Shown piece after piece: positions 1 through 64,000 of a stretch of DNA of 64,000 nucleotides. The stretch's first letter is position 1. Every line of letters starts with the position of its first letter. Source of the DNA: Amedibacillus dolichus DSM 3991 (GTDB lineage Bacteria > Bacillota_I > Bacilli_A > Erysipelotrichales > Erysipelotrichaceae); NCBI RefSeq assembly GCF_000154285.1, contig NZ_DS483478.1, forward strand, positions 186,001 through 250,000, written 5' to 3'. The position numbers and the translations under genes were made by a program. The notes below the pieces were generated by a model. That model had not been told where the DNA came from. It did no database searches and saw only the letters and a program-made list of their open reading frames with translations.

Positions 1-921
1 TCTTATGGTACAACAGATATCGTAGCGACTCCGGAAAACTACTTATCTCAAAACAAGCCAACATTATTGGTATCTTACGGACGCAGCGGAAACTCTCCGG
101 AATCCGTTGGTGCAGTAGAGGTTGCAGATGAAGTTTGTGGAGACAACATCTATCACTTATTCATTACTTGTAATCATGAGGGTGCATTATCAAAAGCAGC
201 TGCTTCAAGAAATAATGCTTATGCAATCAACTTAACTCCGGAAACACATGATCAAAGCTTTGCGATGACTTCAAGCTATTCTAACATGATGCTTGCGACA
301 TTGTTATGCTTCAATTTAGATGAGCTTGATGCTGTGAAGGCAGAATTGGAAGATGTAATCACAGCTACTGAAAAGCTATTGGCAAACAAATGGGACGAAA
401 TGAAGAATGTTGTGGATACATACAACTTCGATCGTATCGTTTATCTAGGCGCTAACTGCTTGAAGGGTGTAGCTCAGGAAAGCCAGTTAAAGATGCTGGA
501 GCTTACTGCCGGTAAAGTAGCTACTATGTTTGATACACCTATGGGCTTCCGTCATGGACCTAAGTCTATCGTTAATGACAACACATTGACAGTTGTTTAT
601 GTAAGTGATGATGCTTACACTCGTCAGTATGAATTAGATCTTATCAAGGAAATGAGCGGACAGCGTAAAGGCAACAAGCTGATGGCTGTTATGAATAAGA
701 TGGACGATGAAATTGCAGGCTTGGTTGATTATGCGGTTTCTTGTGATCTTGAAAAAGAACACAACAATGCATATCTAGGATTCTGCTATATCACAGTTGC
801 GCAAATTTTAGCATTGTTTAAATCTCTATCTTATGACATCACAAGTGATAATCCATGTCCAAGTGGAGAAGTCAATCGTGTAGTTAAAGGTGTAATTCTT
901 CACCCATACACAAAGAAATAA
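1..921 (+). CDS. agaS: AgaS-type SIS-domain sugar isomerase/deaminase, 5' end outside window
   Basis: The reading frame is open from base 1, so the N-terminus lies upstream; about 306 residues are visible. Two SIS (sugar isomerase) domains are seen: the first with the phosphosugar-binding string SYGRSGNSPES near the visible start, the second with FDTPMGFRHGPKS. The C-terminus NPCPSGEVNRVVKGV and the AMTSS motif are typical of AgaS, which is known to act on galactosamine-6-phosphate (deamination/isomerisation to tagatose-6-phosphate) in the cytoplasm. It is followed 25 bp later by a mannose-family EIIA, as in aga operons. The GlmS-like deglycases of Amadori-product pathways share the SIS fold, but the motifs fit AgaS better. 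Family call is firm; exact substrate is inferred. Confidence 0.88.
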   Translation, partial: SYGTTDIVATPENYLSQNKPTLLVSYGRSGNSPESVGAVEVADEVCGDNIYHLFITCNHEGALSKAAASRNNAYAINLTPETHDQSFAMTSSYSNMMLATLLCFNLDELDAVKAELEDVITATEKLLANKWDEMKNVVDTYNFDRIVYLGANCLKGVAQESQLKMLELTAGKVATMFDTPMGFRHGPKSIVNDNTLTVVYVSDDAYTRQYELDLIKEMSGQRKGNKLMAVMNKMDDEIAGLVDYAVSCDLEKEHNNAYLGFCYITVAQILALFKSLSYDITSDNPCPSGEVNRVVKGVILHPYTKK

Positions 922-946
922 GAAAATTACAGGAGGAAATAAAAGA

Positions 947-1375
947 ATGATCGGTTTAATCGTAACAGGACACGGAAATTTTGCTTCCGGTCTAACTAGC
1001 TCTTTAAAGCTAATCGCCGGAGATCCGGAAAACTATGTAGCAGTAGATTTCTTGCCGGAATATTCCGTAGAAGATTTGGAAAGAGAATTAACAAAGGCAT
1101 TTGATGAATTGAAGGACTGCGAAGGTATCCTTGTACTTTCTGACTTAGGTGGAGGTTCTCCATTCAAAACTGCAGTAACCATCGGTTATCCAAAAGGAAA
1201 CGTTGAAGTTCTTGCGGGAACAAACCTTCCAATGATGATCGAAGTTAATATGGCACGTAAATTCATTGAAGATTTAGGTGCACTTACAGATATGGCAATG
1301 AACACAGGTAAGGATCAGGTTGTTCGCTATGAATTTGTACCTGTTAAACAGGAAATTCCTGAAGACGGTATTTAA
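947..1375 (+). CDS. agaF: PTS EIIA component, mannose/sorbose family (AgaF-like)
   Basis: 142 residues, the usual length of a free-standing mannose-family EIIA. The phosphorylated His is His9 in VTGHGNFASG at the N-terminus; LSDLGGGSPFKTA and the glycine-rich GTNLPMM segment complete the fold. It receives phosphate from HPr and passes it to EIIB (gene at 3053). RBS aggagg lies 6-7 bp before the ATG. It is co-oriented with agaS and ends at a strong terminator, so the EIIB-EIIC-EIID genes further right form a separate transcription unit behind an inverted regulator. Confidence 0.93.
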   Translation: MIGLIVTGHGNFASGLTSSLKLIAGDPENYVAVDFLPEYSVEDLERELTKAFDELKDCEGILVLSDLGGGSPFKTAVTIGYPKGNVEVLAGTNLPMMIEVNMARKFIEDLGALTDMAMNTGKDQVVRYEFVPVKQEIPEDGI

Positions 1376-1383
1376 GCATAAGA

Positions 1384-1410
1384 AAAGCGAGGAAATCTCG
1401 CTTTTTATTT
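1384..1410 (+). terminator. Intrinsic terminator of agaS-agaF
   Basis: AAAGCGAG/CTCGCTTT stem with a 5-nt loop followed by TTTTTATTT, 9 bp after the EIIA stop codon. Confidence 0.9.
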
Positions 1411-1430
1411 GTTTGTAAAAAGGAGAGCAA

Positions 1431-1463
1431 AGAAAAAGCATTCATAAGGCGAATGCTTTTTCT
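1431..1463 (-). terminator. Terminator of the AraC regulator (hairpin usable in both directions)
   Basis: A perfect 13-bp inverted repeat (AGAAAAAGCATTC with its complement, 7-nt loop) touches the stop codon of the minus-strand regulator. Read on the minus strand the descending arm ends in TTTTTCT. Confidence 0.85.
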
Positions 1464-2634
1464 AATTATAAAGTGTTTTGGCATAATCGCTGGGAGTGAT
1501 GCCGAAGTGCTGTTTAAATTTTCTGGAAAAATAATGAATCGAGGTAAAGCCCAGCATACTGGAAATCTCACTAATCGTATAAACACTTTCTTTGATTAAA
1601 AGCTTGCTTTTTTTCAGTTTGATATCGCTGATATAATGTTTCGGTGCTACTCCTAGATTATTTTTAAATAGAGTTTGCAAGCTAGAGCGGGAAATGGAGA
1701 ACTTCATACATATTTCTTCAATCGTTAGCTGTTCGTATATATTATCATTAATATAAATAATAATTTCATTTAATAATTCATTCTCAAAGCGTTGCTGCGT
1801 AGGGGTAGAAGCAATCGGAGAGCTTTCTAAAAAATCGTATTGCAGAATGCGAATGATCAGTTCCTTGAGGTAACAAAGCATAAGTTCACCATCATACAGC
1901 ATTTCGTTGTTGCTGATTTTGATAAGATTGTTCATTGCCGAATGAATATCACGATGAGAATGGTAAACACGATTCGTTAGTAAATAGGGATCAGGCGTAT
2001 CCATTTCAAATAGTAAAGTCAAATAGGAACAGGATTTGCTGTTTCCGGTTCTTTGGGTATGGTACTGTCCCGGAGCATAGAGAATAAAATCCATTTCGTC
2101 TAGTTCATAGGTTTCACCATCAACGGTTGTTTCCAATTCTCCGTTATCAATGAATGTCAATTCCCAATAATCATGCTTTTCACCTTCAAAGGTATAGTTA
2201 GCATTACGCACCTGATAGTAATAGGCTAAAATTTCTTTAATATTGATGTGGGATACAATCGGTTCGTAAACGATCGGAGTTTCCTCATAGGTAGGAATGC
2301 TGTGGCGTTTGGCATGTGCTTCGGTTTCGATTTCTACCTTGGCATTGGAAGAAATACATAAAAAGTTAAACTCTACACCTTTCTTTATTTTTATATAGCG
2401 ATGGATAACAAAACGCTCATATTCCTTGGCAGTTTCATCGTTGCTGACAACCAGCATCACGATACCGGAGGTTACTTTCACGAATACATCACAATCGTAA
2501 AAATAAAATTTGTCAAAGCTTTTATCTTTTAATCGCAGTGTGGAGACACTTAATTTTTGTGCCTGCCGGCGATTGATTTCGCTAACGATTTCCCCGTATT
2601 TATTAAAAATGAAGCTGGTTGTTTTATTAAACAT
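1462..2634 (-). CDS. AraC-family transcriptional regulator of the aga PTS
   Basis: 390 residues. The C-terminal 100 residues carry two helix-turn-helix motifs: the first around IEEICMKFSISRSSLQTLFK, the second around ISEISSMLGFTSIHYFSRKFK, followed by the AraC signature GITPSDYAK. The N-terminal part contains a cupin-like sugar-sensing region (ELDEMDFILYAPGQYHTQRTG). The gene sits inverted between the EIIA and EIIB/C/D genes of the same sugar PTS, so local regulation of both units is likely. On the minus strand an aggtg-like ribosome site precedes the ATG. Inducer and operator are not shown by the sequence. Confidence 0.88.
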   Translation of the reverse strand: MFNKTTSFIFNKYGEIVSEINRRQAQKLSVSTLRLKDKSFDKFYFYDCDVFVKVTSGIVMLVVSNDETAKEYERFVIHRYIKIKKGVEFNFLCISSNAKVEIETEAHAKRHSIPTYEETPIVYEPIVSHINIKEILAYYYQVRNANYTFEGEKHDYWELTFIDNGELETTVDGETYELDEMDFILYAPGQYHTQRTGNSKSCSYLTLLFEMDTPDPYLLTNRVYHSHRDIHSAMNNLIKISNNEMLYDGELMLCYLKELIIRILQYDFLESSPIASTPTQQRFENELLNEIIIYINDNIYEQLTIEEICMKFSISRSSLQTLFKNNLGVAPKHYISDIKLKKSKLLIKESVYTISEISSMLGFTSIHYFSRKFKQHFGITPSDYAKTLYN

Positions 2635-3052
2635 TGTGATACACCTCTGACTTTTTCTGTATTTAGTATATCAAAATTTATGATTATTGGACAAAAGAAA
2701 TGCCGTTTATTTTGCAAAAATATTGATGAAATCAGTTACATGGTTTGAAAGCTTTTTCAAGTTTGGGATTTTAGCTTTGTGTCATAAATTTCGACAAGGA
2801 TTGACATGAAATCACATAATATGTGTTTTTTTGATATACGTATGGATAAAAACGTAAATTGCGATGAAAATAATAAAAAAATCAATGCAAGTTGTTAAAA
2901 AGTGCAAAATCACAAATAAAAAGTGTAAAGAAATATCTGCAGATTTGTGCAAAAATCTAATCGACTTGAAAGGGTTTTCTATTCTAAACCCCACCTCATC
3001 AGGGGTCAAGAAAATCAATTAAAGTTTATGTTGGTAGAAAGGAGAGAGCAAA
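2635..3052. other. Divergent control region between AraC regulator and EIIB
   Basis: 418 bp without a gene, AT-rich. It holds three related direct repeats, AAAAAGTGCAAAA (2898-2909), AAAAAGTGTAAAG (2918-2930) and TTTGTGCAAAA (2944-2954), possible regulator sites. The last overlaps an AGATTT...AAATCT inverted repeat, and ATCTGCAGAT (2934-2943) is a small palindrome. ACCCC/GGGGT (2988-3006) could form a short hairpin ahead of the EIIB ribosome site. A lone TTGACA at 2801 has no good -10 at 16-18 bp. No confident promoter could be assigned. Confidence 0.5.
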
Positions 3053-3529
3053 ATGCCAAACATTGTATTAACGCGAATTGACAATCGTCTAATTCACGGA
3101 CAGGTTGCAACACAATGGTGTGGTGTTGTTGGCGCTAACTTATTGTTGGTCGCAAACGACAAGGTTGCCGGTGATGAATTCCGTCAGGGACTTATGAACA
3201 TGGCTGCACCTGCGTATGCACAAACAAGATTTTTCACGATCGAAAAAACTTGTGCAATTATCGGGAAGGCTAGTCCTGCTCAGAAAATTGCGATTATTTG
3301 TGAGAATCCACAGGACGTACTTCGTCTAGTAGAGGGTGGAGTTCCTATCACAAAGCTTAACATCGGAAACATGCACATGGCAGAAGGTAAACGTCAGGTA
3401 GCTACTTCCGTAGCAGTTGATGATGATGATGTTGCATGCTTCAAAAAATTGCAGGAGCTAGGTGTAGAACTTGAAATCAAGCGTGTACCTGATACTCCGG
3501 CAGAAAGTATTGAAAAATTATTTAAATAA
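3053..3529 (+). CDS. agaV: PTS EIIB component, mannose/sorbose family (AgaV-like)
   Basis: 158 residues, standard length. The phosphorylated His is His15 in the family hallmark RIDNRLIHGQVATQW. Receives phosphate from EIIA and transfers it to the sugar bound by EIIC/EIID at the inner face of the membrane. RBS aaaggagagag precedes the ATG. First gene of a B-C-D operon that ends at the terminator at 5402. Codon choice is strongly biased, as in the neighbouring IIC and IID genes, suggesting high expression. Confidence 0.93.
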   Translation: MPNIVLTRIDNRLIHGQVATQWCGVVGANLLLVANDKVAGDEFRQGLMNMAAPAYAQTRFFTIEKTCAIIGKASPAQKIAIICENPQDVLRLVEGGVPITKLNIGNMHMAEGKRQVATSVAVDDDDVACFKKLQELGVELEIKRVPDTPAESIEKLFK

Positions 3530-3575
3530 GAATTTCAAAATTCGTTTCTAAAATTGAATTGAAAGGAGAAACACA

Positions 3576-4397
3576 ATGGAAATAAGCATTATTCAGGCTC
3601 TTCTAATCTTCGTTGTAGCCTTTATTGCAGGTATTGACCAGTTCAGTTTCCTAGAGTCTCTTTACCAACCAATCGTCTTAGGACCAGCTATTGGTGCTAT
3701 TCTTGGTAACTTCGAACTTGGTATTGTAGTTGGTGGTGCTTACCAGCTAGTTCAGATTGTTTCAATGCCAATCGGTGGAGCTCAGCCTCCTAACGCAATC
3801 ATGGGTACAATCATGACTGCAGTATTCGCAGTATCTATGAATCTTGAACCAACTGCTGATGGCGTTGGTCTTGCCGTAGGTCTTGCAATTCCTTTCGCAG
3901 TATTCGGACAGTATGCTGTAACATTGACATTTACAATCATGTCAGGTCTTATGGCTAAAGCTGATAAGGCTGCTGAAGAAGCAGATCCAAAAGGTATCGC
4001 AATGGTTAACTACATTGAAATGTGCATCTTGGGTGTATTGTTCGGTGCTCTAGCTGTTGCAGGTGTTTACGGTGGTAAACTTCTAGGTGGTACACTTCGC
4101 GACTTCTCATTCCAGTTCTCTTGGGTAATGGCTGGTTTAGATGCTGCTGGTGGAGCTATGAAGTTCGTAGGTTTCGCTATCCTAATGAAAGTTATGATGT
4201 CAGGCGAAATGTGGGGCTTCTTGCTTGCAGGTTTCGTTATGGCTAACATTTGCCAGAACATTCCGGCAATCAGTGGTGCTACATTGTTGATGTGTGCATT
4301 CGTTGGTTTAGCAGTTGCACTTTACGACTACCAGACACAGTCTAAAATCAAAGCAAGTGCAGGTTCTTTTGTAGGAGGTGAGTCTGATGGCATATAA
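3576..4397 (+). CDS. agaW: PTS EIIC component, mannose/sorbose family (AgaW-like)
   Basis: 273 residues, very hydrophobic with about seven membrane segments; the N-terminal part (QFSFLESLYQPIVLGPAIGA, then GGAYQLVQIVSMPIGGAQPPNA) is characteristic of ManY/SorA/AgaW sugar channels. RBS aaaggag. Its last 11 bases overlap the start of the EIID gene, whose ribosome site lies inside this gene, indicating translational coupling of the two membrane subunits. Confidence 0.93.
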   Translation: MEISIIQALLIFVVAFIAGIDQFSFLESLYQPIVLGPAIGAILGNFELGIVVGGAYQLVQIVSMPIGGAQPPNAIMGTIMTAVFAVSMNLEPTADGVGLAVGLAIPFAVFGQYAVTLTFTIMSGLMAKADKAAEEADPKGIAMVNYIEMCILGVLFGALAVAGVYGGKLLGGTLRDFSFQFSWVMAGLDAAGGAMKFVGFAILMKVMMSGEMWGFLLAGFVMANICQNIPAISGATLLMCAFVGLAVALYDYQTQSKIKASAGSFVGGESDGI

Positions 4398-5298
4398 TAT
4401 TCCAGAAAAATATCAAGACTTAACACCAGCTCCACAGCTGGATAAGAAAACATTAAACAAAATGGTATGGATGTCATGCTTCTTGCAGGCTTCATTCAAC
4501 TATGAAAGAATGCAGGCTGCAGGTTGGTTATGGGGTATCCTTCCAGGTCTTCAGAAAATTCATACAAACAAAGAAGACTTGAAGGCTTCTATGGCTCACA
4601 ACCTTGACTTCTTAAATACTCACCCATTCCTAGTAACATTCGTTATGGGTATCGTATTATCACTAGAACAGAACAAAGCTGATACACAGACAATCCGTTC
4701 TGTACGTATCTCTGCTGCTGGTCCACTTGGTGGTATCGGTGATGCATTGTTCTGGTTGACATTAGTGCCAATCACTGCAGGTATTACTGCTAACATGGCA
4801 TTGGAACAGAAGAGCATCGTTGGTGCTATCTTGTTCCTAGTTATCTTCAACGCATTCCAGTTCGTAATTCGTTGGTGGTTAATGCATTGGTCTTACAACC
4901 TTGGTACAAAGGCTGTAACTATGCTTACTAGCAATGCGAAAGAATTCACTCGTGCTGCTTCTATCCTTGGTATCTTCACTGTAGGTGCATTGATTGCTAA
5001 CTATGGTGGAACTACTGTTCGTATCGCTATTGCTGATCCAGCAATCAACGTACAGGGCTTGATCGATGGTGTTCTTCCTAAATTGATCCCATTACTAATC
5101 ACTTTAGGTCTATATGCATTGATCAAAAAAGGTTGGACTCCAATCAAATGTATCATCTTGATCCTAGTTGTAGGTATTTTAGGTTGTGCATTCGGTATTT
5201 GGACAGGTGATTCTAAAGCTATCGATGAAAACGGTGCTGGTATCAACGGTGGATACAACCCACTTGTTGAATGGTATGAATTACCTGCAGCTGAATAA
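4387..5298 (+). CDS. agaE: PTS EIID component, mannose/sorbose family (AgaE-like)
   Basis: 303 residues from the ATG at 4387, chosen because ggaggtg ends 7 bp before it; a GTG at 4378 is part of that ribosome site. Motifs NPHPF-like (NTHPFLVTFVMG), SAAGPLGGIGDALFWLTL and FRWW-like IRWWLMH are typical of the ManZ/AgaE family. Forms the transmembrane sugar channel with EIIC. A large strong terminator follows about 100 bp downstream. Confidence 0.93.
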   Translation: MAYNIPEKYQDLTPAPQLDKKTLNKMVWMSCFLQASFNYERMQAAGWLWGILPGLQKIHTNKEDLKASMAHNLDFLNTHPFLVTFVMGIVLSLEQNKADTQTIRSVRISAAGPLGGIGDALFWLTLVPITAGITANMALEQKSIVGAILFLVIFNAFQFVIRWWLMHWSYNLGTKAVTMLTSNAKEFTRAASILGIFTVGALIANYGGTTVRIAIADPAINVQGLIDGVLPKLIPLLITLGLYALIKKGWTPIKCIILILVVGILGCAFGIWTGDSKAIDENGAGINGGYNPLVEWYELPAAE

Positions 5299-5401
5299 TT
5301 TATATTGTTCAACTGTAATTAACCTATTTCTTTGCTTAGCAGAGAAAATGGCAGAAATCAGAGCTCTCTCATTCTGCTTTAGATGTAAAAAGCATCAAAA
5401 T

Positions 5402-5433
5402 AAAGACCACAGAAACTTTCTGTGGTCTTTTGC
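5402..5433 (+). terminator. Terminator of the EIIB-C-D operon
   Basis: Near-perfect 14-bp inverted repeat AAAGACCACAGAAA with its complement, ending in TCTTTTG. It lies just before the next gene, whose start codon is at 5461. Confidence 0.9.
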
Positions 5434-5460
5434 AAAATATATAAGAAACGAGGCAGTTGT

Positions 5461-6135
5461 ATGAATTATATAACCATTGGAGTATTATGTACGATTTTAG
5501 CATGTATCTTCCTTTATTATATTTTAAAGAATCATTACGTAACTAAGCTTACCAAGGCTATGCACTCTGAGCGCTATCCGGAGGTTGTTGATATGAGCAA
5601 TCGAGCGATATATCAGCGTTTCATTGGCTCTTATGTATGTGATTTGTATCGAGTGAAGGCATATACACGCTTGGGTGATGATCTGAAATTTAAGGAAGTG
5701 CTGATGGAGGTCGTGAAAAAGGACTATCCTCAGGAGAAACGCAAGGAATTTTTAGAATTATATTTGCATTATTTCCTTTTAAAAAAGGATCAGGAATATG
5801 CTGCACGCATGCTTGAGGAAATCAAGGCACTTGGTGAACCAAGAGCATACACATATAATGAACAGGCATTTGATGTTATGATTAACGGTGCAACGGATTT
5901 GATTGAAGTTATGGAAGATGAAATCAATTCTAAGCAATTCAACGGTTTTGGCTTAGGTGTTCTAGTATATATGATCGGTAAGCAGTATTATTTGTTAGAT
6001 AACAAAGAAGAAGCTTTGACATATTTCTATAATTCTTTATCTTGCTTTCATAAAAGTGCTATCTATGTAGCAAGTGCAAAAGCTTATGTGGAAGAAATTT
6101 GCGAAGAATTAGGCAGACCACTGCCGAAATATTAA
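5461..6135 (+). CDS. Membrane-anchored TPR-like helical protein, function unknown
   Basis: 224 residues from ATG 5461 (upstream cgaggcag as a modest ribosome site); an in-frame GTG at 5422 would lie inside the preceding terminator hairpin and is rejected. Residues 3-22 form one membrane segment (ITIGVLCTILACIFLYYIL) followed by charged helical repeats resembling tetratricopeptide units (YLLDNKEEALTYFYNSL near the end). Likely a membrane-tethered scaffold facing the cytoplasm. No specific function is recognised. It is monocistronic, between two terminators. Confidence 0.75.
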   Translation: MNYITIGVLCTILACIFLYYILKNHYVTKLTKAMHSERYPEVVDMSNRAIYQRFIGSYVCDLYRVKAYTRLGDDLKFKEVLMEVVKKDYPQEKRKEFLELYLHYFLLKKDQEYAARMLEEIKALGEPRAYTYNEQAFDVMINGATDLIEVMEDEINSKQFNGFGLGVLVYMIGKQYYLLDNKEEALTYFYNSLSCFHKSAIYVASAKAYVEEICEELGRPLPKY

Positions 6136-6163
6136 AAAAATCCATTTGAAGTGGATTTTTTTA
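6134..6163 (+). terminator. Intrinsic terminator
   Basis: AAAAAAATCCA/TGGATTTTTTT stem directly at the stop codon of the preceding gene, U-run included in the descending arm. Confidence 0.88.
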
Positions 6164-6219
6164 TTTGCACATATTATAAATAAGTTCATCATACAGTGGA
6201 AACTTAAAAACAGCCATAG

Positions 6220-6432
6220 CTATTCATCGAAGTAAAAAAGCTCCTCAAACTTCTTATCCAAAGCAATACATAAAATCAAGGCTAGTTTTGCAGTAGGATT
6301 GAATTGTCCGGTTTCAATTGAACTTATGGTATTACGTGAAACACCTACTATTTGTGATAATCGCTCCTGTGATAATCCTTTTTCACTTCTAACTTCTTTT
6401 AAATGATTTTTTAAAATCAATTTCTCGTCCAT
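6220..6432 (-). CDS. Small XRE-family HTH regulator
   Basis: 70 residues, almost entirely a Cro/C1-type helix-turn-helix (LKEVRSEKGLSQERLSQIVG, then SRNTISSIETGQFNPTAKLA). Start at 6432 is preferred because aaagg sits 8 bp upstream; the ATG at 6438 is only 2 bp from it. It is the last gene of a three-gene minus-strand operon with two DUF6442-like membrane proteins. The twin palindromes at the operon promoter (7155-7201) are the obvious operator, so it probably represses its own operon. Confidence 0.88.
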   Translation of the reverse strand: MDEKLILKNHLKEVRSEKGLSQERLSQIVGVSRNTISSIETGQFNPTAKLALILCIALDKKFEELFYFDE

Positions 6433-6444
6433 AGGCATATCCTT

Positions 6445-6789
6445 TTATGATCGAAACATGGTGATCAAACATGCGATTACGCCAACCAACCAAAATATAG
6501 TATAGATAAGATGTCTTTTCTGTCTTAGATAAAGATACTTACTACCGTATTCTATTGCACTCGTTAAAAACATTGTAAGCCATAAGACATCTTTTAATAT
6601 AAATTGTTTTTCAAAGATGGCTACGGTTCCACTTGTGATGCCGAAATCACATGAAACAGCTAGTATGAATAAACAGGTTTCTGCAAAAAAATAGCCATTA
6701 TTTTGTGCAGTTTCTTTTTTTTGAATTTCCAATTCATCGCCCTTGCTGTTTTCCTCTCTGCTGCGTTTTAAAATATCTTCCTTATTCAT
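6445..6789 (-). CDS. DUF6442-like small membrane protein (paralogue 2)
   Basis: 114 residues. A polar N-terminus MNKEDILKRSREENSKGDE is followed by three hydrophobic segments (ETCLFILAVSCDFGI, LWLTMFLTSAIEYG, TIFWLVGVIACLITMF). The first 20 residues are identical, even nearly so in DNA, to the upstream paralogue at 6786, so the pair arose by tandem duplication. Start codon overlaps the upstream stop by 4 bp (ATGA). Function unknown; such proteins are commonly encoded beside small XRE regulators. The DUF number is from memory. Confidence 0.7.
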   Translation of the reverse strand: MNKEDILKRSREENSKGDELEIQKKETAQNNGYFFAETCLFILAVSCDFGITSGTVAIFEKQFILKDVLWLTMFLTSAIEYGSKYLYLRQKRHLIYTIFWLVGVIACLITMFRS

Positions 6790-7139
6790 GATAATCCTCC
6801 TTTAAGCATCAACACAATGTCAGTTATTAAGAGGCATAACCAAAAAATCGCAAGGAAAAGATGGCGTTTATGTTTAAAATATGCATATTTAGTTCCATTT
6901 TCGGTTAAGAAAGAGAGAAACAATATAGCAAATAGAATATCTACTAGCCGAAACTGCATATTGAAGATTGCAATGTTTCCGGTAGTAATTCCCATATAAC
7001 AGGATAATGCAAGTATCGAGATACAAGCGTTAGTTACAAGATAACTGTTATTCATTGAATTTTCTTTCTGCTGAATTACCAATTCATCGCCCTTGCTATT
7101 TTCTTCTCTGCTGCGTTTTAAAATATCTTCCTTATTCAT
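6786..7139 (-). CDS. DUF6442-like small membrane protein (paralogue 1)
   Basis: 117 residues, same plan as its downstream paralogue: identical charged N-terminus, then three membrane segments (ITTGNIAIFNMQF, LFAILFLSFLTENG, AIFWLCLLITDIVLML). aggagggg precedes the ATG on the minus strand. First gene of the operon and about 40 bp from a consensus promoter with two palindromic operators. Role unknown; the coupling to an XRE repressor suggests a regulated membrane response unit. Confidence 0.72.
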   Translation of the reverse strand: MNKEDILKRSREENSKGDELVIQQKENSMNNSYLVTNACISILALSCYMGITTGNIAIFNMQFRLVDILFAILFLSFLTENGTKYAYFKHKRHLFLAIFWLCLLITDIVLMLKGGLS

Positions 7140-7154
7140 GATGCCCCTCCTTTG

Positions 7155-7204
7155 CCAAGTTTTCTTGGTAACTATATTATATATTAGCCAAGTTTACTTG
7201 TCAA
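7155..7204 (-). promoter_or_regulatory. Consensus promoter with two XRE operators
   Basis: On the minus strand TTGACA (7204-7199), a 17-bp spacer and TATAAT (7181-7176). Palindromes CCAAGTTTTCTTGG (7155-7168) and CCAAGTTTACTTGT (7188-7201) are 33 bp apart centre to centre, three helical turns; one covers the -35, the other lies just past the -10. This is a classic repressor layout. Confidence 0.9.
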
Positions 7205-7234
7205 TTAGTAGAGGAATGATAGAATATATTACAC

Positions 7235-7822
7235 TTAGGAAACTATTGGATTTGTGATGATTTCATCAACCATTCCATAGTCTAGAGCTTGCTTTGCGTT
7301 CATATAAAAATCGCGATCACAATCACGAATGATAATATCTTTATCCTGTTTGGTGTGCTTGCAAAGAATTTGGTATAACTTTTCTTTAACCTGTTGGATA
7401 TGCTGAGCAGCGATTTCCATATCAATAGCTTGTCCTTGCATACCACCAAGCGGCTGATGGATCATAATTTCACTATTCGCCAATGCAAAACGTTTTCCAT
7501 TGCTTCCGGCACAAAGTAACACTGCCGCCATACTTGCACACATTCCCATACAAATCGTTGATACTTCACAGGGAATATAGTGCATGATATCATAAATGGC
7601 TAATCCGGCTGTAACGCTGCCGCCATTGGAATTGATGTATAGCTGAATAGGAGCTTTGGAACATGTGGATAAATATAAAAGCTGTGCACAGATAGAGGCA
7701 GACATGGCATCGTCGATTTCTCCGCAGAGGATAATAATGCGCTCCTTCAAAAGACAGGAATATAAATCGTAAGCATGCTCACCATTGATGTTTTTCTCTA
7801 TAATTGTCGGTACGATTACCAA
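7235..7822 (-). CDS. clpP: ClpP-family serine protease (paralogue)
   Basis: 195 residues from a TTG start at 7822, chosen because aaggaagtg precedes it and the protein then begins MVIVPTIIEK like other ClpP; the ATG at 7849 has no ribosome site. Catalytic Ser in ICMGMCASMAA, His in EIMIHQPLGG and Asp in CDRDFYMNA are all present, as are the oligomer-handle and NSNGGSVTAG segments. It should form a barrel peptidase working with Clp ATPases in the cytoplasm. It stands alone and is divergent from gap, not beside clpX. Whether it is the housekeeping ClpP or a second copy cannot be told from this window. Confidence 0.9.
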   Translation of the reverse strand: MVIVPTIIEKNINGEHAYDLYSCLLKERIIILCGEIDDAMSASICAQLLYLSTCSKAPIQLYINSNGGSVTAGLAIYDIMHYIPCEVSTICMGMCASMAAVLLCAGSNGKRFALANSEIMIHQPLGGMQGQAIDMEIAAQHIQQVKEKLYQILCKHTKQDKDIIIRDCDRDFYMNAKQALDYGMVDEIITNPIVS

Positions 7823-7947
7823 GTAGATCACTTCCTTTTCTCTTTCCATAAGTATGCATATCGCATGGTTTTTAATACCGCTTTATCGAAACCGCTCGAA
7901 AGGTAAAAAAAGCGTGATAAAATTTGCACAAGTGAAAGAAATCTCAA

Positions 7948-7976
7948 TTGACATTCCAAATGATAATACGTATAAT
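7948..7976 (+). promoter_or_regulatory. gap promoter, perfect consensus
   Basis: TTGACA (7948-7953), 17-bp spacer, TATAAT (7971-7976); leader of about 25 nt with two aaggagg stretches before the start codon. Confidence 0.92.
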
Positions 7977-8005
7977 AAAGGAGGTTAAAAAGGAGGACTT
8001 TGAAG

Positions 8006-9019
8006 ATGACAGTAAAAGTTGCTATTAATGGATTTGGACGTATCGGACGTCTAGCATTCAGACAAATGTTCGGAGCTGAAGGATATGAAGTAGTTGCAAT
8101 CAACGATTTGACTTCTCCTAAAATGCTTGCACACTTATTAAAATACGATTCAACACAGGGTACTTATGCAAAAGCTGATACAGTTGTTGCAGGTGAAAAC
8201 TCAATTACCGTTGACGGAAAAGAAATCACTATCTACGCTGAAGCAGATGCTAAAAACCTTCCTTGGGGAGAACTTGGTGTTGACGTAGTATTAGAATGTA
8301 CTGGTTTCTATACATCAAAAGCAAAAGCAGAAGCACACATTCAGGCAGGTGCTCGTAAGGTTGTTATTTCTGCACCAGCAGGAAATGACCTTCCAACAAT
8401 CGTTTACAACGTAAACCACGAAACATTAAAGCCAGAAGATACAGTTATTTCTGCTGCATCTTGTACAACAAACTGCTTGGCACCTATGGCTGATGCACTT
8501 AACAAGCTTGCTCCAATTCAGAGCGGTATCATGACAACTGTTCATGCTTACACAGGTGATCAGATGACTCTTGATGGACCTCAGAGAAAAGGTGATCTTC
8601 GCCGTTCACGTGCAGCTGCTTGCAACATCGTTCCTAACTCTACTGGTGCTGCAAAAGCTATCGGTTTGGTAATTCCTGAATTGAACGGAAAACTAATCGG
8701 TTCTGCACAGCGTGTTCCAACTGCTACAGGTTCTACAACTATCCTAGTTGCGGTAGTTAAGGGTAAAGTTACAGTTGATGAAATCAATGCTGCTATGAAG
8801 GCTGCAGCTACTGAATCTTACGGATATAACACTGACGAAATCGTTTCTAGCGATATCATCGGTATGCGTTATGGTTCTCTATTCGATGCTACTCAGACAA
8901 TGGCTATCGAAATGGAAGATGGAAACACTCAGGTACAGGTTGTTTCTTGGTATGACAACGAAAACTCATACACTAGCCAGATGGTTAGAACAATCAAATA
9001 CTTCTCTGAATTAGCATAA
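8006..9019 (+). CDS. gap: Glyceraldehyde-3-phosphate dehydrogenase
   Basis: 337 residues. The Rossmann NAD-binding start [13 protein letters not shown], the catalytic Cys in [12 protein letters not shown], and the WYDNENSY C-terminal motif identify it. It converts glyceraldehyde-3-phosphate to 1,3-bisphosphoglycerate with NAD in glycolysis. The ATG at 8006 is 9 bp from aggagg; a TTG at 8000 is too close. It is monocistronic, from a perfect promoter to a terminator, with highly biased codons, so it is surely abundant. It is not clustered with pgk or tpi here. Confidence 0.98.
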
Positions 9020-9041
9020 TTCTAAGAAATTGATGATAAAG

Positions 9042-9069
9042 GATCGAGTAAATGCTCGGTCTTTTTTAT
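9042..9069 (+). terminator. gap terminator
   Basis: GATCGAG/CTCGGTC stem (one G-U pair) with 6-nt loop, then TTTTTT. Confidence 0.88.
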
Positions 9070-9098
9070 TTGCTTTTTTCACCTTCTTGGCATACAAT
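9070..9098 (+). promoter_or_regulatory. Promoter of the 58-residue small protein
   Basis: TTGCTT (9070-9075), 17-bp spacer, TACAAT (9093-9098), starting in the U-tract of the gap terminator. Confidence 0.65.
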
Positions 9099-9119
9099 GA
9101 ATACAAATGAGGTGAGGGC

Positions 9120-9296
9120 ATGGCAGTAAAGACAAAGCTGAATACAAATGACGGCGATGAGGTAAAGGAAGGCTTAAAGGCAGCTGATGATTTAGATGCA
9201 GCATATATTCATGATTTAAAGGCTGCGGGTATGAGTGAGGATTTATTGGCTCAGTTTGTAAGCATCAGTGAGGAATTATCAAAAAATAAGAAATGA
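9120..9296 (+). CDS. Small conserved-looking acidic protein of unknown function
   Basis: 58 residues, beginning MAVKTKLNTNDGDEVKEGL and ending EELSKNKK. It is charged, helical, and has no membrane segment or cysteine. Evidence that it is real: gaggtgaggg lies 2-9 bp before the ATG, a promoter lies just upstream, and it fills exactly the space between the gap terminator and the T-box promoter. It contains an Asp/Ala-rich middle (KAADDLDAAYIHDLKAAGMSEDL). I recognise no family. A DNA-binding antitoxin-like role is possible, but no toxin gene is adjacent. Confidence 0.6.
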   Translation: MAVKTKLNTNDGDEVKEGLKAADDLDAAYIHDLKAAGMSEDLLAQFVSISEELSKNKK

Positions 9297-9299
9297 TTG

Positions 9300-9328
9300 T
9301 TGAAGAAAGATATAATCATTGATATACT
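9300..9328 (+). promoter_or_regulatory. Promoter of the cysS T-box transcript
   Basis: TTGAAG (9300-9305), 17-bp spacer, TATACT (9323-9328). Confidence 0.7.
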
Positions 9329-9334
9329 AAATAC

Positions 9335-9551
9335 ACAAGAAACCAAAGAGAAGGACAAGTATTTACAATACATAGCACAAAAGCGATTTCTGGACGGTGG
9401 AAGCAGAAAGTGTGATGTTGTAAAGAATGCACCTTTGAGGGATACTTCGATAAGTAGAAGATACGTAGCTACGGCGTTAACGTGATAAAGTGGAGCATTC
9501 AAGCAAGGTGGAACCGCGCGGCAGCGTCCTTGCATTAGGTGCTTTTTTTAT
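9335..9551 (+). promoter_or_regulatory. T-box riboswitch (cysteine) controlling cysS
   Basis: Leader with the conserved antiterminator string AAGGTGGAACCGCG (9505-9518) and a competing terminator: GCAAGG pairs with CCTTGC, and flanking AGCA pairs with TGCT before TTTTTTT. An AGAAGGACAAGTA segment near 9349 fits the stem I base. A UGU triplet at 9411-9413 is the likely cysteine specifier codon, in agreement with the gene that follows. Uncharged tRNA-Cys would stabilise the antiterminator and allow cysS expression. Confidence 0.9.
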
Positions 9552-9569
9552 TGTTAGGAGGAAATGGAA

Positions 9570-10904
9570 ATGAAGCTATTTAATAGTATGACACAAAGTA
9601 TAGAGGAATTTAAGCCGCTTCATGAAGGCGAGGTTCGTATGTATGTGTGCGGTCCGACTGTTTATAACTACCCGCATATTGGAAATGTCCGGCCTATCGT
9701 TGTATTCGATACGTTGAAGCGGACACTTCAGGCAATCGGATATAACGTAAAAATGGTATCAAATTATACCGATGTTGATGACAAGATCATCAAGGTCGCA
9801 AAAGAAGCAGGAGTAAGTGAAAAGGAAATAACGGAAAAATTTATTAAAGCATATAATGAGGATCGTTTATCTTTGCATGCCATGATGCCTGATGCAGCAC
9901 CGAAGGTAACGGAAACAATGGACGCAATCATTGCATTTATCAATTTATTGGTTGAAAAAGGCAATGCGTATGTTGTCGATGGCGATGTGTATTTTCGTGT
10001 GAATAGCGTTGATGATTATGGAAAACTGTCCAATCAACAGATTGAGGATTTAATGGTAGGAGCACGTATTGACGAAAACAGCAAAAAGGAAAATCCTTTG
10101 GATTTTACCTTGTGGAAGCGTACGGAGGAAGGAATCCGCTGGCAGTCTCCTTGGTCTTTGGGTCGTCCGGGCTGGCATACCGAGTGTGTCGTGATGATCA
10201 ATGATGTGTTTAAAGAGCCGATCATTGATATTCATGGCGGTGGAATGGATTTGAAATTTCCGCATCATGAAAATGAAATAGCGCAGTCCAAAGCAGCGTA
10301 TGGAACGGCAATCGCGAAGTATTGGATACACAATGGAATGGTAAATATCGACGGAGAAAAAATGTCGAAATCCCTTGGTAATGTTATCTGGGCAAAGGAT
10401 ATGATTGCCTCTATCGGTGGAAATGTTTTGCGTTGGCTGATGCTTTCCACACATTATCGCAGCCCATTAAATATCAATGAGGACGGAATCGAAACAGCAC
10501 GTAAGGAGCTTTCGAAAGTGATGCAGCCGTTAAAGCAAGCCTATGTTAAGTTGTCTTTGGCAGATCATGTAATCGGTGAGGATCATGATGAAGTATTGGT
10601 TGCGCCATTTCTTGCGGCGATGGAAGATGATTTAAATACACCAAATGCCTTTGCGGCTTTGTTTGAGGCAGTGAAGGTATTTAACCAAACCCTTCGCCAG
10701 CGTGAAATAGACTATGCAAAGCTGTCAAAACAATGTGTCAGTATCGAAAAGATGCTGGATATTTTGGGGATTGAAAGCCAACGCTTAGTGTTGAGTGATG
10801 AAGATAAGGCATTGCATGGAAAATGGCGTGCGGCGGTTAAGGAAAAAGATTTCGAGCAAGCAGATATGTACCGTGCAAAGCTAATAGAACGAGGCATTCT
10901 TTAA
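9570..10904 (+). CDS. cysS: Cysteinyl-tRNA synthetase
   Basis: 444 residues from ATG 9570 (8 bp after aggagg; the ATG at 9564 is too close). Class I signature HIGN-type motif in VCGPTVYNYPHIGN and KMSKS in GEKMSKSLGN; zinc ligands include the Cys in MYVCGPT, the Cys in WHTECVVM and the His residues in FPHHENEIAQS. Charges tRNA-Cys in the cytoplasm. Regulated by the T-box leader. Heads the cysS-mrnC-rlmB-sigH cluster known from Bacillus, with its stop overlapping the mrnC start by one base. Confidence 0.97.
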   Translation: MKLFNSMTQSIEEFKPLHEGEVRMYVCGPTVYNYPHIGNVRPIVVFDTLKRTLQAIGYNVKMVSNYTDVDDKIIKVAKEAGVSEKEITEKFIKAYNEDRLSLHAMMPDAAPKVTETMDAIIAFINLLVEKGNAYVVDGDVYFRVNSVDDYGKLSNQQIEDLMVGARIDENSKKENPLDFTLWKRTEEGIRWQSPWSLGRPGWHTECVVMINDVFKEPIIDIHGGGMDLKFPHHENEIAQSKAAYGTAIAKYWIHNGMVNIDGEKMSKSLGNVIWAKDMIASIGGNVLRWLMLSTHYRSPLNINEDGIETARKELSKVMQPLKQAYVKLSLADHVIGEDHDEVLVAPFLAAMEDDLNTPNAFAALFEAVKVFNQTLRQREIDYAKLSKQCVSIEKMLDILGIESQRLVLSDEDKALHGKWRAAVKEKDFEQADMYRAKLIERGIL

Positions 10905-11290
10905 TGGATATCAAGGAATATAACGGAACAGCACTTGCTTATATGGGTGATGCGGTAATGTCCATGTTGGTGCGTAAAAAGCTACTGGCTCAAGGCTATC
11001 AGCAATCAAGAGTATTGCAGAAGAAAAGTGAAGCATGGGTGAGTGCCAAGGCACAGGCAGCTTTTTTAAAGGAGTTAGAAGCAATGAGTTTCTTTCGTGA
11101 GGAAGAATGGGATATCGTGCTGCGTGGAAGGAATACCAATCCGAAAAGCAAGGCGAAAAATGCAGATATGATTACGTATCGCTATGCCACCGGCTTAGAG
11201 GCTGTTTTTGGTTACTTGTATTTAATGAAGCAAGAGGAACGCTTAATGGAGCTGTGGCATGCGATTGAAGCAATAGGAGAAAAACGATGA
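10904..11290 (+). CDS. mrnC: Mini-ribonuclease III
   Basis: 128 residues: an RNase III catalytic domain alone, without the dsRNA-binding domain. The motif YMGDAVMSMLVR carries the metal-binding Asp; AKNADMITYRYATGLEAVFGYLYL is the second half of the active site. Known to mature 23S rRNA ends. Start overlaps the cysS stop (TAATG) and its stop overlaps the rlmB start (ATGA), so translation is coupled across the operon. Confidence 0.95.
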   Translation: MDIKEYNGTALAYMGDAVMSMLVRKKLLAQGYQQSRVLQKKSEAWVSAKAQAAFLKELEAMSFFREEEWDIVLRGRNTNPKSKAKNADMITYRYATGLEAVFGYLYLMKQEERLMELWHAIEAIGEKR

Positions 11291-12012
11291 CGCAATATGT
11301 ATATGGAAAAAATGTTGTAAAAGCATTGTTAGCGGATAAAAAGAAAGTTTATGAGATTATTTTATCTGATGGCTTCCGTGATAAAGAGTTGGAGCAGGAA
11401 ATCCGCAAAAGGAAAATTCCTTGTAAGGTAAATAGCCGCAAAAAAATGGATACGATGTTTTCCGGCAGCAATCATCAAGGAATTGCGGCTAAAATTGATG
11501 ACTATAAGACATACACGATAGAAGAATTAGTCGCAGGTGTGCCAAAGGGAAAAACACCGCTCTTTGTTATGCTTGATGAATTGGAGGACCCACATAATTT
11601 AGGTGCTATTCTTCGTACCTGCGATTGTGTGGGAGTTGATGGAGTCATCATCGGCAAGCATCGTGGTGTAAAGCTGACACCAACGGTCGCAAAGGTATCA
11701 ACCGGTGCGATTGATACGGTTAAGGTTGCGGTAGTTACCAATCTTGCGCAAACCTTAAAGGGCTTAAAAAAGGAAGGCTTTTGGGTAGCCGGTGCAGATT
11801 TTGATAATTCTCAGGATTACCGCCAAGCAAGCTATGATATGCCCCTTGTTCTTGTGGTTGGCAGTGAAGGCTTTGGGATTAGTCCGCTAGTGAAAAAGAA
11901 CTGCGACTTTTTCGTTCGTTTGCCAATGGAAGGCAGCGTATCGAGTTTAAATGCTTCCGTAGCATGTGCTGTTTTATTGTATCAAATATATGCTCAAAGA
12001 AATCCGTTATAA
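11287..12012 (+). CDS. rlmB: 23S rRNA 2'-O-ribose methyltransferase, RlmB/TrmH family
   Basis: 241 residues. N-terminal substrate-binding domain (YVYGKNVVKALL), then a SPOUT domain with the three family motifs: DELEDPHNLGAILRTCD, LVVGSEGFGIS and LPMEGSVSSLNASVACAVLLY that form the SAM-binding knot. Methylates a conserved guanosine of 23S rRNA. Fourth base of mrnC overlap; the sigma factor gene follows after 29 bp with its own ribosome site. The yacP/rae1 gene found here in Bacillus is absent. Confidence 0.94.
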   Translation: MTQYVYGKNVVKALLADKKKVYEIILSDGFRDKELEQEIRKRKIPCKVNSRKKMDTMFSGSNHQGIAAKIDDYKTYTIEELVAGVPKGKTPLFVMLDELEDPHNLGAILRTCDCVGVDGVIIGKHRGVKLTPTVAKVSTGAIDTVKVAVVTNLAQTLKGLKKEGFWVAGADFDNSQDYRQASYDMPLVLVVGSEGFGISPLVKKNCDFFVRLPMEGSVSSLNASVACAVLLYQIYAQRNPL

Positions 12013-12041
12013 CACTTACTCCCTATCGTATGGGAGGAATT

Positions 12042-12611
12042 ATGACAGAAATCAGTGATTATGAGTTAATTTATATGATTCGCCAAGGAGATGATGCTGC
12101 ATTCTCACAGCTTTTACAGCGTTATGATGAATGCAGTCGTCATTTGATCTTTCATTTTATCAGACATGATATTGCATACAATAACAAAGACGATTTTCGT
12201 CAGCTTGCGGCAATGAAAATGCTGCAAGCAATTCAATGTTATCGTGAGGACAAGCTGGTTAGCTTTGCTTCCTTTTATCAAAATATCCTTCGTCGTGCAC
12301 TGATTGATTATTTACGTGTGAATAAGCAAATTTTGATGACGCAGGGATATGGCAGTGTTTATGATAATCTTATATGTGATGGAGAAGGACAATATACAAC
12401 AAATAGCAGTAAAAACGAAACCATTAGCAAGTCTGTTTTATTGCGTATCGAAGAAGCGATGGAGCATCTTAATGCTTTTGAAAAAAAGATAGTCGAACTG
12501 CGTAAAAACGGTTATACGTATGCGGAAATCGCAACGGATTTAAAAGTCAGTGAATATATTGTTGCACGTACGATACGTAAAATAAGAAATACACAAAAGA
12601 AATCAAGATGA
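12042..12611 (+). CDS. sigH: RNA polymerase sigma factor, SigH-like
   Basis: 189 residues from ATG 12042 (gggaggaatt upstream). Region 2 is seen at ELIYMIRQGDDAAFSQLLQRYD and FRQLAAMKMLQAIQCYR; region 4 at AFEKKIVELRKNGYTYAEIA followed by the recognition helix VSEYIVARTIRKIRN. The position between rlmB and rpmG-secE-nusG is that of sigH in Bacillus, which supports orthology although the sequence is divergent. In Bacillus SigH serves competence and early sporulation; the role here is unknown. The end of the gene is copied 678 bp downstream as part of a 21-bp direct repeat. Confidence 0.82.
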   Translation: MTEISDYELIYMIRQGDDAAFSQLLQRYDECSRHLIFHFIRHDIAYNNKDDFRQLAAMKMLQAIQCYREDKLVSFASFYQNILRRALIDYLRVNKQILMTQGYGSVYDNLICDGEGQYTTNSSKNETISKSVLLRIEEAMEHLNAFEKKIVELRKNGYTYAEIATDLKVSEYIVARTIRKIRNTQKKSR

Positions 12612-12613
12612 AT
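12593..12613 (+). repeat. 21-bp direct repeat, left copy (end of sigH)
   Basis: Starts ACAAAAGAAATC and ends AAGATGAAT; contains the last codons and the TGA stop of the sigma gene. Identical to 13271-13291. Confidence 0.92.
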
Positions 12614-12716
12614 AAATCTTCTTCAATATTCGAAAAAGAATGCTGTTTATTTCTAGAATGATATAATTTATGCTAAAGAGAACAATAAATTTGAATTCGT
12701 GGAGGAGGTAGACATT

Positions 12717-13052
12717 GTGAATATAGGATTTTGGTCATGTGTAGTTTTAGTGATACCTTTTGGAACTATGGGAATTTTATTTGCACTCTTTAAAGATAAA
12801 GCTGCAAAATATGTTTCAGGATTTAATTCATTTTCTAAAGAAGAACAGGCACTGTATGATAAATACCAGATTTCTCGTGATATGAGAAACCAATGTTTTA
12901 CATGGACAGCTATACTGTTCATAGGAGCACTTCTGTCTTATTTTTTAACGTCATATATGGCTATACCAACGTATATTGTTTGGTTAATTTTGTTCTTTAA
13001 AGAGGTGCATTTTGATAATTACAAAGCATTTGAAAAATATTTATTAAAGTAA
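12717..13052 (+). CDS. DUF3784-like membrane protein, inserted between sigH and rpmG
   Basis: 111 residues from GTG 12717, 7 bp after ggaggaggt. First membrane segment at residues 3-24, then the DUF3784-type loop KAAKYVSGFNSFSKEEQALYDKYQ, a second membrane pair at WTAILFIGALLSYFL and IPTYIVWLILFF. An extended -10 (TGATATAAT, 12659-12667) lies upstream. It interrupts an otherwise conserved operon and is bracketed by a 21-bp direct repeat, so it is an acquired piece. Lower G+C than the genes on either side. Function unknown. Confidence 0.78.
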   Translation: MNIGFWSCVVLVIPFGTMGILFALFKDKAAKYVSGFNSFSKEEQALYDKYQISRDMRNQCFTWTAILFIGALLSYFLTSYMAIPTYIVWLILFFKEVHFDNYKAFEKYLLK

Positions 13053-13270
13053 ATTTAAATTAGAAACTCATAATTTTATAGGTGTTTAGCACACTTCATA
13101 GGATTTTAATAAAATTCTCCGAAAGTCTTGAAAATAAAGGATTTATCGCAATTAGTACATCTTATCTATTTATATGGTTTCACATAGTGTTACCCTTGTC
13201 CTGCACAATCATAAGGACAAAATCAACTTCGTTACACTAAGACATTATCATTTTTGATTCATAAAAATGT

Positions 13271-13291
13271 ACAAAAGAAATCAAGATGAAT
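13271..13291 (+). repeat. 21-bp direct repeat, right copy (before rpmG)
   Basis: Exact copy of 12593-12613. Joining the two copies would place rpmG about 60 bp after sigH, the ancestral spacing. Confidence 0.92.
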
Positions 13292-13347
13292 TGACGAAAG
13301 GATTAGTTTATGATAAAGTTAATAGGTCAGAAAGAGGTGTTTTTTTT

Positions 13348-13497
13348 ATGGGCGATAAAGTGATTTTGACTTGCACCGAATGTCTTTCTAGAAACTATAC
13401 AACAACAAAAAACAAGAAAACGCATAATGAACGCATTGAGCTTCGAAAGTTTTGTAAGAAATGCGGAAAGCATACAATTCATAAGGAAACAAAATAA
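13348..13497 (+). CDS. rpmG: 50S ribosomal protein L33
   Basis: 49 residues. Start [17 protein letters not shown]; two CxxC pairs (CTEC, CKKC) show the zinc-binding form of L33. gaggtg lies about 8 bp before the ATG across a T-run. First gene of the rpmG-secE-nusG cluster; 12 bp separate it from secE. Confidence 0.95.
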
Positions 13498-13509
13498 GGA
13501 GGTTATGTT

Positions 13510-13686
13510 ATGAAGTGGTTTAGCATCGGTGGAATTGTTAGTGAAATACGTAAAATTGAGTGGCCAACACCTAAGCAGCTTATGAAGGATAGCATGATTG
13601 TCTTTGGTTTTGTTTTATTCCTAGGCATTTTCTTCTTTCTTTGCCAGGTCGTTGTATCTGCTTTCTTGAGTGTTATCGGAGTGTAG
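13510..13686 (+). CDS. secE: Preprotein translocase subunit SecE
   Basis: 58 residues, the short single-span form usual in Firmicutes. The amphipathic motif VSEIRKIEWPTPKQL precedes one membrane segment (VFGFVLFLGIFFFLCQVVVSAFL). Works with SecY and SecG in the membrane channel. aaggagg lies before the ATG. Sits between rpmG and nusG as in most Firmicutes. Confidence 0.95.
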   Translation: MKWFSIGGIVSEIRKIEWPTPKQLMKDSMIVFGFVLFLGIFFFLCQVVVSAFLSVIGV

Positions 13687-13698
13687 GAGGGGTATTGT

Positions 13699-14250
13699 AT
13701 GGAACAGGAAAATCAAAAACAGTGGTACGTTGTCAATACATATGCCGGACATGAAAATCGTGTAAGAGAAAATCTTGAACGTCGTATCGAAACAATGGGT
13801 CTTCAAGATAAGCTATTCCGTATTATCGTCGCGGAAGAAAAAGAAATTGAATATAAAAACGGTAAAGAGGTTGAAAAAACCAAAAATCTATTTAGCGGAT
13901 ATTTGTTTGTGGAAATGATCATGACAGATGAAGCTTGGTATATTGTGCGAAATACTCCGGGAGTTACCGGATTTATCGGTTCCAGTGGTGGAGGAGCAAA
14001 GCCGTTTCCGGTTGCCGAGGAAGAAATGGAAAATATCTTGCGTCGCTTGGGTATGAGTGAGCGTAAGGTACAGGTTGATTTCGAGGTTGGTGATCGTGTA
14101 CGTATTCTCAGCGGTGCATTTGCGAATGTTGAAGGTACTGTAGAGGAACTTCATGATGATGAACAGACAGCGGTTGTATTAACGATTTTGTTTGGGCGCG
14201 AAACTCCAACGGAAATTCCGTATGGCGATTTAGAAAAAGTAGAGCTTTAG
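13699..14250 (+). CDS. nusG: Transcription termination/antitermination factor NusG
   Basis: 183 residues. N-terminal NGN domain begins QWYVVNTYAGHENRVRENL and includes NLFSGYLFVEM and NTPGVTGFIGSSG; the C-terminal KOW domain contains FEVGDRVRILSGAFANVEGTV. Binds RNA polymerase and links it to the ribosome. It is followed by a strong terminator, so the rplK-rplA genes that normally follow are elsewhere or under their own promoter. Confidence 0.97.
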   Translation: MEQENQKQWYVVNTYAGHENRVRENLERRIETMGLQDKLFRIIVAEEKEIEYKNGKEVEKTKNLFSGYLFVEMIMTDEAWYIVRNTPGVTGFIGSSGGGAKPFPVAEEEMENILRRLGMSERKVQVDFEVGDRVRILSGAFANVEGTVEELHDDEQTAVVLTILFGRETPTEIPYGDLEKVEL

Positions 14251-14260
14251 TAAATAAGCT

Positions 14261-14294
14261 AAGATGCGACAAAATTTGTCGTGTCTTTTTTTTA
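14261..14294 (+). terminator. nusG terminator
   Basis: AAGATGCGACAAA pairs with TTTGTCGTGTCTT (two G-U pairs), followed by TTTTTT. Confidence 0.88.
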
Positions 14295-14317
14295 TAATAA
14301 GGTCGGGAAGTGGAAAA

Positions 14318-14509
14318 ATGAAATATAGGGCAGGTGTGATTTTCTTGATCAGCGGTCTTTTGTTGCTGTGGAAGCCGGATATGAGAATAGATTTAGCCAT
14401 TGAACAATGTTTGCTTTTTTTCATGGATAATTGGCCCTTGCTGTTTATCTTATTAGGAATTTTTTTGTTACAGCCGAAAAAGAAAAAGTCCAAGCCGCGC
14501 AAATCTTGA
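14318..14509 (+). CDS. Small two-span membrane protein
   Basis: 63 residues from ATG 14318 with gggaagtgg upstream. Two hydrophobic segments (AGVIFLISGLLLLW and WPLLFILLGIFLL) and a very basic tail (PKKKKSKPRKS) that should stay in the cytoplasm. The WPL-IL-G-LL pattern resembles the LiaI/LiaF-type membrane domain, but the match is weak. Directly upstream of the HAD phosphatase gene, whose promoter lies in its last codons. Confidence 0.6.
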   Translation: MKYRAGVIFLISGLLLLWKPDMRIDLAIEQCLLFFMDNWPLLFILLGIFLLQPKKKKSKPRKS

Positions 14510-14533
14510 CAAATTTTGAACTTTCTATATGAT
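14506..14533 (+). promoter_or_regulatory. Promoter of the HAD phosphatase gene
   Basis: TTGACA (14506-14511), 16-bp spacer, TATGAT (14528-14533). It places the transcript start after the earlier in-frame start codons. Confidence 0.75.
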
Positions 14534-14555
14534 AAATATGGAAAGTAGGGAAAAC

Positions 14556-15311
14556 ATGAAAACATATTTAATTGATTTAGACGGTACGATGTATCGTGGC
14601 TCACAAATTATTCCGGGAGCCAAGGAATTTATTGATGCACTGCTTGCACGTAAGCAGCCCTTTGTTTTTTTGACAAACAATGCCAAACGAACACTGGCAC
14701 AAAATGTGGAACACATGGTAAATATGGGATTTACCGGTATTGAGGAGAAACATTTTTTTACCTCAGCCATGGCTGCCGCTCGTTATGCCGCAGCACATTA
14801 TGAAGGAAACAAAGCGTATTACATAGGACAAGATGGTTTAAAGGAAGCTTTGTTAAGCTGTGGCTTTACCTTATGTGAGGAGCAAGCTGATTTTGTGTTT
14901 GTCGGATTAGATGTGGAAGGTACTTATGAAAAGTATTCCAAAGCCTTGGATCATCTATTGCATGGAGCGCAGCTGATCGGAACAAACAATGATCGCTTAT
15001 TAGCAAAACCGGGTGGTTTTAATGTCGGTAACGGTTCGATCGTTGCGATGTTTGAATATGCGATAGGAAAGCCTTCACCTAAAATCGGTAAGCCGTATGC
15101 ACCTATTTTAGAGGAAGCTTTAAAGTATTTCGGGTTAAAAAAGGAGGATTGTATCCTTTTGGGAGATAATCTGGAAACCGATATTTTATTAGGGGTTGAT
15201 AACGGAGTAGAAAGCATCATGGTTACCAGTGGCGTGCATTCCAAAGAAGATGCAGAACGATTGCAGATTTATCCAAATCGAATCGTTGAGGATTTGCGTG
15301 AGCTTATTTAA
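14556..15311 (+). CDS. HAD-superfamily (class IIA, NagD-like) phosphatase
   Basis: 251 residues from ATG 14556 (taggg upstream; the promoter -10 lies only 23 bp before, ruling out the earlier starts at 14529/14538). Catalytic motif I is DLDGTMYRG, motif II FLTNNAKR, motif III in the GKPSPKIGKPYAP segment and motif IV GDNLETDILLG. NagD/AraL-type enzymes dephosphorylate small phosphometabolites; the sugar-phosphate or nucleotide substrate cannot be told. It stands alone between nusG and eno. Confidence 0.9.
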   Translation: MKTYLIDLDGTMYRGSQIIPGAKEFIDALLARKQPFVFLTNNAKRTLAQNVEHMVNMGFTGIEEKHFFTSAMAAARYAAAHYEGNKAYYIGQDGLKEALLSCGFTLCEEQADFVFVGLDVEGTYEKYSKALDHLLHGAQLIGTNNDRLLAKPGGFNVGNGSIVAMFEYAIGKPSPKIGKPYAPILEEALKYFGLKKEDCILLGDNLETDILLGVDNGVESIMVTSGVHSKEDAERLQIYPNRIVEDLRELI

Positions 15312-15324
15312 AAAGCATCTGCCT

Positions 15325-15352
15325 TTGTATTTAAGTGGGAAAATGCTATACT
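15325..15352 (+). promoter_or_regulatory. eno promoter with extended -10
   Basis: TTGTAT, 16-bp spacer, TATACT preceded by TGC (15344-15352). Confidence 0.78.
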
Positions 15353-15354
15353 GA

Positions 15355-16677
<1,323 letters not shown>

Positions 16678-16683
16678 TAAAAT

Positions 16684-16714
16684 GAAAGGTCAATGCTTTG
16701 TCATTGGCTTTTTA
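16684..16714 (+). terminator. eno terminator
   Basis: AAAGGTCAATG pairs with CATTGGCTTT (two G-U pairs), then TTTATAT. Confidence 0.8.
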
Positions 16715-16884
16715 TATGCTTTTCGCTAAGAAAATATAAGGAATCGGTTGTTTGATTGTTTTATACACTGAATAGGAAAAGGAAGTTATATGAGATAAGT
16801 TGAAAGAAATGACGTTAGTATATGCTTATGCTATAATAATGTATATTTATTTCTATATATAGTTGTTTAGGAGGAAATCATCAT

Positions 16885-17406
16885 TTGAAAAAAAGTCAAA
16901 AGATCATATACTATCTTAGTATTATTGGACTCCTTGTTTCTTTAGCATTTTTATGCTTAGGGATAAAGGGGATAAGTGGAATTCATCAAGCCTCTGAATA
17001 TACGGACGAAGGGGTTTATACATTTACGCCTTATCGTGTTTCTGCAATTACAGTGGAAATTACTTCCACCGGACGTGATAAACGGCTTCACCCTACAAAA
17101 ACAATTTATGCGGTTTACTATCATACGCTTGAAAAGAGTGTATATCAATGGAAGGTGGAAACCGGTAATAGCAAGGCTGATGCGAATCGAATCCTACAAG
17201 CCAAAAAACAGGTGAAGAAAAGGGTATTTACAAGGAAGTCTAGTGAGGAATATATCGTTGTGGAGGAAGAATTAAGTGTTGATACGTATGTAAAAAGACA
17301 GGTGTATCGTTATGCTTGTATGATTGTACTGCCGATAGGCTATTTGATTTGCTTATGGATTTTTTGGAGATTAAAAAAGCGTAGGAGCAAACTAGTGGAA
17401 AACTAG
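16885..17406 (+). CDS. Membrane protein with external domain, DUF3592-like, function unknown
   Basis: 173 residues from a TTG start 8 bp after aggaggaaa. One membrane segment near the N-terminus (IIYYLSIIGLLVSLAFLCLG) and one near the C-terminus (ACMIVLPIGYLICLWIFW), with about 110 residues between them that should face outside, then a basic cytoplasmic tail. An extended -10 (TGCTATAAT, 16829-16837) lies upstream. The next gene encodes a protein of the same plan, and the two are probably functionally linked. No family recognised with confidence. Confidence 0.68.
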   Translation: MKKSQKIIYYLSIIGLLVSLAFLCLGIKGISGIHQASEYTDEGVYTFTPYRVSAITVEITSTGRDKRLHPTKTIYAVYYHTLEKSVYQWKVETGNSKADANRILQAKKQVKKRVFTRKSSEEYIVVEEELSVDTYVKRQVYRYACMIVLPIGYLICLWIFWRLKKRRSKLVEN

Positions 17407-17500
17407 TAGAAATAGATGTTGAAAAAGATAATTTTGATATAAAAAGCTTATCAATATAGTAAACAGAACGAAAACGAAAGAGATAGAAGGGGGATGTACG

Positions 17501-18235
17501 ATGAATAAAAAGCAGATTATTTTATTCGGGAGTGCTCTTATTTCATTGGCATGTGCGTTTTTATGGTTTGTGAATTGGAATGCGGAAGGGTTGTTTCCAA
17601 AGGATCAATCGACTGTTACGATGCGTGATATTGAGGATCACCCGGAAAAGAATTTTACCGGATATCCTGCCGGTGAAGATATTGCAAGCTTAAAGAGTGC
17701 GGCAGATTTTACACAAATAAACGGAGAAAGAGATTATAGAACGGCAGAACCGATTGGGATCATTTCGACAGATGTTTATAGCTTGAAGCCATGGGTAAAG
17801 CATTACCGAACCAAAACCTATAAGGGAAGAACGACAACCGGCAGTCGCAAAGCAGAGGTCATTCGTTCCGCTTTTACTATGGGAATTGATTATAATCGCT
17901 ATTATCTTTTAGAGCTTTCGGATCATAGCTATATTTTAGCGCAGCTATCGGAAATCGAAGCATCAGCTATAAGCAATGGAGATAGCATCAAACTGCCGAT
18001 TGGTCAAAAGGTAGGACTCAGTGAGCAGGCAAGAAGCTACCTTGCTCCTATTTGTAAGCAATATGGTGTAGAAATGAACGGTGTGTTTTATACATTTGAT
18101 AATCAGTGGCAAAAGGAACATCATCTTTCTGTTTTAGTAGTACGCTTAGCTGTTTCTGTGGTGGTTTGGCTTGTGCTATCCATAGGAATGGTACTTTTAG
18201 GCAATGCGTTTTTTTTGAAAAAGGAAGCACAGTAG
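17501..18235 (+). CDS. Membrane protein with large external domain, function unknown
   Basis: 244 residues, ATG with aagggggatg upstream. N-terminal membrane segment at residues 5-24, a 165-residue mostly polar region, and a C-terminal membrane segment (LAVSVVVWLVLSIGMVLLG). The middle region contains KHYRTKTYKGRTTTGSRKAE and a repeated Tyr-rich stretch, but no enzyme motif. Same two-span plan as the preceding gene 94 bp upstream. Ends at a bidirectional terminator shared with the convergent DUF975 gene. Confidence 0.68.
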   Translation: MNKKQIILFGSALISLACAFLWFVNWNAEGLFPKDQSTVTMRDIEDHPEKNFTGYPAGEDIASLKSAADFTQINGERDYRTAEPIGIISTDVYSLKPWVKHYRTKTYKGRTTTGSRKAEVIRSAFTMGIDYNRYYLLELSDHSYILAQLSEIEASAISNGDSIKLPIGQKVGLSEQARSYLAPICKQYGVEMNGVFYTFDNQWQKEHHLSVLVVRLAVSVVVWLVLSIGMVLLGNAFFLKKEAQ

Positions 18236-18261
18236 GAAATTGAAAAAGTCAAGTATTTAAG

Positions 18262-18303
18262 ATTAAAAAAGCTTTGTCTGCATTTTACAGACAAAACTTT
18301 TTA
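18262..18303. terminator. Bidirectional terminator between convergent genes
   Basis: AAAAAGCTTTGTCTG pairs with CAGACAAAACTTTTT around an 8-nt loop; T-rich on one side, A-rich on the other, so it works for both the plus gene and the minus DUF975 gene. Confidence 0.85.
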
Positions 18304-18309
18304 GATTGC

Positions 18310-18975
18310 TTATAAGGTATAGGTTTCTTTATCAAAAGTTTCTTCTTCACTAAGATCAAGACTTTGTTCACTGATGGCACGGTAAGTGATATAATCGGTT
18401 AGCCTTGTGTATGGAATAAGGAACAAGCTTCCGATACCACAAGTGAAGGTAGCGGCAAATGCCCAACCGATCCAAGATAAATCTAGGACAAAGAAATCAA
18501 GCTTATGACCTACTGTCAAGCGCATACTTTTTTGAATTGCCTCTTTTGGAGATAAGTTTGGATCGTCCATCAGACAGTAAAATGCAAGACGATAGCTGTA
18601 ACTTTTGATAATTCCAGGAACAATCAATAAGAGCGACCATAGCATGATAAACAAGGTTATCCAAAGCTCTAAAGCAATGGTTTTTCCGAATAATGAAAAG
18701 CCTTCAAGCACACTGTTTACCGCAATATCTTCCTTTAAAAACAACTTCTTCACAATCATATTTAATGACATGCTTAAAGGAGCGGCGATAAAGATAGAAA
18801 TAATGATACCGATAAGCGGAATCCAGCTAAAAAGCATAGAAACACTGCTCAGTAAAAGGACAATTAAGGTCAAACCTGCAAGATACGACCAGTGATGTGT
18901 AAGTCGCTCTTTTGCCAAAGCTTTGTATGGTATAGTATAGCATGAAAAGGCACAAAATTGAAAACGATATGGCAT
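18310..18975 (-). CDS. DUF975 family integral membrane protein
   Basis: Up to 221 residues, with four to five membrane segments and the DUF975 pattern: an N-terminal YKALAKERL helix, WSLLLIVPGIIKSYSYRLAFYCLMDDP in the middle and LGWAFAATF/PYTRLTDYITYRAI-like end. The true start is doubtful. A TGCTATACT extended -10 on the minus strand lies inside the first codons, and no ribosome site precedes the ATG at 18975, so translation may begin at the TTG at 18918. Function of the family is unknown. Confidence 0.8.
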   Translation of the reverse strand: MPYRFQFCAFSCYTIPYKALAKERLTHHWSYLAGLTLIVLLLSSVSMLFSWIPLIGIIISIFIAAPLSMSLNMIVKKLFLKEDIAVNSVLEGFSLFGKTIALELWITLFIMLWSLLLIVPGIIKSYSYRLAFYCLMDDPNLSPKEAIQKSMRLTVGHKLDFFVLDLSWIGWAFAATFTCGIGSLFLIPYTRLTDYITYRAISEQSLDLSEEETFDKETYTL

Positions 18976-19108
18976 GTTTACAAGAAAGACGATCGGTAAG
19001 AGCCATATGCTTCTAAGCGGTTTATGATCAAAAGATAGTATAAAAGGAGAGTGTAGAGTGGAAATATTCTATGTTTTAACGGTTAACTCGGAAATATGCG
19101 AAATATAA

Positions 19109-19137
19109 TTGAATTTTAAAAAAGGATTTGCTATAAT
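19109..19137 (+). promoter_or_regulatory. secG promoter
   Basis: TTGAAT (19109-19114), 17-bp spacer, TATAAT (19132-19137) with upstream TGC. Confidence 0.85.
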
Positions 19138-19171
19138 GTTTAAAGTGATAACACGCAGGAAGGAGGATAAT

Positions 19172-19402
19172 ATGAGCTTTTTAGAGATTTTGTTGATGCT
19201 GACAGCGGTCATATTGATCATACTTTCCTTATTACAAAGCGGAAAATCCGATGGACTGGGCAGTGCATTCGGTGCTGGCGAAGGCTTGAATCTATTTGCC
19301 AATGTAAAAGAGCGAGGGGCAGAAAAAATGATGTCCAATATTACTCTTGTTACAGGTATTGCATTCTTCGCGCTTGTAATTATCGTTCGTATTTTAGATT
19401 AA
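19172..19402 (+). CDS. secG: Preprotein translocase subunit SecG
   Basis: 76 residues from ATG 19172 (aaggagg upstream). Two membrane segments (LEILLMLTAVILIILSLLQSG and LVTGIAFFALVIIVRIL) flank the conserved loop SGKSDGLGSAFGAGEG. Accessory subunit of the SecYEG channel. Followed by rnr, smpB and ssrA, the secG-rnr-smpB-ssrA order common in Firmicutes. Confidence 0.94.
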   Translation: MSFLEILLMLTAVILIILSLLQSGKSDGLGSAFGAGEGLNLFANVKERGAEKMMSNITLVTGIAFFALVIIVRILD

Positions 19403-19425
19403 AAGACCGCAAGGTCTTTTTCTTT
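19400..19425 (+). terminator. secG terminator
   Basis: AAAGACC/GGTCTTT with GCAA tetraloop, then TTCTTTT. It overlaps the stop codon. Confidence 0.9.
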
Positions 19426-19507
19426 TGAAAAGATGTTTATGCTTCTCTCATGAGGAGCAAAGATAGTGGTATAATAAGAATAGATGATAAGGAAGGAGGG
19501 CATAGAT

Positions 19508-21634
19508 ATGAAGATGCGCGAGGAACTGCTTGCACTTATCGAAAAAAGTGATTATAAAGGAATGAATGTTGAACAGCTAAGCCATACATTGCATAAAGAG
19601 GAGCATGCCTTGTTTGTGGAAATGATGAAGGAGCTGAATGCTTTGGAGGCAGAGCATATTTTAGCAAGGGATAAAAGAGAGCGTTATTTTTTCAGTAAAC
19701 AATTGGGCTATGTGGTAGGAAAGCTGCGTGTAAATCCAAAGGGATTTGGTTTTGTGGAATATGATGAGGGAAGCTTTTATGTTGCCCCTGATAAGCTGCG
19801 TTTTGCTTTGGATCAAGACGAGGTTTATGCACGAAGTTGGACAAATAATGACGGATCTCGTGAAGGAGAAATCGTTGAGGTTATTAAGCATAATATCAAT
19901 AATGTTGTCGGTGTCGTGAAAATGCGGGAAGGAAGAAAGTATTTTTTACCAGATGCGGATATATACAATCGCCCGTTTAAGATTACCAATTATGATGATT
20001 TTCATTTGGTTCATGATTCTAAGGTGCTTGTGCATATTGACAGCTATGGCAGTACATTAAAGTGTCATATTGAAAAAGAAATCGGTTATAAATACGACCC
20101 CGGTATTGATATTTTATCTATTTTGTTAGAAAAGGATATTACTCCGGAATTTCCACGTGAAGTTATGGAGGAGGTAATGCAGATTCCCGAAGCGTTACAG
20201 TCCAAGGAATATGCGAATCGCAAAGATCTGCGGAAGCTTTTAACCATTACGATTGATGGGGAAGATGCGCGTGATTTAGATGATGCCATTTCCATTGAGA
20301 AAACAGAACAGGGGTATCGTTTATATGTGCATATCGCCGATGTTTCTCATTATGTAACGGCAGGAAGTGCTTTGGATAAAGAAGCGTATGCTCGTGGAAC
20401 GAGTGTGTATGTGGTGGATCGCGTAGTGCCGATGTTGCCCCATGCTTTAAGCAATGGTATTTGTTCGCTCAATCCTAAGGTCGATCGCTGCACTCTGACC
20501 TGTATGATGGAAATCAACCGCAAAGGAACAGTAATTGATTATCAAATTTATCCATCAGTCATCAATTCCGATGAACGCATGACCTATACGGCAGTTAATG
20601 CGATTCTTGAAGGAGATGAGCAAGTCCAGAAGCAATATCCGCATTTGTTAAAGATGTGCTTGGATATGAAGGTGCTTTCCGGTATTATTCGTAAGCGTAG
20701 AGAGAAGCTTGGAGCGATTGATTTTGATACGAATGAGGCTAAAATTCTTGTGAATGAGAAAGGAAAGCCGGTAGATATCGTTTTACGTGAACGAAAAGAG
20801 GCAGAGCGTATCATTGAGGACTTTATGATTGCAGCCAACGAAACGGTCGCAGCACATGTTCGCTGGTTGGAGATTCCTTCCATGTTTCGTATCCACGAGC
20901 AGCCGGAGCCTAAGCGGATACGTGAATTTGCGCGCATTGCGAAAACCCTCGGTTATACATTTACCGGAGGAATTCAAAATGTGTATCCTGCCCAACTGCA
21001 AGCCATGTTGAAGGAGGCTAAGGGAGAGAATAATTACAGTGTACTGTCCACCTTTATGCTTCGCAGTATGCAAAAGGCACGCTATGATCGTCGTTGTATC
21101 GGACATTTCGGTTTAGCGTTAAAAAACTATTTGCATTTTACATCACCGATTCGACGCTATCCGGATTTGGTCGTTCATCGAATGCTGAGAAAGTATTTCT
21201 TTGAAGGTTTACAGGATAGTGAAAAGATGGCAAGAGATGAGCAATGGATAGAAGATGCTGCATATCAGGCAAGTGAGCGTGAACGCAATGCGATTGATGC
21301 AGAGCGGGCAGTGGAAGATATGAAAAAGGCGGAATATATGGAAGGACGCATCGATAGGCAGTATGATGGGGTGATTAGCGGTATTACTCGATTTGGTCTG
21401 TTTGTGGAGCTTGCCAATACCGTAGAAGGACTTGTTCATATTTCAACCATTGATGATGACTATTATCATTATGATGACGAAACAAAGTGCTTGATCGGGG
21501 AACACAGTGCGAATGTGTATCGCATGGGACAGCGTGTACGTGTAGTATGTGTTGCGGCAAATCGCTTCAAGCGTGAAATTGATTTTGAATTGGTCGTTAA
21601 GAAAAAGAAAAAACATAGACGAGGGAAAGTATGA
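19508..21634 (+). CDS. rnr: Ribonuclease R
   Basis: 708 residues from ATG 19508 after aaggaggg. Order: N-terminal winged helix, two cold-shock domains (VRVNPKGFGFVEYD-like), the RNB exonuclease domain with ITIDGEDARDLDDAISIE carrying the metal-binding aspartates, then an S1 domain (YDGVISGITRFGLFVEL) and a short basic tail. 3'-5' exoribonuclease that degrades structured RNA and works with tmRNA. Overlaps the next gene by 4 bp. Confidence 0.97.
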   Translation: MKMREELLALIEKSDYKGMNVEQLSHTLHKEEHALFVEMMKELNALEAEHILARDKRERYFFSKQLGYVVGKLRVNPKGFGFVEYDEGSFYVAPDKLRFALDQDEVYARSWTNNDGSREGEIVEVIKHNINNVVGVVKMREGRKYFLPDADIYNRPFKITNYDDFHLVHDSKVLVHIDSYGSTLKCHIEKEIGYKYDPGIDILSILLEKDITPEFPREVMEEVMQIPEALQSKEYANRKDLRKLLTITIDGEDARDLDDAISIEKTEQGYRLYVHIADVSHYVTAGSALDKEAYARGTSVYVVDRVVPMLPHALSNGICSLNPKVDRCTLTCMMEINRKGTVIDYQIYPSVINSDERMTYTAVNAILEGDEQVQKQYPHLLKMCLDMKVLSGIIRKRREKLGAIDFDTNEAKILVNEKGKPVDIVLRERKEAERIIEDFMIAANETVAAHVRWLEIPSMFRIHEQPEPKRIREFARIAKTLGYTFTGGIQNVYPAQLQAMLKEAKGENNYSVLSTFMLRSMQKARYDRRCIGHFGLALKNYLHFTSPIRRYPDLVVHRMLRKYFFEGLQDSEKMARDEQWIEDAAYQASERERNAIDAERAVEDMKKAEYMEGRIDRQYDGVISGITRFGLFVELANTVEGLVHISTIDDDYYHYDDETKCLIGEHSANVYRMGQRVRVVCVAANRFKREIDFELVVKKKKKHRRGKV

Positions 21635-22755
21635 AAAAGCTATGGATCATAGTGTCAGTGCTGCTTTTATGTGCTTGCGGTGCAAAAAGCAAGCCTGAAC
21701 AAAAGGAAGAAAAAAAGAAAGAAGAAAAGCCGGATATTGTTGCGGAGGTAAGTTTTAGTGCGGTAGGGGACAATCTTATTCACGGAGCTTTGTTTACATA
21801 CAACAACGATTTTACCTATATGTATGAAGCAACCAATTATTTAACACAAGATGCTGATATATCTTACCTGAATCAAGAAACGATATGTGGAGGAAGAGAG
21901 CTTGGTTTAAGCCATTATCCCTCCTTTAACGGTCCTTATGAGGTTTTAGATGGGGCAGCAAGTGCAGGTTTTAATTGGTTGGCAACCAGCAGTAATCATT
22001 CCTTAGATGCCGGAGAACAGGGCATCTTAAATCAGCTGCAATATCTAAGAACGAATTACCCCGATATTGCTACAACGGGTACACATGCTTCTCTTGAAGA
22101 AGCGCAACAAAATACCGTCATCGAAAAGAACGGTGTTCGTGTAGGTATTCTAGGCTATACGTATGGCTTGAATGGTTATGTGTTACCGGAAGGTAAGGAA
22201 TATCTTGTGGATCTGATTGATAAGGAAAAGATAGCTGCTGATGTTAAGCGTTTGGAAAAAGACAGCGACATCATTGCGGTAAGCATGCATTGGGGTGAGG
22301 AATATTCGTTTACTCCAAGTGAGGAACAGCAGGAATTAGCGCAATTCTTGAGCGATTTAGGTGTCGATGTGATTATCGGAGAGCACCCACATGTGATTCA
22401 GCCGATGGATTTTTTGACCGGTAGACAAGGAAATCAAACCTTGGTTATATATTCCTTAGGAAATTTTTTATCTGCCCAAGATCAAAGCGACCGCATGCTT
22501 GGCGGTATGGCACGTTTTAAGGTGGTATATAATAAAACCAAAGATGAGGTGTCCTTTAAAGATGTTGAGTTTTGGCCTACAATAACCTATATCACCAATG
22601 GCTATCAACGCTATGGAACGTATGCCTTGAAGGATTATACCAATGAGCTTGCCGCAACGCATACGCTTATGGCCGAAGGGCAAAATGTAACACGGGAATA
22701 TTTTATAGAACGTGTAAACAGTATCATGAATGATAAGGTAAAAATCGTATATTAA
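21631..22755 (+). CDS. CapA/PgsA-family lipoprotein (metallophosphatase fold)
   Basis: 374 residues. Lipoprotein signal peptide MKKLWIIVSVLLLCACG, so it is attached to the outer face of the membrane, followed by a Lys/Glu-rich linker. The PGA_cap domain shows SAVGDNLIHG, NQETICGGRE, SSNHSLDAGEQG, VSMHWGEEYSFTPS and GEHPHVIQPMD, the metal-binding motifs of the family. CapA proteins act in polyglutamate capsule synthesis, but no capB/capC is adjacent and the family is widespread, so the substrate is open. Placement between rnr and smpB with an ATGA overlap suggests co-transcription. Confidence 0.9.
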   Translation: MKKLWIIVSVLLLCACGAKSKPEQKEEKKKEEKPDIVAEVSFSAVGDNLIHGALFTYNNDFTYMYEATNYLTQDADISYLNQETICGGRELGLSHYPSFNGPYEVLDGAASAGFNWLATSSNHSLDAGEQGILNQLQYLRTNYPDIATTGTHASLEEAQQNTVIEKNGVRVGILGYTYGLNGYVLPEGKEYLVDLIDKEKIAADVKRLEKDSDIIAVSMHWGEEYSFTPSEEQQELAQFLSDLGVDVIIGEHPHVIQPMDFLTGRQGNQTLVIYSLGNFLSAQDQSDRMLGGMARFKVVYNKTKDEVSFKDVEFWPTITYITNGYQRYGTYALKDYTNELAATHTLMAEGQNVTREYFIERVNSIMNDKVKIVY

Positions 22756-22771
22756 GAAAGAGGAGGTAGCC

Positions 22772-23227
22772 ATGTCTGCTAGAAAGGTTATAGCCTTCAA
22801 TCGCAAGGCATCACATGAGTATTTTTTAGAGGATCGTTTTGAAGCCGGAATACAGCTTCAAGGAACGGAAATCAAGGCATTGCGTCAAGGTCATGTACAG
22901 CTAAAGGACGCATACATCAGCTTTCGCAATCATGAAGCCTTTGTGAAGGAAATGCACATTACGGCTTATGCATTTGGAAATCGCTTTAATCATGATGAAA
23001 CAAGAATACGTAAGCTGCTGTTGCATAAAAATGAAATTCTAAAGCTTGAACAAAAGGTAAAACTGAAGGGCTATACAATTATTCCTATTTCTGTTTATTT
23101 GGAAAAAGGATTGGCAAAGATGGAGATTGCATTGGCAAAGGGGAAGGATCTGCATGATAAGCGCAATGCACAAAAGGAAAAAGATGCCAAGCGTGAAATC
23201 GAAAAAGCTATGAAAAATCGTTATTAG
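22772..23227 (+). CDS. smpB: tmRNA-binding protein SmpB
   Basis: 151 residues. Family motifs: NRKASHEYFLEDRFEAGIQLQGTEIKALR (only parts quoted), KDAYISF, and the basic C-terminal tail GKDLHDKRNAQKEKDAKREI that mimics an anticodon arm in the ribosome. aaagaggagg precedes the ATG. Its partner RNA gene ssrA follows 50 bp downstream. Confidence 0.97.
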   Translation: MSARKVIAFNRKASHEYFLEDRFEAGIQLQGTEIKALRQGHVQLKDAYISFRNHEAFVKEMHITAYAFGNRFNHDETRIRKLLLHKNEILKLEQKVKLKGYTIIPISVYLEKGLAKMEIALAKGKDLHDKRNAQKEKDAKREIEKAMKNRY

Positions 23228-23277
23228 CATTTGTAGTTTACTGCAAGTTGTGGTAAACTACAAGTGTTGTCTAAATT

Positions 23278-23657
23278 GGGGGTGTACTGGTTTCGACAGG
23301 GATATGTTTGGTCTAGATTGCAGTCGAGTGGTTACGTAATAACCAATGAAATTAAACGGAAAAACTAAATTTGCTAACATCTTTGGTGCAAACCAGAGTG
23401 TAGCTTTCGCTGCCTAATTAACCGACATAGGTTCGCAGCCGGCTATGTCCCTTGCTTCTCTGATCGGACATACGCACGCTTAAGACACAGAGGATAAGGG
23501 AGTATATTGTCTAAGCTATACTTCACGAAAATCTTATTAGACACCTCATTTGGAGTTGTCCGTGATTACCAAATGAGTAGCTGACATGGACTAAACTGTA
23601 GACATCTATACGTGGGACTGTTTCTGGACAGGGGTTCAACTCCCCTCACCTCCACCA
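23278..23657 (+). ncRNA. ssrA: Transfer-messenger RNA
   Basis: 380 nt. 5' end GGGGGTGTACTGGTTTCGACAG pairs with the 3' end CACCTCC-A-CCA; T-arm GGGGTTCAACTCCCC is intact and CCA is encoded. The tag frame starts at GCT 23373 and stops at TAA 23415, encoding ANIFGANQSVAFAA. This ends in VAFAA rather than the common ALAA. Rescues stalled ribosomes with SmpB. Confidence 0.97.
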
Positions 23658-23672
23658 ATAAGTCATCAAAGT

Positions 23673-23729
23673 GGTCGTAACAGTTAAGTGATTATAAAAC
23701 CATCACTTAGGCTGTACGGCCTTTTTTTT
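23673..23729 (+). terminator. Long ssrA terminator hairpin, shared sequence with 62744-62800
   Basis: GGTCGT, ACAG and TAAGTGAT pair in turn with ACGGCC, CTGT and ATCACTTA, followed by TTTTTTTT. The same core recurs after the last M42 peptidase gene. Confidence 0.88.
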
Positions 23730-23735
23730 CTTTTG

Positions 23736-24323
23736 TTTTATCTTAGATAGCTATACAAACAGTTATTTACTTGATTTATTTTGAATTTTTAGCATTATAA
23801 AAATATCTTCGACAAGAGATACCCTACTAAAGTAATTGCAGACCAAAAGTTCTTTGAAAACATGTGCGAAAGAAAGATTTTTAAGAAAATAGGGAGTTTT
23901 GCACTTTTTTTGAACATATATATTAAGAAAGAATAAAATACTACAACGCTTCACCATTCTTAGCTATTTTTATTGATATTACAAATTTACTCTTTGTTGC
24001 TGATTTAAATTGATGAAACTTGACAAAATAAAATAGTATAGTACTATTTAATAAATAGTACTATTTATATATTAGGGAGCTATTATGATTATGTAATTAT
24101 TGCATTCATCTATTTTTTGATATTTTATTGAAATCATTGTTCTTTTCTAATGAAATGGATTTGGGAAAATAATAAAATGCAATTAGTGTTTGGACTTAAT
24201 TATATATCTTCCTCTATTCTCTATTGAAGAAAAAGGAATTCCTAATTTTTATACACTATTATTAGAAAAATGGTTTATCTAATGATGGTTCAATGTCTAT
24301 CAAGAAATGGGAGGAGTAATTTA
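23736..24323 (+). other. AT-rich non-coding stretch downstream of ssrA
   Basis: 588 bp without a convincing gene. A promoter with a 23-bp perfect palindrome lies at 24020-24062, followed by ttagggagc and ATG-ATT-ATG-TAA at 24085-24096, that is, a start signal leading into only three codons. After it come short open stretches broken by stops, as in a decayed gene. A minus-strand open frame at 23763-23957 has no ribosome site and odd composition and is not called. Base composition matches the Cys-rich peptide cassette to the right. Confidence 0.5.
24020..24062 (+). promoter_or_regulatory. Promoter overlapped by a perfect palindromic operator
   Basis: TTGACA (24020-24025), 16-bp spacer, TACTAT (24042-24047). 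A perfect inverted repeat with 11-bp arms (AGTACTATTTA, one-base centre) covers 24040-24062, on the -10 and start point; this is a repressor-type layout. No regulator gene survives next to it. Confidence 0.7.
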
Positions 24324-24941
24324 ATGAAAATAATTATAAAAGGGATTTTAATCTGTTTCATGTCTATTTTGAGTTTTACACCTGTCTTTGCTGAAGAAAC
24401 TAATTTAAATACTATTCCAGATGATAAAACTGTTATTGATGGTGATGAAAATGTTATTAATTTATTTAAAGAAACTGTCGAACAAAGCAAAGAATTTAAA
24501 AAAGTTAGAAATGATGTAAAAGGAGTATATTTAGAAAGAGTAGCAGAAGATGGAGATCAAATGTATATTACTATTGCATATAAATTGAGTGAAACAGATG
24601 ATAATAATATAGCAATATTTGTTGGAAATAAGAATAATGATATTCTTTATGCAGCTGTAGAAAGTCAAGATGGTACAGATATAATGATTGACACTTTTTC
24701 TAAAAGTAGAGTTCAATGTGGATTTTATATTTGTACAAGTACAAAAACTGAAAAAAATAAGGGGAATTTTTGTTCTGCTACATTGGGGAAAAAGTGTGGA
24801 TCTTTCCCGGGATTTTCTAAAAGAAAACTTATTAAGTATGTATCCTGTAAAGGTGGTGTAATTTTAAGCTGTAAAATAATGGCTCCAACTTATACTGTAT
24901 GTTCTCAACATATTTATAAGGCAAATGTCTGTGACATGTAG
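24324..24941 (+). CDS. Secreted precursor with Cys-rich C-terminal peptide, bacteriocin-like
   Basis: 205 residues from ATG 24324 (gggaggag upstream). Residues 1-23 form a Sec signal peptide ending VFAEE. Residues about 25-125 are acidic and cysteine-free. The last 74 residues contain eight cysteines (132, 137, 150, 158, 175, 183, 193, 203) and are basic and small-residue rich. The plan (signal peptide, pro-region, compact Cys-rich C-terminus) resembles halocin C8-type bacteriocin precursors, where the pro-region also gives immunity; the resemblance is by architecture only. First gene of an AT-rich three-gene cassette. The intergenic hairpin behind it fits a structural-gene/immunity arrangement. 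A non-toxic secreted protein is possible. Confidence 0.6.
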   Translation: MKIIIKGILICFMSILSFTPVFAEETNLNTIPDDKTVIDGDENVINLFKETVEQSKEFKKVRNDVKGVYLERVAEDGDQMYITIAYKLSETDDNNIAIFVGNKNNDILYAAVESQDGTDIMIDTFSKSRVQCGFYICTSTKTEKNKGNFCSATLGKKCGSFPGFSKRKLIKYVSCKGGVILSCKIMAPTYTVCSQHIYKANVCDM

Positions 24942-24947
24942 ATTTAA

Positions 24948-24977
24948 TGTTTGCGCAAGAAAATTCTTGCGCAAACA
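24948..24977 (+). terminator. Perfect intercistronic hairpin without U-run
   Basis: TGTTTGCGCAAGA pairs perfectly with TCTTGCGCAAACA around a 4-nt loop. No T-tract follows, so it is more likely a transcript-stabilising or partially terminating stem than a full terminator. It sits 6 bp after the peptide gene and 23 bp before the lipoprotein gene. Confidence 0.75.
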
Positions 24978-25000
24978 TATATAATGGAGGATAAAAATTT

Positions 25001-25774
25001 ATGAAGATACAAAAAATTATGTTATTTTTATTAATTACTTCAACATCTTTATTTGGTTGTCAAAAATCTACAGAAAAAGTTGATAGTACTCCAATGAATG
25101 TTGATAATGCCGATACAAATATTGATAGATATAAAATTGCCCAAAAGAATAATTTAAGCATAAAAAATTTTTCTTTGATAAATAAATTTTCAAGTTATAC
25201 CAATGAAAATGGTATACAAATAAAAATGAATTATAATGTTGAAGGAGCTAATTCAGAAAAAGTTAAAACTGAAAATAGTTATAGTTTATTAAACGAATCA
25301 GGTCAATCAATTATGGATACTAATTATTGGTACAATGGAAATTATGAATTGGTAGATGATGGAGATATTAGACAAAAAAAAGAAACGAAGCCTGAAACGA
25401 TAAATAAAGAAATACAAACAATGTTATCTTCGTCTTTTGTATCGTTAGATAATATTAATGAAAATATGATTCAAAAGAATTCTGATAGATATAATATTAA
25501 ATTAACAATTGATAACAAGGGTATTATAGAAAAAATTTTGGAAAGTATTGAAGCTACTACTGACGATTCGAACAAAATGATAATAGAAAAAGTTAATAAG
25601 TTTAATATATCTTATGTTATAAAAGACAATTATATTATAGAGGAAAATATAGTTTTTGATGTAATTTCTGAAGGAAACAGAATAAAGGGGAATAATTTGG
25701 TAAAATTTAATCCTATTTGTCCCAAATTAAATTTTCCTAAAAATATTGATAAATTTGAGGAAGTTAGAGATTAA
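25001..25774 (+). CDS. Lipoprotein of the Cys-rich peptide cassette
   Basis: 257 residues; atggagg lies before the ATG. Lipoprotein signal peptide with lipobox SLFGC (Cys at residue 20), so it is anchored outside the membrane. The mature part is rich in Asn, Lys, Ile and Ser with beta-strand patterning and no catalytic motif. DNA is about 25% G+C, far below neighbours. It overlaps the following gene by one base (TAATG). Possibly an immunity or sensor lipoprotein for the peptide upstream; family not recognised. Confidence 0.65.
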   Translation: MKIQKIMLFLLITSTSLFGCQKSTEKVDSTPMNVDNADTNIDRYKIAQKNNLSIKNFSLINKFSSYTNENGIQIKMNYNVEGANSEKVKTENSYSLLNESGQSIMDTNYWYNGNYELVDDGDIRQKKETKPETINKEIQTMLSSSFVSLDNINENMIQKNSDRYNIKLTIDNKGIIEKILESIEATTDDSNKMIIEKVNKFNISYVIKDNYIIEENIVFDVISEGNRIKGNNLVKFNPICPKLNFPKNIDKFEEVRD

Positions 25775-26325
25775 TGTATAAAAAATTGTGTTTTATAGAT
25801 GCCGAATTGATTAGATTGAATGATTTTGATCTACTAGCAAAAGAATTAATAAAAAACGATTTTGACATATTCACAGTGATAGGCTCTGACAATATTCTAA
25901 TAGAATCTCAATATGTAAAAGTGTTTGTCGGTAAAAAAGATCAAAACTTCATAGAAAATATCTGCCTTAATTTAAATAAAACAATAGATAAATGTATTTT
26001 CATTTATCCAGAAAATCATAAATTTTTGATGAATATTCCACGCCATCACCTTTTTGAAATTAAAGAAAATGATAAAGATTGTTTTTTTCAATCTATTGGC
26101 AGTATCCGTAAATATTTTTATATATTACGAGTGTTGAGAAAAATATTGATAATTTCAATTTTAATACTAGATTTATTGTTTTTTTTAAATCAATATTATT
26201 CTATTAGCGTTATTTTATTAGTTTTAAATTTTTTTCTATTTTATTTATTAATTTCACCACTTTCAATTATTACACTGTCGTATTTTTTGCAAATATTATT
26301 TGAAGTTATACTACAAATGTTTTGA
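25774..26325 (+). CDS. Membrane protein of the Cys-rich peptide cassette
   Basis: 183 residues, start coupled to the lipoprotein stop (TAATG). Residues 1-115 form a soluble alpha/beta-looking domain (KLCFIDAELIRLNDFDLLAKEL, FDIFTVIGSDN) with a HAD-like flavour but no clear DxDx(T/V) motif. Two strong hydrophobic segments follow at about 122-148 and 152-180. The soluble domain should be cytoplasmic. Very low G+C. A candidate immunity or export partner by position only; no family recognised. Confidence 0.6.
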   Translation: MYKKLCFIDAELIRLNDFDLLAKELIKNDFDIFTVIGSDNILIESQYVKVFVGKKDQNFIENICLNLNKTIDKCIFIYPENHKFLMNIPRHHLFEIKENDKDCFFQSIGSIRKYFYILRVLRKILIISILILDLLFFLNQYYSISVILLVLNFFLFYLLISPLSIITLSYFLQILFEVILQMF

Positions 26326-26353
26326 TAGTTTTTACACTATCTCCTTTTTTCTT
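26324..26353 (+). terminator. Terminator of the Cys-rich peptide cassette
   Basis: GATAGT/ACTATC stem beginning in the stop codon, followed by CTCCTTTTTTCTT. Confidence 0.65.
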
Positions 26354-26540
26354 AATTATATTGTATTTCATTTACGAATATACTTTAGCTTAGATAATAT
26401 TTGGATAATATAGTATACTTATTTTACACTCTTTATGAAAAAAGAAGCTATGAGTAGTAGCAAAATAGTAGAAATATAGGATAAATATGGATATATGTGA
26501 TACTGGCGATAGATCATGAAGCAATATTTTGGAGGCTGTT

Positions 26541-27326
26541 ATGAAAACTTATTATACGATTTCTGAAATAGGAAAGCTATTAGGCTTAACAACAGATGCG
26601 ATTCGTTTCTATGAAAAGAAAGGATTGGTGCACCCGAAACTTCACCCGCATAATCACTATCGTATGTATCATTTGGATAATGTGTTAGAACTTTTGGATA
26701 TTATTTATTATCGTCATTTGGATATACCGATGAAGGATATTTGCGAGATGGCTTCTTCGTTGAATCCGACGCATGTGTTAAGTTTGTTAGATAAAAAGGT
26801 AGAGGAAACAAGACGGAAAATATGGTATGAGCAACAGCTGTTGAAAAAGCTGATTTATATAAAGTCCTTTTATTCTTCAACCGAGCAGCAAAGCCATACC
26901 TGCGAATTAAAGCAATTTCCCAAATCGTTGGTGCTTTTTGAAGGAGAAAGCAAGGAATCTTTTTTTCAACATGAAATCAAGCAAATCAGTGCCGATGAAT
27001 TTGTGCTTTGTTCGATTTTTCGTACCTATCACATAAAGGATATGCAGCCGCAAAAGACATACGTTACCTTGGAATCCGATGTATTAAAGGATCTTGCTTT
27101 GGAAAGTGCGGAGCGCAAACGCTTGGAAAACGGAAAATGTGTATATATGCGTATAAAGATGGTGCATGGAGAAATACCACCGGGTGTGTTGGACTATATG
27201 ACTGTTTATGGAGAAAAACACCATCTTAAGCTATCGAATACGGTGTTTGTACGCGAGATACCATTTACCTTCTATCATGATAAAGAAAACTATTATGCAG
27301 AGCTTTATATTCCCTTAGCACAGTAG
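26541..27326 (+). CDS. MerR-family regulator with effector-binding-like C-terminus
   Basis: 261 residues from ATG 26541 (ttggaggc upstream). N-terminal MerR winged helix: YYTISEIGKLLGLTTDAIRFYEKKGLVHP, with the HNHYRMYHLDNVLELLDIIYY wing, then a coiled-coil dimer helix to about residue 120. The remaining 140 residues look like a GyrI/BmrR-type drug-binding domain with C-terminal AELYIPL. The MATE exporter gene downstream has a promoter with a 19-bp spacer and central dyad, the architecture known to be activated by MerR proteins, so this gene very probably controls multidrug export. Confidence 0.9.
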   Translation: MKTYYTISEIGKLLGLTTDAIRFYEKKGLVHPKLHPHNHYRMYHLDNVLELLDIIYYRHLDIPMKDICEMASSLNPTHVLSLLDKKVEETRRKIWYEQQLLKKLIYIKSFYSSTEQQSHTCELKQFPKSLVLFEGESKESFFQHEIKQISADEFVLCSIFRTYHIKDMQPQKTYVTLESDVLKDLALESAERKRLENGKCVYMRIKMVHGEIPPGVLDYMTVYGEKHHLKLSNTVFVREIPFTFYHDKENYYAELYIPLAQ

Positions 27327-27343
27327 AAATACTGTGTTTTTTT
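27320..27343 (+). terminator. Terminator of the merR gene
   Basis: ACAGTA/TACTGT with GAAA loop, then GTTTTTTT; stop codon TAG is inside the stem. Confidence 0.85.
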
Positions 27344-27353
27344 AAAAACCTTC

Positions 27354-27384
27354 TTGACCTTGGTCTTAGACAAAGGTTTATACT
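27354..27384 (+). promoter_or_regulatory. MerR-type promoter with 19-bp spacer
   Basis: TTGACC (27354-27359), 19-bp spacer, TATACT (27379-27384). The spacer holds a near-perfect dyad ACCTTGGTCT-T-AGACAAAGGT (27357-27377). Over-long spacers with a central dyad are the hallmark of MerR-activated promoters. Confidence 0.9.
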
Positions 27385-27406
27385 ATCCTTCGTTGGAGGT
27401 AGAAAT

Positions 27407-28741
27407 ATGGAACGTAAGGTAATATCAAAAAAGTTTTGGAGCTATGTAATTCCATCAATGCTGGCAATGCTTCTAAGTGGTTTTTATTCCATTATTGACG
27501 GCTTGTTTGTGGGAAATGCAGTAGGTAGTGAGGCTTTGGCGGCGATTAACATTGCGTATCCTATTCAAGTGGTTTTGAATGCAACGGCAATCGGTGTCGG
27601 AATCGGTGGAGCGATTCGTATGTCCTGTGCCAAGGGGGCAGAGGATAATGCCGATGCCAACAAATATTTCGGAAATACACTTTTTTTATTGGTTGTGGCA
27701 GGAATTGGCTTGCCTTGTTTCTTTTTGGCAGTGCATGAACCGCTGTTACATATCCTAGGCGCAAAAGGCAGCTTATTTGCAGGAGCGAGAGATTATATCA
27801 TTGTGATCCTACTTGGCGGAATTTTACCGGTTATTGGAAATGGAACCAATCCATTGTTACGAAATGACGGTTATACAAGAGCAGCGACAATTTGCATGAG
27901 CATGGGATTGATTACCAATATTATCCTTGATTATTTCTTTGTATTTCGTTTTGATATGGGCTTGCTTGGGGCAGGCTTAGCAACGATCATCGCACAGGGA
28001 ATCGTGGCTTTATCAAGTATGCTGGTACTATGGATAGCTCGCTTAAAAACGATGAAACTAAACTTTTTTCGGCCTTCCTTAAAACATATCAAAAAGATGG
28101 TAATATCCGGAATCTCTCCTTTCGGACAAACATTAGTACCTTGTGTTGTCATTATTATTACAAATTGGATTGCATTGAAATATGGAGGCAACGATGCCGT
28201 TACGATCTATTCCATCGTTACGTATGTGTTGGCAAGTGCACAATTATTATTGCAAGGGATCGGTGATGGAGTTCAGCCTTTATTCAGCTTTTATTTTGGG
28301 GCGAAAAAAGAAGCAGAGATTCATTATCTGTATCATAAATCCTTTTTCCTATCAATAGTATGCTCTTTATTGCTATGTGTAAGCGTCTTTCTTTTTGTAA
28401 AGCCACTCGCTTATTTGTTTGGTATTGATGCCGGCTTGTATGAAGAATGTCGTATGGCACTTTTGATTACAGCCTTGGCATTTCCGGCAATCGGTATCAC
28501 ACGTTTGACTTCCGCTATTTTTTATGCGACACAAAAATCGTATAATTCCAGTTTCTTAGTATATATTGAGCCATGTGTGATTCTTCCATTCTTCTTGATT
28601 ACCTTTTCTTCCTTATTCGGAGTAACGGGTATTTGGGCAGCCTATCCGATTGCACAATTTACGATTAGCTCCATTGCATTGATTTTAAAAAGTCCGAACA
28701 TTACCGTACCGCATTTAACAGAGGCAAAACATAGCTTATAA
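27407..28741 (+). CDS. MATE-family efflux transporter
   Basis: 444 residues, twelve membrane segments in two similar halves. Motifs: IPSMLAMLLSGFYSIIDGLFVGNAVG near the start, NPLLRNDGYTRAA, LDYFFVFRFDMGLLGAGLAT, and the second-half ISGISPFGQTLVP. It belongs to the MepA/DinF-like group of cation-coupled drug exporters. cgttggaggt precedes the ATG. Controlled by the adjacent MerR regulator as judged by its promoter. Second MATE gene of different sequence follows behind a terminator. Confidence 0.92.
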   Translation: MERKVISKKFWSYVIPSMLAMLLSGFYSIIDGLFVGNAVGSEALAAINIAYPIQVVLNATAIGVGIGGAIRMSCAKGAEDNADANKYFGNTLFLLVVAGIGLPCFFLAVHEPLLHILGAKGSLFAGARDYIIVILLGGILPVIGNGTNPLLRNDGYTRAATICMSMGLITNIILDYFFVFRFDMGLLGAGLATIIAQGIVALSSMLVLWIARLKTMKLNFFRPSLKHIKKMVISGISPFGQTLVPCVVIIITNWIALKYGGNDAVTIYSIVTYVLASAQLLLQGIGDGVQPLFSFYFGAKKEAEIHYLYHKSFFLSIVCSLLLCVSVFLFVKPLAYLFGIDAGLYEECRMALLITALAFPAIGITRLTSAIFYATQKSYNSSFLVYIEPCVILPFFLITFSSLFGVTGIWAAYPIAQFTISSIALILKSPNITVPHLTEAKHSL

Positions 28742-28751
28742 CACGAACATC

Positions 28752-28779
28752 AGGCAGGAAAGAACATTCTGCCTTTTTC
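28752..28779 (+). terminator. Terminator between the two MATE genes
   Basis: AGGCAG/CTGCCT stem with 11-nt loop, then TTTTT. Confidence 0.88.
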
Positions 28780-28852
28780 CATGCCAAAGAAAAAAGGATT
28801 GTGAAGCAGTGCCGATTTTGTTAAGATATTGCTGTATAAATGAGGGATAAAG

Positions 28853-30190
28853 GTGCAGTTAGATTTAACACAAGGAAAGATTAACAAACGCTTATTGATG
28901 TTTGCTTTTCCGCTGATGCTAGGAAATTTGCTTCAACAATTTTATAATATTGCCGATACGTTGATTGTTGGACGTTTTTTAGGTGCGAATGCATTGGCGG
29001 CAGTCGGTTCGTCTTATACACTAATGGTCTTTTTAACCTCTATTATTTTAGGCTTATGTATGGGAAGCAGTGCGTATTTTTCTATTTTATATGGAAGAAA
29101 AGCAATAGATGAATTAAAAAACAGTTTTTTCTTATCCTTTTTATTGATTGGTGCAGTATCACTTATTTTGAATCTGCTTGTCTATCTGTTTATTGATGAA
29201 ATTATGATGCTTTTGCATATACCAAGTGAAATATACTCCATGATGCAGTCTTATTTATTATGGATATTTGCCGGTATGAGTGCTACCTTTTTATACAATT
29301 ATTTTGCGAATTTATTACGTGCAGTTGGAAATTCCATGGCACCACTGCTTTTTTTAGCAATTTCAGCAATCTTAAATATTCTTTTGGATTTGCTTTTTGT
29401 ACTCGTCTTTGCTTGGGGTGTGGAAGGAGCTGCCATTGCAACGGTTTTATCCCAATATGTATCCGGTATCGGTATCATGCTTTATTTTCTAATATATCGT
29501 AAAGAATTGCATATTCAAAAACAGCATCGGCGTTGGAATAAGCGAATCATGTACAAGCTAGGCAGCTTTTCTTTTTACACTTGCCTTCAGCAGTCAGTGA
29601 TGAACTTAGGCATTTTAGCAGTACAAGGTCTTGTTAATAGCTTTGGAACGGTAATTATGGCAGCTTTTGCAGCAGGAGTGAAAATTGATTCCTTTGCCTA
29701 TATGCCGGTGCAGGATTACGGCAATGCGTTTTCTACCTTTATTGCACAAAACTATGGAGCAGGCAAAAAAGAGCGCATTCAAAAAGGAATTCGCAGCTCG
29801 TTGGTAGCAGTGTTTTGTTTCACGACAATTATCAGTATTTTGGTGTGTACGTTTGCAAAGGAATTGATCTGTATTTTTGTAGCAGCAGAGGAAACAAAAA
29901 TCGTTGCGGCAGGTGTGCATTATTTACGCATAGAGGCTAGCTTTTATTTCGGTATCGGTTTGTTGTTTCTGTTGTATGGCTATTATCGAGCGATTGAACT
30001 GCCGCAAATGTCTGTTATATTGACGGTATTATCCTTAGGAACACGTGTATTATTAGCTTATGTGTTGTCTGCTACGGCATTAAATGTTTCGGGTATTTGG
30101 TTGGCAGTTCCGATCGGTTGGGTACTTGCGGATATATATGGGGTTCTGTATTATTGGAGAAGGTGTAAACAACAATATAAAAGTATCTAG
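28853..30190 (+). CDS. MATE-family efflux transporter (second)
   Basis: 445 residues from a GTG start with gagggataaag upstream. Twelve membrane segments; start LTQGKINKRLLMFAFPLMLGNLLQQFYNIADTLIVGRFLG is typical of the NorM/MATE group found widely in gut Firmicutes, with AVGSSYTLMVF and the NLLRAVGNS motif. It is only distantly similar to the preceding MATE protein, so it is not a recent duplicate. Separate transcription unit; substrate unknown. Confidence 0.9.
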   Translation: MQLDLTQGKINKRLLMFAFPLMLGNLLQQFYNIADTLIVGRFLGANALAAVGSSYTLMVFLTSIILGLCMGSSAYFSILYGRKAIDELKNSFFLSFLLIGAVSLILNLLVYLFIDEIMMLLHIPSEIYSMMQSYLLWIFAGMSATFLYNYFANLLRAVGNSMAPLLFLAISAILNILLDLLFVLVFAWGVEGAAIATVLSQYVSGIGIMLYFLIYRKELHIQKQHRRWNKRIMYKLGSFSFYTCLQQSVMNLGILAVQGLVNSFGTVIMAAFAAGVKIDSFAYMPVQDYGNAFSTFIAQNYGAGKKERIQKGIRSSLVAVFCFTTIISILVCTFAKELICIFVAAEETKIVAAGVHYLRIEASFYFGIGLLFLLYGYYRAIELPQMSVILTVLSLGTRVLLAYVLSATALNVSGIWLAVPIGWVLADIYGVLYYWRRCKQQYKSI

Positions 30191-30256
30191 CATCATGAAA
30201 AGCTTATGTATAAATAAACTGATTTTGTCCTATACTAACTGTTAAGGAGGATTGTT

Positions 30257-30451
30257 ATGAAATATATACACTATATTGCCTTAACACTTGTTATTGTAGG
30301 AGCACTGAATTGGGGCTTGGTAGGGTTGTTTGACTTCAATATTGTAACGACATTGTTTGGTATTCATACGATACTTTCAAGAACCATTTATGTTCTAATT
30401 GGTTTATGTGGTGTTTGGCTGATTTCCCTTTATCCAAGAATTGATGATTAA
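30257..30451 (+). CDS. DUF378 family small membrane protein
   Basis: 64 residues, two membrane segments. The pattern LTLVIVGALNWGLVGLFDFNIVTTLFG followed by LSRTIYVLIGLCGVWLI is diagnostic for DUF378. aaggagg lies 6 bp before the ATG. Monocistronic with a terminator immediately after. Function unknown. Confidence 0.9.
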   Translation: MKYIHYIALTLVIVGALNWGLVGLFDFNIVTTLFGIHTILSRTIYVLIGLCGVWLISLYPRIDD

Positions 30452-30454
30452 GAT

Positions 30455-30478
30455 GGGCGGTGCAATGCCGCTTTTTTA
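30455..30478 (+). terminator. Terminator of the DUF378 gene
   Basis: GCGG/CCGC stem with 7-nt loop, then TTTTTT. Confidence 0.78.
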
Positions 30479-30496
30479 ATGGTTAGATAGTGAATA

Positions 30497-30525
30497 TTTA
30501 CACTTATAAAAACGTATGCTATACT
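30497..30525 (+). promoter_or_regulatory. Promoter with extended -10
   Basis: TTTACA (30497-30502), 17-bp spacer ending TGC, TATACT (30520-30525). Confidence 0.82.
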
Positions 30526-30609
30526 TTCACTAGAAAATATTTTGAATCAGAAAGAAAAGAGGATATATAGATAAACAAATATCCATATATGCAGGGAGGA
30601 ATTTAAAGT

Positions 30610-30828
30610 ATGATAACAATTCTTTTGGTATCCGTCATCGGAACGGCTGTTTTGACATTGATTTACGCAAAGCTATATCAAATATATATTGAAAAAATGA
30701 AGGGTGAAAAGTTAGATAAAGAGATGTTTGCGAAAAGAAACAAAGTGTTTGCGATCGTTTGTTTCCTTTGTGCTTTTACGGTGATGTGTATTGGACATTA
30801 TATGGGTGTTCCTTCTATTATGATGTAA
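30610..30828 (+). CDS. Small two-span membrane protein, function unknown
   Basis: 72 residues with gggaggaa upstream. Membrane segments at residues 2-22 (ITILLVSVIGTAVLTLIYA) and 47-68 (VFAIVCFLCAFTVMCIGHYMG), joined by a charged loop. Own promoter and a long hairpin terminator make a clean monocistronic unit with a leader of about 75 nt. No family recognised. Confidence 0.7.
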   Translation: MITILLVSVIGTAVLTLIYAKLYQIYIEKMKGEKLDKEMFAKRNKVFAIVCFLCAFTVMCIGHYMGVPSIMM

Positions 30829-30840
30829 GATAAATGCAGT

Positions 30841-30893
30841 TTAGAACTGTTTGCTAACGCATGTTTGACAGATTAGCAAATGGTTCTTTTTTT
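30841..30893 (+). terminator. Long-stem terminator
   Basis: GAAC and TTTGCTAA pair with GGTTC and TTAGCAAA around a 15-nt loop, then TTTTTTTT. Confidence 0.85.
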
Positions 30894-30913
30894 TACCCTC
30901 CGTATCCTTGATA

Positions 30914-30936
30914 TGAAAAAAGTGCCGCAGCACTTT
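30914..30936 (-). terminator. Terminator of the minus-strand gene at 30935
   Basis: AAAGTGC/GCACTTT stem overlapping the stop codon; on the minus strand it ends in TTTTTTC. Confidence 0.85.
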
Positions 30937-31528
30937 AAATGTAATATTCGATATAACCGTTTTCCTGTGGTTCACTTTGTTTTTCTTTTACAACCGTTTT
31001 AACTTCTTTCCGCTTTTTCATTTGGCGTTCATAAATAGGACGATATTCCTGCGGTGAGCATAGCTGCTTGCTGCGGGATTTTCGCTGATGTCGATAGGTA
31101 AATACAGAGTGATCGTAAGCCATGCTGTCAAATAAATCATCGCCCACTTTGTTGGCACTAAATAATTTGACCTGTGCTCCCTTTTCGAAAATCATTGCCT
31201 TCACGAAACGATAAGCTTGCTCAGGTGCAGAGTCAAGATATTCATCAACCTCTGCCATTAGATATTCCAAAAATTCAGCTAGCTGTTTTTGCTCGATATT
31301 GGATTTAAAAACGATACATTCCTCATGCTCCGCATATACACGGGTTGCCTGTGCGGTAACGAAGTTGCTTTCGATAATCTGATACATTTGCGCACGAATA
31401 TATTCCCAATAGCTTTGCATAAAGGAATCATCACTTTGCGGTGGCAAATCAATATGCAAAACATACACCGTAGAACAATGTTTGTATAGGTTGGGTAAAG
31501 CATTTACTTTAAGAACTGGAAGCTTCAT
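30935..31528 (-). CDS. Hypothetical cytoplasmic protein
   Basis: 197 residues from ATG 31528, chosen because aggagagag lies 6-8 bp upstream on the minus strand; longer in-frame starts lie in the promoter zone. No membrane segment or signal peptide. The last 50 residues are strongly basic (HQRKSRSKQ, QMKKRKEVKTVVKEKQ), which would suit nucleic-acid or ribosome contact. It is divergent from the G3E GTPase operon. No family recognised. Confidence 0.68.
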   Translation of the reverse strand: MKLPVLKVNALPNLYKHCSTVYVLHIDLPPQSDDSFMQSYWEYIRAQMYQIIESNFVTAQATRVYAEHEECIVFKSNIEQKQLAEFLEYLMAEVDEYLDSAPEQAYRFVKAMIFEKGAQVKLFSANKVGDDLFDSMAYDHSVFTYRHQRKSRSKQLCSPQEYRPIYERQMKKRKEVKTVVKEKQSEPQENGYIEYYI

Positions 31529-31623
31529 GATACACTCTCTCCTGTTTATATGTATATTAAGTATATCATATTTTTCATCGAAAGGAAGATTGGATTTCAT
31601 GGTGTGGAATTGTGGCGATTGGA

Positions 31624-31652
31624 TTGAAAGAATACAGGCATGGTGTTATACT
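31624..31652 (+). promoter_or_regulatory. Promoter of the G3E GTPase operon
   Basis: TTGAAA (31624-31629), 17-bp spacer ending TGT, TATACT (31647-31652). Confidence 0.85.
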
Positions 31653-31700
31653 AACACATGTTGAAAGCATGCGAAATAGAAAAGAAAGAAGGCAGATAGC

Positions 31701-32741
31701 ATGACAAAAATTGATATTATTTCCGGCTTTTTAGGTGCCGGTAAAACAACATTGATTAAAAAGTTGATTGCAGAGGGTTTACAAGCTGAAAAGCTGGTTT
31801 TGATTGAAAATGAATTTGGGGAAATCGGTATTGACGGAGGCTTTTTACAGGACGCGGGTATTGAAATTCGTGAAATGAATTCCGGTTGTATTTGCTGCTC
31901 ATTGGTAGGCGATTTTTCCGTGGCATTAAAAAAGGTATTGGCACAATATGCACCGGATCGTATCATTATCGAGCCTAGTGGGGTTGGTAAGCTATCCGAT
32001 GTCATCAAAGCAGTTCAAGCTGTGCAAGCGGAAACAGCATTGGAAATGAATTCCTATACAACGGTTGTAGATGCACAAAAATGCAAGATGTATATGAAGA
32101 ATTTTAAGGAATTTTTCAATAATCAGATTGCTTATGCCAATACGATCGTATTAAGCCGTACACAAATGATGGAGGAAAAGGCTTTAGAAGCTGTCGTACA
32201 TGAATTAAAGCATGTGAACGAGCAAGCTCATGTGATTACAACTCCATGGGAAGAATTAAACGGTGAGGACATTTTAGCGGTTATGAATGGTTCTTGTCAG
32301 TTGGAAAAAGAATTGATGGAAAAGGAACATATTTGTTCGGTATGCGGACATCAGCATAAGGAACATGAGCATCACCACGACCATGCACATCATCATGAGA
32401 AAGGGTGCAGCTGTGGCTGTGATCACGAGCATCATGACCACGATCATCACCATCATCATGCCGATGAGGTATTTAGCAGTTGGGGAAAGGAAACACCTCG
32501 TACTTATGAACGTGATGAATTGGAAACAATTTTGAAACAGCTAAACGAGGAAGAATGCTATGGTAAGGTATTGCGTGCAAAAGGAATGGTAAAAAGCAAT
32601 GATGACACTTGGTTGTATTTTGACTTTGTACCTGAGGAATATGAAATCCGTGTCGGAGCTGCTTCTTACACCGGACGCTTTTGTGTGATTGGCTCTCAGC
32701 TGCAAGAAGAAGCGTTAGCAAAATTGTTTAAGGTGGCTTAA
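31701..32741 (+). CDS. G3E-family GTPase (COG0523/CobW) with His-rich metal-binding loop
   Basis: 346 residues. Walker A GFLGAGKTT, the zinc-binding GCICCSL (CxCC) motif, and IIEPSGVG identify a COG0523 metallochaperone-type GTPase. Residues about 212-256 are a striking His/Cys-rich insertion with CSVCGHQH, HEHHHDHAHHH, CSCGC and HDHDHHHHH clusters, able to hold several metal ions. The C-terminal CobW domain follows (YGKVLRAKGMV). Such proteins are known to deliver zinc or other metals to client enzymes. One base separates it from a second GTPase gene. No clear Zur-type box was seen at the promoter, so the metal is open. Confidence 0.92.
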   Translation: MTKIDIISGFLGAGKTTLIKKLIAEGLQAEKLVLIENEFGEIGIDGGFLQDAGIEIREMNSGCICCSLVGDFSVALKKVLAQYAPDRIIIEPSGVGKLSDVIKAVQAVQAETALEMNSYTTVVDAQKCKMYMKNFKEFFNNQIAYANTIVLSRTQMMEEKALEAVVHELKHVNEQAHVITTPWEELNGEDILAVMNGSCQLEKELMEKEHICSVCGHQHKEHEHHHDHAHHHEKGCSCGCDHEHHDHDHHHHHADEVFSSWGKETPRTYERDELETILKQLNEEECYGKVLRAKGMVKSNDDTWLYFDFVPEEYEIRVGAASYTGRFCVIGSQLQEEALAKLFKVA

Positions 32742-32742
32742 G

Positions 32743-33687
32743 ATGAGCATACCTGTATATATATTTACCGGCTTTTTAGAAAGCGGAAAGACAACACTTA
32801 TCAAGGATACTTTATTAGATCCCGGCTTTGGACAAGAGGAAAAAACATTACTGCTTGTTTGTGAGGAAGGCATGGTGGAATATGACGATGCCTTTTTGGC
32901 AAAAACAAATACAACCTTAGTTGTTGTAGAAAAGGAAGAGGATTTAAGCTATGCGTTTTTAAAAAAATGCGATGCTATGATTGAACCGGATCGTGTCATG
33001 ATCGAGTTTAACGGAACATGGTCTTTGGCGAACTTTATGGAAATCGAACAGCCGTTTGACTGGGTGTTGGTACAGATTCTTTCTACTGTTGATGCTTCCA
33101 CCTTCCAGCTTTATATCAACAATATGCGCTCCATGATCTACGATCAGCTTTTGCATTCCGAGGTTATCATTTTCAATCGTTGCAGTGCCGATACGAAAAA
33201 GATGTATTTACGCAATAATATCAAGGCAATCAATAAGGGAGCACAGCTTATTTATGAAACCGTTGATGGGGAAATCGTAGAGCTTGGTGATGAAGATCTT
33301 CCATTTGATTTACAAGCCGATACGATCGTTATAAATGATGATGACTATGGCTTATGGTACATGGACGCTTTGGAACACCCACGCAAATATGAAGGAAAAA
33401 CGGTTCAGTTAAAGGGGAAGGTAGTATCACCTTATGTTGAGGGGATTCGTAATGCCTTTGTTTTCGGACGCTATGCAATGGTTTGTTGCGCAGATGATAC
33501 GTCTTTGATCGGCTTGTTGTGCCACTATAAGCAGGCAAGTGAGTTGTTGCCGAATAGCTGGGTTTGTATCGAGGCGCAAATCGAAGTAGAATATGACGAG
33601 AACTTCCATGGAGAAGTACCGATCCTTTATGTTAAGGCACTTCATGAAGTAGAGCCGCTTGCCGATGAACTTGTGTATTTTAATTAG
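32743..33687 (+). CDS. G3E-type GTPase fused to a YcgQ-like (DUF1980/TIGR03943) C-terminal domain
   Basis: 314 residues. Residues 1-180 form a P-loop GTPase of the CobW type (Walker A GFLESGKTT, IEFNGTW in place of the usual IEPSG) but without the CxCC metal motif. Residues about 195-314 match the YcgQ C-terminal region: YEGKTVQLKGKV, then FGRYAMVCCADDTSLIGLLC and a W-C core. YcgQ usually partners the permease YcgR, which is not adjacent. The fusion together with a His-rich COG0523 GTPase in one operon suggests a metal-handling complex. Domain calls rest on motifs only. Confidence 0.82.
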   Translation: MSIPVYIFTGFLESGKTTLIKDTLLDPGFGQEEKTLLLVCEEGMVEYDDAFLAKTNTTLVVVEKEEDLSYAFLKKCDAMIEPDRVMIEFNGTWSLANFMEIEQPFDWVLVQILSTVDASTFQLYINNMRSMIYDQLLHSEVIIFNRCSADTKKMYLRNNIKAINKGAQLIYETVDGEIVELGDEDLPFDLQADTIVINDDDYGLWYMDALEHPRKYEGKTVQLKGKVVSPYVEGIRNAFVFGRYAMVCCADDTSLIGLLCHYKQASELLPNSWVCIEAQIEVEYDENFHGEVPILYVKALHEVEPLADELVYFN

Positions 33688-33698
33688 AGGAATTGCTT

Positions 33699-34007
33699 AT
33701 GAAGGATATACTACATAAAGAACAACTGATGAGCTATGCGGAGCAGCTTCTTGCACCGGCACAGGTGGAGGAAATCGAGCTTAGTGAGGTTATTAGCGAT
33801 GCACATGGCGATACGCATATTTGGGGAATTACGTGTGATACCATGGAGGAATATTGGCTGATAGAGCAGGATAGTCCTTGTGCTTTGTTTCGTAAAAGCG
33901 GTATTTATGCTTTGGCTCGACATGCTTATGAAGCATATCTTGAGCAGCTGGAGCATAAGGATGTTCGCAGTGAATTAAACGATCGACAGCAATATATGAC
34001 TTCGTGA
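33699..34007 (+). CDS. Hypothetical protein of the G3E GTPase operon
   Basis: 102 residues from ATG 33699 (agaggaattg upstream). Acidic, soluble, with a central ITCDTMEEYWLIEQDSPCALFRKSG and Tyr/Ala-rich helix (LARHAYEAYLEQL). It follows the fused GTPase by 11 bp and ends at the operon terminator, so it is co-expressed with the metal-chaperone GTPases. No family recognised; could be a client or adaptor. Confidence 0.68.
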   Translation: MKDILHKEQLMSYAEQLLAPAQVEEIELSEVISDAHGDTHIWGITCDTMEEYWLIEQDSPCALFRKSGIYALARHAYEAYLEQLEHKDVRSELNDRQQYMTS

Positions 34008-34028
34008 ACAAAAAGTAAGGAAATAGCT

Positions 34029-34067
34029 GCCCTCTTTATCGAGAATATCGATAAGGAGGGTCTTTTT
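34029..34067 (+). terminator. Terminator of the G3E GTPase operon
   Basis: CCCTC and TTATCGA pair with GAGGG and TCGATAA around a 5-nt loop, then TCTTTTT. Confidence 0.88.
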
Positions 34068-34209
34068 ATGAAAGCAGAAACAATCGAAGCGTACGAATAA
34101 GTATCCGTATCAATTTGTACAAGCATGCTTTGTGTTGATGCGTATAGTAGGTTTCTTTATCAAACGCTAGAAACTGTATCATAACAATCGCTTTATTTTT
34201 ATCGGCTAA

Positions 34210-34270
34210 TGTGTGAAGCTTGTGTGAAATCTGTTTTTTACGTGTTGAATGTAGGTTTTTTTAGTATAAT
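34210..34270 (+). promoter_or_regulatory. Candidate control region of the ABC exporter
   Basis: Direct repeat TGTGTGAA at 34210-34217 and 34221-34228, exactly 11 bp (one turn) apart, upstream of a TATAAT -10 at 34265-34270. The -35 position is poor. One-turn direct repeats before ABC exporter genes are often response-regulator sites, but no two-component genes are in the window. Confidence 0.45.
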
Positions 34271-34302
34271 ATAGCTATCAAAACAATGGAAGGGGAATAT
34301 CC

Positions 34303-35007
34303 ATGAGTGCATATATTGAATTTAAAAATGTAAAAAAAGTTTATCAGATGGGTGAGGTTGAAATCGAGGCTTTGCGAGGTGTTGATTTTACTATTGATAA
34401 AGGTGAGTTTGTGATCATTGCCGGTGCTAGTGGTGCGGGTAAGAGTACCATTTTAAATATTTTAGGTGGTATGGATAGCTGTACAAGCGGAGATATTTTT
34501 GTTGATGGGCGAGAGATCAGCAAGTTTTCCAATAAGGAGCTGACAACTTATCGCCGCTATGATATAGGCTTTGTGTTTCAGTTTTATAACCTAGTACAAA
34601 ATTTAACTGCCAAAGAAAATGTGGAATTGGCAACACAAATTTCGAAAAATCCTTTGGATATTGATGAAACCATTGCGGCAGTAGGCTTGCGTGAGCGTGC
34701 GCAAAACTTCCCGGCACAGCTTTCCGGAGGGGAACAGCAGCGTGTGGCGATTGCACGTGCATTGGCAAAGAATCCAAAGCTTTTGTTATGCGATGAGCCT
34801 ACGGGAGCATTGGATTATAATACCGGTAAGCAGATTTTAAAGCTGTTGCAGGATATGTGTAAATCGCATCATATCAGCGTTGTTGTCATCACGCATAACC
34901 TAGCTCTTACGGCGATGGGGGATAAGGTCATCAAGGTGCGCAACGGAGCAATCGAAAGTATTGAAATCAATGAAAATCCATTGCCAGTGGAAAGGATTGA
35001 ATATTGA
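34303..35007 (+). CDS. ABC transporter ATP-binding protein, MacB/LolD type
   Basis: 234 residues. Walker [10 protein letters not shown], signature [19 protein letters not shown], Walker [13 protein letters not shown] and the H-loop ITHN are complete. The MacB/LolD-type subgroup is shown by [19 protein letters not shown]. ggaagggg precedes the ATG. Its TGA overlaps the ATG of the large FtsX-type permease, so the two form one transporter using ATP to drive conformational change across the membrane. Confidence 0.94.
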
Positions 35008-38000
35008 TGAAAGCATATATAAAGGATATTCTTCGTGAGGTTCGTCATAGTATGGGAAGATTCTTTTCCATTATGGCAATCGTGGCGATTGGTACAGCGT
35101 TTTTTGCCGGTGTGAAGGCCAGTGTGCCGGATATGCTGCATACGGCAGATGACTATTTTCGCGAATATAACCTTATGGATATTCGTTTGATGTCAAGTAT
35201 GGGCTTTACGAAGGAAGATGTAGAAGCAATTCGCAAGGCTGATGGCTTAGAAGGGGTTATGCCTACGCATACGATGGATTTTATAACTCATAAGGGAACA
35301 ACGCAGCATGTTGTAAAGGCCATATCTTTGCCAAAAACAGATAAAGATGATCCTGATTATATTAACCACGTACGTTTGATTTCCGGACGTATGCCGCAAA
35401 ATCCAAAGGAGTGTCTTGTGGAGGAACAAGAGCTAAAAGATATGGGGTATAGGATCGGTGATACCATTACCTTGGAAAGCGGAACGAAATCTGCGGTTAG
35501 TGAGTATTTGAAGCAGGATACCTATACGATTGTTGGTACAGCCTATACACCGGATTACTTGAATTACTCGAAAGGGACAAGTACGATTGGAAATGGAACA
35601 GTTGATTTGTTTATTATGATTGATGATGAGAATTTTGTATCGGACTACTATACAGAAGTATTGGTAACGGTTAAAGGGGCAGATGCTTACGATAGTTATG
35701 GCGATGCCTATTTTGAGGTTGTGGATAAGGTAAGCAATGAGCTGACAAGTATCGGTATGGATTGCAGCGATATCCGTTATGCAGAGCTGCAAAAGCTTGC
35801 GCAACAGGAATTTGATAAGGGAAAGGCAGAGTATGAAGCAGGAGTCAGCAGATTTGAAGATGAAATAGCGAAAGGAGAAGCTAAGCTTGAAAGCGCTAAA
35901 GATCAATTGTTGCTTGGAACAGCGCAGCTAACCAGCAGTAAAGCCAATTTTGAAACGATGCAGACAACGATGCAGCTGCAAATAACGCAGGGAGAAGCGA
36001 GTATAGCGCAATATGAAGCACAGCTCAATGAGGTTGTGGCCTTAAAACAACAGATGCAAGAAGAAATACAACCACTTTTAGATGGGTTTGAAAATCAAAT
36101 AGCACAAGCAGAAAAACGTCTTGATGAGATTGAAAGGCAGTTGGCAGATCCCAATGTAAGTGAAAGTGAAAGAGCATTGCTTGAAGCGGAAAAGAAGGTG
36201 CTTGAGCAAAGCATAGCGGCAGCACAAAAATCCATCGAAAGCACTAAGGCAGCACTTGTTAAGATGGAAGAAAAGGTACAATATTTCCAACAACAGATTG
36301 CAAGCGGAAAAGCACAGCTAGTTGCAGCGAAGCAACAATTAGCTAACGGACAAAAAACGGCACAGCAGGAATTTACTGCTGCACAGGCAAAGCTAGATAC
36401 CGGTCAAAAGGCGTATGTAGAAGGAAAGTTGGAGCTTGAAAAAAATCGCAAGTTAGGTGAAAAGGAGCTGGAATTGGCAAAAGAGGAGCTCTCCGTTGCT
36501 GAACAGCAGCTACAAAAGCTTCCCCAGCCAAACTGGTATGTGTTGGATCGTAATTCCCATTATGCTTATCGTGATTATGAAAGTGTTACACAGCGCATGG
36601 ACGGAATTGCAAAGGTATTTCCACTGTTTTTCTTGATCGTTTGTGCATTGGTATGCTTAACTACGATGACACGCATGGTCGATGAACAGCGTGGTATGAT
36701 CGGAACCTATAAGGCACTTGGATATTCCAATGGCAAGATTGCTATGAAGTACTTGGCGTATGCCTTGGTAGCCGGAGTAGTAGGAAGCATTATCGGCTGT
36801 GTTGTAGGAATGCTTCTATTCCCTTCTGTCATCTTTAATGCTTGGAATTTGATGTACAATCTACCGGAATTAAAGTTTGTATTACAGCTTCCACTTGCTA
36901 TTGCCTCTAGTGTAAGTGTAATTGCTGTTACCTTGTTAGCAACCTTTGTGGCATGTTACAAAGAATTAACGGAAGTTCCCGCTTTGCTTATGCGTCCGAA
37001 ACCACCAAAGAGCGGCAAGACCATTTTGTTGGAGCGTATTTCTTTCTTGTGGAAACGCTTCTCCTTTAGTCAAAAGGTAACCGCACGCAATATTATTCGT
37101 TATAAAAAACGCTTCTTTATGACTGTAATCGGTATTAGTGGGTGTACGGCATTGCTGGTGGCAGGCTTTGGTATTCAAGACAGCATCAGTGAGGTTGTGG
37201 ATAAGCAATATGAAGAAATCATGCGCTATGATGCAATGCTGAGCTTTGATGCCGACAGTACGTATAAGCAGCGAGATGCGATCATAGAGGAATTGAAATC
37301 CGATTCACTTGTTAAAGATCAAACAGCTTTGATGCAAATAAATGCAACGGTAAAGGATAACGGAGAAGATACTGCGGTAAGCGTTATTGTGCCGGAGGAT
37401 AGCGCAGCCTTTGAACAATTTGTTAAAATTGCGAATCGTAAGAGCGGAAAAGAGTTAAGTTTTGCAAATGATGGGGCAATCATTACCGAAAAGTTGGCGA
37501 TGAATATGAAGCTTTCTGTTGGAGATACCTTATCCATTGCTCTTGCTGATGGAGTAAGCAAAGATGTGAAAATCAGCGGAATCATGGAAAACTATGTTGG
37601 ACATTATGTGTATATGACACCGGCTTACTATAAACAGCTCTCTCAGCAGCGAAACGTATCCAATGCTCTTTATATTAAGATGAATAAGGTGAACGATAAG
37701 AACGAAAGCACACTGGGAAATCGTTATATGGAAAAAGACGGAGTCAGCTCCATGGCCTTTTATCATGGTGTAGCGGAAAGCTTTGATGATACGATTGCAT
37801 CGTTGAATTTTGTTATTTATGTGTTGATCGGAGCTGCCGGCTTACTGGCGTTTGTGGTGCTATATAACCTTACAAATGTAAATGTCAGTGAGCGCATTCG
37901 AGAAATCGCAACCATTAAGGTACTAGGCTTCTATCCGCTAGAGGTAGCTAGTTATGTTTATCGTGAAAATCTTGTTTTAACCTTGATTGGAGGCTTATGC

Positions 38001-38204
38001 GGTCTTTGCTTAGGAATCGGACTTCATGCTTTGATCATGAATTTAGCAGAAATGCCGGAGATCATGTTCGGTCGTAATATTGATGCATCATCATTTGTTT
38101 TTGCGCTGATTCTCACCCTTGTATTCTCTATGGCTGTTAATCTTGTGATGTATCGTAAGCTGCAAAAAATCCCGATGGTAGAATCTTTGAAATCAGTGGA
38201 GTAA
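35007..38204 (+). CDS. Large FtsX/MacB-type ABC permease with coiled-coil insertion
   Basis: 1065 residues from ATG 35007 (TGATG overlap). First membrane segment at about 18-36 (FFSIMAIVAIGTAFFAGVKAS), an external region with MacB-like PGRMP-type stretch (LISGRMPQNPKECLVEE), then about 250 residues (roughly 265-510) of Gln/Glu/Ala-rich coiled coil, three membrane segments of the first FtsX domain (LFFLIVCALVCLTTMTRMV onward), a second external domain, and a final FtsX domain with three segments (FVIYVLIGAAGLLAFVVLYNLTNV onward). Eight spans in all. Gram-positive exporters of this kind move lipids, peptides or cell-wall signals; the long coiled coil is expected to reach into the wall. Substrate unknown. 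Confidence 0.9.
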   Translation: MKAYIKDILREVRHSMGRFFSIMAIVAIGTAFFAGVKASVPDMLHTADDYFREYNLMDIRLMSSMGFTKEDVEAIRKADGLEGVMPTHTMDFITHKGTTQHVVKAISLPKTDKDDPDYINHVRLISGRMPQNPKECLVEEQELKDMGYRIGDTITLESGTKSAVSEYLKQDTYTIVGTAYTPDYLNYSKGTSTIGNGTVDLFIMIDDENFVSDYYTEVLVTVKGADAYDSYGDAYFEVVDKVSNELTSIGMDCSDIRYAELQKLAQQEFDKGKAEYEAGVSRFEDEIAKGEAKLESAKDQLLLGTAQLTSSKANFETMQTTMQLQITQGEASIAQYEAQLNEVVALKQQMQEEIQPLLDGFENQIAQAEKRLDEIERQLADPNVSESERALLEAEKKVLEQSIAAAQKSIESTKAALVKMEEKVQYFQQQIASGKAQLVAAKQQLANGQKTAQQEFTAAQAKLDTGQKAYVEGKLELEKNRKLGEKELELAKEELSVAEQQLQKLPQPNWYVLDRNSHYAYRDYESVTQRMDGIAKVFPLFFLIVCALVCLTTMTRMVDEQRGMIGTYKALGYSNGKIAMKYLAYALVAGVVGSIIGCVVGMLLFPSVIFNAWNLMYNLPELKFVLQLPLAIASSVSVIAVTLLATFVACYKELTEVPALLMRPKPPKSGKTILLERISFLWKRFSFSQKVTARNIIRYKKRFFMTVIGISGCTALLVAGFGIQDSISEVVDKQYEEIMRYDAMLSFDADSTYKQRDAIIEELKSDSLVKDQTALMQINATVKDNGEDTAVSVIVPEDSAAFEQFVKIANRKSGKELSFANDGAIITEKLAMNMKLSVGDTLSIALADGVSKDVKISGIMENYVGHYVYMTPAYYKQLSQQRNVSNALYIKMNKVNDKNESTLGNRYMEKDGVSSMAFYHGVAESFDDTIASLNFVIYVLIGAAGLLAFVVLYNLTNVNVSERIREIATIKVLGFYPLEVASYVYRENLVLTLIGGLCGLCLGIGLHALIMNLAEMPEIMFGRNIDASSFVFALILTLVFSMAVNLVMYRKLQKIPMVESLKSVE

Positions 38205-38207
38205 TTG

Positions 38208-38666
38208 ATGCAAGATTATCAGGAATATTATCAGACACCGCTTGGTTTAGTACAGATTTGTGCAAAGGACAGCGGTATTACAAAAATTGCATTTGCGGAC
38301 GCTGCCAATAAACAGCGTCCGAATGTGTGGACAACACAGTGTATTCGACAGCTGCAAGAATATTTCGATGGCTTGCGCAAGGAATTTACACTTCCTCTTG
38401 TATTAGAGGGAACAGCATTTCAAAAGAAAGTATGGACGGCTTTATGTAAAATACCTTATGGAGAAACGAGGTCTTATCAGGATATTGCAAGAATGATCGA
38501 TCAACCAAAAGCGTGTCGAGCGGTGGGAATGGCAAATAATCGCAATCCTATCGTAATCGTGATACCTTGTCATCGGGTAATCGGGAAAAATAAGACCCTT
38601 GTTGGCTATGGTGGTGGCTTAAAGCGAAAAGAATATTTGTTGAAGCTTGAGAAAAATGTGAAATGA
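38208..38666 (+). CDS. ogt: Methylated-DNA--protein-cysteine methyltransferase
   Basis: 152 residues from ATG 38208 (gtggag upstream). The suicidal active-site Cys is in VIVIPCHRVIG; the DNA-binding helix-turn-helix is IPYGETRSYQDIARMI and GMANNRNP follows. Removes O6-alkyl groups from guanine. It is three bases from the permease gene stop and probably co-transcribed with it. Confidence 0.95.
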   Translation: MQDYQEYYQTPLGLVQICAKDSGITKIAFADAANKQRPNVWTTQCIRQLQEYFDGLRKEFTLPLVLEGTAFQKKVWTALCKIPYGETRSYQDIARMIDQPKACRAVGMANNRNPIVIVIPCHRVIGKNKTLVGYGGGLKRKEYLLKLEKNVK

Positions 38667-38712
38667 TATTGGTGCTATCCCTTGAGTATGTTATAATATA
38701 CGCGTGCGTAAT

Positions 38713-38789
38713 GTGCCCGTAGCTCAATTGGATAGAGTATCAGATTCCGATTCTGACGGTTGCAGGTTCGACCCCTGTCGGGTGCGCCA
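38713..38789 (+). tRNA. tRNA-Arg (anticodon CCG)
   Basis: 77 nt. Acceptor GTGCCCG pairs with CGGGTGC (two G-U wobbles); D-arm GCTCAATTGGATAGAGT; anticodon arm TCAGA-TTCCGAT-TCTGA reads CCG; T-arm GCAGGTTCGACCCCTGT; CCA encoded. Confidence 0.95.
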
Positions 38790-38799
38790 GAATATTATA

Positions 38800-38828
38800 G
38801 AAGCCTTGAAAGATAGGCTTTTTTATTT
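38800..38828 (+). terminator. tRNA-Arg terminator
   Basis: AAGCCT/AGGCTT stem with 8-nt loop, then TTTTATTTT. Confidence 0.85.
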
Positions 38829-38832
38829 TGTA

Positions 38833-38870
38833 AGAAAAAACATGCACCCTTTTGTGAAAAGGTACATGTT
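38833..38870 (-). terminator. tgt terminator
   Basis: On the minus strand AACATG...CATGTT outer stem with an ACCTTTT/AAAAGGGT inner stem, followed by TTTTTTCTTAC, 11 bp after the tgt stop. Confidence 0.78.
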
Positions 38871-38880
38871 GAATAACGTA

Positions 38881-40098
38881 TTATTTTCGATTCGGATAAT
38901 AGTTTTTCAAAAATTCGGCTTTAAATTCAGGGAAGGTTCCATTTAAAATAGCGGCTCTTGCATCTTCTGTCAAACGAATGATAAAGCGTAGGTTATGGAT
39001 AGAAGCAAGATTGTAATACTGCTGACGTACGCTGTTATCCTCGGATTTCCAAAGCTTGCGCAGCTCACCACGTGTCCAACCACTGCGACAGGTAGGACAA
39101 TCACAGCCTTCATCAAGTGGCAATGGGCTGTCTTGGCATTTTTGTAAATTGTAGTATCCATGCCTTGCGTAAATACGTCCATGTCTTGCTTCACGAGTCG
39201 GCGCAACACAATCGAAGGTATCGGCTCCCATTTCGGTTCCAATTAGAATATCGTCGGGGTGCGAAAGACCTAATAAATGGCGTGGCTTGTTTTCGGGAAG
39301 CTCCTCACAGCACCAACGCAAGATTTCACCTAAGCTTTCCTTTAGGAATGCACCACCTAAACCATAGCCGTCAAACTCCATTTGTGCCAGCTTTTTAGCG
39401 GTCGAGCGACGCAGATCCTCCCAGCGTCCTCCTTGTAATACTCCATAAAGAGATTGGCGATAGCCCAAATCATCACGATGCTTTTTATGCTCGTCAATGC
39501 TGCGCTGTGCCCAACGCTCCGTTCTGGCTAAGGCTTCCACATTGTACTCGTAGCTATCCGCAAGAGAGGTTAGCTCATCATAAGCCATGTGAATGTCTGC
39601 ACCGATACGACATTGAATTTGCATGGATTCTTCCGGTCCGATGAAATCCTCTTGATTGGTAAAGGGATCGAAAAAGCGAACCCCATCTTCCATGACATGC
39701 GCAAGGCGATCCTTTGGATCGGCATTGATAACCTCATCTTCACGATCCATACTAACGACCTTACCGATACCGGAACCTAAGGACATGACTTGAAAGCCAC
39801 CGGAGTCGGTTAGTGTAGGACCATTCCAACCGGACCATTTCGCAAGTCCTCCTGCTTGGGCGATTTCCACTGAAGTATTGCGTAAGTGATAGCCGTTGCT
39901 AAGCATTGCCTGTGCCTGAACAGATTCTAAATCTTCCATAGATAAAAAGCGCACTTCGCCTCTTGTACCTACGCACATAAAGGCCGGTGTTTTAATATCG
40001 CCATGCGGGGTATGAATGATACCTGCACGTCCCAATTTGCCGGGAATACGCTTTGTGATTTCAAAGCTAAAGGTGTTATTGTTTTTATAGTTTGTCAT
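38881..40098 (-). CDS. tgt: tRNA-guanine transglycosylase
   Basis: 405 residues, slightly longer than the usual 370-390. Catalytic DSGGFQVMSLG, FGG-like YGLGGAFLKES and GLSHPDDI motifs are present, with the zinc-binding C-terminus CDCPTCRSGWTRGEL and LRFIIRLTEDAR. Exchanges guanine for preQ1 at the wobble position of GUN tRNAs. The ribosome site is weak (ttggtag) and the mRNA has a long structured leader of about 160 nt. Queuosine partner queA is not adjacent. Confidence 0.95.
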   Translation of the reverse strand: MTNYKNNNTFSFEITKRIPGKLGRAGIIHTPHGDIKTPAFMCVGTRGEVRFLSMEDLESVQAQAMLSNGYHLRNTSVEIAQAGGLAKWSGWNGPTLTDSGGFQVMSLGSGIGKVVSMDREDEVINADPKDRLAHVMEDGVRFFDPFTNQEDFIGPEESMQIQCRIGADIHMAYDELTSLADSYEYNVEALARTERWAQRSIDEHKKHRDDLGYRQSLYGVLQGGRWEDLRRSTAKKLAQMEFDGYGLGGAFLKESLGEILRWCCEELPENKPRHLLGLSHPDDILIGTEMGADTFDCVAPTREARHGRIYARHGYYNLQKCQDSPLPLDEGCDCPTCRSGWTRGELRKLWKSEDNSVRQQYYNLASIHNLRFIIRLTEDARAAILNGTFPEFKAEFLKNYYPNRK

Positions 40099-40291
40099 AA
40101 TCTACCAACTTTCTTTCTAAATTGTTTATGATACTGGTTTTGATGCAAATAATAAAATCGCAAAGCCGCTTTTCAAACGATAAACGAAGGTAAATGGCTT
40201 CAAGGATAACTGCTGATCCCCTTGAAAAATAAGTAATTTAAGTGTAAAACTTAACATGGGGTATTATACCATAAAACTATTTTCTTGCGAA
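40099..40291 (-). promoter_or_regulatory. tgt promoter and long structured leader
   Basis: Minus-strand TTCGCA (40291-40286), 17-bp spacer, TATAAT (40268-40263) with upstream TGG. The 160-nt leader carries TTAAGT/ACTTAA and TTCAAGG...CCTTGAA hairpins and an A-rich tail. Its function is unknown; it does not resemble the preQ1 riboswitch pattern I know. Confidence 0.55.
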
Positions 40292-40375
40292 TAGAGCTCT
40301 TAACAGATTTTTAAAGAAAGCTTTTTGCTTTGTGGCAGAAGTGTTATAATAAGAGGCAATCAAAGGAGTGAAATT

Positions 40376-41485
40376 ATGATTATAGGAATACCGAAGGAAA
40401 TAAAGAATAATGAAAATCGTGTTGCATTAACACCTGCTGGTGCCTTTGCATTAACGAAGGCAGGACATTGTGTTTTGGTGGAAAAGGGTGCCGGAAGCGG
40501 CAGTGGCTTTGAAGATGAAGAATATGCACAGGCAGGAGCAAGTATCTGCGAGGTGGAGGAAGTCTTTGCGAAAGCGGAATTGATCGTTAAGGTAAAGGAA
40601 TATATGGAAAGCGAGTATGCTTATCTGCGTGAGGATCAAATGGTGTTTACGTATTTGCATATTGCGAATAACGAACCTTTTGCGAAGGCTTTGATTGAAT
40701 CAAAAACAACTGCGATAGCTTATGAAACGATTGTTTCAAAAAGCGGGACACTGCCGTTATTAACGCCGATGAGTGAGGTGGCAGGTCGTATGTCGGTACA
40801 GATTGGTGCCAGCATGCTGCAAAAGGCAAATGGAGGCAGTGGTATTCTTTTAGGTGGTGTACCGGGTGTTATGCCGGCGAATGTGGTTGTTATCGGCGGT
40901 GGTACGGTTGGTTTTAATGCGGCACGTATTGCCAGTGGGTTAGGTGCACAGGTGCAGGTGTTTGATATCAATGCCGAGCGTATGGCTTATATTGATGATG
41001 TATCCAATGGTACGATCCATACGATTTATAATAATGAATACAATTTGAGAGCAGCATTGAAAGAAGCGGATCTGGTAATCGGCGCAGTCTTGATACCGGG
41101 GGCAAAGGCACCGAAGTTGGTAAGTGAAGATATGGTAAAAACGATGAAGCAGGGCAGTGCTATCGTTGACGTTGCGATTGATCAAGGCGGTTGTATCGAA
41201 ACCTGCGATCATACAACTACACATGATGATCCAACCTTTGTGAAACATGGTGTATTGCATTATTCAGTGGCAAATATGCCGGGTGCGGTACCACGTACTT
41301 CTACAATTGCGTTATCCAATGCGACATTGCCTTATATCTTGAAATTGGCAGATAAAGGATTAGCGGCCTTGAAGGAAGACGCTGGCTTTCGTAAGGGCTT
41401 GAATACTTATCGAGGTGTTTATACATGCCAAGCGGTTGCCAGTGCTTTACATGCGGAATATCATGATCCGCAGGAAATGCTTTAA
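40376..41485 (+). CDS. ald: Alanine dehydrogenase
   Basis: 369 residues from ATG 40376 (aaaggagtg upstream; an extended -10 TGTTATAAT is at 40342-40350). Start MIIGIPKEIKNNENRVALTPAG; substrate-binding Lys/His in LVKVKEYM and FTYLHIAN; NAD-binding VVIGGGTVGFNAARIA; C-terminal NMPGAVPRTSTIALSNATLPY. Interconverts alanine with pyruvate and ammonia using NAD. Monocistronic. Confidence 0.97.
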   Translation: MIIGIPKEIKNNENRVALTPAGAFALTKAGHCVLVEKGAGSGSGFEDEEYAQAGASICEVEEVFAKAELIVKVKEYMESEYAYLREDQMVFTYLHIANNEPFAKALIESKTTAIAYETIVSKSGTLPLLTPMSEVAGRMSVQIGASMLQKANGGSGILLGGVPGVMPANVVVIGGGTVGFNAARIASGLGAQVQVFDINAERMAYIDDVSNGTIHTIYNNEYNLRAALKEADLVIGAVLIPGAKAPKLVSEDMVKTMKQGSAIVDVAIDQGGCIETCDHTTTHDDPTFVKHGVLHYSVANMPGAVPRTSTIALSNATLPYILKLADKGLAALKEDAGFRKGLNTYRGVYTCQAVASALHAEYHDPQEML

Positions 41486-41499
41486 TAAAAAATGTAATT

Positions 41500-41524
41500 T
41501 TGGAAGCGTAAGGCTTCCTTTTTT
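41500..41524 (+). terminator. ald terminator
   Basis: GGAAGC/GCTTCC stem with 5-nt loop, then TTTTTT. Confidence 0.9.
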
Positions 41525-41643
41525 ACGGCAGATGAAAAAGCGGTTAAAGGTACTTGAAAATAACACGTGAAAAGCTGTCATAAATATTTCATTTTTGCTA
41601 TGTAAGTGTTACAATCATGTTGTAAAGGGAGTTAGGGACATGT

Positions 41644-42582
41644 ATGATACATTATTTTCAAAGTGAAAATGCAAACAGTGTTTTCAAAATACAGGGAGAG
41701 GGAGCGTATGTTTATTCCAAGCTTACGCATACCTATGAAAGATGCAATCTGTATGCGGAAATTTTAACGCAAAAACAGAAATATCACGAAATTGATGAGC
41801 GGGAGGCTAAGCGTTTGATTCATCAGCTGGAGGGAGAAGAGGTTTCTTTGGCTCGTCATCAAAATATGAAGCTGCATAAGGCAATCGCCTTTGCCAGTGT
41901 TGCGCATGCCGGACAATATCGTAAAGGGACGAATATTCCTTATATCGTACACCCATTTGAAGTTGCGCAGATTTTAAGTGAAGCAGGTGCGGAGGAGGAT
42001 ATTATTTGTGCCGGTCTTTTGCATGATATTATTGAAGATACCTCTTATACAGCTACGGATTTGGAAAAAGAATTCGGAAAGCGTGTCAGTGAGCTTGTAT
42101 TGGCGTGTACGCAGGAATGTGAAGGGTGTTGGGAACAGCGTAAGCAGCACTATTTAGATTATTTGACGAGGGAGGCTACGTTGGATACGATGATGATTTC
42201 TTGTGCAGATAAGCTTGCCAATATTCGCAGTTCAAAGGAAAACTATGAAAAGGAAGGCGAACGCTTTTGGGGACGCTTCAATAGCGGGAAGGAAGGGCAT
42301 AGCTGGTATTTTTCGAAGCTGATTGATGCCTTTGCACCATTGCAAAATTATAATATGTTTTGGGAACTGAATGCGATTTATAAAGAACTTTTTGTTGTCT
42401 GTTATCAAGGTGAAAATGTTTTATATCAAACAAATGGTTGGGAAACCTATGTATATCGAAAAGAAAGTGAAAAATGGGTGTTGGAAAACTTATCGCAGGC
42501 GGAATTGGAGAAGCAGCCGCTTCAAAAAATTGATGAGAATGAAATGCGGCGCATCGTGATGAAATGGGAGATGGAGGATTAG
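41644..42582 (+). CDS. HD-domain phosphohydrolase, MESH1/SpoT-hydrolase-like
   Basis: 312 residues; gggag upstream and an extended -10 (TGTTACAAT, 41607-41615). Residues about 80-220 form an HD hydrolase: AFASVAHAGQYRKGTNIPYIVHPFEVA, then GLLHDIIEDTSY with the HD metal pair, then ISCADKLANIRS. This pattern matches the ppGpp-hydrolase domain of SpoT and small MESH1-type enzymes, but there is no synthetase domain. The N-terminal 80 and C-terminal 90 residues are not recognised. It may remove alarmones or similar nucleotides. Confidence 0.85.
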   Translation: MIHYFQSENANSVFKIQGEGAYVYSKLTHTYERCNLYAEILTQKQKYHEIDEREAKRLIHQLEGEEVSLARHQNMKLHKAIAFASVAHAGQYRKGTNIPYIVHPFEVAQILSEAGAEEDIICAGLLHDIIEDTSYTATDLEKEFGKRVSELVLACTQECEGCWEQRKQHYLDYLTREATLDTMMISCADKLANIRSSKENYEKEGERFWGRFNSGKEGHSWYFSKLIDAFAPLQNYNMFWELNAIYKELFVVCYQGENVLYQTNGWETYVYRKESEKWVLENLSQAELEKQPLQKIDENEMRRIVMKWEMED

Positions 42583-42623
42583 GTCTGTTTGAAAGGAATA
42601 CGGTCTGTCATGTGCATGATCGG

Positions 42624-42652
42624 AAAGAGTCGAGGGATACTCGACTTTTTTG
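42624..42652 (+). terminator. Terminator of the HD hydrolase gene
   Basis: AGTCGAG/CTCGACT stem with 5-nt loop, then TTTTTT. Confidence 0.9.
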
Positions 42653-42709
42653 CTGTCGAATACGGTCTTATTTCATATATTGATTTCATATAATGAAAAA
42701 GGTGATGGT

Positions 42710-43399
42710 GTGAGGCAGAAGAAGCGAATAGTTTTAGGAATCGGAATGATTTGTACCTTAATGATTGCGACGGTATATATGTCGCGATTTACACATATTA
42801 TTGCGGAAAAGGAATGGAAAGTCTTAAATGGGATTGTGGTAGTTTTGGACCCCGGGCACGGTGGAAAAGACGGAGGAGCACAAAGCGGAGAAATTATGGA
42901 GGACGAAATCAATCTTACGATTGCTTTTCAAACCAAGGAGTTGTTGGAACAAGCAGGTGCACAGGTCATTCTTACAAGAGATGGAGATTATGATTTGGCA
43001 GACAAAGGAGCGGCGAATCGCAAGCGGCAAGATATACGAAAGCGTATGGATATGATGAATGCGGAAGATGTCGATGTGTTTATCAGCATTCATTTGAATG
43101 CATACCCCAATCCAAAGGTACAAGGGGCACAAACCTTTTATAATGAGAAAGATGAGGCATCAAAGGAATTTGCGAATCTTATACAAAATAAACTAAAGGT
43201 ATTAACGAAAAGTAAGATGACAAGTAAGCCTGGAGATTTTTATTTGTTGGAAAATGCAAAAACAATGGGAGTATTGGTGGAATGTGGCTTTTTATCAAAT
43301 CCAAATGATCGTGCTTTGTTAGTGAAGGAAGAATATCAAAAGGCATTAGCGAATGTACTTTATAAGAGCATAAAAGAGTATTTTGATTTTTTAATGTAA
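42710..43399 (+). CDS. cwlD: N-acetylmuramoyl-L-alanine amidase (CwlD-like)
   Basis: 229 residues from a GTG start at 42710, preceded by aaggtgat. One N-terminal membrane segment (IVLGIGMICTLMIATVYMS) anchors it outside. Amidase_3 domain with VVVLDPGHGGKDGGA, IFISIHLNAYPN-like VDVFISIHLNAY, and MGVLVECGFLSNPND supplying zinc ligands and the catalytic Glu. Single-domain size fits CwlD, which acts on spore cortex in spore formers. Sporulation of this organism is unproven, so a vegetative wall role is equally possible. Confidence 0.88.
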   Translation: MRQKKRIVLGIGMICTLMIATVYMSRFTHIIAEKEWKVLNGIVVVLDPGHGGKDGGAQSGEIMEDEINLTIAFQTKELLEQAGAQVILTRDGDYDLADKGAANRKRQDIRKRMDMMNAEDVDVFISIHLNAYPNPKVQGAQTFYNEKDEASKEFANLIQNKLKVLTKSKMTSKPGDFYLLENAKTMGVLVECGFLSNPNDRALLVKEEYQKALANVLYKSIKEYFDFLM

Positions 43400-43426
43400 T
43401 TTTTTTAAAAAAGTTTAAAAAAGTTG

Positions 43427-43455
43427 TTGACAACTATATAGTATCATGGTATTAT
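43427..43455 (+). promoter_or_regulatory. Promoter of the tRNA-Ile/tRNA-Ala pair
   Basis: TTGACA (43427-43432), 17-bp spacer ending TGG, TATTAT (43450-43455). Confidence 0.85.
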
Positions 43456-43475
43456 GTATAGGCATTCGATGAGAC

Positions 43476-43552
<77 letters not shown>

Positions 43553-43569
43553 TCGAATTTAATATACAT

Positions 43570-43645
43570 GGGGTGTTAGCTCAGCTGGGAGAGCACCTGC
43601 CTTGCACGCAGGGGGTCATCGGTTCGATCCCGATACGCTCCACCA
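43570..43645 (+). tRNA. tRNA-Ala (anticodon TGC)
   Basis: 76 nt. Acceptor GGGGTGT pairs with ACGCTCC (G-U pairs); anticodon arm CCTGC-CTTGCAC-GCAGG reads TGC; T-arm TCGGTTCGATCCCGA; CCA encoded. Confidence 0.97.
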
Positions 43646-43655
43646 TGTTAAGAAA

Positions 43656-43682
43656 TAGGATCTCGAAAGAGATCTTTTTTTG
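43656..43682 (+). terminator. tRNA operon terminator
   Basis: GATCTC/GAGATC stem with GAAA loop, then TTTTTTT. Confidence 0.9.
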
Positions 43683-43737
43683 TGTTTGATGCTATCTTAT
43701 ATGTATTAAAGTTTGAAGTCTTATTTTAGTACCATGC

Positions 43738-43760
43738 TATAATGTAAATATTACATTATA
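43738..43760 (+). promoter_or_regulatory. Palindromic operator on the -10 of the XRE membrane regulator gene
   Basis: TATAATGTAA and TTACATTATA form a perfect inverted repeat with a 3-bp centre. The left arm contains the -10 (TATAAT) with upstream TGC. Suggests autorepression by the HTH protein encoded about 150 bp downstream. Confidence 0.75.
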
Positions 43761-43911
43761 TAAATGATATATACATCAAGAAACTTTATTGCTTTTGCAG
43801 CATATACAAGAGTGCAACGAAGAGTTGCGAATGTGCATTGTAAAAGATATAGAATATAACATTATGAATTGATAAAATTTATTCATCAAATATACGAGGA
43901 GGTATTAGATT

Positions 43912-44688
43912 GTGAGTTTAGGAGAAAAGATTTTTAAATTGAGGAAAGAAAAAGGACTATCACAAGAGGCTTTAGCTGAACAGGTAGGTACTACAAGGCA
44001 AGCGATTAGCAAATGGGAAAATGATCAAGGGTTTCCGGAGACAGAAAAACTTTTGCGATTATCGAATATTTTTGAAGTATCTACGGATTATCTTTTGAAA
44101 GACGAAAAAACTGTAAAAGATAGTGAAGAACACGGATATTATGTAAGCAAGGAGATGTCGGTGAGCTTTATCGCCAATCAGAAAAAACTAGGACGTTATC
44201 TAGCCATAGTGACTATGCTTTGTATTTTTGCCGGAATACCCTATACCTTGTTTTCACATGACATGGCTTGGCGTTATTTAGGCATGGCTTTTTGTCTTGT
44301 GGCAGGAATTGTATGTTTTGTCATAGCTGTTTTTTGTGAAAAACAAGAGTATAGTATCTTAAAGCAAGAACCTTTATTATTCGATTATGAATATCTAAAA
44401 GAATTAAGAAATGAGTATCGTATGAAAAAGAAGAAATATGTAATAGTTGTTATCCCATGTACTGTTCTATTTATAGTAGGATTGATTTTCTTCGCATTTA
44501 CCATGAAAGGTTATCTTTTGTGGACAGAATATCACTCCTTGGCATTCTTCGCTCTGGCAGTAGGAATGCTAGGCTTTGTATATACAATCAATGTTATGGA
44601 AGCCTATGAGCTGCTCATAAGAAATGAACAATACTCAACAAGCTTCTTTTTCAAACTGAAAAGAAAGATTAAAAAGAGCTTGGAATAA
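43912..44688 (+). CDS. XRE-family regulator with C-terminal membrane domain
   Basis: 258 residues, GTG start after aggaggta. N-terminal [48 protein letters not shown] (only parts cited), typical of Firmicute regulators linked to membrane segments. Four hydrophobic segments follow ([76 protein letters not shown]) and a basic tail. Membrane-bound repressor is likely; the palindrome at its own -10 is the probable target. Confidence 0.85.
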
Positions 44689-44734
44689 GCGGTATTGCGA
44701 CTTTATAGAAAGTTATTGATTATGGAGCAATAAC

Positions 44735-44758
44735 AAAGGACATCTTGCGATGTCCTTT
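44735..44758. terminator. Bidirectional terminator between XRE gene and M81 operon
   Basis: Perfect 10-bp stem AAAGGACATC/GATGTCCTTT with TTGC loop; T-rich flank on both strands. Confidence 0.8.
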
Positions 44759-44789
44759 AGTGTACTATTTAATTTGTTTATTGCTTTTT

Positions 44790-46241
44790 TTAATCCTTCC
44801 AGTCATCGTATGGATACATAGGACGCATAATTCGTTTGAACTCTAAGCGTTCTGTACGTTGATTGGTAGGTCCGTCTGTTAAAGACATAATGGTGTATTT
44901 ACCGACCTTTGCAAAATCGGGAGATATATAGCCTTGCTTGGCGATAATTAGATCATATTGTGTCCAATCGATATTACTGGACGTAAACTGTTCGATTTCC
45001 GTATAGCTATAAGATAAGCCCAATACAACGACATCGATCGGATATGTATCAAGTGATACAGTAATAGCTTTACCATAGCTTCCTCGATCTTTAAATTCAG
45101 GTAATACATGCCCGATATAGCGAATCTTTCCTTCTATATGGATAGGAGCGGACAAAGCATCTTCGCCCATTCCAAGTTCAAAGGATACATGATTGCCGAT
45201 GGATTCGTTTTTCAATACATCAAACGCCTTGGGATCGGTGATGCCGCTTACCAATATCTTTTTGTTGTGGGGCTTTTTGTAATCCATGATCTGACGTAAT
45301 ACAAAATTACTATAACCGGTAGCACCGGCTCCGCAATTATCGCCGGAATCGGTTAGGAATACCGGACGTTCCTGATGCTCCATAACCTTTTGTAAAGCTT
45401 CCTCTGCTTCTCCCCATACGCCTGTGTAATGGAAATCATGACGATGCTCAATAGCAAATTTAGCAATCTTGTCTGCCATTTCATTTGCATAAGCGACATC
45501 GTTTTCACTGTTTGGCACAACAATGACACCGGCACCGCACGTATCGTTATCATGTCTTAGATATCCGATGTGATAGGAACAGCTCATGATGCGCTCATCA
45601 GCTTCGATTTCATTTAACAGCTTGTTGATGGAAAGCATCGGTTCGTCCCATGAGCAGCATCTTTCTCCTCCCAATAACAGTGGAAGCTTACGATAAACAG
45701 GGTGAATGTTGCGACGGTTTTTCAGTAATTCTACAAAGCGCTGTGCAACAAAGCGATAGGTTTCCTTTATATCCGTATGTGGAGATTCCCGATAACAACG
45801 TACGATTTGACAGTTATTAACAAACTCGGAGGATAGATTGCCATGGGGATCCATGACGACGGCAATAGGTAAATAAGGACCTGTTAGCTTTCGAATTTCT
45901 CGTACGATATAATGCTCACCGGAGCCGCCTTCCAAACCGATAACATTACTGGCACCATGAAGAAATAAGAAAATACCGTCAATTTCATGTAAGTGCTCCT
46001 TTACGCCCTTTAGGATACGAGAGGAAATAAATGCAAAAGCATCTGATGCTACCAAACCTCCCGGGTGGCCGACAGCCATAAAAGAAGGGATTGGAGTAAT
46101 GCCGGCATCTTCAAAAATATCTCTGACACGCATACTGTCCAATAGGTCATCGCCTGTTTTGTAAATATATTCATCGTATGTCATTTGGGCACTGACGTGT
46201 GCATTGGATTCTGATGAAAAATAACCCATCAATACTTTCAT
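44790..46241 (-). CDS. M81-family metallopeptidase (MlrC/microcystinase-C-like)
   Basis: 483 residues, normal for DUF1485/MlrC. Putative zinc motifs: FLHGASN, VMDPHGN and RESPHTDI in the N-terminal half; C-terminal IMSLTDGPTNQRTERLEF closes the domain. The prototype hydrolyses an Adda-containing peptide fragment in microcystin breakdown; most members are unstudied. Last gene of the six-gene PTS operon reading leftward from 49800; its ATG overlaps the cutC stop by 4 bp. It is likely an amidohydrolase acting on the same imported substrate. Confidence 0.85.
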   Translation of the reverse strand: MKVLMGYFSSESNAHVSAQMTYDEYIYKTGDDLLDSMRVRDIFEDAGITPIPSFMAVGHPGGLVASDAFAFISSRILKGVKEHLHEIDGIFLFLHGASNVIGLEGGSGEHYIVREIRKLTGPYLPIAVVMDPHGNLSSEFVNNCQIVRCYRESPHTDIKETYRFVAQRFVELLKNRRNIHPVYRKLPLLLGGERCCSWDEPMLSINKLLNEIEADERIMSCSYHIGYLRHDNDTCGAGVIVVPNSENDVAYANEMADKIAKFAIEHRHDFHYTGVWGEAEEALQKVMEHQERPVFLTDSGDNCGAGATGYSNFVLRQIMDYKKPHNKKILVSGITDPKAFDVLKNESIGNHVSFELGMGEDALSAPIHIEGKIRYIGHVLPEFKDRGSYGKAITVSLDTYPIDVVVLGLSYSYTEIEQFTSSNIDWTQYDLIIAKQGYISPDFAKVGKYTIMSLTDGPTNQRTERLEFKRIMRPMYPYDDWKD

Positions 46242-46984
46242 TTTTCAACCGCCTCAACAAAGCTCTTAACCAAATGAACGTCTACAACATCATAATCACA
46301 TATATGTTCTCCACTGAGATAGGCATAGCTTACCTTTTCGGATAATGTTGTCGGATCACTGCAATAGGATTTACATGATGAGTGAAGCTGATAAAGTCCG
46401 CTTTCTTCCAACATTTGTTTGGCGTTGGCAGCATTGATTCCGCTTCCGGCAAGAATTTGAATAGAATCACCGTATTTGCTTTGTAAATCATGCAGTAATT
46501 TTGCACCGTCAATAGCTTTTGCCTCTAAACCACTGGTAAGTACACGATCAACTCCGCATTGAATGAGATCCTCCATTGCTTTGTATGGATCTTTGCATAC
46601 ATCAAATGCGCGATGGAATACAGCGGTTTTGTTGTAGGAATGAATTAGATCTACCATGTTTTTGGTTTTATCTGTATGAATGGTAAAATCCTCGTTTAAA
46701 AAACCGAATACGATCCCATCAGCACCGTTTTCCAATAGGATACGTGCATCTTCCATCATGGTATCGGTATCAACGTCATCATAACAAAATCCGGCAGCTC
46801 TGGGGCGTACCATGCAGATTACACTTAAAGAGGTATCACGTTTTACTTTGCGTAGGGTTGCGACACTTGGTGTTAGTCCTCCTACACTCAATGCACTGTT
46901 TAGTTCGACTCTGCTTGCTCCGCCTTTTTCCGCAGCAATGCAGTCTTGATAGCTTCCTGTGCAGATTTCAACAATTTTATTCAT
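46238..46984 (-). CDS. cutC: CutC-family TIM-barrel protein
   Basis: 248 residues from ATG 46984, with ggtgat 4-8 bp upstream inside the end of the M20 gene; GTG/ATG at 46993/46990 are too close to it. Family motifs: EICTGSYQDCIAAEKGGASRVEL, ICMVRPRAAGFCY, TAVFHRAFDVCKDP and LTSGLEAKAIDG, ILAGSGI. CutC was named for copper tolerance, a role later disputed. Here it lies in a sugar-PTS/peptidase operon with no copper gene, which suggests a metabolic enzyme. Coupled to genes on both sides by overlaps. Confidence 0.9.
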   Translation of the reverse strand: MNKIVEICTGSYQDCIAAEKGGASRVELNSALSVGGLTPSVATLRKVKRDTSLSVICMVRPRAAGFCYDDVDTDTMMEDARILLENGADGIVFGFLNEDFTIHTDKTKNMVDLIHSYNKTAVFHRAFDVCKDPYKAMEDLIQCGVDRVLTSGLEAKAIDGAKLLHDLQSKYGDSIQILAGSGINAANAKQMLEESGLYQLHSSCKSYCSDPTTLSEKVSYAYLSGEHICDYDVVDVHLVKSFVEAVEK

Positions 46985-48104
46985 TTTCATCACCGTTTGC
47001 CACTCTTACGATACTTAATGCATAGATTTTGGCATTTTGAATAATATCTTTGCGATCCATCCATTCGTTCGGTAAGTGGCCGATTCCTTTCTGTCCCGGA
47101 AAACTTGGGCCAAATGGGACAATGTTTGGCATCAATTTCGCATACGTTCCTCCGGTCGTGGTTACCGGTGTTCCGTCCATTCCTGTTATTTTTTCATAGG
47201 TATCTTGCAATGTACGACATAAGAAGCAATCCTTTTCAAAACGAACGGGATCATAGTTTTGTATGCAGGTTAATTGCAGATGGGAAGGTAATTTGCTGCG
47301 AATCTGTTCTTCGATTTCCGCATTGGTGATAACCGCAGGATAGGATAATACAAATTCAAACGCCAACGCATCTTCACAATCTGCTAAGCATCTTCCACGT
47401 AGCTGCATTTGTCCGAATTCTTCATCATGAATATCCAATCCCAAACGATCGGCATGCTCATTGCTGGATAAAAGATATTCGTTTACAAAGGCATTGAATT
47501 CTTTTTGATGCTCATAAGAGCTGCTAACTCGATAACAGCATCGACCTCTTTCGGCATAGACCACAGGGTATTTGCAATCCGGTGTCCACCCCATGACCGG
47601 AGGCTTTTTAACTGAAAGATAGTGTGTTAAATCTTCAAAGCCGGTTTCTTCGTTGGTACCGAATAAAATCCATACCGGTCTTTTTAAATGGATTTTCAGC
47701 TCTTTTATAGCGTATAGAGCATACAGGCAAGAAAGGATAGGACCTTTGTTATCTAGGATACCACGTGCATAAATACGACCGTTTTCTTCATGAGCCGAGA
47801 ATGGTGGATAAAGCCAACCATCACCGACAGGAACGACATCTAAATGACCGATAATTCCGATATAATCAGAATCATCGCCCTCTCCGTATTTGGCAATTCC
47901 CATTTTATGATCAACATTTTCTATTTCAAAGCCTAACTCCTGAGCAAGCTTTAAGGTTTCTTCCAATGCGTTGTTTACACCTTCACCAAAGGGCATATCC
48001 GTTTTCGCCGTTGATTGCACGCTGTCAATGCGTACGATTTTTTTAATGCCTTCGATCATACGATCGGATATTTCATCAATTTTATGTAAAAGCTTCTCTT
48101 CCAT
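46977..48104 (-). CDS. M20-family dipeptidase (PepV/Sapep-like)
   Basis: 375 residues. Zinc ligands and catalytic residues: IGIIGHLDVVPVGDGW, ARGILDNKGP, FGTNEETGFED, WTPDCKYPVVYAERG and GIGHLPNE. The sequence order is that of PepV/Sapep dipeptidases, but it is shorter than the usual 450-470, with a reduced lid domain. Cytoplasmic, predicted to split dipeptides with free N-terminus. Ten bases after the glycosylasparaginase-type gene in the PTS operon. aagaggcg precedes the ATG. Confidence 0.9.
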   Translation of the reverse strand: MEEKLLHKIDEISDRMIEGIKKIVRIDSVQSTAKTDMPFGEGVNNALEETLKLAQELGFEIENVDHKMGIAKYGEGDDSDYIGIIGHLDVVPVGDGWLYPPFSAHEENGRIYARGILDNKGPILSCLYALYAIKELKIHLKRPVWILFGTNEETGFEDLTHYLSVKKPPVMGWTPDCKYPVVYAERGRCCYRVSSSYEHQKEFNAFVNEYLLSSNEHADRLGLDIHDEEFGQMQLRGRCLADCEDALAFEFVLSYPAVITNAEIEEQIRSKLPSHLQLTCIQNYDPVRFEKDCFLCRTLQDTYEKITGMDGTPVTTTGGTYAKLMPNIVPFGPSFPGQKGIGHLPNEWMDRKDIIQNAKIYALSIVRVANGDENE

Positions 48105-48113
48105 AAACGCCTC

Positions 48114-49073
48114 TTATTTGCGAACAAGTGGAGCGGTTCTGGTTTTCATATAGTTTTCTAACCATTCTTCACTTGCTACTTCAAAATATTGTTTTCCCGC
48201 TTCGTCAAATTGAACCAAATAAACCGTAGGTTCTTCTTTTTCGGTTGCTACGGCAAAAGAGAAGCCCTGAATGTTGGTCGCAACGCCCCATTCACCTTTG
48301 TTATTCATCGCAATCAAGGACATATCACCGGCTTTTCCACGACGTTTTTTCAATTCCTTATCGAAATTTGTAACCGCAATATCACAAGCCTCTTGTGGTG
48401 TTTTTCCTTCTTTCATCAAACGGACGATTTCATAGGAAACACAGCCCTTCATCACATCTTCGCCCAAACCGGTAGCACTGGCACCGCCCACCTCGGAATC
48501 GACATAGAAGCCGGAACCGGATATCGGAGAATCACCGACACGTCCCGCACGTTTCATGAATAAGCCGCTTGTGCTTGTTGCAGCACTCATGTGAGCGCCT
48601 TGATCTACGCAAACCATACCAACGGTGTCATGTCCGGAATATGGCTTTAGTTCCAAGTCCTTGGATTCCTTCACTCGATTGTGATAATGGATCTTAGCTC
48701 GTTCAGTCAACATGTTTTTGCGTTCAAAGCCATTGCGATGGGCGTATTTTTCAGCTCCTGCTCCAACCAGAAAGTTGTTTACCGGCTCTTTGGATAAAGC
48801 GCGGGCAATACTTACGGGATTTGCGTAATCTTTAATCGCACCGACACAGCCGATATCCAGTGTATCTCCGTCCATAAAGGCAGCATCGAGCTCTACCTCC
48901 ATTTCTTCATTTGGAAGTCCTCCATAACCGACGCTTTTGTAAAACTCAAAATCTTCAACCGCACGAACGGCTGTTTCGATGGCATCGCCGCAAGAAGCGC
49001 CGTCTTTTAACATTTCTTTTGCTTCTGTAATACCTTCTAATGCCATTCGCCATGTTGCTATAATACCAAACAT
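48114..49073 (-). CDS. N4-(beta-N-acetylglucosaminyl)-L-asparaginase family hydrolase
   Basis: 319 residues from ATG 49073 (aggaggaaag upstream). Ntn-hydrolase of the aspartylglucosaminidase group. The autocleavage and nucleophile motif is GHDTVGM with Thr150, close to the HDTIGM of true glycosylasparaginases; plant-type isoaspartyl peptidases have GGTVGAV instead. RVGDSPISGSGFY and GGASATGLGEDVM complete the substrate pocket. Predicted to cut the GlcNAc-Asn bond (or a phosphorylated form) to aspartate and amino sugar. No signal peptide, so it acts inside the cell, downstream of the IIB gene and upstream of M20. Confidence 0.9.
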   Translation of the reverse strand: MFGIIATWRMALEGITEAKEMLKDGASCGDAIETAVRAVEDFEFYKSVGYGGLPNEEMEVELDAAFMDGDTLDIGCVGAIKDYANPVSIARALSKEPVNNFLVGAGAEKYAHRNGFERKNMLTERAKIHYHNRVKESKDLELKPYSGHDTVGMVCVDQGAHMSAATSTSGLFMKRAGRVGDSPISGSGFYVDSEVGGASATGLGEDVMKGCVSYEIVRLMKEGKTPQEACDIAVTNFDKELKKRRGKAGDMSLIAMNNKGEWGVATNIQGFSFAVATEKEEPTVYLVQFDEAGKQYFEVASEEWLENYMKTRTAPLVRK

Positions 49074-49139
49074 TGTCTTTCCTCCTATTTCCAAGTATGT
49101 ACTTCTTATAAAATAATTAAAATCGCCTATCCAGCGATT

Positions 49140-49463
49140 TTAGTTGTTTTTAAACTTTTTCATCTGGACGATTGCTTTTTTCAATACTTTTTCTGCGTCC
49201 ATCATTCCGTAATCAGCTGCATCAATAACAGCTACAGGAATCTTATCTCCGTATTTTTCGTTAATTTCATTATAAAGGAATTTTGTCTGCGGACCGATTA
49301 GAATGCAATCTAATGGTGTTTCTTCGATAATATCCTGAATTTTCTTGTAGGAGAATGCCTTGCATTCAATTGGCAGGTTGTTTTTGTCAGCTACCTCCTG
49401 CATACGCTGAGCCATCATGCTGGTAGACATACCGTTGTCGCAAAATAAGTAAACTCGTTTCAT
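49140..49463 (-). CDS. PTS EIIB component, lactose/cellobiose family
   Basis: 107 residues. Phosphorylated Cys8 in YLFCDNGMSTSMMAQRM; the CxxGxST loop is the family hallmark. IGPQTKFLYNEINEKYGDKIPVAVIDAADYGMMD is the second conserved part. aggaggtac precedes the ATG on the minus strand. Receives phosphate from the IIA encoded 13 bp upstream and serves the IIC encoded at 58469, 9 kb away, the only IIC of this family in the window. Confidence 0.94.
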   Translation of the reverse strand: MKRVYLFCDNGMSTSMMAQRMQEVADKNNLPIECKAFSYKKIQDIIEETPLDCILIGPQTKFLYNEINEKYGDKIPVAVIDAADYGMMDAEKVLKKAIVQMKKFKNN

Positions 49464-49476
49464 GTTATAGTACCTC

Positions 49477-49800
49477 CTATTTATTTTCTAGAGCTTGAAA
49501 CTTTTTGAATATTATAATCTGTTGTTGGGCAAATGCTTTAAAGCTTTCCGCAGCCATCAACTGATCTTCTGCGTGCATCAATAACATATTCGGTGTTACA
49601 GGTTCTCCGCTGGCTTCCTTTTGAATAAGTGAAGCATGCGCCTCATGACCCTTAATAAAAATCTCTTCACCTTCTTTAATGAGTGCCTCCGCTTTTTCGA
49701 AATCATAGTTTTGAGCTGCCATAGCTGCTTCCATATACATTGATTTTGCAGAACCGACACAAGAGATTATTTGGAAACTAATCATTTCCAATCCTTCCAT
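49477..49800 (-). CDS. PTS EIIA component, lactose/cellobiose family
   Basis: 107 residues, start at ATG 49800 with aaggaggg upstream. All-helical IIA type: ISCVGSAKSMYMEAAMAAQNYDFEKAEALIKEG, with the phosphorylated His in the LLMHAEDQLMAA helix. First gene of a six-gene minus-strand operon (IIA, IIB, glycosylasparaginase, M20, CutC, M81). The promoter has a TAAAAT -10 at 49835-49830 whose distance to palindrome A is 33 bp, the same as in the other promoters of the putative regulon. Confidence 0.94.
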   Translation of the reverse strand: MEGLEMISFQIISCVGSAKSMYMEAAMAAQNYDFEKAEALIKEGEEIFIKGHEAHASLIQKEASGEPVTPNMLLMHAEDQLMAAESFKAFAQQQIIIFKKFQALENK

Positions 49801-49868
49801 TTTGTTCCCTCCTTATACCTTTCGCTGTAATTTTACAATATTTAAGTGATGTTTTCATTCAACTCGGC

Positions 49869-49914
49869 TTCCTAGTGTTAGGAAATAAAGGTTCTACCTT
49901 CCTATAGGTAGGAA
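49869..49914. promoter_or_regulatory. Two TTCCTA-N4-TAGGAA boxes between divergent IIA and M3 peptidase promoters
   Basis: Box A 49869-49884 (TTCCTAGTGTTAGGAA) and box B 49899-49914 (TTCCTATAGGTAGGAA), centres 30 bp apart. Box A lies 33 bp from the minus-strand -10 TAAAAT (49835-49830); box B lies 32 bp from the plus-strand -10 TATAAT (49947-49952). Confidence 0.88.
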
Positions 49915-49984
49915 ATAATTAAGCTAATTTATCTATCTATCTTTATTATAATAAAAATACCATAACAAAGAAAAGAGGAAAACT

Positions 49985-51748
49985 ATGAAAAATTATGAAT
50001 GGAGCTTAGATGCATTGTATAAGGGGTATGATGACCCGATTTTTCTTGAAGATATAGAAAAGTTGAAGAATTGGAAATGTACGTTATCCGATGTATGTCA
50101 AAAACTTCAAAAAGAAACAAAGGAAATAAAACTGCATGAGGGGTTAGCACTGCTAGAAGAAATACGAGAATATACTTATCGTTTGAAGATGTACACGCAG
50201 TTAAGATTAAGTGTTGATTCCAATGATGAACAAAATAACGTATGGTCTTATACCGTAAACAATTTGATTGCGGATATCAGCTATTATGAATCAATGGTAT
50301 GGAATATCTTATTGGATATTGAGAATTTAGAAAGCTTGATTGAAACCGATGCAAAAGCAAGGGATTATCGTTTTCTTCTGCATGAAAAAATCCAAAAGCG
50401 TAAATATGATTTAAATGAACAGCAGGAGCAAATCCTATCCATGCTGTATCCTACCGGTATAAAGGCTTTTTCGGATATGTATTATGCCTTGACGGGGAAT
50501 GCCAAAGTCAATTTCAGAGGGGAAGTTCTGCCTTTAACAAAAGTTAAAAATATGTGTCATGATACTTGTAAGGAGGTAAGAAAAGACGCATTTTTGGCGG
50601 AATTAAAGGCGTATGAAGCAATCGCAGAGCCATTGTCTTTTGCGATAAGCGCAATAAAAAGTCAGCAGCTAAAGGAAGCAAGATTACGAGGTTATAAGGA
50701 TCCCTTAGAAAAGATGCTGATAGAAAGCAGAATGCGTAAGAATACATTAGATGTCATGATGAAAAGTATTGAAGCATACCTGCCGATGTTTCGTACCTAT
50801 TTAAAGAAGAAAGCATCATTGTTAGGATATGCTCAAGGGCTTCCATGGTATGAAATTTATGCGACATTAGGAGAGTGCGGCTTTCATTTTTCGATTGAGG
50901 AATGCAATGCTTATATATTGAAGCATTTTAAACCGGTTAGTGAGCATTTGTATCAAATGGTCAAGCGCGCATTTGAAGAGGATTGGATCGATTATCCTAC
51001 AAGAAAAGGAAAACAGCCGGGAGCTTTCTGTGAGAATTTAGGTTGGATCAAGGAAAGTCGAATGATTACGAATTATAATTATACGTTAAGTGATATCGTA
51101 ACCGTTGCTCATGAGCTGGGACATGCCTTTCATGGAATGATGATTGAGAATCAACCGATTTTAAATCGGGAGTATTGTATGCCTTTGGCGGAAACCGCTA
51201 GTACATTTAATGAGAATATTATATACAATGCCTTAGCGGCGGATATGAATGCAAAGGATCGATTGTTGGTATTGGATACACAGCTATCTGCATTATGCCA
51301 AAATATATTGGATATTTATGCGCGTTTTCAATTTGAAAAAGCAGTTTTCGAGCATGTTGAAAAGGGCTTTTTAAATGCTTCACAATTATGTGAACTGATG
51401 AAAGAGGCATTGTTAAAGTCCTTTGGTGATGGCTTAGATCCGAAGTATTTACACCCATATCGTTGGATAACAAAGGTGCATTATTATTTGCCGGATATTG
51501 CTTATTATAATTTTCCATATACATTTGGGGCATTGTTTTCCAGAGGCTTGTACGCTAAATATCAAGCGGAGGGAAGTACGTTTATTCCAAAATACGAAGC
51601 ATTGCTTCAAGCAACGACAACCAATACGGTGGAAGATGTAGCAAGGATTGCCGGTATTGATATAACAACCGATACCTTTTGGAAACAAAGCTTACAATCC
51701 ATTGTGGATCAAATGCAGGAATTTTTGAAGTTGATAGAAAAGGAGTAG
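49985..51748 (+). CDS. pepF: M3-family oligoendopeptidase F
   Basis: 587 residues. Zinc-binding HExxH in VTVAHELGHAFHGMM with the downstream Glu in MPLAETASTFNENI; C-terminal HYYLPDIAYYNFPYTFGALFSRGLY is typical of PepF. Cuts internal bonds of peptides about 7-17 residues long in the cytoplasm. aagaggaaa precedes the ATG. Divergent from the PTS-IIA operon and under box B; three bases before the M19 gene, so both peptidases share a transcript. Confidence 0.94.
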   Translation: MKNYEWSLDALYKGYDDPIFLEDIEKLKNWKCTLSDVCQKLQKETKEIKLHEGLALLEEIREYTYRLKMYTQLRLSVDSNDEQNNVWSYTVNNLIADISYYESMVWNILLDIENLESLIETDAKARDYRFLLHEKIQKRKYDLNEQQEQILSMLYPTGIKAFSDMYYALTGNAKVNFRGEVLPLTKVKNMCHDTCKEVRKDAFLAELKAYEAIAEPLSFAISAIKSQQLKEARLRGYKDPLEKMLIESRMRKNTLDVMMKSIEAYLPMFRTYLKKKASLLGYAQGLPWYEIYATLGECGFHFSIEECNAYILKHFKPVSEHLYQMVKRAFEEDWIDYPTRKGKQPGAFCENLGWIKESRMITNYNYTLSDIVTVAHELGHAFHGMMIENQPILNREYCMPLAETASTFNENIIYNALAADMNAKDRLLVLDTQLSALCQNILDIYARFQFEKAVFEHVEKGFLNASQLCELMKEALLKSFGDGLDPKYLHPYRWITKVHYYLPDIAYYNFPYTFGALFSRGLYAKYQAEGSTFIPKYEALLQATTTNTVEDVARIAGIDITTDTFWKQSLQSIVDQMQEFLKLIEKE

Positions 51749-51751
51749 TTT

Positions 51752-52657
51752 ATGTTTTTCGCAAATTTACATGATGATATCGGGAATGATATTTATGAGC
51801 ATCGCTTTCAAGAGCCGAATCGTTTAGATGAATTTCATTATCCGCGTTTTAAACAAGGAAAGATGAAGTTTTCCGCAATTGTATGCTGTTTTAGCGGCAG
51901 TGAGGATTGGAAAGCTATGATGAATACTGTTTTATATGTGGAACGTAAGATTCAGGAAAGCCGTTATTTTTCCTTTCGAGAGGATAAAGAAATACAGGTG
52001 TTTCTTGCGGTAGAAGGAATGTGTGGTATTCAAGAGGAGGTGGAAGTGAAAATCCAATGGCTTTATGAGCATCATGTTCGTCTGGGCTCTTTGTGTTGGA
52101 ATGATGAAAATGCTTTGGCAATCGGAGCTAAAAAAGGAAACAAGCCGCTAACGGAAAAAGGAATTCGGGCAATTAAAGAAATGAGTAGGCTACATATGGC
52201 GATTGATACAAGTCATTGCTGCGAGTGGAATTTTTATGATATCGCTAGGGTAAGTAAGGAAGCAATCATAGCTTCGCACAGCAACGTAAAGGCCTTGTAT
52301 AATCACTATCGCAATTTAAGTGATCCGCAATTACAGGTAGTGAAAGCTAAAAACGGCTTGGTTGGCGCAATATGTGTACGTTGGTTCGTGAAGAAAAAAG
52401 AGGATAAAGCAACCTTGCAGGATTATATTGAGGTTATAAAATATCTGAAAGAAACGATTGGAGTAAAGCATATTGCATTAGGCTTTGATTTTATGGATTA
52501 TATAGAAGGAATGGAAGAAAGCAATGTGACTGGGATAAAGGATATTACAGAAATCGGCAATATTGCAGCTGCGCTTAAGGAAAACGGATTTCAGGAAGAA
52601 GAAATCGAGAAAATCTGTTTTCAAAATGCAGTGGATTTTATGAAATCCTATCTATAA
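51752..52657 (+). CDS. M19-family (renal-type) dipeptidase
   Basis: 301 residues. Metal ligands: ANLHDDIG at the start (HxD), FLAVEGM (bridging Glu), AIDTSHC (His), IIASHSN (His) and ALGFDFMDY (Asp), in family order. M19 enzymes hydrolyse dipeptides, including ones with D-residues or dehydro-residues. It has no signal peptide. Shares the pepF transcript and ribosome-site spacing (aaggag 5-6 bp before the ATG). Slightly shorter than the usual 310-400. Confidence 0.9.
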   Translation: MFFANLHDDIGNDIYEHRFQEPNRLDEFHYPRFKQGKMKFSAIVCCFSGSEDWKAMMNTVLYVERKIQESRYFSFREDKEIQVFLAVEGMCGIQEEVEVKIQWLYEHHVRLGSLCWNDENALAIGAKKGNKPLTEKGIRAIKEMSRLHMAIDTSHCCEWNFYDIARVSKEAIIASHSNVKALYNHYRNLSDPQLQVVKAKNGLVGAICVRWFVKKKEDKATLQDYIEVIKYLKETIGVKHIALGFDFMDYIEGMEESNVTGIKDITEIGNIAAALKENGFQEEEIEKICFQNAVDFMKSYL

Positions 52658-52730
52658 AGAAGAATGTGTTTAATGAAAGACCGGTTTACGTTTATGATGA
52701 AATTTGTTTTTTATAGTAATGGTGATGAGT

Positions 52731-52985
52731 ATGATTCGATACGCAAAAGCCTTAAATAAGATAACCGATACTTTAATTTCTTTAACATGTTTTGTAGCAT
52801 TGCTTTTTCATGATTATTTAACAGTCTATGCGTTTTTTATGCTATTGCCTTTTCTATGTGTTACTTCGTTATTGAACATATATGCATATTGGAAAGATAA
52901 AAGCTATGGGATCACAAAGCTATTGACCGGTTTGTTTTGGATAGCGGTTATCATAGTGGCGGTTATTACAAATATTTATAATTAG
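52731..52985 (+). CDS. Small three-span membrane protein
   Basis: 84 residues from ATG 52731 (ggtgat 4-9 bp upstream); starts at 52719 or 52725 are possible. Hydrophobic segments at ITDTLISLTCFVALLFH, YAFFMLLPFLCVTSLLNIYAY and LLTGLFWIAVIIVAVITNIY. It follows the M19 gene by 73 bp and lies before the YitT gene on the opposite strand. No family recognised. Confidence 0.6.
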   Translation: MIRYAKALNKITDTLISLTCFVALLFHDYLTVYAFFMLLPFLCVTSLLNIYAYWKDKSYGITKLLTGLFWIAVIIVAVITNIYN

Positions 52986-53004
52986 ACAGTGAGAGGAAAG
53001 AAAA

Positions 53005-53045
53005 CATAAAAAGAGTAGGAGGTATTGGTTTATTGCTTCCTACTC
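53005..53045 (-). terminator. Terminator of the YitT gene
   Basis: GAGTAGGA/TCCTACTC 8-9 bp stem with about 15-nt loop; minus-strand 3' flank TTTTTATG. May also stop the plus-strand transcript. Confidence 0.78.
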
Positions 53046-53062
53046 GTTTGCTTCTTATTCTT

Positions 53063-53944
53063 TTATTCAATAGGCTTTTGATAAAATTTGCCATAGAAAT
53101 TCAAAGTGCTGTATGTATTGATCAATGCGTCGGGCTTTACGCTGCGGATACAATCTACGACATCTCGTACTTCATAGCTGCTGACAACGGTTTTACAAAG
53201 GTAAAACCGTTTTTTGCTGTACCCTCCATAAGCGGTAATAACGCTCATACCATGGTGAAAATTATTCATAAAGGCTTCGGTGATGACTTCCGGATCGTTG
53301 GTGGTTATTTCGATAGTAATTTGTTCATAACGCTGATAGAAGTTAGAAATCGTTCTCGTGGATATTAGCTGAAATATAATGGAGTAGCCGGCATGTTCCC
53401 AACCGAACAAATACCCGAATATAATCAGCATGGAGCAGTTAAATATAAAGACATAATCCCAAATGCTTTTATGGATTTTATTGGATACATATAAGGCGAT
53501 GAAATCCGTTCCGCCGGTTGAACCATTTGCACGTAGTGCCAATACAACACTCATGCCGTATAGGAAGCCGCCAAACAATACATTCAATGTTAAATCATCG
53601 AATAACGGAGAAAAATCCAAGAACTGAAGAAATACTGATGTTAAGATGAATTGAATGCAGCTAAGTAAGGTGAAGCGATGGGAAACACTTTTATAGGCAA
53701 GCAGGGCAGCGGGGATGTTCAAGGCTAAAATCCCCAAAGAAGTGGAAAAGTTGAAACCGAATAGGTTGCTGATTTTGTTTAATAAAATCGCAACACCCGT
53801 AAATCCGCTAGATAATAAATTGCATGGATCCATGAAAACATTGATTACGTAGACTTGCAGAAGGCTGCTTGCGATAATCATAATAATAGATATAATAAAA
53901 CGAATCGATTTTATTTTTTGAAGATCCTTTATTTTCTTAGCCAT
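53063..53944 (-). CDS. YitT family membrane protein
   Basis: 293 residues. Five membrane segments in the N-terminal 190 residues, with the DUF161 motifs SGFTGVAILLNKIS and ANGSTGGTDFIALYVS, then the cytoplasmic DUF2179 domain with TAYGGYSKKRFYLCKTVVSSYE and a C-terminal DALINTYSTLNFYGKF. Widespread in Firmicutes, function poorly known. Divergent from the PRD regulator. aggggtgc precedes the ATG. Box C at 54015 is far (70 bp) from its start, so co-regulation is possible but unshown. Confidence 0.92.
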   Translation of the reverse strand: MAKKIKDLQKIKSIRFIISIIMIIASSLLQVYVINVFMDPCNLLSSGFTGVAILLNKISNLFGFNFSTSLGILALNIPAALLAYKSVSHRFTLLSCIQFILTSVFLQFLDFSPLFDDLTLNVLFGGFLYGMSVVLALRANGSTGGTDFIALYVSNKIHKSIWDYVFIFNCSMLIIFGYLFGWEHAGYSIIFQLISTRTISNFYQRYEQITIEITTNDPEVITEAFMNNFHHGMSVITAYGGYSKKRFYLCKTVVSSYEVRDVVDCIRSVKPDALINTYSTLNFYGKFYQKPIE

Positions 53945-54014
53945 GAAAGCACCCCTCTTATAATAATTGCATATCCATTATAGGTAAAATAATACATTTG
54001 TTATATAAGACTGT

Positions 54015-54058
54015 TTCCTAACATTCGGAACAAAAGTTCTATTTCCTAATATTAGGAA
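54015..54058 (+). promoter_or_regulatory. Two TTCCTA-type boxes before the PRD regulator
   Basis: Box C 54015-54030 (TTCCTAACATTCGGAA, one mismatch) and box D 54043-54058 (TTCCTAATATTAGGAA, perfect). Box D ends 32 bp before TAAAAT (54091-54096). Suggests the regulator controls its own gene. Confidence 0.85.
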
Positions 54059-54120
54059 ATTGTAGGAGTTAAAAAAGCGTGGATTTGTAGTAAAATAATG
54101 TTTATAAGGAAGGTGTTTCT

Positions 54121-56031
54121 ATGCTAAATAAGCGTCAGGAAAAGATTATTCTTTTATTAGATGATTCGAAAAGCTGGATAACAGGTAAGGAAATATCGCG
54201 TTTGATGAATGTGTCGGATCGTACGATACGTAGTGATATCGACACAATAAACAGATATTATGATAAACCGTTGATTGAATCGAATTTAAGAAGTGGGTAT
54301 CGTATCAATCAAGAGGTATTGGTTACTTTGCCGATAGAGTTAAATACGGTAATTCCGCAGACACCGGAAGAAAGATGTATTTATATTATTCAGGAGCTGA
54401 TGTTTGAGAAAAGCGAGATCAATCTGTTGGATTTGCAAGATCAAGTATTTATCAGTGGTTATTCCATTGATAATGATATTAAGCGTATCAAGAAAATGTT
54501 GGAGCCTTACGATGATATTAAGCTAGTTCGCTCTCGTAATTATATTCATTTGGAGGGGAGTGAACAAAGCAAGCGACAGCTGTATAAGGAGCTGTTATCT
54601 CAAGAAACACAAGGGAATTTCCTGAATTTGAATAGATTATCCAGTATGTTTCAGGATTTTGATCTATTAAAAGTGAAAAAAGAATTGGAAGATGTTTTGG
54701 ATCATTATAACTATCATGTCAGAGAAATGTCGATGCCGATGCTGATGATTCATGTAGGTATCGCTGTTGAACGTATGCTGCGTTACAATTATATCGAAAC
54801 TTCCAGATCGGTTCCCGAATTAGAAGAACATAAAGAATATTTGATTGCGAAAGAATTTTTTAAACGTCTATCCAAAAGAATACGCATTGAGGTTGTTGAT
54901 GATGAGGTGAAGCTGCTTGCGATGCAGCTTATGGGGAAAAAGTCGGTTACGTTATCGAACGACTTGGTTAATTCCTATAAGAAGGACTTAAATGTGGATA
55001 CACTGGTTGATGAGATCATTGAAAATATACATAATAATTTTGATATTGATTTTTCTAAAGATACCGATTTAAAAAACGGTTTGGCAGTGCATTTGCAGGG
55101 ACTGATTGAAAGAAGAAATAAAAATATCAATATTTCCAATATCTATTTGCAAGAGCTGAAAAGAAAATATCCGTTGGTGTTTGAATTGGCAATCAGGGTA
55201 GGCGAATTTTTAGAACAGGTGCTGAAAACGGATATTTCGGAAAATGAATTGGGCTTTTTGGCATTGCATTTAGGAGCTGCTTATGAAAGATACAACACGA
55301 ATAGTAAATATCGAGCAGTCATGATTTATCCGATCGATCAGGCATTGAGTGATTTTTGTGTAAAGAAGATTGAAAACTTATTCTCGGAGCGTATGGATAT
55401 CGTGGCTTGTGTCAGCTTCTTTGAGGAAAAAAGCATACAGAGCATAAAGCCGGATATTATTTTAACAACCTTACAGCTAAAGCATAATTTGGAGATTCCT
55501 ACGATTCAAATTTCGTTATTTTTGAATAATGAAGATGAAAGTAAAATCTTTCAAGCTTTAAATATCTTAGATAAAAAACGCTTCCGTAAAGAGTTTGAAG
55601 AAAGTCTGGTAAAGCTGATTGAAAAGAAAAACTTTTATTACGATTTAGATTTACAGACACCGCAAGAGGTCATCACGTATATGTGTGATCGCTTAGAGGA
55701 AGCCGGCTATTGCAATGAGGATTTTAAGAACTCGGTATTGCAAAGAGAAAAGATGGCAGCAACCAGCTTCGTATATTCCTTTGCGGTTCCCCATTCTTTA
55801 AATGTCGCAAGCATTTGCCCGTCTATCTCCGTTGCTTTTTTGAAGAAGCCGATTCAATGGGGAGATTTTGAGGTAAAGATGGTAATGCTGCTTGCTACAA
55901 ATGAGGAGCAATCGAATATTTTAAAGATGTTCTTTTCTTGGTTAAGCAATATGATCAACGATGCAAATCATTTTGCGGCGTTATTAGAAACCAAAAGCTA
56001 TGAAGAATTTATCGCAAAGATAATAGAATAA
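54121..56031 (+). CDS. LicR/MtlR-type PRD transcriptional activator of the PTS-peptidase regulon
   Basis: 636 residues, in order: HTH (ITGKEISRLMNVSDRTIRSDI) at 1-60, second HTH-like part to about 150, PRD1 about 175-275 (His in LMIHVGIAVERML), PRD2 about 285-395 (His in LAVHLQGLIERR and LGFLALHLGAAYER), a degenerate EIIB-like domain to about 485 that lacks the usual Cys, and an EIIA-like domain at 500-636 with the phosphorylatable His in SFAVPHSLN. Such proteins activate PTS operons and are tuned by HPr/EIIB phosphorylation. The TTCCTA-N4-TAGGAA palindromes at its own promoter and at four others nearby are the likely binding sites. aaggaaggtg precedes the ATG. Confidence 0.92.
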   Translation: MLNKRQEKIILLLDDSKSWITGKEISRLMNVSDRTIRSDIDTINRYYDKPLIESNLRSGYRINQEVLVTLPIELNTVIPQTPEERCIYIIQELMFEKSEINLLDLQDQVFISGYSIDNDIKRIKKMLEPYDDIKLVRSRNYIHLEGSEQSKRQLYKELLSQETQGNFLNLNRLSSMFQDFDLLKVKKELEDVLDHYNYHVREMSMPMLMIHVGIAVERMLRYNYIETSRSVPELEEHKEYLIAKEFFKRLSKRIRIEVVDDEVKLLAMQLMGKKSVTLSNDLVNSYKKDLNVDTLVDEIIENIHNNFDIDFSKDTDLKNGLAVHLQGLIERRNKNINISNIYLQELKRKYPLVFELAIRVGEFLEQVLKTDISENELGFLALHLGAAYERYNTNSKYRAVMIYPIDQALSDFCVKKIENLFSERMDIVACVSFFEEKSIQSIKPDIILTTLQLKHNLEIPTIQISLFLNNEDESKIFQALNILDKKRFRKEFEESLVKLIEKKNFYYDLDLQTPQEVITYMCDRLEEAGYCNEDFKNSVLQREKMAATSFVYSFAVPHSLNVASICPSISVAFLKKPIQWGDFEVKMVMLLATNEEQSNILKMFFSWLSNMINDANHFAALLETKSYEEFIAKIIE

Positions 56032-56044
56032 GAAAGAGGTACTT

Positions 56045-56653
56045 ATGAAAAAAATGAATTCATTTCGAGCAGGTGTTAAATTAGGCGTAGGTAACATCAA
56101 CAACTTTTCACGTTTATTTGCATATTTGATTGACTGGTATATCGCAACGATGATGGCAGGGATTCCGATCGTGTTGATCAATTCCTTTGTTAAGCACTCC
56201 ACCGATGTATCACAGGATCTATCCAAATTACCGAAAGATATGGCGATCTTAGCCGGAATATTGGGGATTGTTTTCTATATCGGATATTTTGTTGTTTTGG
56301 AGTTGTTTGTGTATAAAGGACAAACCTTCGGTAAGCGCATCATGAAAATAAAGGTCGTTAAAAATGATGGAAGCGATGTGGATTTTTGGACAATTATCAA
56401 AAGAGAGGCAATCGGTGTTATGTTGATTGAGGGATATATTGCGAATAGCTCCAGTTATCTGCGTCAGGTGATATCCATTGCGACAGGTGTAAATATTATG
56501 GAAATGGCAACGTATCTGTTTGGTATCATCAGTGTTATTTCTATCTTGATTGGCTTGGCAAGCACATCTAGGAAAATGATTCATGATTATGTTGCCGGTA
56601 CGTGTGAAATCAGCAATAAAGAGGAACAAAGTGGTGAAGCATTTCACGCATAA
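56045..56653 (+). CDS. RDD family membrane protein
   Basis: 202 residues. RDD signature FSRLFAYLIDWYIA with the Arg-Asp pair in the first membrane helix, then three further spans and the conserved GQTFGKRIMKIKVV loop and RKMIHDYVAGT. 13 bp after the PRD regulator, so co-transcribed under box D. RDD proteins are proposed transporters; possibly a helper for the sugar/peptide system. Confidence 0.88.
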   Translation: MKKMNSFRAGVKLGVGNINNFSRLFAYLIDWYIATMMAGIPIVLINSFVKHSTDVSQDLSKLPKDMAILAGILGIVFYIGYFVVLELFVYKGQTFGKRIMKIKVVKNDGSDVDFWTIIKREAIGVMLIEGYIANSSSYLRQVISIATGVNIMEMATYLFGIISVISILIGLASTSRKMIHDYVAGTCEISNKEEQSGEAFHA

Positions 56654-56691
56654 ACAGTTGAAATATGATTTTTGATGCTGAAAGAATATGA

Positions 56692-56717
56692 AAAAGGACA
56701 TCGTCGGGTGTCCTTTT
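56692..56717 (+). terminator. Terminator of the regulator-RDD unit
   Basis: AAAAGGACA/TGTCCTTTT stem with 7-8 nt loop, ending in TTTTGTG. Confidence 0.82.
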
Positions 56718-56823
56718 GTGTATGGATAATGTATAAAGCTTGTGGACTTCTTTTGAGCTTTTGATATGTTTTAAAATCATGCTTAAACGAAGAAAAATAA
56801 CGATTAGACTTTTTTTTGTTCTC

Positions 56824-57402
56824 TTAAATCTTTTCGTCGTATTTGTCGTGTTTAAATCCTATTTCGTTTCTATAATCATTTCGAAGGCTTTTTAAATTAT
56901 GTTCTTCGGCAAGGCTTTCCCAATTTTTATTTAAGACCGCATCGATTTCTTTTCCATCTTTTGTCAGAATGAGTGATGATAAATCAGTTGAAAAGTCATT
57001 TATTGGGATATCATAGGCTTTACATTGTTTTAAAAAGATTTTCAGTTTTTCATAATCTCTTGATTCGAAACTCAATTTTAATCCTTTTTTTGTTTCTAAT
57101 GTTAAACAAATGAAATATGTATTCGTTGGAAAACTAAAACCTGCACCCTTTGTAGGTAGGATACGTGAGTAAGCAGAAACGTTTACTTTTCCCAATGAAG
57201 AAAATGTAATCGAAATTTTATTTTCGACAAAAACTTTTCCAAAGAAAACAATACATTCTTTTTCAATCTTAGCATTTAATGAAAGGGGTGAGGTTTGTTT
57301 TGTGCTAAGCAAATTCATAATAGTGGTTGCTTGGTCCTTTTCTGAAAATTCTATTGACATTATATATTTATTCATTAGGGATAAAATTTCGCTTTTTTCC
57401 AT
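56824..57402 (-). CDS. Hypothetical protein, soluble
   Basis: 192 residues from ATG 57402, 7 bp after aggaggt; the ATG at 57408 is too close. No signal peptide or membrane segment. Beta-rich middle (ISITFSSLGKVNVSAYSRI, YFICLTLETKKGLKLSFESRDY) followed by a charged helical tail. The third gene of a minus-strand group with TfoX and SRPBCC genes that has nothing obvious to do with the surrounding PTS regulon. No family recognised. Confidence 0.65.
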   Translation of the reverse strand: MEKSEILSLMNKYIMSIEFSEKDQATTIMNLLSTKQTSPLSLNAKIEKECIVFFGKVFVENKISITFSSLGKVNVSAYSRILPTKGAGFSFPTNTYFICLTLETKKGLKLSFESRDYEKLKIFLKQCKAYDIPINDFSTDLSSLILTKDGKEIDAVLNKNWESLAEEHNLKSLRNDYRNEIGFKHDKYDEKI

Positions 57403-57513
57403 TGTCATACCTCCTATCTTCGACTCTATTGCTATTAAAATATATTTTGATTTGTTTGGTTGTTAAATTTTATCAATGTTGAAGGATTATAATATTGTGA
57501 AATTAGAAGCTGT

Positions 57514-57834
57514 TTATTTTTTCTTTCTAGGTTTTGGCGCTGGCAGTTCATCATACATTGCATCAAATAAACCTATTAGAAAATCTTTATTATCAACTTC
57601 TTCCACGAATAACATTTCTTTGGCATTTTCGTATGGTATCGCATAGGTAACTGTTGGCATATATGAAATTGCAGACCTTGTTGGTTTAACAAGCAGTCTA
57701 TCATCGTAGATACCGCCAATGATTTTTCCACGATAATAGAGGATATATTCTCCCATCATTGCTCGATATGTTATTTCTTGTAATTCTGATAATTGTTCTA
57801 AAATAAATTGCAGATACTCTTTACTTGACGCCAT
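57514..57834 (-). CDS. TfoX N-terminal domain protein
   Basis: 106 residues. TfoX_N motifs: ITYRAMMGEYILYYRGKIIGGIYDDRLLVKPT and AIPYENAKEMLFVEEV; basic PKPRKKK tail. Only the N-terminal half of TfoX/Sxy is present. Full-length TfoX acts in competence in Gammaproteobacteria; stand-alone N-domain proteins in Firmicutes have no known role. ggaggttt precedes the ATG. Confidence 0.9.
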   Translation of the reverse strand: MASSKEYLQFILEQLSELQEITYRAMMGEYILYYRGKIIGGIYDDRLLVKPTRSAISYMPTVTYAIPYENAKEMLFVEEVDNKDFLIGLFDAMYDELPAPKPRKKK

Positions 57835-57860
57835 TTCTAAACCTCCAATCTTACACTTTA

Positions 57861-58256
57861 TTATTCTAATGCTTTCTTTAAATCCATAACAAATTGCTTT
57901 TGTTGCTTTTTCAAATAAGCTTTTATAAAAGGTTTCATAAACCGCTTTTTAGGTATCACATATTCTGTGAAGTCTATTTCTGTTGCATTCCCTTTGTCTG
58001 TAAAAATACCGATCCAATGACCTTTCATGTTACTGTTCTCCATATCAAATTCCCAGCGTTTATATGGTTCTACAACGGTAACGGTAAATGTAGTAGCATA
58101 TCCATTTTTAGTGTATTCGATAAATTGTTCGTCATTGATTATTTCTGTTTTGCTTACATCACTTCGCCATAAGGTATATCTATCAACAGCTAAAACAATA
58201 CTCCAAACTTTTTGAATATCATGATTGATAATTGTATTTATATTTGAAACTGCCAT
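57861..58256 (-). CDS. SRPBCC-fold (START/Bet v1-like) protein
   Basis: 131 residues from ATG 58256 (aaaggg upstream). Begins NINTIINHDIQKVWSIVLAVDRYTLWRSDVS and ends with an amphipathic helix KAYLKKQQKQFVMDLKKAL, the pattern of polyketide cyclase/dehydrase-like SRPBCC proteins with a ligand cavity. First gene of the three-gene minus group. Its promoter region faces box E of the IIC gene, but it is not obviously part of that regulon. Confidence 0.85.
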   Translation of the reverse strand: MAVSNINTIINHDIQKVWSIVLAVDRYTLWRSDVSKTEIINDEQFIEYTKNGYATTFTVTVVEPYKRWEFDMENSNMKGHWIGIFTDKGNATEIDFTEYVIPKKRFMKPFIKAYLKKQQKQFVMDLKKALE

Positions 58257-58384
58257 TTTTATACGCCCTTTCAAATTTGATTGGTTACTTTCTTCTTAAC
58301 TATATTATAACTATCTTCTATATCGGTCGCAATAAAAACATTAACGTTTACCTACAAGCGAGTTGTAAAAAAATAATCAATCAT

Positions 58385-58400
58385 TTCCTAGAGATAGGAA
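58385..58400 (+). promoter_or_regulatory. TTCCTA-N4-TAGGAA box before PTS IIC
   Basis: TTCCTAGAGATAGGAA, perfect palindromic arms. Ends 33 bp before TAAAGT (58434-58439), which has an upstream TGG. A degenerate second copy (TTCTAAACTATGGGAA, 58411-58426) sits at the -35 position. Confidence 0.88.
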
Positions 58401-58468
58401 ACGATTTGATTTCTAAACTATGGGAAATCATGGTAAAGTTTTAATCGGAAAGAAAGAGAGGTTTCATT

Positions 58469-59827
58469 ATGAATAAACTTGAAAAATTTTTGATGCCTTT
58501 AGCCGATGTTCTAACCAAGAACAGGGTGTTGATCGCAATTCGTGATGGTTTCCTAATTACTACCCCATTGCTGATTGTCGGTTCTATTTTCTTGTTGATT
58601 GCGAACTTCCCGATTCCAGGTTGGGAAAGTGCGATTGCCAATGTATTAGGACCGGATTGGACCGAATGGTTTACAGCGGTTTCAAGAGCATCATTTAACT
58701 GTACCGGTTTATTGACTGCATTAGGTACAGGGTATGCCATGGCTCGTGAGTTTGGCGGAGATAAGATTCAGGGAGCTGCTGTTGCGGCAGTTGCATTCTT
58801 TATCTTAATGCCTACATCTCATATAGCTACAGATGCAGAGGGAGCATTGGTAGAGGGAGCAACTGTTTCAGGTCTATCATTTGATTATATCGGACCAAAC
58901 GGTATCTTCATGGCATTGATTTGTGCGATTCTCGGTGTATGGTTATTCTGCTATGCTTATAAAAAAGGTTGGACAATTAAAATGCCTCAGGGTGTTCCTC
59001 CTGCAGTAATGGATTCTTTTGCGGCATTGGTTCCAAGTGCAATCGTTATGGCATGTGCGTTCTTGATTCGTATCGTATTCTCATTTACGGAATTCGGTAC
59101 AATGCAGGACTTCATCGTTGCTATTTTGCAGACACCGCTAGAAGGCTTAGGGGATACACTAGGTGCAAACCTGCTATATACATTTATGTGTTCATTCCTA
59201 TGGTTCTTCGGTATCAATGGTCCTGCCGTAGCGAACTCTGTTTACTTTATCGGAAACGTATTGACTGCAAAACAGCTGATGGCATTTGAAGCCGGTCAGG
59301 CATTGCCATATATCTTTACCAATCCGTTCAGTAACTTCTTTACGAACTTTGGTGGTGGAGGCTCCACGCTCTCCCTTGTAATTCTGATGGTTACGGTATG
59401 TAAATCAAAACGTATCAAACAGCTTGGACGTTTATCTATCGTACCTGGATTCTTCGGAATCAACGAACCGATTATTTTCGGTTTGCCGATTGTATTAAAT
59501 CCAATCATTATTATTCCGTTTATTTTTGTGCCAATGATAAATTTGACATTGTCTTATTGGGCGACGTTGGCAGATATCATTCCACGTACAACGGGTGTTA
59601 GTTTACCTTGGACAACACCGATTGGCTTCTCCGGTTGGTTATCTACCGGCTCATGGAAAGCGGCAGTATGGCAGATTTTCTTATTAGTGCTTGGTATTCT
59701 TATCTATTATCCATTTATTAAAACACTGGATAAAAAATACTTAGAAGATGAACAAAAGGCGGAAGCAAACGCTGAGGAAGCAGAAGAAGATTTCGATTTT
59801 GCGGACTTGGATTTAAGCGATCTATAA
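58469..59827 (+). CDS. PTS EIIC component, lactose/cellobiose family
   Basis: 452 residues, about ten membrane segments. Family motifs: FLMPLADVLTKNRVLIAIRDGFLITTPLLIVGSIFLL at the N-terminus, NPFSNFFTNFGGGGSTLSLV and GFFGINEPIIFGLPIVLNP (sugar-binding Glu) and PWTTPIGFSGWLSTGSWKAAVWQ. Acidic tail. It is the membrane channel for the IIA/IIB pair encoded at 49140-49800. Close relatives carry cellobiose, chitobiose or lactose; a beta-linked or amino-sugar substrate is reasonable. agagaggt precedes the ATG. Confidence 0.94.
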   Translation: MNKLEKFLMPLADVLTKNRVLIAIRDGFLITTPLLIVGSIFLLIANFPIPGWESAIANVLGPDWTEWFTAVSRASFNCTGLLTALGTGYAMAREFGGDKIQGAAVAAVAFFILMPTSHIATDAEGALVEGATVSGLSFDYIGPNGIFMALICAILGVWLFCYAYKKGWTIKMPQGVPPAVMDSFAALVPSAIVMACAFLIRIVFSFTEFGTMQDFIVAILQTPLEGLGDTLGANLLYTFMCSFLWFFGINGPAVANSVYFIGNVLTAKQLMAFEAGQALPYIFTNPFSNFFTNFGGGGSTLSLVILMVTVCKSKRIKQLGRLSIVPGFFGINEPIIFGLPIVLNPIIIIPFIFVPMINLTLSYWATLADIIPRTTGVSLPWTTPIGFSGWLSTGSWKAAVWQIFLLVLGILIYYPFIKTLDKKYLEDEQKAEANAEEAEEDFDFADLDLSDL

Positions 59828-59899
59828 AATTTACAATAGATTTTCTATGGAATTGCTAGTTTTTCGTATATAATATTTACTAGATTAGGAGTGATGGGT

Positions 59900-60427
59900 A
59901 TGATGAAAGTAATGATGATCTTTGATCAGACACAAGCCGGACTTGGCGGAAAAGAAAGTCCCGATTTACCAATGGGCGGTAAGCCTATGGCAATTGGTTC
60001 TTGTGGAATGTTTGAACGCTTCATGGAACAAAATGACGGTAAAGTAGTCGCAACGCTTTGGTGCGGAGATGGAACCTTTAAAGCCGATCCGGAATTGAAT
60101 GCTAAAAAGTTTGCTGCAATGGCAAAGAAATTCGGACCTGATGTCGTTATATGCGGACCTTGTTTTAACTACGGAAACTATGGGTTGATGGCTGCAAAAA
60201 CAGCAATGACCATCAATGAGCATACCGATATTCCTGCCTTTGCGATTATGTCAAAGGAATGCGAAGAAGCTATATCCGAATACAAGGATAAGGTTACGAT
60301 TCTTCAGATGCCGAAAAAAGGCGGTATCGGGTTAAATGAAGCATTGAGCGAAATGTGTGTATTTGCGAAAATGTTGGTGGATAAACAAGATACAACCGAT
60401 TTTATCGCTCAGCACGCCTATAAGTAA
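59900..60427 (+). CDS. Short protein related to the N-terminal part of GrdB (glycine-reductase component B)
   Basis: 175 residues from ATG 59900, 8 bp after taggag. FDQTQAGLGGKESPDLPMGGKPMAIGS, VATLWCGDGTF and the GPDVVICGPCFNYGNYGLMAAKTA motif match GrdB/selenoprotein-B-like proteins, which reduce glycine, sarcosine or betaine. It lacks the C-terminal half. TGA is not used internally; Cys residues 34, 52, 89 and 92 are potential redox groups. Lies 72 bp after the PTS IIC gene and before two M42 peptidases, without its own TTCCTA box, so it is likely read from the IIC promoter. Function is open. Confidence 0.7.
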   Translation: MMKVMMIFDQTQAGLGGKESPDLPMGGKPMAIGSCGMFERFMEQNDGKVVATLWCGDGTFKADPELNAKKFAAMAKKFGPDVVICGPCFNYGNYGLMAAKTAMTINEHTDIPAFAIMSKECEEAISEYKDKVTILQMPKKGGIGLNEALSEMCVFAKMLVDKQDTTDFIAQHAYK

Positions 60428-60434
60428 ACATGAT

Positions 60435-60466
60435 AAGGGATAATTCGATAAGAGTTATCTCTTTTC
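60435..60466 (+). terminator. Terminator after the GrdB-like gene
   Basis: AAGGGATAA/TTATCTCTT stem (one G-U) with 11-nt loop, then TTTT. Confidence 0.8.
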
Positions 60467-60510
60467 TGTTTTTCTACGAAAGAAAAGATTGCGAAGGAGT
60501 GAACAGCAGT

Positions 60511-60526
60511 TTCCTACCTTTAGGAA
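60511..60526 (+). promoter_or_regulatory. TTCCTA-N4-TAGGAA box before M42 peptidase operon
   Basis: TTCCTACCTTTAGGAA, perfect arms. Ends 32 bp before TATAAT (60559-60564). Confidence 0.88.
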
Positions 60527-60589
60527 AAAAGGTTCATAAATATATTGGATAAAAAGACTATAATTAAAGAATAAGGAAGGGTGAGTAAA

Positions 60590-61642
60590 ATGGAACAAAA
60601 AAGTATAGCTCTATTAGAAGAATTGACACAGGCGATTGGTATTTCGGGAGATGAGAAAGAAGTATCTCGCAAAATGAAGAATCACTTGGAAAAGTTGAGT
60701 GATGAAATTATATATGATAATTTAGGTTCTGTATTTGCAGTGAAAAAATGTGGTAAAGAAAATGCCAAAAGAGTAATGGTTTGTGCACACATGGACGAAG
60801 TAGGCTTCATGTTAAATGAAATCGGTGATAACGGACTTGCCGGTTTCATTAAAATCGGTGCTGTAAGTGATGCTGCTTTGTATGGTAGTCGTGTTCGTGT
60901 AAAAACCAGAACCGATGAAGTACATGGAATTATTGTTGCTGATGAAGAAGGTGCAGCTAAAGCGCTGGGAAAAAATATGAAGATTGATCTAGGTGTAAAT
61001 GATTCCAAAGAGGTAGCAAAACTGGGTGTGATGGTTGGTGATAGCGCTGTATTGGACGGCAGCTTTATGACCTTAGGAAATCGAGCGATCGCAAAAGCCA
61101 TTGATGCTCGTTTCGGCTGTGCTTTGGCAATTGAAATTTTAGAAGCGTTGAAAGATGAATGCCTTGATTTTGATTTGTATGTCGGTGCAAGTGTTATGGA
61201 AGAAATAGGACAACGTGGAGGAACAACGGCAACCGGATTGATTCAACCGGATCTTGGAATCGTATTAGATGGCGGTGCAGCCAATGATTATGCTGGAAAA
61301 TCCAATGCGGTAGGACAGTTGGGTAAAGGTGTATTGGTACGCTACTATGATAAAGGAATGATGCCAAATCGTGCTTTGCTAGATGAATTGGTTTCGGTTT
61401 GTGAAAGCAATCAAATTGATTATCAGCATTATTATTCAATGAGCTTAACCGATGCTGCATGGATACATAAGCTATTTGCCGGTTGTCCGACATTGCATGT
61501 TGGAATCTGCGCAAGAAATCCACATACGGCCAATGCGGAAATTGATTTGCATGATTATGAATGTGCGAAGCGCTCTGCACTTGAGGTTCTTAAAGGCTTA
61601 AACGCTTCGAAAATCGATGCATTTAAGGAAGCGAATCGCTAA
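60590..61642 (+). CDS. M42-family aminopeptidase (PepA/FrvX-like)
   Basis: 350 residues from ATG 60590 (aagggtgag upstream). Zinc ligands and catalytic Glu in MVCAHMDEVGFML, DAFR-like IDARFGCALAIEIL, VMEEIGQRGG, IVLDGG and the late HTANAEIDLHD. Dodecameric cobalt/zinc aminopeptidases of this family trim small peptides. In E. coli the relatives FrvX, SgcX and YpdE are likewise encoded next to PTS genes of unknown substrate. First gene of the box G operon. Confidence 0.92.
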   Translation: MEQKSIALLEELTQAIGISGDEKEVSRKMKNHLEKLSDEIIYDNLGSVFAVKKCGKENAKRVMVCAHMDEVGFMLNEIGDNGLAGFIKIGAVSDAALYGSRVRVKTRTDEVHGIIVADEEGAAKALGKNMKIDLGVNDSKEVAKLGVMVGDSAVLDGSFMTLGNRAIAKAIDARFGCALAIEILEALKDECLDFDLYVGASVMEEIGQRGGTTATGLIQPDLGIVLDGGAANDYAGKSNAVGQLGKGVLVRYYDKGMMPNRALLDELVSVCESNQIDYQHYYSMSLTDAAWIHKLFAGCPTLHVGICARNPHTANAEIDLHDYECAKRSALEVLKGLNASKIDAFKEANR

Positions 61643-61654
61643 GAGGTAGTGCGT

Positions 61655-62758
61655 ATGACAAAAGAAATTATTGGCGATATCAATTTAAAGATGCTGGAGG
61701 AATTCAGTGAAGCGCATGGAATCAGCGGAAATGAAAAAGAAGTCAGTCGGGTAATGAAAAAGTGGTTACAGCCTTATGCCGATGAAATTAGCTACGATAA
61801 TTTAGGCTCTATTGTGGGTATTCAAAAAGGTGCTCAAGATGGCGTTAAGCTGATGATTGCAGGGCACATGGACGAGGTTGGTTTTTTGGTAAGAGAAATC
61901 GATTCGCAGGGATATATTCGAATGCTGCCGGTTGGTGGCTGGTGGGGCCATGTGTTGCCAAGTCAAACACTTGTGGTTACGACGAAGGAAGGGAAACGTT
62001 ATCAAGGTGTTGTCGGCTCCAGTGCTCCTCATGGTTTGGCAAAAGAGGTAAAAGAAAAGGTCATTGCTCCGATGGATTTATTTTTGGATATGGGGGTAGA
62101 TAGTGCAGAAGAAATCTACGAGTTGGGTATTCGAATCGGAGATATGATTACACCGGATACTAAATTTACGGTCATGAACAATCCGAATTATTTAATGGGA
62201 AAAGCTTGGGACGATCGCTTATGTGCGGCTATGATTGTTGATGTGATGCGATTGCTGAAGGCAGATTCTAAGCCGCATCATTGCAACCTATATGGAGTAG
62301 GAACCGTACAGGAGGAAGTCGGACTTCGTGGTGCCCGTACAGCAGCAAATATGATTCACCCCGATGTAGCGATTGCCTTAGATGTAACGACAAGTATGGA
62401 TACCCCGATGGATAAGGGACAAAACGGACTTGGGAAAGGTGTTATCCTCAGTGTTATGGACGCCGGAATCATCGGCAATAAGAATTTCTTGTATGAAATG
62501 GAAAGCATTTGTCATGATTTAGGCTTGGATATTAACTATGACATGATGACAGTTGGCGGAACAGATGCGGATAATATTCATAAAGCACACGATGGGGTGG
62601 TGTCATTGACACTGTCGATCCCAACACGCTATATGCATTCCCATCGTTTGATCGTTCATCGTAAGGATTATTGGCAGACCGTCTTGTTGATGAGTGAATT
62701 CGCACGCCGTTTAGATCGCAATATGCTATCGAAATTAAAGGAAGGACATAACAGTTAA
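61655..62758 (+). CDS. M42-family aminopeptidase, second copy
   Basis: 367 residues from ATG 61655 (agaggtag upstream). Ligand motifs: LMIAGHMDEVGFLVREI, MGKAWDDRLCAAMIVD, VQEEVGLRGARTA, IALDVTTS, and TRYMHSHRLIVHRKDY. Distinctly longer and different from the preceding M42 (GGWWGHVLPSQ and DMGVDSAEE stretches), so the two may form a mixed or complementary pair. 12 bp separates the two genes. The stop codon lies in the ascending arm of the terminator. Confidence 0.92.
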   Translation: MTKEIIGDINLKMLEEFSEAHGISGNEKEVSRVMKKWLQPYADEISYDNLGSIVGIQKGAQDGVKLMIAGHMDEVGFLVREIDSQGYIRMLPVGGWWGHVLPSQTLVVTTKEGKRYQGVVGSSAPHGLAKEVKEKVIAPMDLFLDMGVDSAEEIYELGIRIGDMITPDTKFTVMNNPNYLMGKAWDDRLCAAMIVDVMRLLKADSKPHHCNLYGVGTVQEEVGLRGARTAANMIHPDVAIALDVTTSMDTPMDKGQNGLGKGVILSVMDAGIIGNKNFLYEMESICHDLGLDINYDMMTVGGTDADNIHKAHDGVVSLTLSIPTRYMHSHRLIVHRKDYWQTVLLMSEFARRLDRNMLSKLKEGHNS

Positions 62759-62800
62759 GTGATCCTAAAGTGATCGCTTAGGCTGTATGGCCTTTTCTTT
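62744..62800 (+). terminator. Terminator of the M42 operon; sequence repeat of the ssrA terminator
   Basis: TAAGTGATC pairs with GATCGCTTA and ACAG with CTGT, GGACAT with ATGGCC (one mismatch), then TTTTCTTTTT. The stem begins inside the last three codons of the peptidase gene. Core AACAGTTAAGTGAT is identical to 23679-23692. Confidence 0.85.
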
Positions 62801-63031
62801 TTGCTTATCGAAGTGATGCTATATAACTATTGTGTTGCTTCAAAAATCTATTTGTTTAAAAATAGGAAAATGTTATGTTTGCTTGAGGATTTTGAAAGAC
62901 CGCTCTTTTATGTTCGATAACGATTTCGCTTAGCATTGATTATTCTATATTAAAACAACAGGTTGTGGAAATACAAAAAAACTTAGCTATTAACCAAGTA
63001 TTTTTGTTATTATAGTCTGATAAACGAGGAT

Positions 63032-63481
63032 TTATCGTTTCTTTATCATTACATAATTTGTAAGAAAAATCCCTTGTCGTTCTACCTGCTGTTCCTTAAC
63101 AAGCTTATAGCCTCTTTTTTCAAAGAAAGGCTTTGCCGTAATGGAAGCATGAGTAGTGATATCTCCTTGAACGGCTTGTTCCAGTTGATTGCAGAGGGCG
63201 GTTGCAATACCTTTCTTCTGATAATTGGCGTGAACAAACAGACGATCGAGATAGCCTGTTTTATCTATGTCTCCAAAACCTACAATGGTTTCATTATCAA
63301 GCGCAACAACACTGAAATGTTCTTGGAGTGATTTGTTCCACTTTTCTAAATCTACTTGCTTTGTTGCCCATACATTTAATTGTTCTTTTGTATAATCTTT
63401 TGCATTAACAATATGAACTGTATTATAAAATAAATCTGTCAGTTCTTTGCAATCTGATGCTTGATACTTTCTGATAATCAT
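63032..63481 (-). CDS. GNAT-family N-acetyltransferase
   Basis: 149 residues. Acetyl-CoA loop RLFVHANYQKKGIATALCNQLE (Q/RxxGxG/A type) after VVALDNETIVGFGDID and TGYLDRLFVH; C-terminal FFEKRGYKLVKEQQVERQGIFLTNYVMIKK is common among small-molecule or protein acetyltransferases of the YafP group. aggaaaaaatg supplies a weak ribosome site on the minus strand. Substrate unknown; unrelated to its neighbours. Confidence 0.88.
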   Translation of the reverse strand: MIIRKYQASDCKELTDLFYNTVHIVNAKDYTKEQLNVWATKQVDLEKWNKSLQEHFSVVALDNETIVGFGDIDKTGYLDRLFVHANYQKKGIATALCNQLEQAVQGDITTHASITAKPFFEKRGYKLVKEQQVERQGIFLTNYVMIKKR

Positions 63482-63564
63482 TTTTTCCTCAACTTTAAAT
63501 TTATTTGTTTCTTATGTTCATTATAGCGCAAAAAACCTATTTAATCTATAAGTGCAAGTAAAAC

Positions 63565-63633
63565 GAAAAAAGAACAATTAACCTCAATGAAATTTAATGC
63601 TCGATTTTTCAGTGGAGAAAATTGTCCTTTTTT
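63565..63633 (+). other. Long-loop inverted repeat upstream of the last gene
   Basis: AAAAAAGAACAATT pairs with AATTGTCCTTTTTT (one mismatch) around a 40-nt loop and ends in a T-run. It lies between divergent genes, so it could be a leader attenuator for the gene at 63682 or a leftover terminator. Confidence 0.5.
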
Positions 63634-63681
63634 GTTTCTTTTTGTATGGATTTATGTCTATTATTTATAGGGTGATGAGAA

Positions 63682-64000
63682 ATGAAATTTATCAATCAAA
63701 ATGATATCATGATGTTTTTGGAAAAGCCGATTACACGTTTATCGGTATTTGAAATAGAAACGATTGATGCGATGCTTTCCATGTGTGAGCCGGCATTTAT
63801 AAAAATGCAAGAGGATTTTAAGGTTCGCATTGATTTTGCGACCTTTAAATTTCAATTATTAAAAACGATGGGTGAATTTTTAAGTAAGTGTGATACATGC
63901 AGTGAGGAATGCTTGTCCAATCCGCATAAGCATGTTGAGGCGAAACGATATGAACAAAATCATATTGACAGTACACGATGGCCGACACGCTTACAAAAAA
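63682..64000 (+). CDS. Hypothetical protein, 3' end outside window
   Basis: At least 106 residues; gggtgatgag lies before the ATG and no stop is reached. Starts MKFINQNDIMMFLEKPITRL. No membrane segment or signal peptide in the visible part. A tight cluster KCDTCSEECLSNPHKHVEAK near residues 70-89 (Cys and His) could bind a metal. No family recognised. Confidence 0.65.
   Translation, partial: MKFINQNDIMMFLEKPITRLSVFEIETIDAMLSMCEPAFIKMQEDFKVRIDFATFKFQLLKTMGEFLSKCDTCSEECLSNPHKHVEAKRYEQNHIDSTRWPTRLQK

Follow-up and report, generated by a model that had tools for sequence, protein, structure and literature searches.

The window analysed, a stretch of 64,000 nucleotides from Amedibacillus dolichus DSM 3991, contains genes for a lactose/cellobiose-type PTS, a glycosylasparaginase, several peptidases and a PRD regulator, and between these genes lie copies of the palindrome TTCCTA-N4-TAGGAA (the box). 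The features are as follows.

44790..46241, minus strand: M81 (MlrC-like) peptidase, last gene of the IIA operon (with its own box in relative G014)
46238..46993, minus strand: CutC family protein
46977..48104, minus strand: PepV/Sapep-like M20 dipeptidase (TIGR01887 above cut-off)
48114..49094, minus strand: glycosylasparaginase (N4-(beta-N-acetylglucosaminyl)-L-asparaginase; best PDB match 1p4k, E 1.1e-59)
49140..49463, minus strand: PTS lactose/cellobiose IIB
49477..49800, minus strand: PTS lactose/cellobiose IIA
49830..49835, minus strand: -10 TAAAAT of the IIA operon
49869..49884, minus strand: box TTCCTAACACTAGGAA, perfect, putative operator of the IIA-IIB-glycosylasparaginase-PepV-CutC-M81 operon (TAAAAT 33 bp on)
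49899..49914, plus strand: box TTCCTATAGGTAGGAA, putative operator of the M3-M19 operon (TATAAT 32 bp on)
49947..49952, plus strand: -10 TATAAT of the M3-M19 operon
49985..51748, plus strand: M3 family oligoendopeptidase
51752..52657, plus strand: M19 membrane-dipeptidase family protein
53063..53944, minus strand: YitT family membrane protein, divergent from the regulator gene, a conserved cassette member
53977..53982, minus strand: perfect -10 TATAAT of the YitT gene
54015..54030, minus strand: box TTCCGAATGTTAGGAA (minus-strand reading) of the divergent YitT gene, one mismatch (TATAAT 32 bp on)
54043..54058, plus strand: box TTCCTAATATTAGGAA of the regulator gene (putative autoregulation)
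54091..54096, plus strand: -10 TAAAAT of the regulator gene
54121..56031, plus strand: PRD regulator, presumed box-binding activator (HTH_11, Mga HTH, two PRDs, a further domain without the EIIB cysteine, EIIA-2)
56045..56653, plus strand: RDD membrane protein directly 3' of the regulator gene, found in many relatives
58385..58400, plus strand: box TTCCTAGAGATAGGAA, putative operator of the IIC gene (an orthologous box precedes IIC in G014)
58434..58439, plus strand: -10 TAAAGT of the IIC gene
58469..59827, plus strand: PTS lactose/cellobiose IIC (TIGR00410 above cut-off)
59891..60427, plus strand: GrdB-like protein without selenocysteine (NF041545 equivalog)
60511..60526, plus strand: box TTCCTACCTTTAGGAA, putative operator of the M42 pair (an orthologous box precedes the first M42 gene in G014)
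60559..60564, plus strand: -10 TATAAT of the M42 pair
60581..61642, plus strand: M42 aminopeptidase a
61649..62758, plus strand: M42 aminopeptidase b

A preliminary description of this DNA had reported five perfect boxes (at 49869, 49899, 54043, 58385 and 60511), a single-mismatch copy at 54015, and five promoters in which the box ends 32-33 bp before a -10 hexamer. All six boxes were found where they had been placed and the geometry holds at all five promoters named, but the count of five was too low, as the promoter of the YitT gene (-10 at 53977-53982) had been overlooked. The six boxes correspond to six promoters, with the -10 beginning 33 bp past the box end for IIA (TAAAAT) and IIC (TAAAGT) and 32 bp past it for M3 (TATAAT), the regulator (TAAAAT), M42 (TATAAT) and YitT (TATAAT), and the box end lies about 9-10 bp upstream of the expected start of a -35 element. 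The earlier observation on the boxes is confirmed as real but understated. Also, the divergent boxes between the regulator and YitT genes recur in relatives.

By homology to the PRD regulator, 80 loci were collected from Erysipelotrichia, Clostridia, Lactococcus and Peribacillus; when genome contigs were searched for the regulator, a single-protein query gave no match and an alignment query gave matches. A perfect box with an N4 or N5 spacer was present in 69 of the 80 loci, and some of the 11 loci without one are explained by one-mismatch boxes or truncated contigs. Taken together, these 80 loci, the window and three additional loci contain 39 perfect boxes with N4 and 85 with N5, and nine other half-sites with the same spacers gave 0-3 copies each in the same loci. 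Since the spacer is N4 or N5 across relatives, N4 is not the full consensus. Of 219 non-redundant flanks, 107 have a -10 exactly 32 or 33 bp from the box (binomial P per offset, 1e-14 to 1e-34), and no conserved -35 was found among the compared flanks of regulator-bearing loci, in agreement with the poor -35 regions noted before. Very probably, an activator linked to sugar transport binds at the palindrome, and from geometry and conservation we infer that the PRD regulator activates the PTS genes through this upstream operator. The regulator would bind TTCCTA-N4/5-TAGGAA in front of promoters with a good -10 but without a proper -35, and from this fixed position would recruit RNA polymerase.

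The regulator protein carries an N-terminal HTH (HTH_11/Mga) followed by two PRD stretches (Pfam) and a C-terminal EIIA-like domain (PTS_EIIA_2, E 2e-24), and thereby resembles LicR, CelR and MtlR, which have an HTH, a Mga domain, two PRDs and a C-terminal EIIA-like domain (CelR, PMC3585215, PMC3478281; MtlR, PMC3217849). These regulators activate a PTS operon through a palindrome that lies immediately 5' of the -35 region, as is predicted for A. dolichus; in Bacillus subtilis, MtlR also activates its own gene and its element lies 7 bp from the -35 (PMC3217849). H558 of the EIIA-like domain is present in 79 of 79 regulators and the PRD histidines H211, H324 and H383 in 74, 78 and 78 of them, respectively, and these conserved histidines suggest control by PTS phosphorylation. 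However, in contrast to CelR and MtlR, all 79 regulators lack the second histidine of PRD1, where L, V or Q is found, and the EIIB cysteine at its expected place, and therefore the phosphorylation logic would have to differ in part from that of CelR and MtlR. We do not count the missing cysteine as family-defining because Type-I Mga likewise lacks an EIIB-type cysteine (PMC11537053). The best full-length solved relative is AtxA (PDB 4r6i, E 6e-17), which has the same HTH/PRD/PRD/EIIB-like layout but is a virulence regulator, lacks an EIIA domain in the part that matches and has no linked PTS. The box also differs in sequence from the MtlR site, and the A. dolichus regulon would differ from those of LicR, CelR and MtlR in serving a glycoamino acid pathway with peptidases. 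The streptococcal CelR operator is a TTCC...GGAA palindrome, which we take as a lead only. A literature search for the 6-mers of the box in a PTS or regulon context returned nothing relevant among the papers listed.

The genes around the boxes form a conserved cassette of a lactose/cellobiose-type PTS, glycosylasparaginase, PepV-like dipeptidase, GrdB-like protein, CutC and peptidases. IIA, IIB, IIC and the PepV-like gene are kept in most of the 80 loci and glycosylasparaginase in 56; the putative catalytic and binding residues of this enzyme, T157, R185, D188, T208 and G209, are invariant. Judged from sequence, we consider it likely that the boxes are the operator of the PRD activator encoded at 54121-56031 and that its regulon serves the use of N-acetylglucosaminyl-asparagine (GlcNAc-Asn) and N-glycopeptides. 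The PTS would import GlcNAc-Asn or short N-glycopeptides and phosphorylate their sugar, peptidases would trim the peptide part, and glycosylasparaginase would cleave the GlcNAc-asparagine bond to give aspartate and an amino sugar for the Nag pathway; nagA and nagB are present in the A. dolichus genome. Activity of the regulator would be expected while its cognate PTS is occupied with substrate and HPr is able to phosphorylate the regulator. Host and food glycoproteins may supply the sugar-asparagine stubs, and the pathway may operate in many gut bacteria.

This reading of the substrate is drawn from one enzyme and its neighbours, and the PTS cargo could be GlcNAc-Asn, a glycopeptide or another glycosyl-amino acid. 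It is rather unlikely that the same box and activator serve a different substrate, such as a beta-glucoside or chitobiose-type sugar, another glycosyl-amino acid or muropeptides. Such a substrate would be in agreement with the breadth of the lactose/cellobiose family to which the PTS belongs, with the MupG-like 6-phospho-N-acetylmuramidase in or beside the cassette of relatives G006 and G024 (with box and -10 in G006), and with the few relatives in which the compared stretch contains the regulator and PTS genes without a glycosylasparaginase. However, the cassette genes seen include no phospho-beta-glucosidase, the assignment as glycosylasparaginase is clearly the best for its gene (E 1e-59 versus 1e-37 for the best other match), the enzyme is found in 56 of the 80 loci, and it sits with PepV as in the GlcNAc-Asn locus of Lactobacillus casei (PMC6960285).

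Two described loci come close to the proposed GlcNAc-Asn pathway. In L. casei, alf-2 serves the use of the glycoamino acid GlcNAc-Asn and its glycosylasparaginase gene asnA2 adjoins the M20 peptidase gene pepV, but it has an MFS permease and a fucosidase in place of a PTS, requires a sugar kinase, contains an aspartate 4-decarboxylase and is controlled by the GntR regulator AlfR2 (PMC6960285). The ega locus of Enterococcus faecalis (Combret et al. 2023/2024, as summarised in PMC11160706) serves the use of glycoprotein-derived GlcNAc-Asn and, according to that summary, comprises the glycosylasparaginase EgaG, EIIB and EIIC of a lactose/cellobiose-type PTS, a dipeptidase and a GrdB-related putative oxidoreductase, a pseudogene in OG1RF. 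The same summary gives a GntR regulator, in contrast to the PRD activator of the A. dolichus cassette, and names no CutC, YitT, M42, M3, M19 or M81 genes and no TTCCTA box. A GntR-type regulator of the ega or alf-2 kind was not found in the cassette, whose conserved regulator is the PRD protein.

It is very unlikely that the box is the operator of another repressor or activator encoded elsewhere, with the PRD protein merely one of its targets. Boxes do lie beside the regulator gene, and adjacency alone is no proof of binding, but the box tracks the regulator over 41 relatives and 149 genomes of the class. Among the 41 relatives, summed counts of perfect boxes and reversed control copies were 39 and 17 in the 11 genomes with the regulator and 6 and 44 in the 30 without it. 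In the 149 class genomes, boxes stand immediately upstream of the regulator in G104, G129 and a broken copy in G025, and no box was found near the glycosylasparaginase gene in genomes that have this gene but lack the regulator; therefore, the box follows the regulator. Rearranged genes keep their box, as seen for M3 and M81 in G014 and for glycosylasparaginase-PepV-CutC in G006. Also, no second regulator recurs among the compared cassette genes, and the missing -35 and fixed upstream position fit an activator and not a promoter-overlapping repressor. With the box present in most regulator loci, its offset peak at 32/33 bp, the missing -35 and its lack of enrichment where the regulator is absent, the core idea of the preliminary description, that the box is the operator of a LicR-type PRD activator, gains strong support from comparative genomics as a prediction. 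A box at aspA (aspartate ammonia-lyase) in G006 drew attention, as the proposed pathway yields aspartate, but we do not claim it as a regulon member because no -10 stands at the expected distance (best match 3/6). Nor is any connection to the pathway visible for the boxes by pyrB-like and other genes in G025, G012, G011 and G022.

A pattern search of the whole 2.19-Mb A. dolichus genome found six perfect 16-mers, five of them within a 10.7-kb stretch of the window, and no perfect copy of the reversed control pattern; no perfect box with an N5 spacer occurs in this genome. The regulon, formerly called scattered, is compact as judged from its perfect boxes. One-mismatch boxes elsewhere lie mostly inside unrelated genes, and at two or more mismatches the matches are noise (151 versus 201 for the reversed control). 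The only perfect copy outside the stretch, at C4:285866, was rejected as a regulon member, being the stem of a terminator hairpin in the alaS T-box leader. This copy shows that such a palindrome can be a terminator, but chance palindromes or RNA hairpins without regulatory meaning have practically no standing as an explanation of the boxes, since conservation, half-site controls and fixed offset exclude chance unless the comparative set is artefactual, and the window boxes, lying upstream of the -10, are therefore outside the downstream transcript.

In summary, an exact operator and its regulon are predicted for a host-glycoprotein scavenging pathway of many gut Firmicutes, with a regulator class (PRD) unlike that of the two described GlcNAc-Asn loci (GntR) and a chemistry close to both. 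With a box of fixed geometry, members of the regulon are easy to predict in further genomes. CutC and the GrdB-like protein represent two families of unclear role, and their constant place in the cassette gives a concrete way to approach them. It is conceivable, though doubtful, that the cassette is a widespread PTS route, not described to date, that handles N-glycopeptide stubs as a whole, and that CutC and the selenium-free GrdB-like protein are working enzymes of this route, acting, for example, on the unstable amino-sugar product of glycosylasparaginase; if true, a function would thereby be assigned to both orphan families.

A pattern search of the window returned five perfect copies and one single-mismatch copy of the palindromic box TTCCTA-N4-TAGGAA, all at the coordinates assigned in the preliminary description, and inspection of the flanks confirmed the gap of 32-33 bp that it had claimed between box end and -10 hexamer for five promoters (33 bp for IIA and IIC, components of a lactose/cellobiose PTS; 32 bp for M3, M42 and the PRD regulator, the presumed box-binding activator). 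The mismatch copy at 54015 had been recognized, but its promoter had been missed: on the minus strand a perfect TATAAT follows 32 bp on, ahead of the YitT gene, and therefore six promoters of one geometry are present in the window. The boxes control, or stand before, six gene units.

Gene units behind a box in the window
Minus strand: IIA-IIB-glycosylasparaginase (48114..49094)-PepV-CutC (46238-46993)-M81 operon
M3-M19
YitT
PRD regulator (54121..56031, plus strand) and RDD protein
IIC and GrdB-like protein (59891-60427)
Two M42 aminopeptidases

Orthologues of the regulator occur in other members of its family and order and at 80 loci of named genomes (genera include Faecalitalea, Longicatena, Clostridium, Peptacetobacter, Hungatella, Lacrimispora, Erysipelothrix, Lactococcus and Peribacillus). 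The gene set around the regulator, here called the cassette, is strongly conserved: IIC is present in 75/80 loci, IIB in 71, IIA in 69, the GrdB-like gene in 63, glycosylasparaginase in 56, PepV in 53, CutC in 52, YitT in 45, RDD in 44 and the M42 pair in 17. Three small minus-strand genes at 56824-58274, between the RDD gene and IIC, are mostly missing from the relatives' cassettes and look like a local insertion. A perfect box occurs in 69 of the 80 loci, mostly ahead of the regulator, IIA, IIB, IIC or YitT; these loci were selected via the regulator, a choice that favours its association with the box, and many of them belong to related genera (flanks with over 80% identity were merged into one). 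When spacers of 0-15 were searched with TTCCTA and nine other half-sites, TTCCTA palindromes numbered 39 at N4 and 85 at N5, with a few at N3 and N6, and each control half-site gave 0-3 copies at N4/N5. The putative operator is therefore TTCCTA-N4/5-TAGGAA, and the N4 spacer first proposed is one of its two forms.

Among 219 non-redundant flanks, hexamers matching TATAAT in at least 5/6 positions peaked 32 and 33 bp past the box, with 40 at N4 boxes and 67 at N5 boxes against background means of 1.6 and 2.8 at other offsets. The peak is identical for both spacers, and therefore the promoter-proximal half-site is the element held at constant distance. Alignment of these flanks on the -10 revealed no conserved -35 hexamer, which fits the poor -35 regions noted previously and is what promoters that depend on an activator should show. 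The box ends about 9-10 bp short of where a -35 would begin, a distance similar to that of B. subtilis MtlR, for which 7 bp has been reported (PMC3217849). In the relative G006, an aspartate ammonia-lyase gene is preceded by a perfect N5 box (L178:3849-3865; G006:C1:2101348) that has no -10 at 32-33 bp.

Genome-wide counts provide an unbiased check. Summed over 41 relatives, perfect boxes outnumber reversed-control matches 39:17 where a regulator orthologue is present (11 genomes, one of them with a fragment) and are outnumbered 6:44 where it is absent (30 genomes). The regulator was detected at E < 1e-100 in 4 of 149 genomes sampled from the class; the box lies directly upstream of it in G104 and G129, and G017 carries one-mismatch boxes. 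Outside regulator genomes, this class set held 20 boxes versus about 80 control matches in sum. Glycosylasparaginase genes occur in 15 of the 149, about 10 of which lack the regulator; in the regulator-less loci examined, the gene has no box nearby. On rearrangement, the box moves with the cassette genes: in G014 it sits between M3 and M81, which are divergent there, and in G006 it precedes a glycosylasparaginase-PepV-CutC unit located about 30 kb off. In G025 (L061, contig C6), where regulator and glycosylasparaginase are both broken, the box is still present at the regulator copy and the cassette is decaying.

Within the 2.19-Mb genome of A. dolichus itself, the perfect 16-mer occurs six times, five of them in the window, and its reversed pattern never. 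At two mismatches the box is no commoner than the control, and one-mismatch copies outside the window lie mostly inside unrelated genes. The sixth perfect copy is no regulon box:

G000:C4:285866-285881 (L016:6867-6882): terminator hairpin of the alaS T-box leader (Rfam match; stem ACGTTCCTA/TAGGAACGT, then a T run; fold z-score -5.2)

An equivalent stem exists at alaS of the relative G013 (L071), a caution for regulon scans by motif.

The regulator comprises HTH_11, Mga HTH, two PRD and EIIA-2 domains, with AtxA as its best full-length solved relative. H211, H324, H383 and H558 are conserved in 74-79 of 79 sequences, in which a second PRD1 histidine and an EIIB cysteine are absent. When positions are mapped onto CelR (PMC3585215, PMC3478281) by domain order and spacing rather than by aligning the CelR sequence, the regulator keeps the sites linked to HPr-dependent activation and has lost the cysteine and a single PRD1 site. 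The regulatory part matches LicR/CelR/MtlR-type activators. In its chemistry the cassette matches the ega locus of E. faecalis (described in PMC11160706) and, in part, the alf-2 cluster of L. casei (PMC6960285); these two are N-acetylglucosaminyl-asparagine systems under GntR regulators. The literature searched, mainly open-access journals, contained neither this combination nor the operator, nor the addition of CutC, YitT and peptidase genes, and an earlier regulon prediction may exist.

The Asparaginase_2 protein is nearest to true glycosylasparaginases (1p4k at E 1.1e-59, versus E 8.7e-37 for the best other match), and its T157 aligns with the first residue of solved beta chains. T157, R185, D188, T208 and G209, which we take to be the catalytic and binding residues, are unchanged in nine relatives, and nagA and nagB both lie elsewhere in the genome. 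Recurrence in the cassette of CutC and of the selenium-free GrdB-like protein (NF041545) hints at a part for both in glycosyl-asparagine metabolism. Upstream of a second regulator copy, G006 encodes a 1657-aa enhancin-like M60-peptidase protein with F5/8-type and fn3 domains (L053:3548-8521), a possible extracellular glycoprotein protease. In G006 a MupG-like 6-phospho-N-acetylmuramidase gene has a box (L053:17620-17636) followed by TATAAT at 33 bp, and in G024 such a gene lies within the cassette (L055:6013-7101), suggesting crosstalk of the cassette with cell-wall sugar use.
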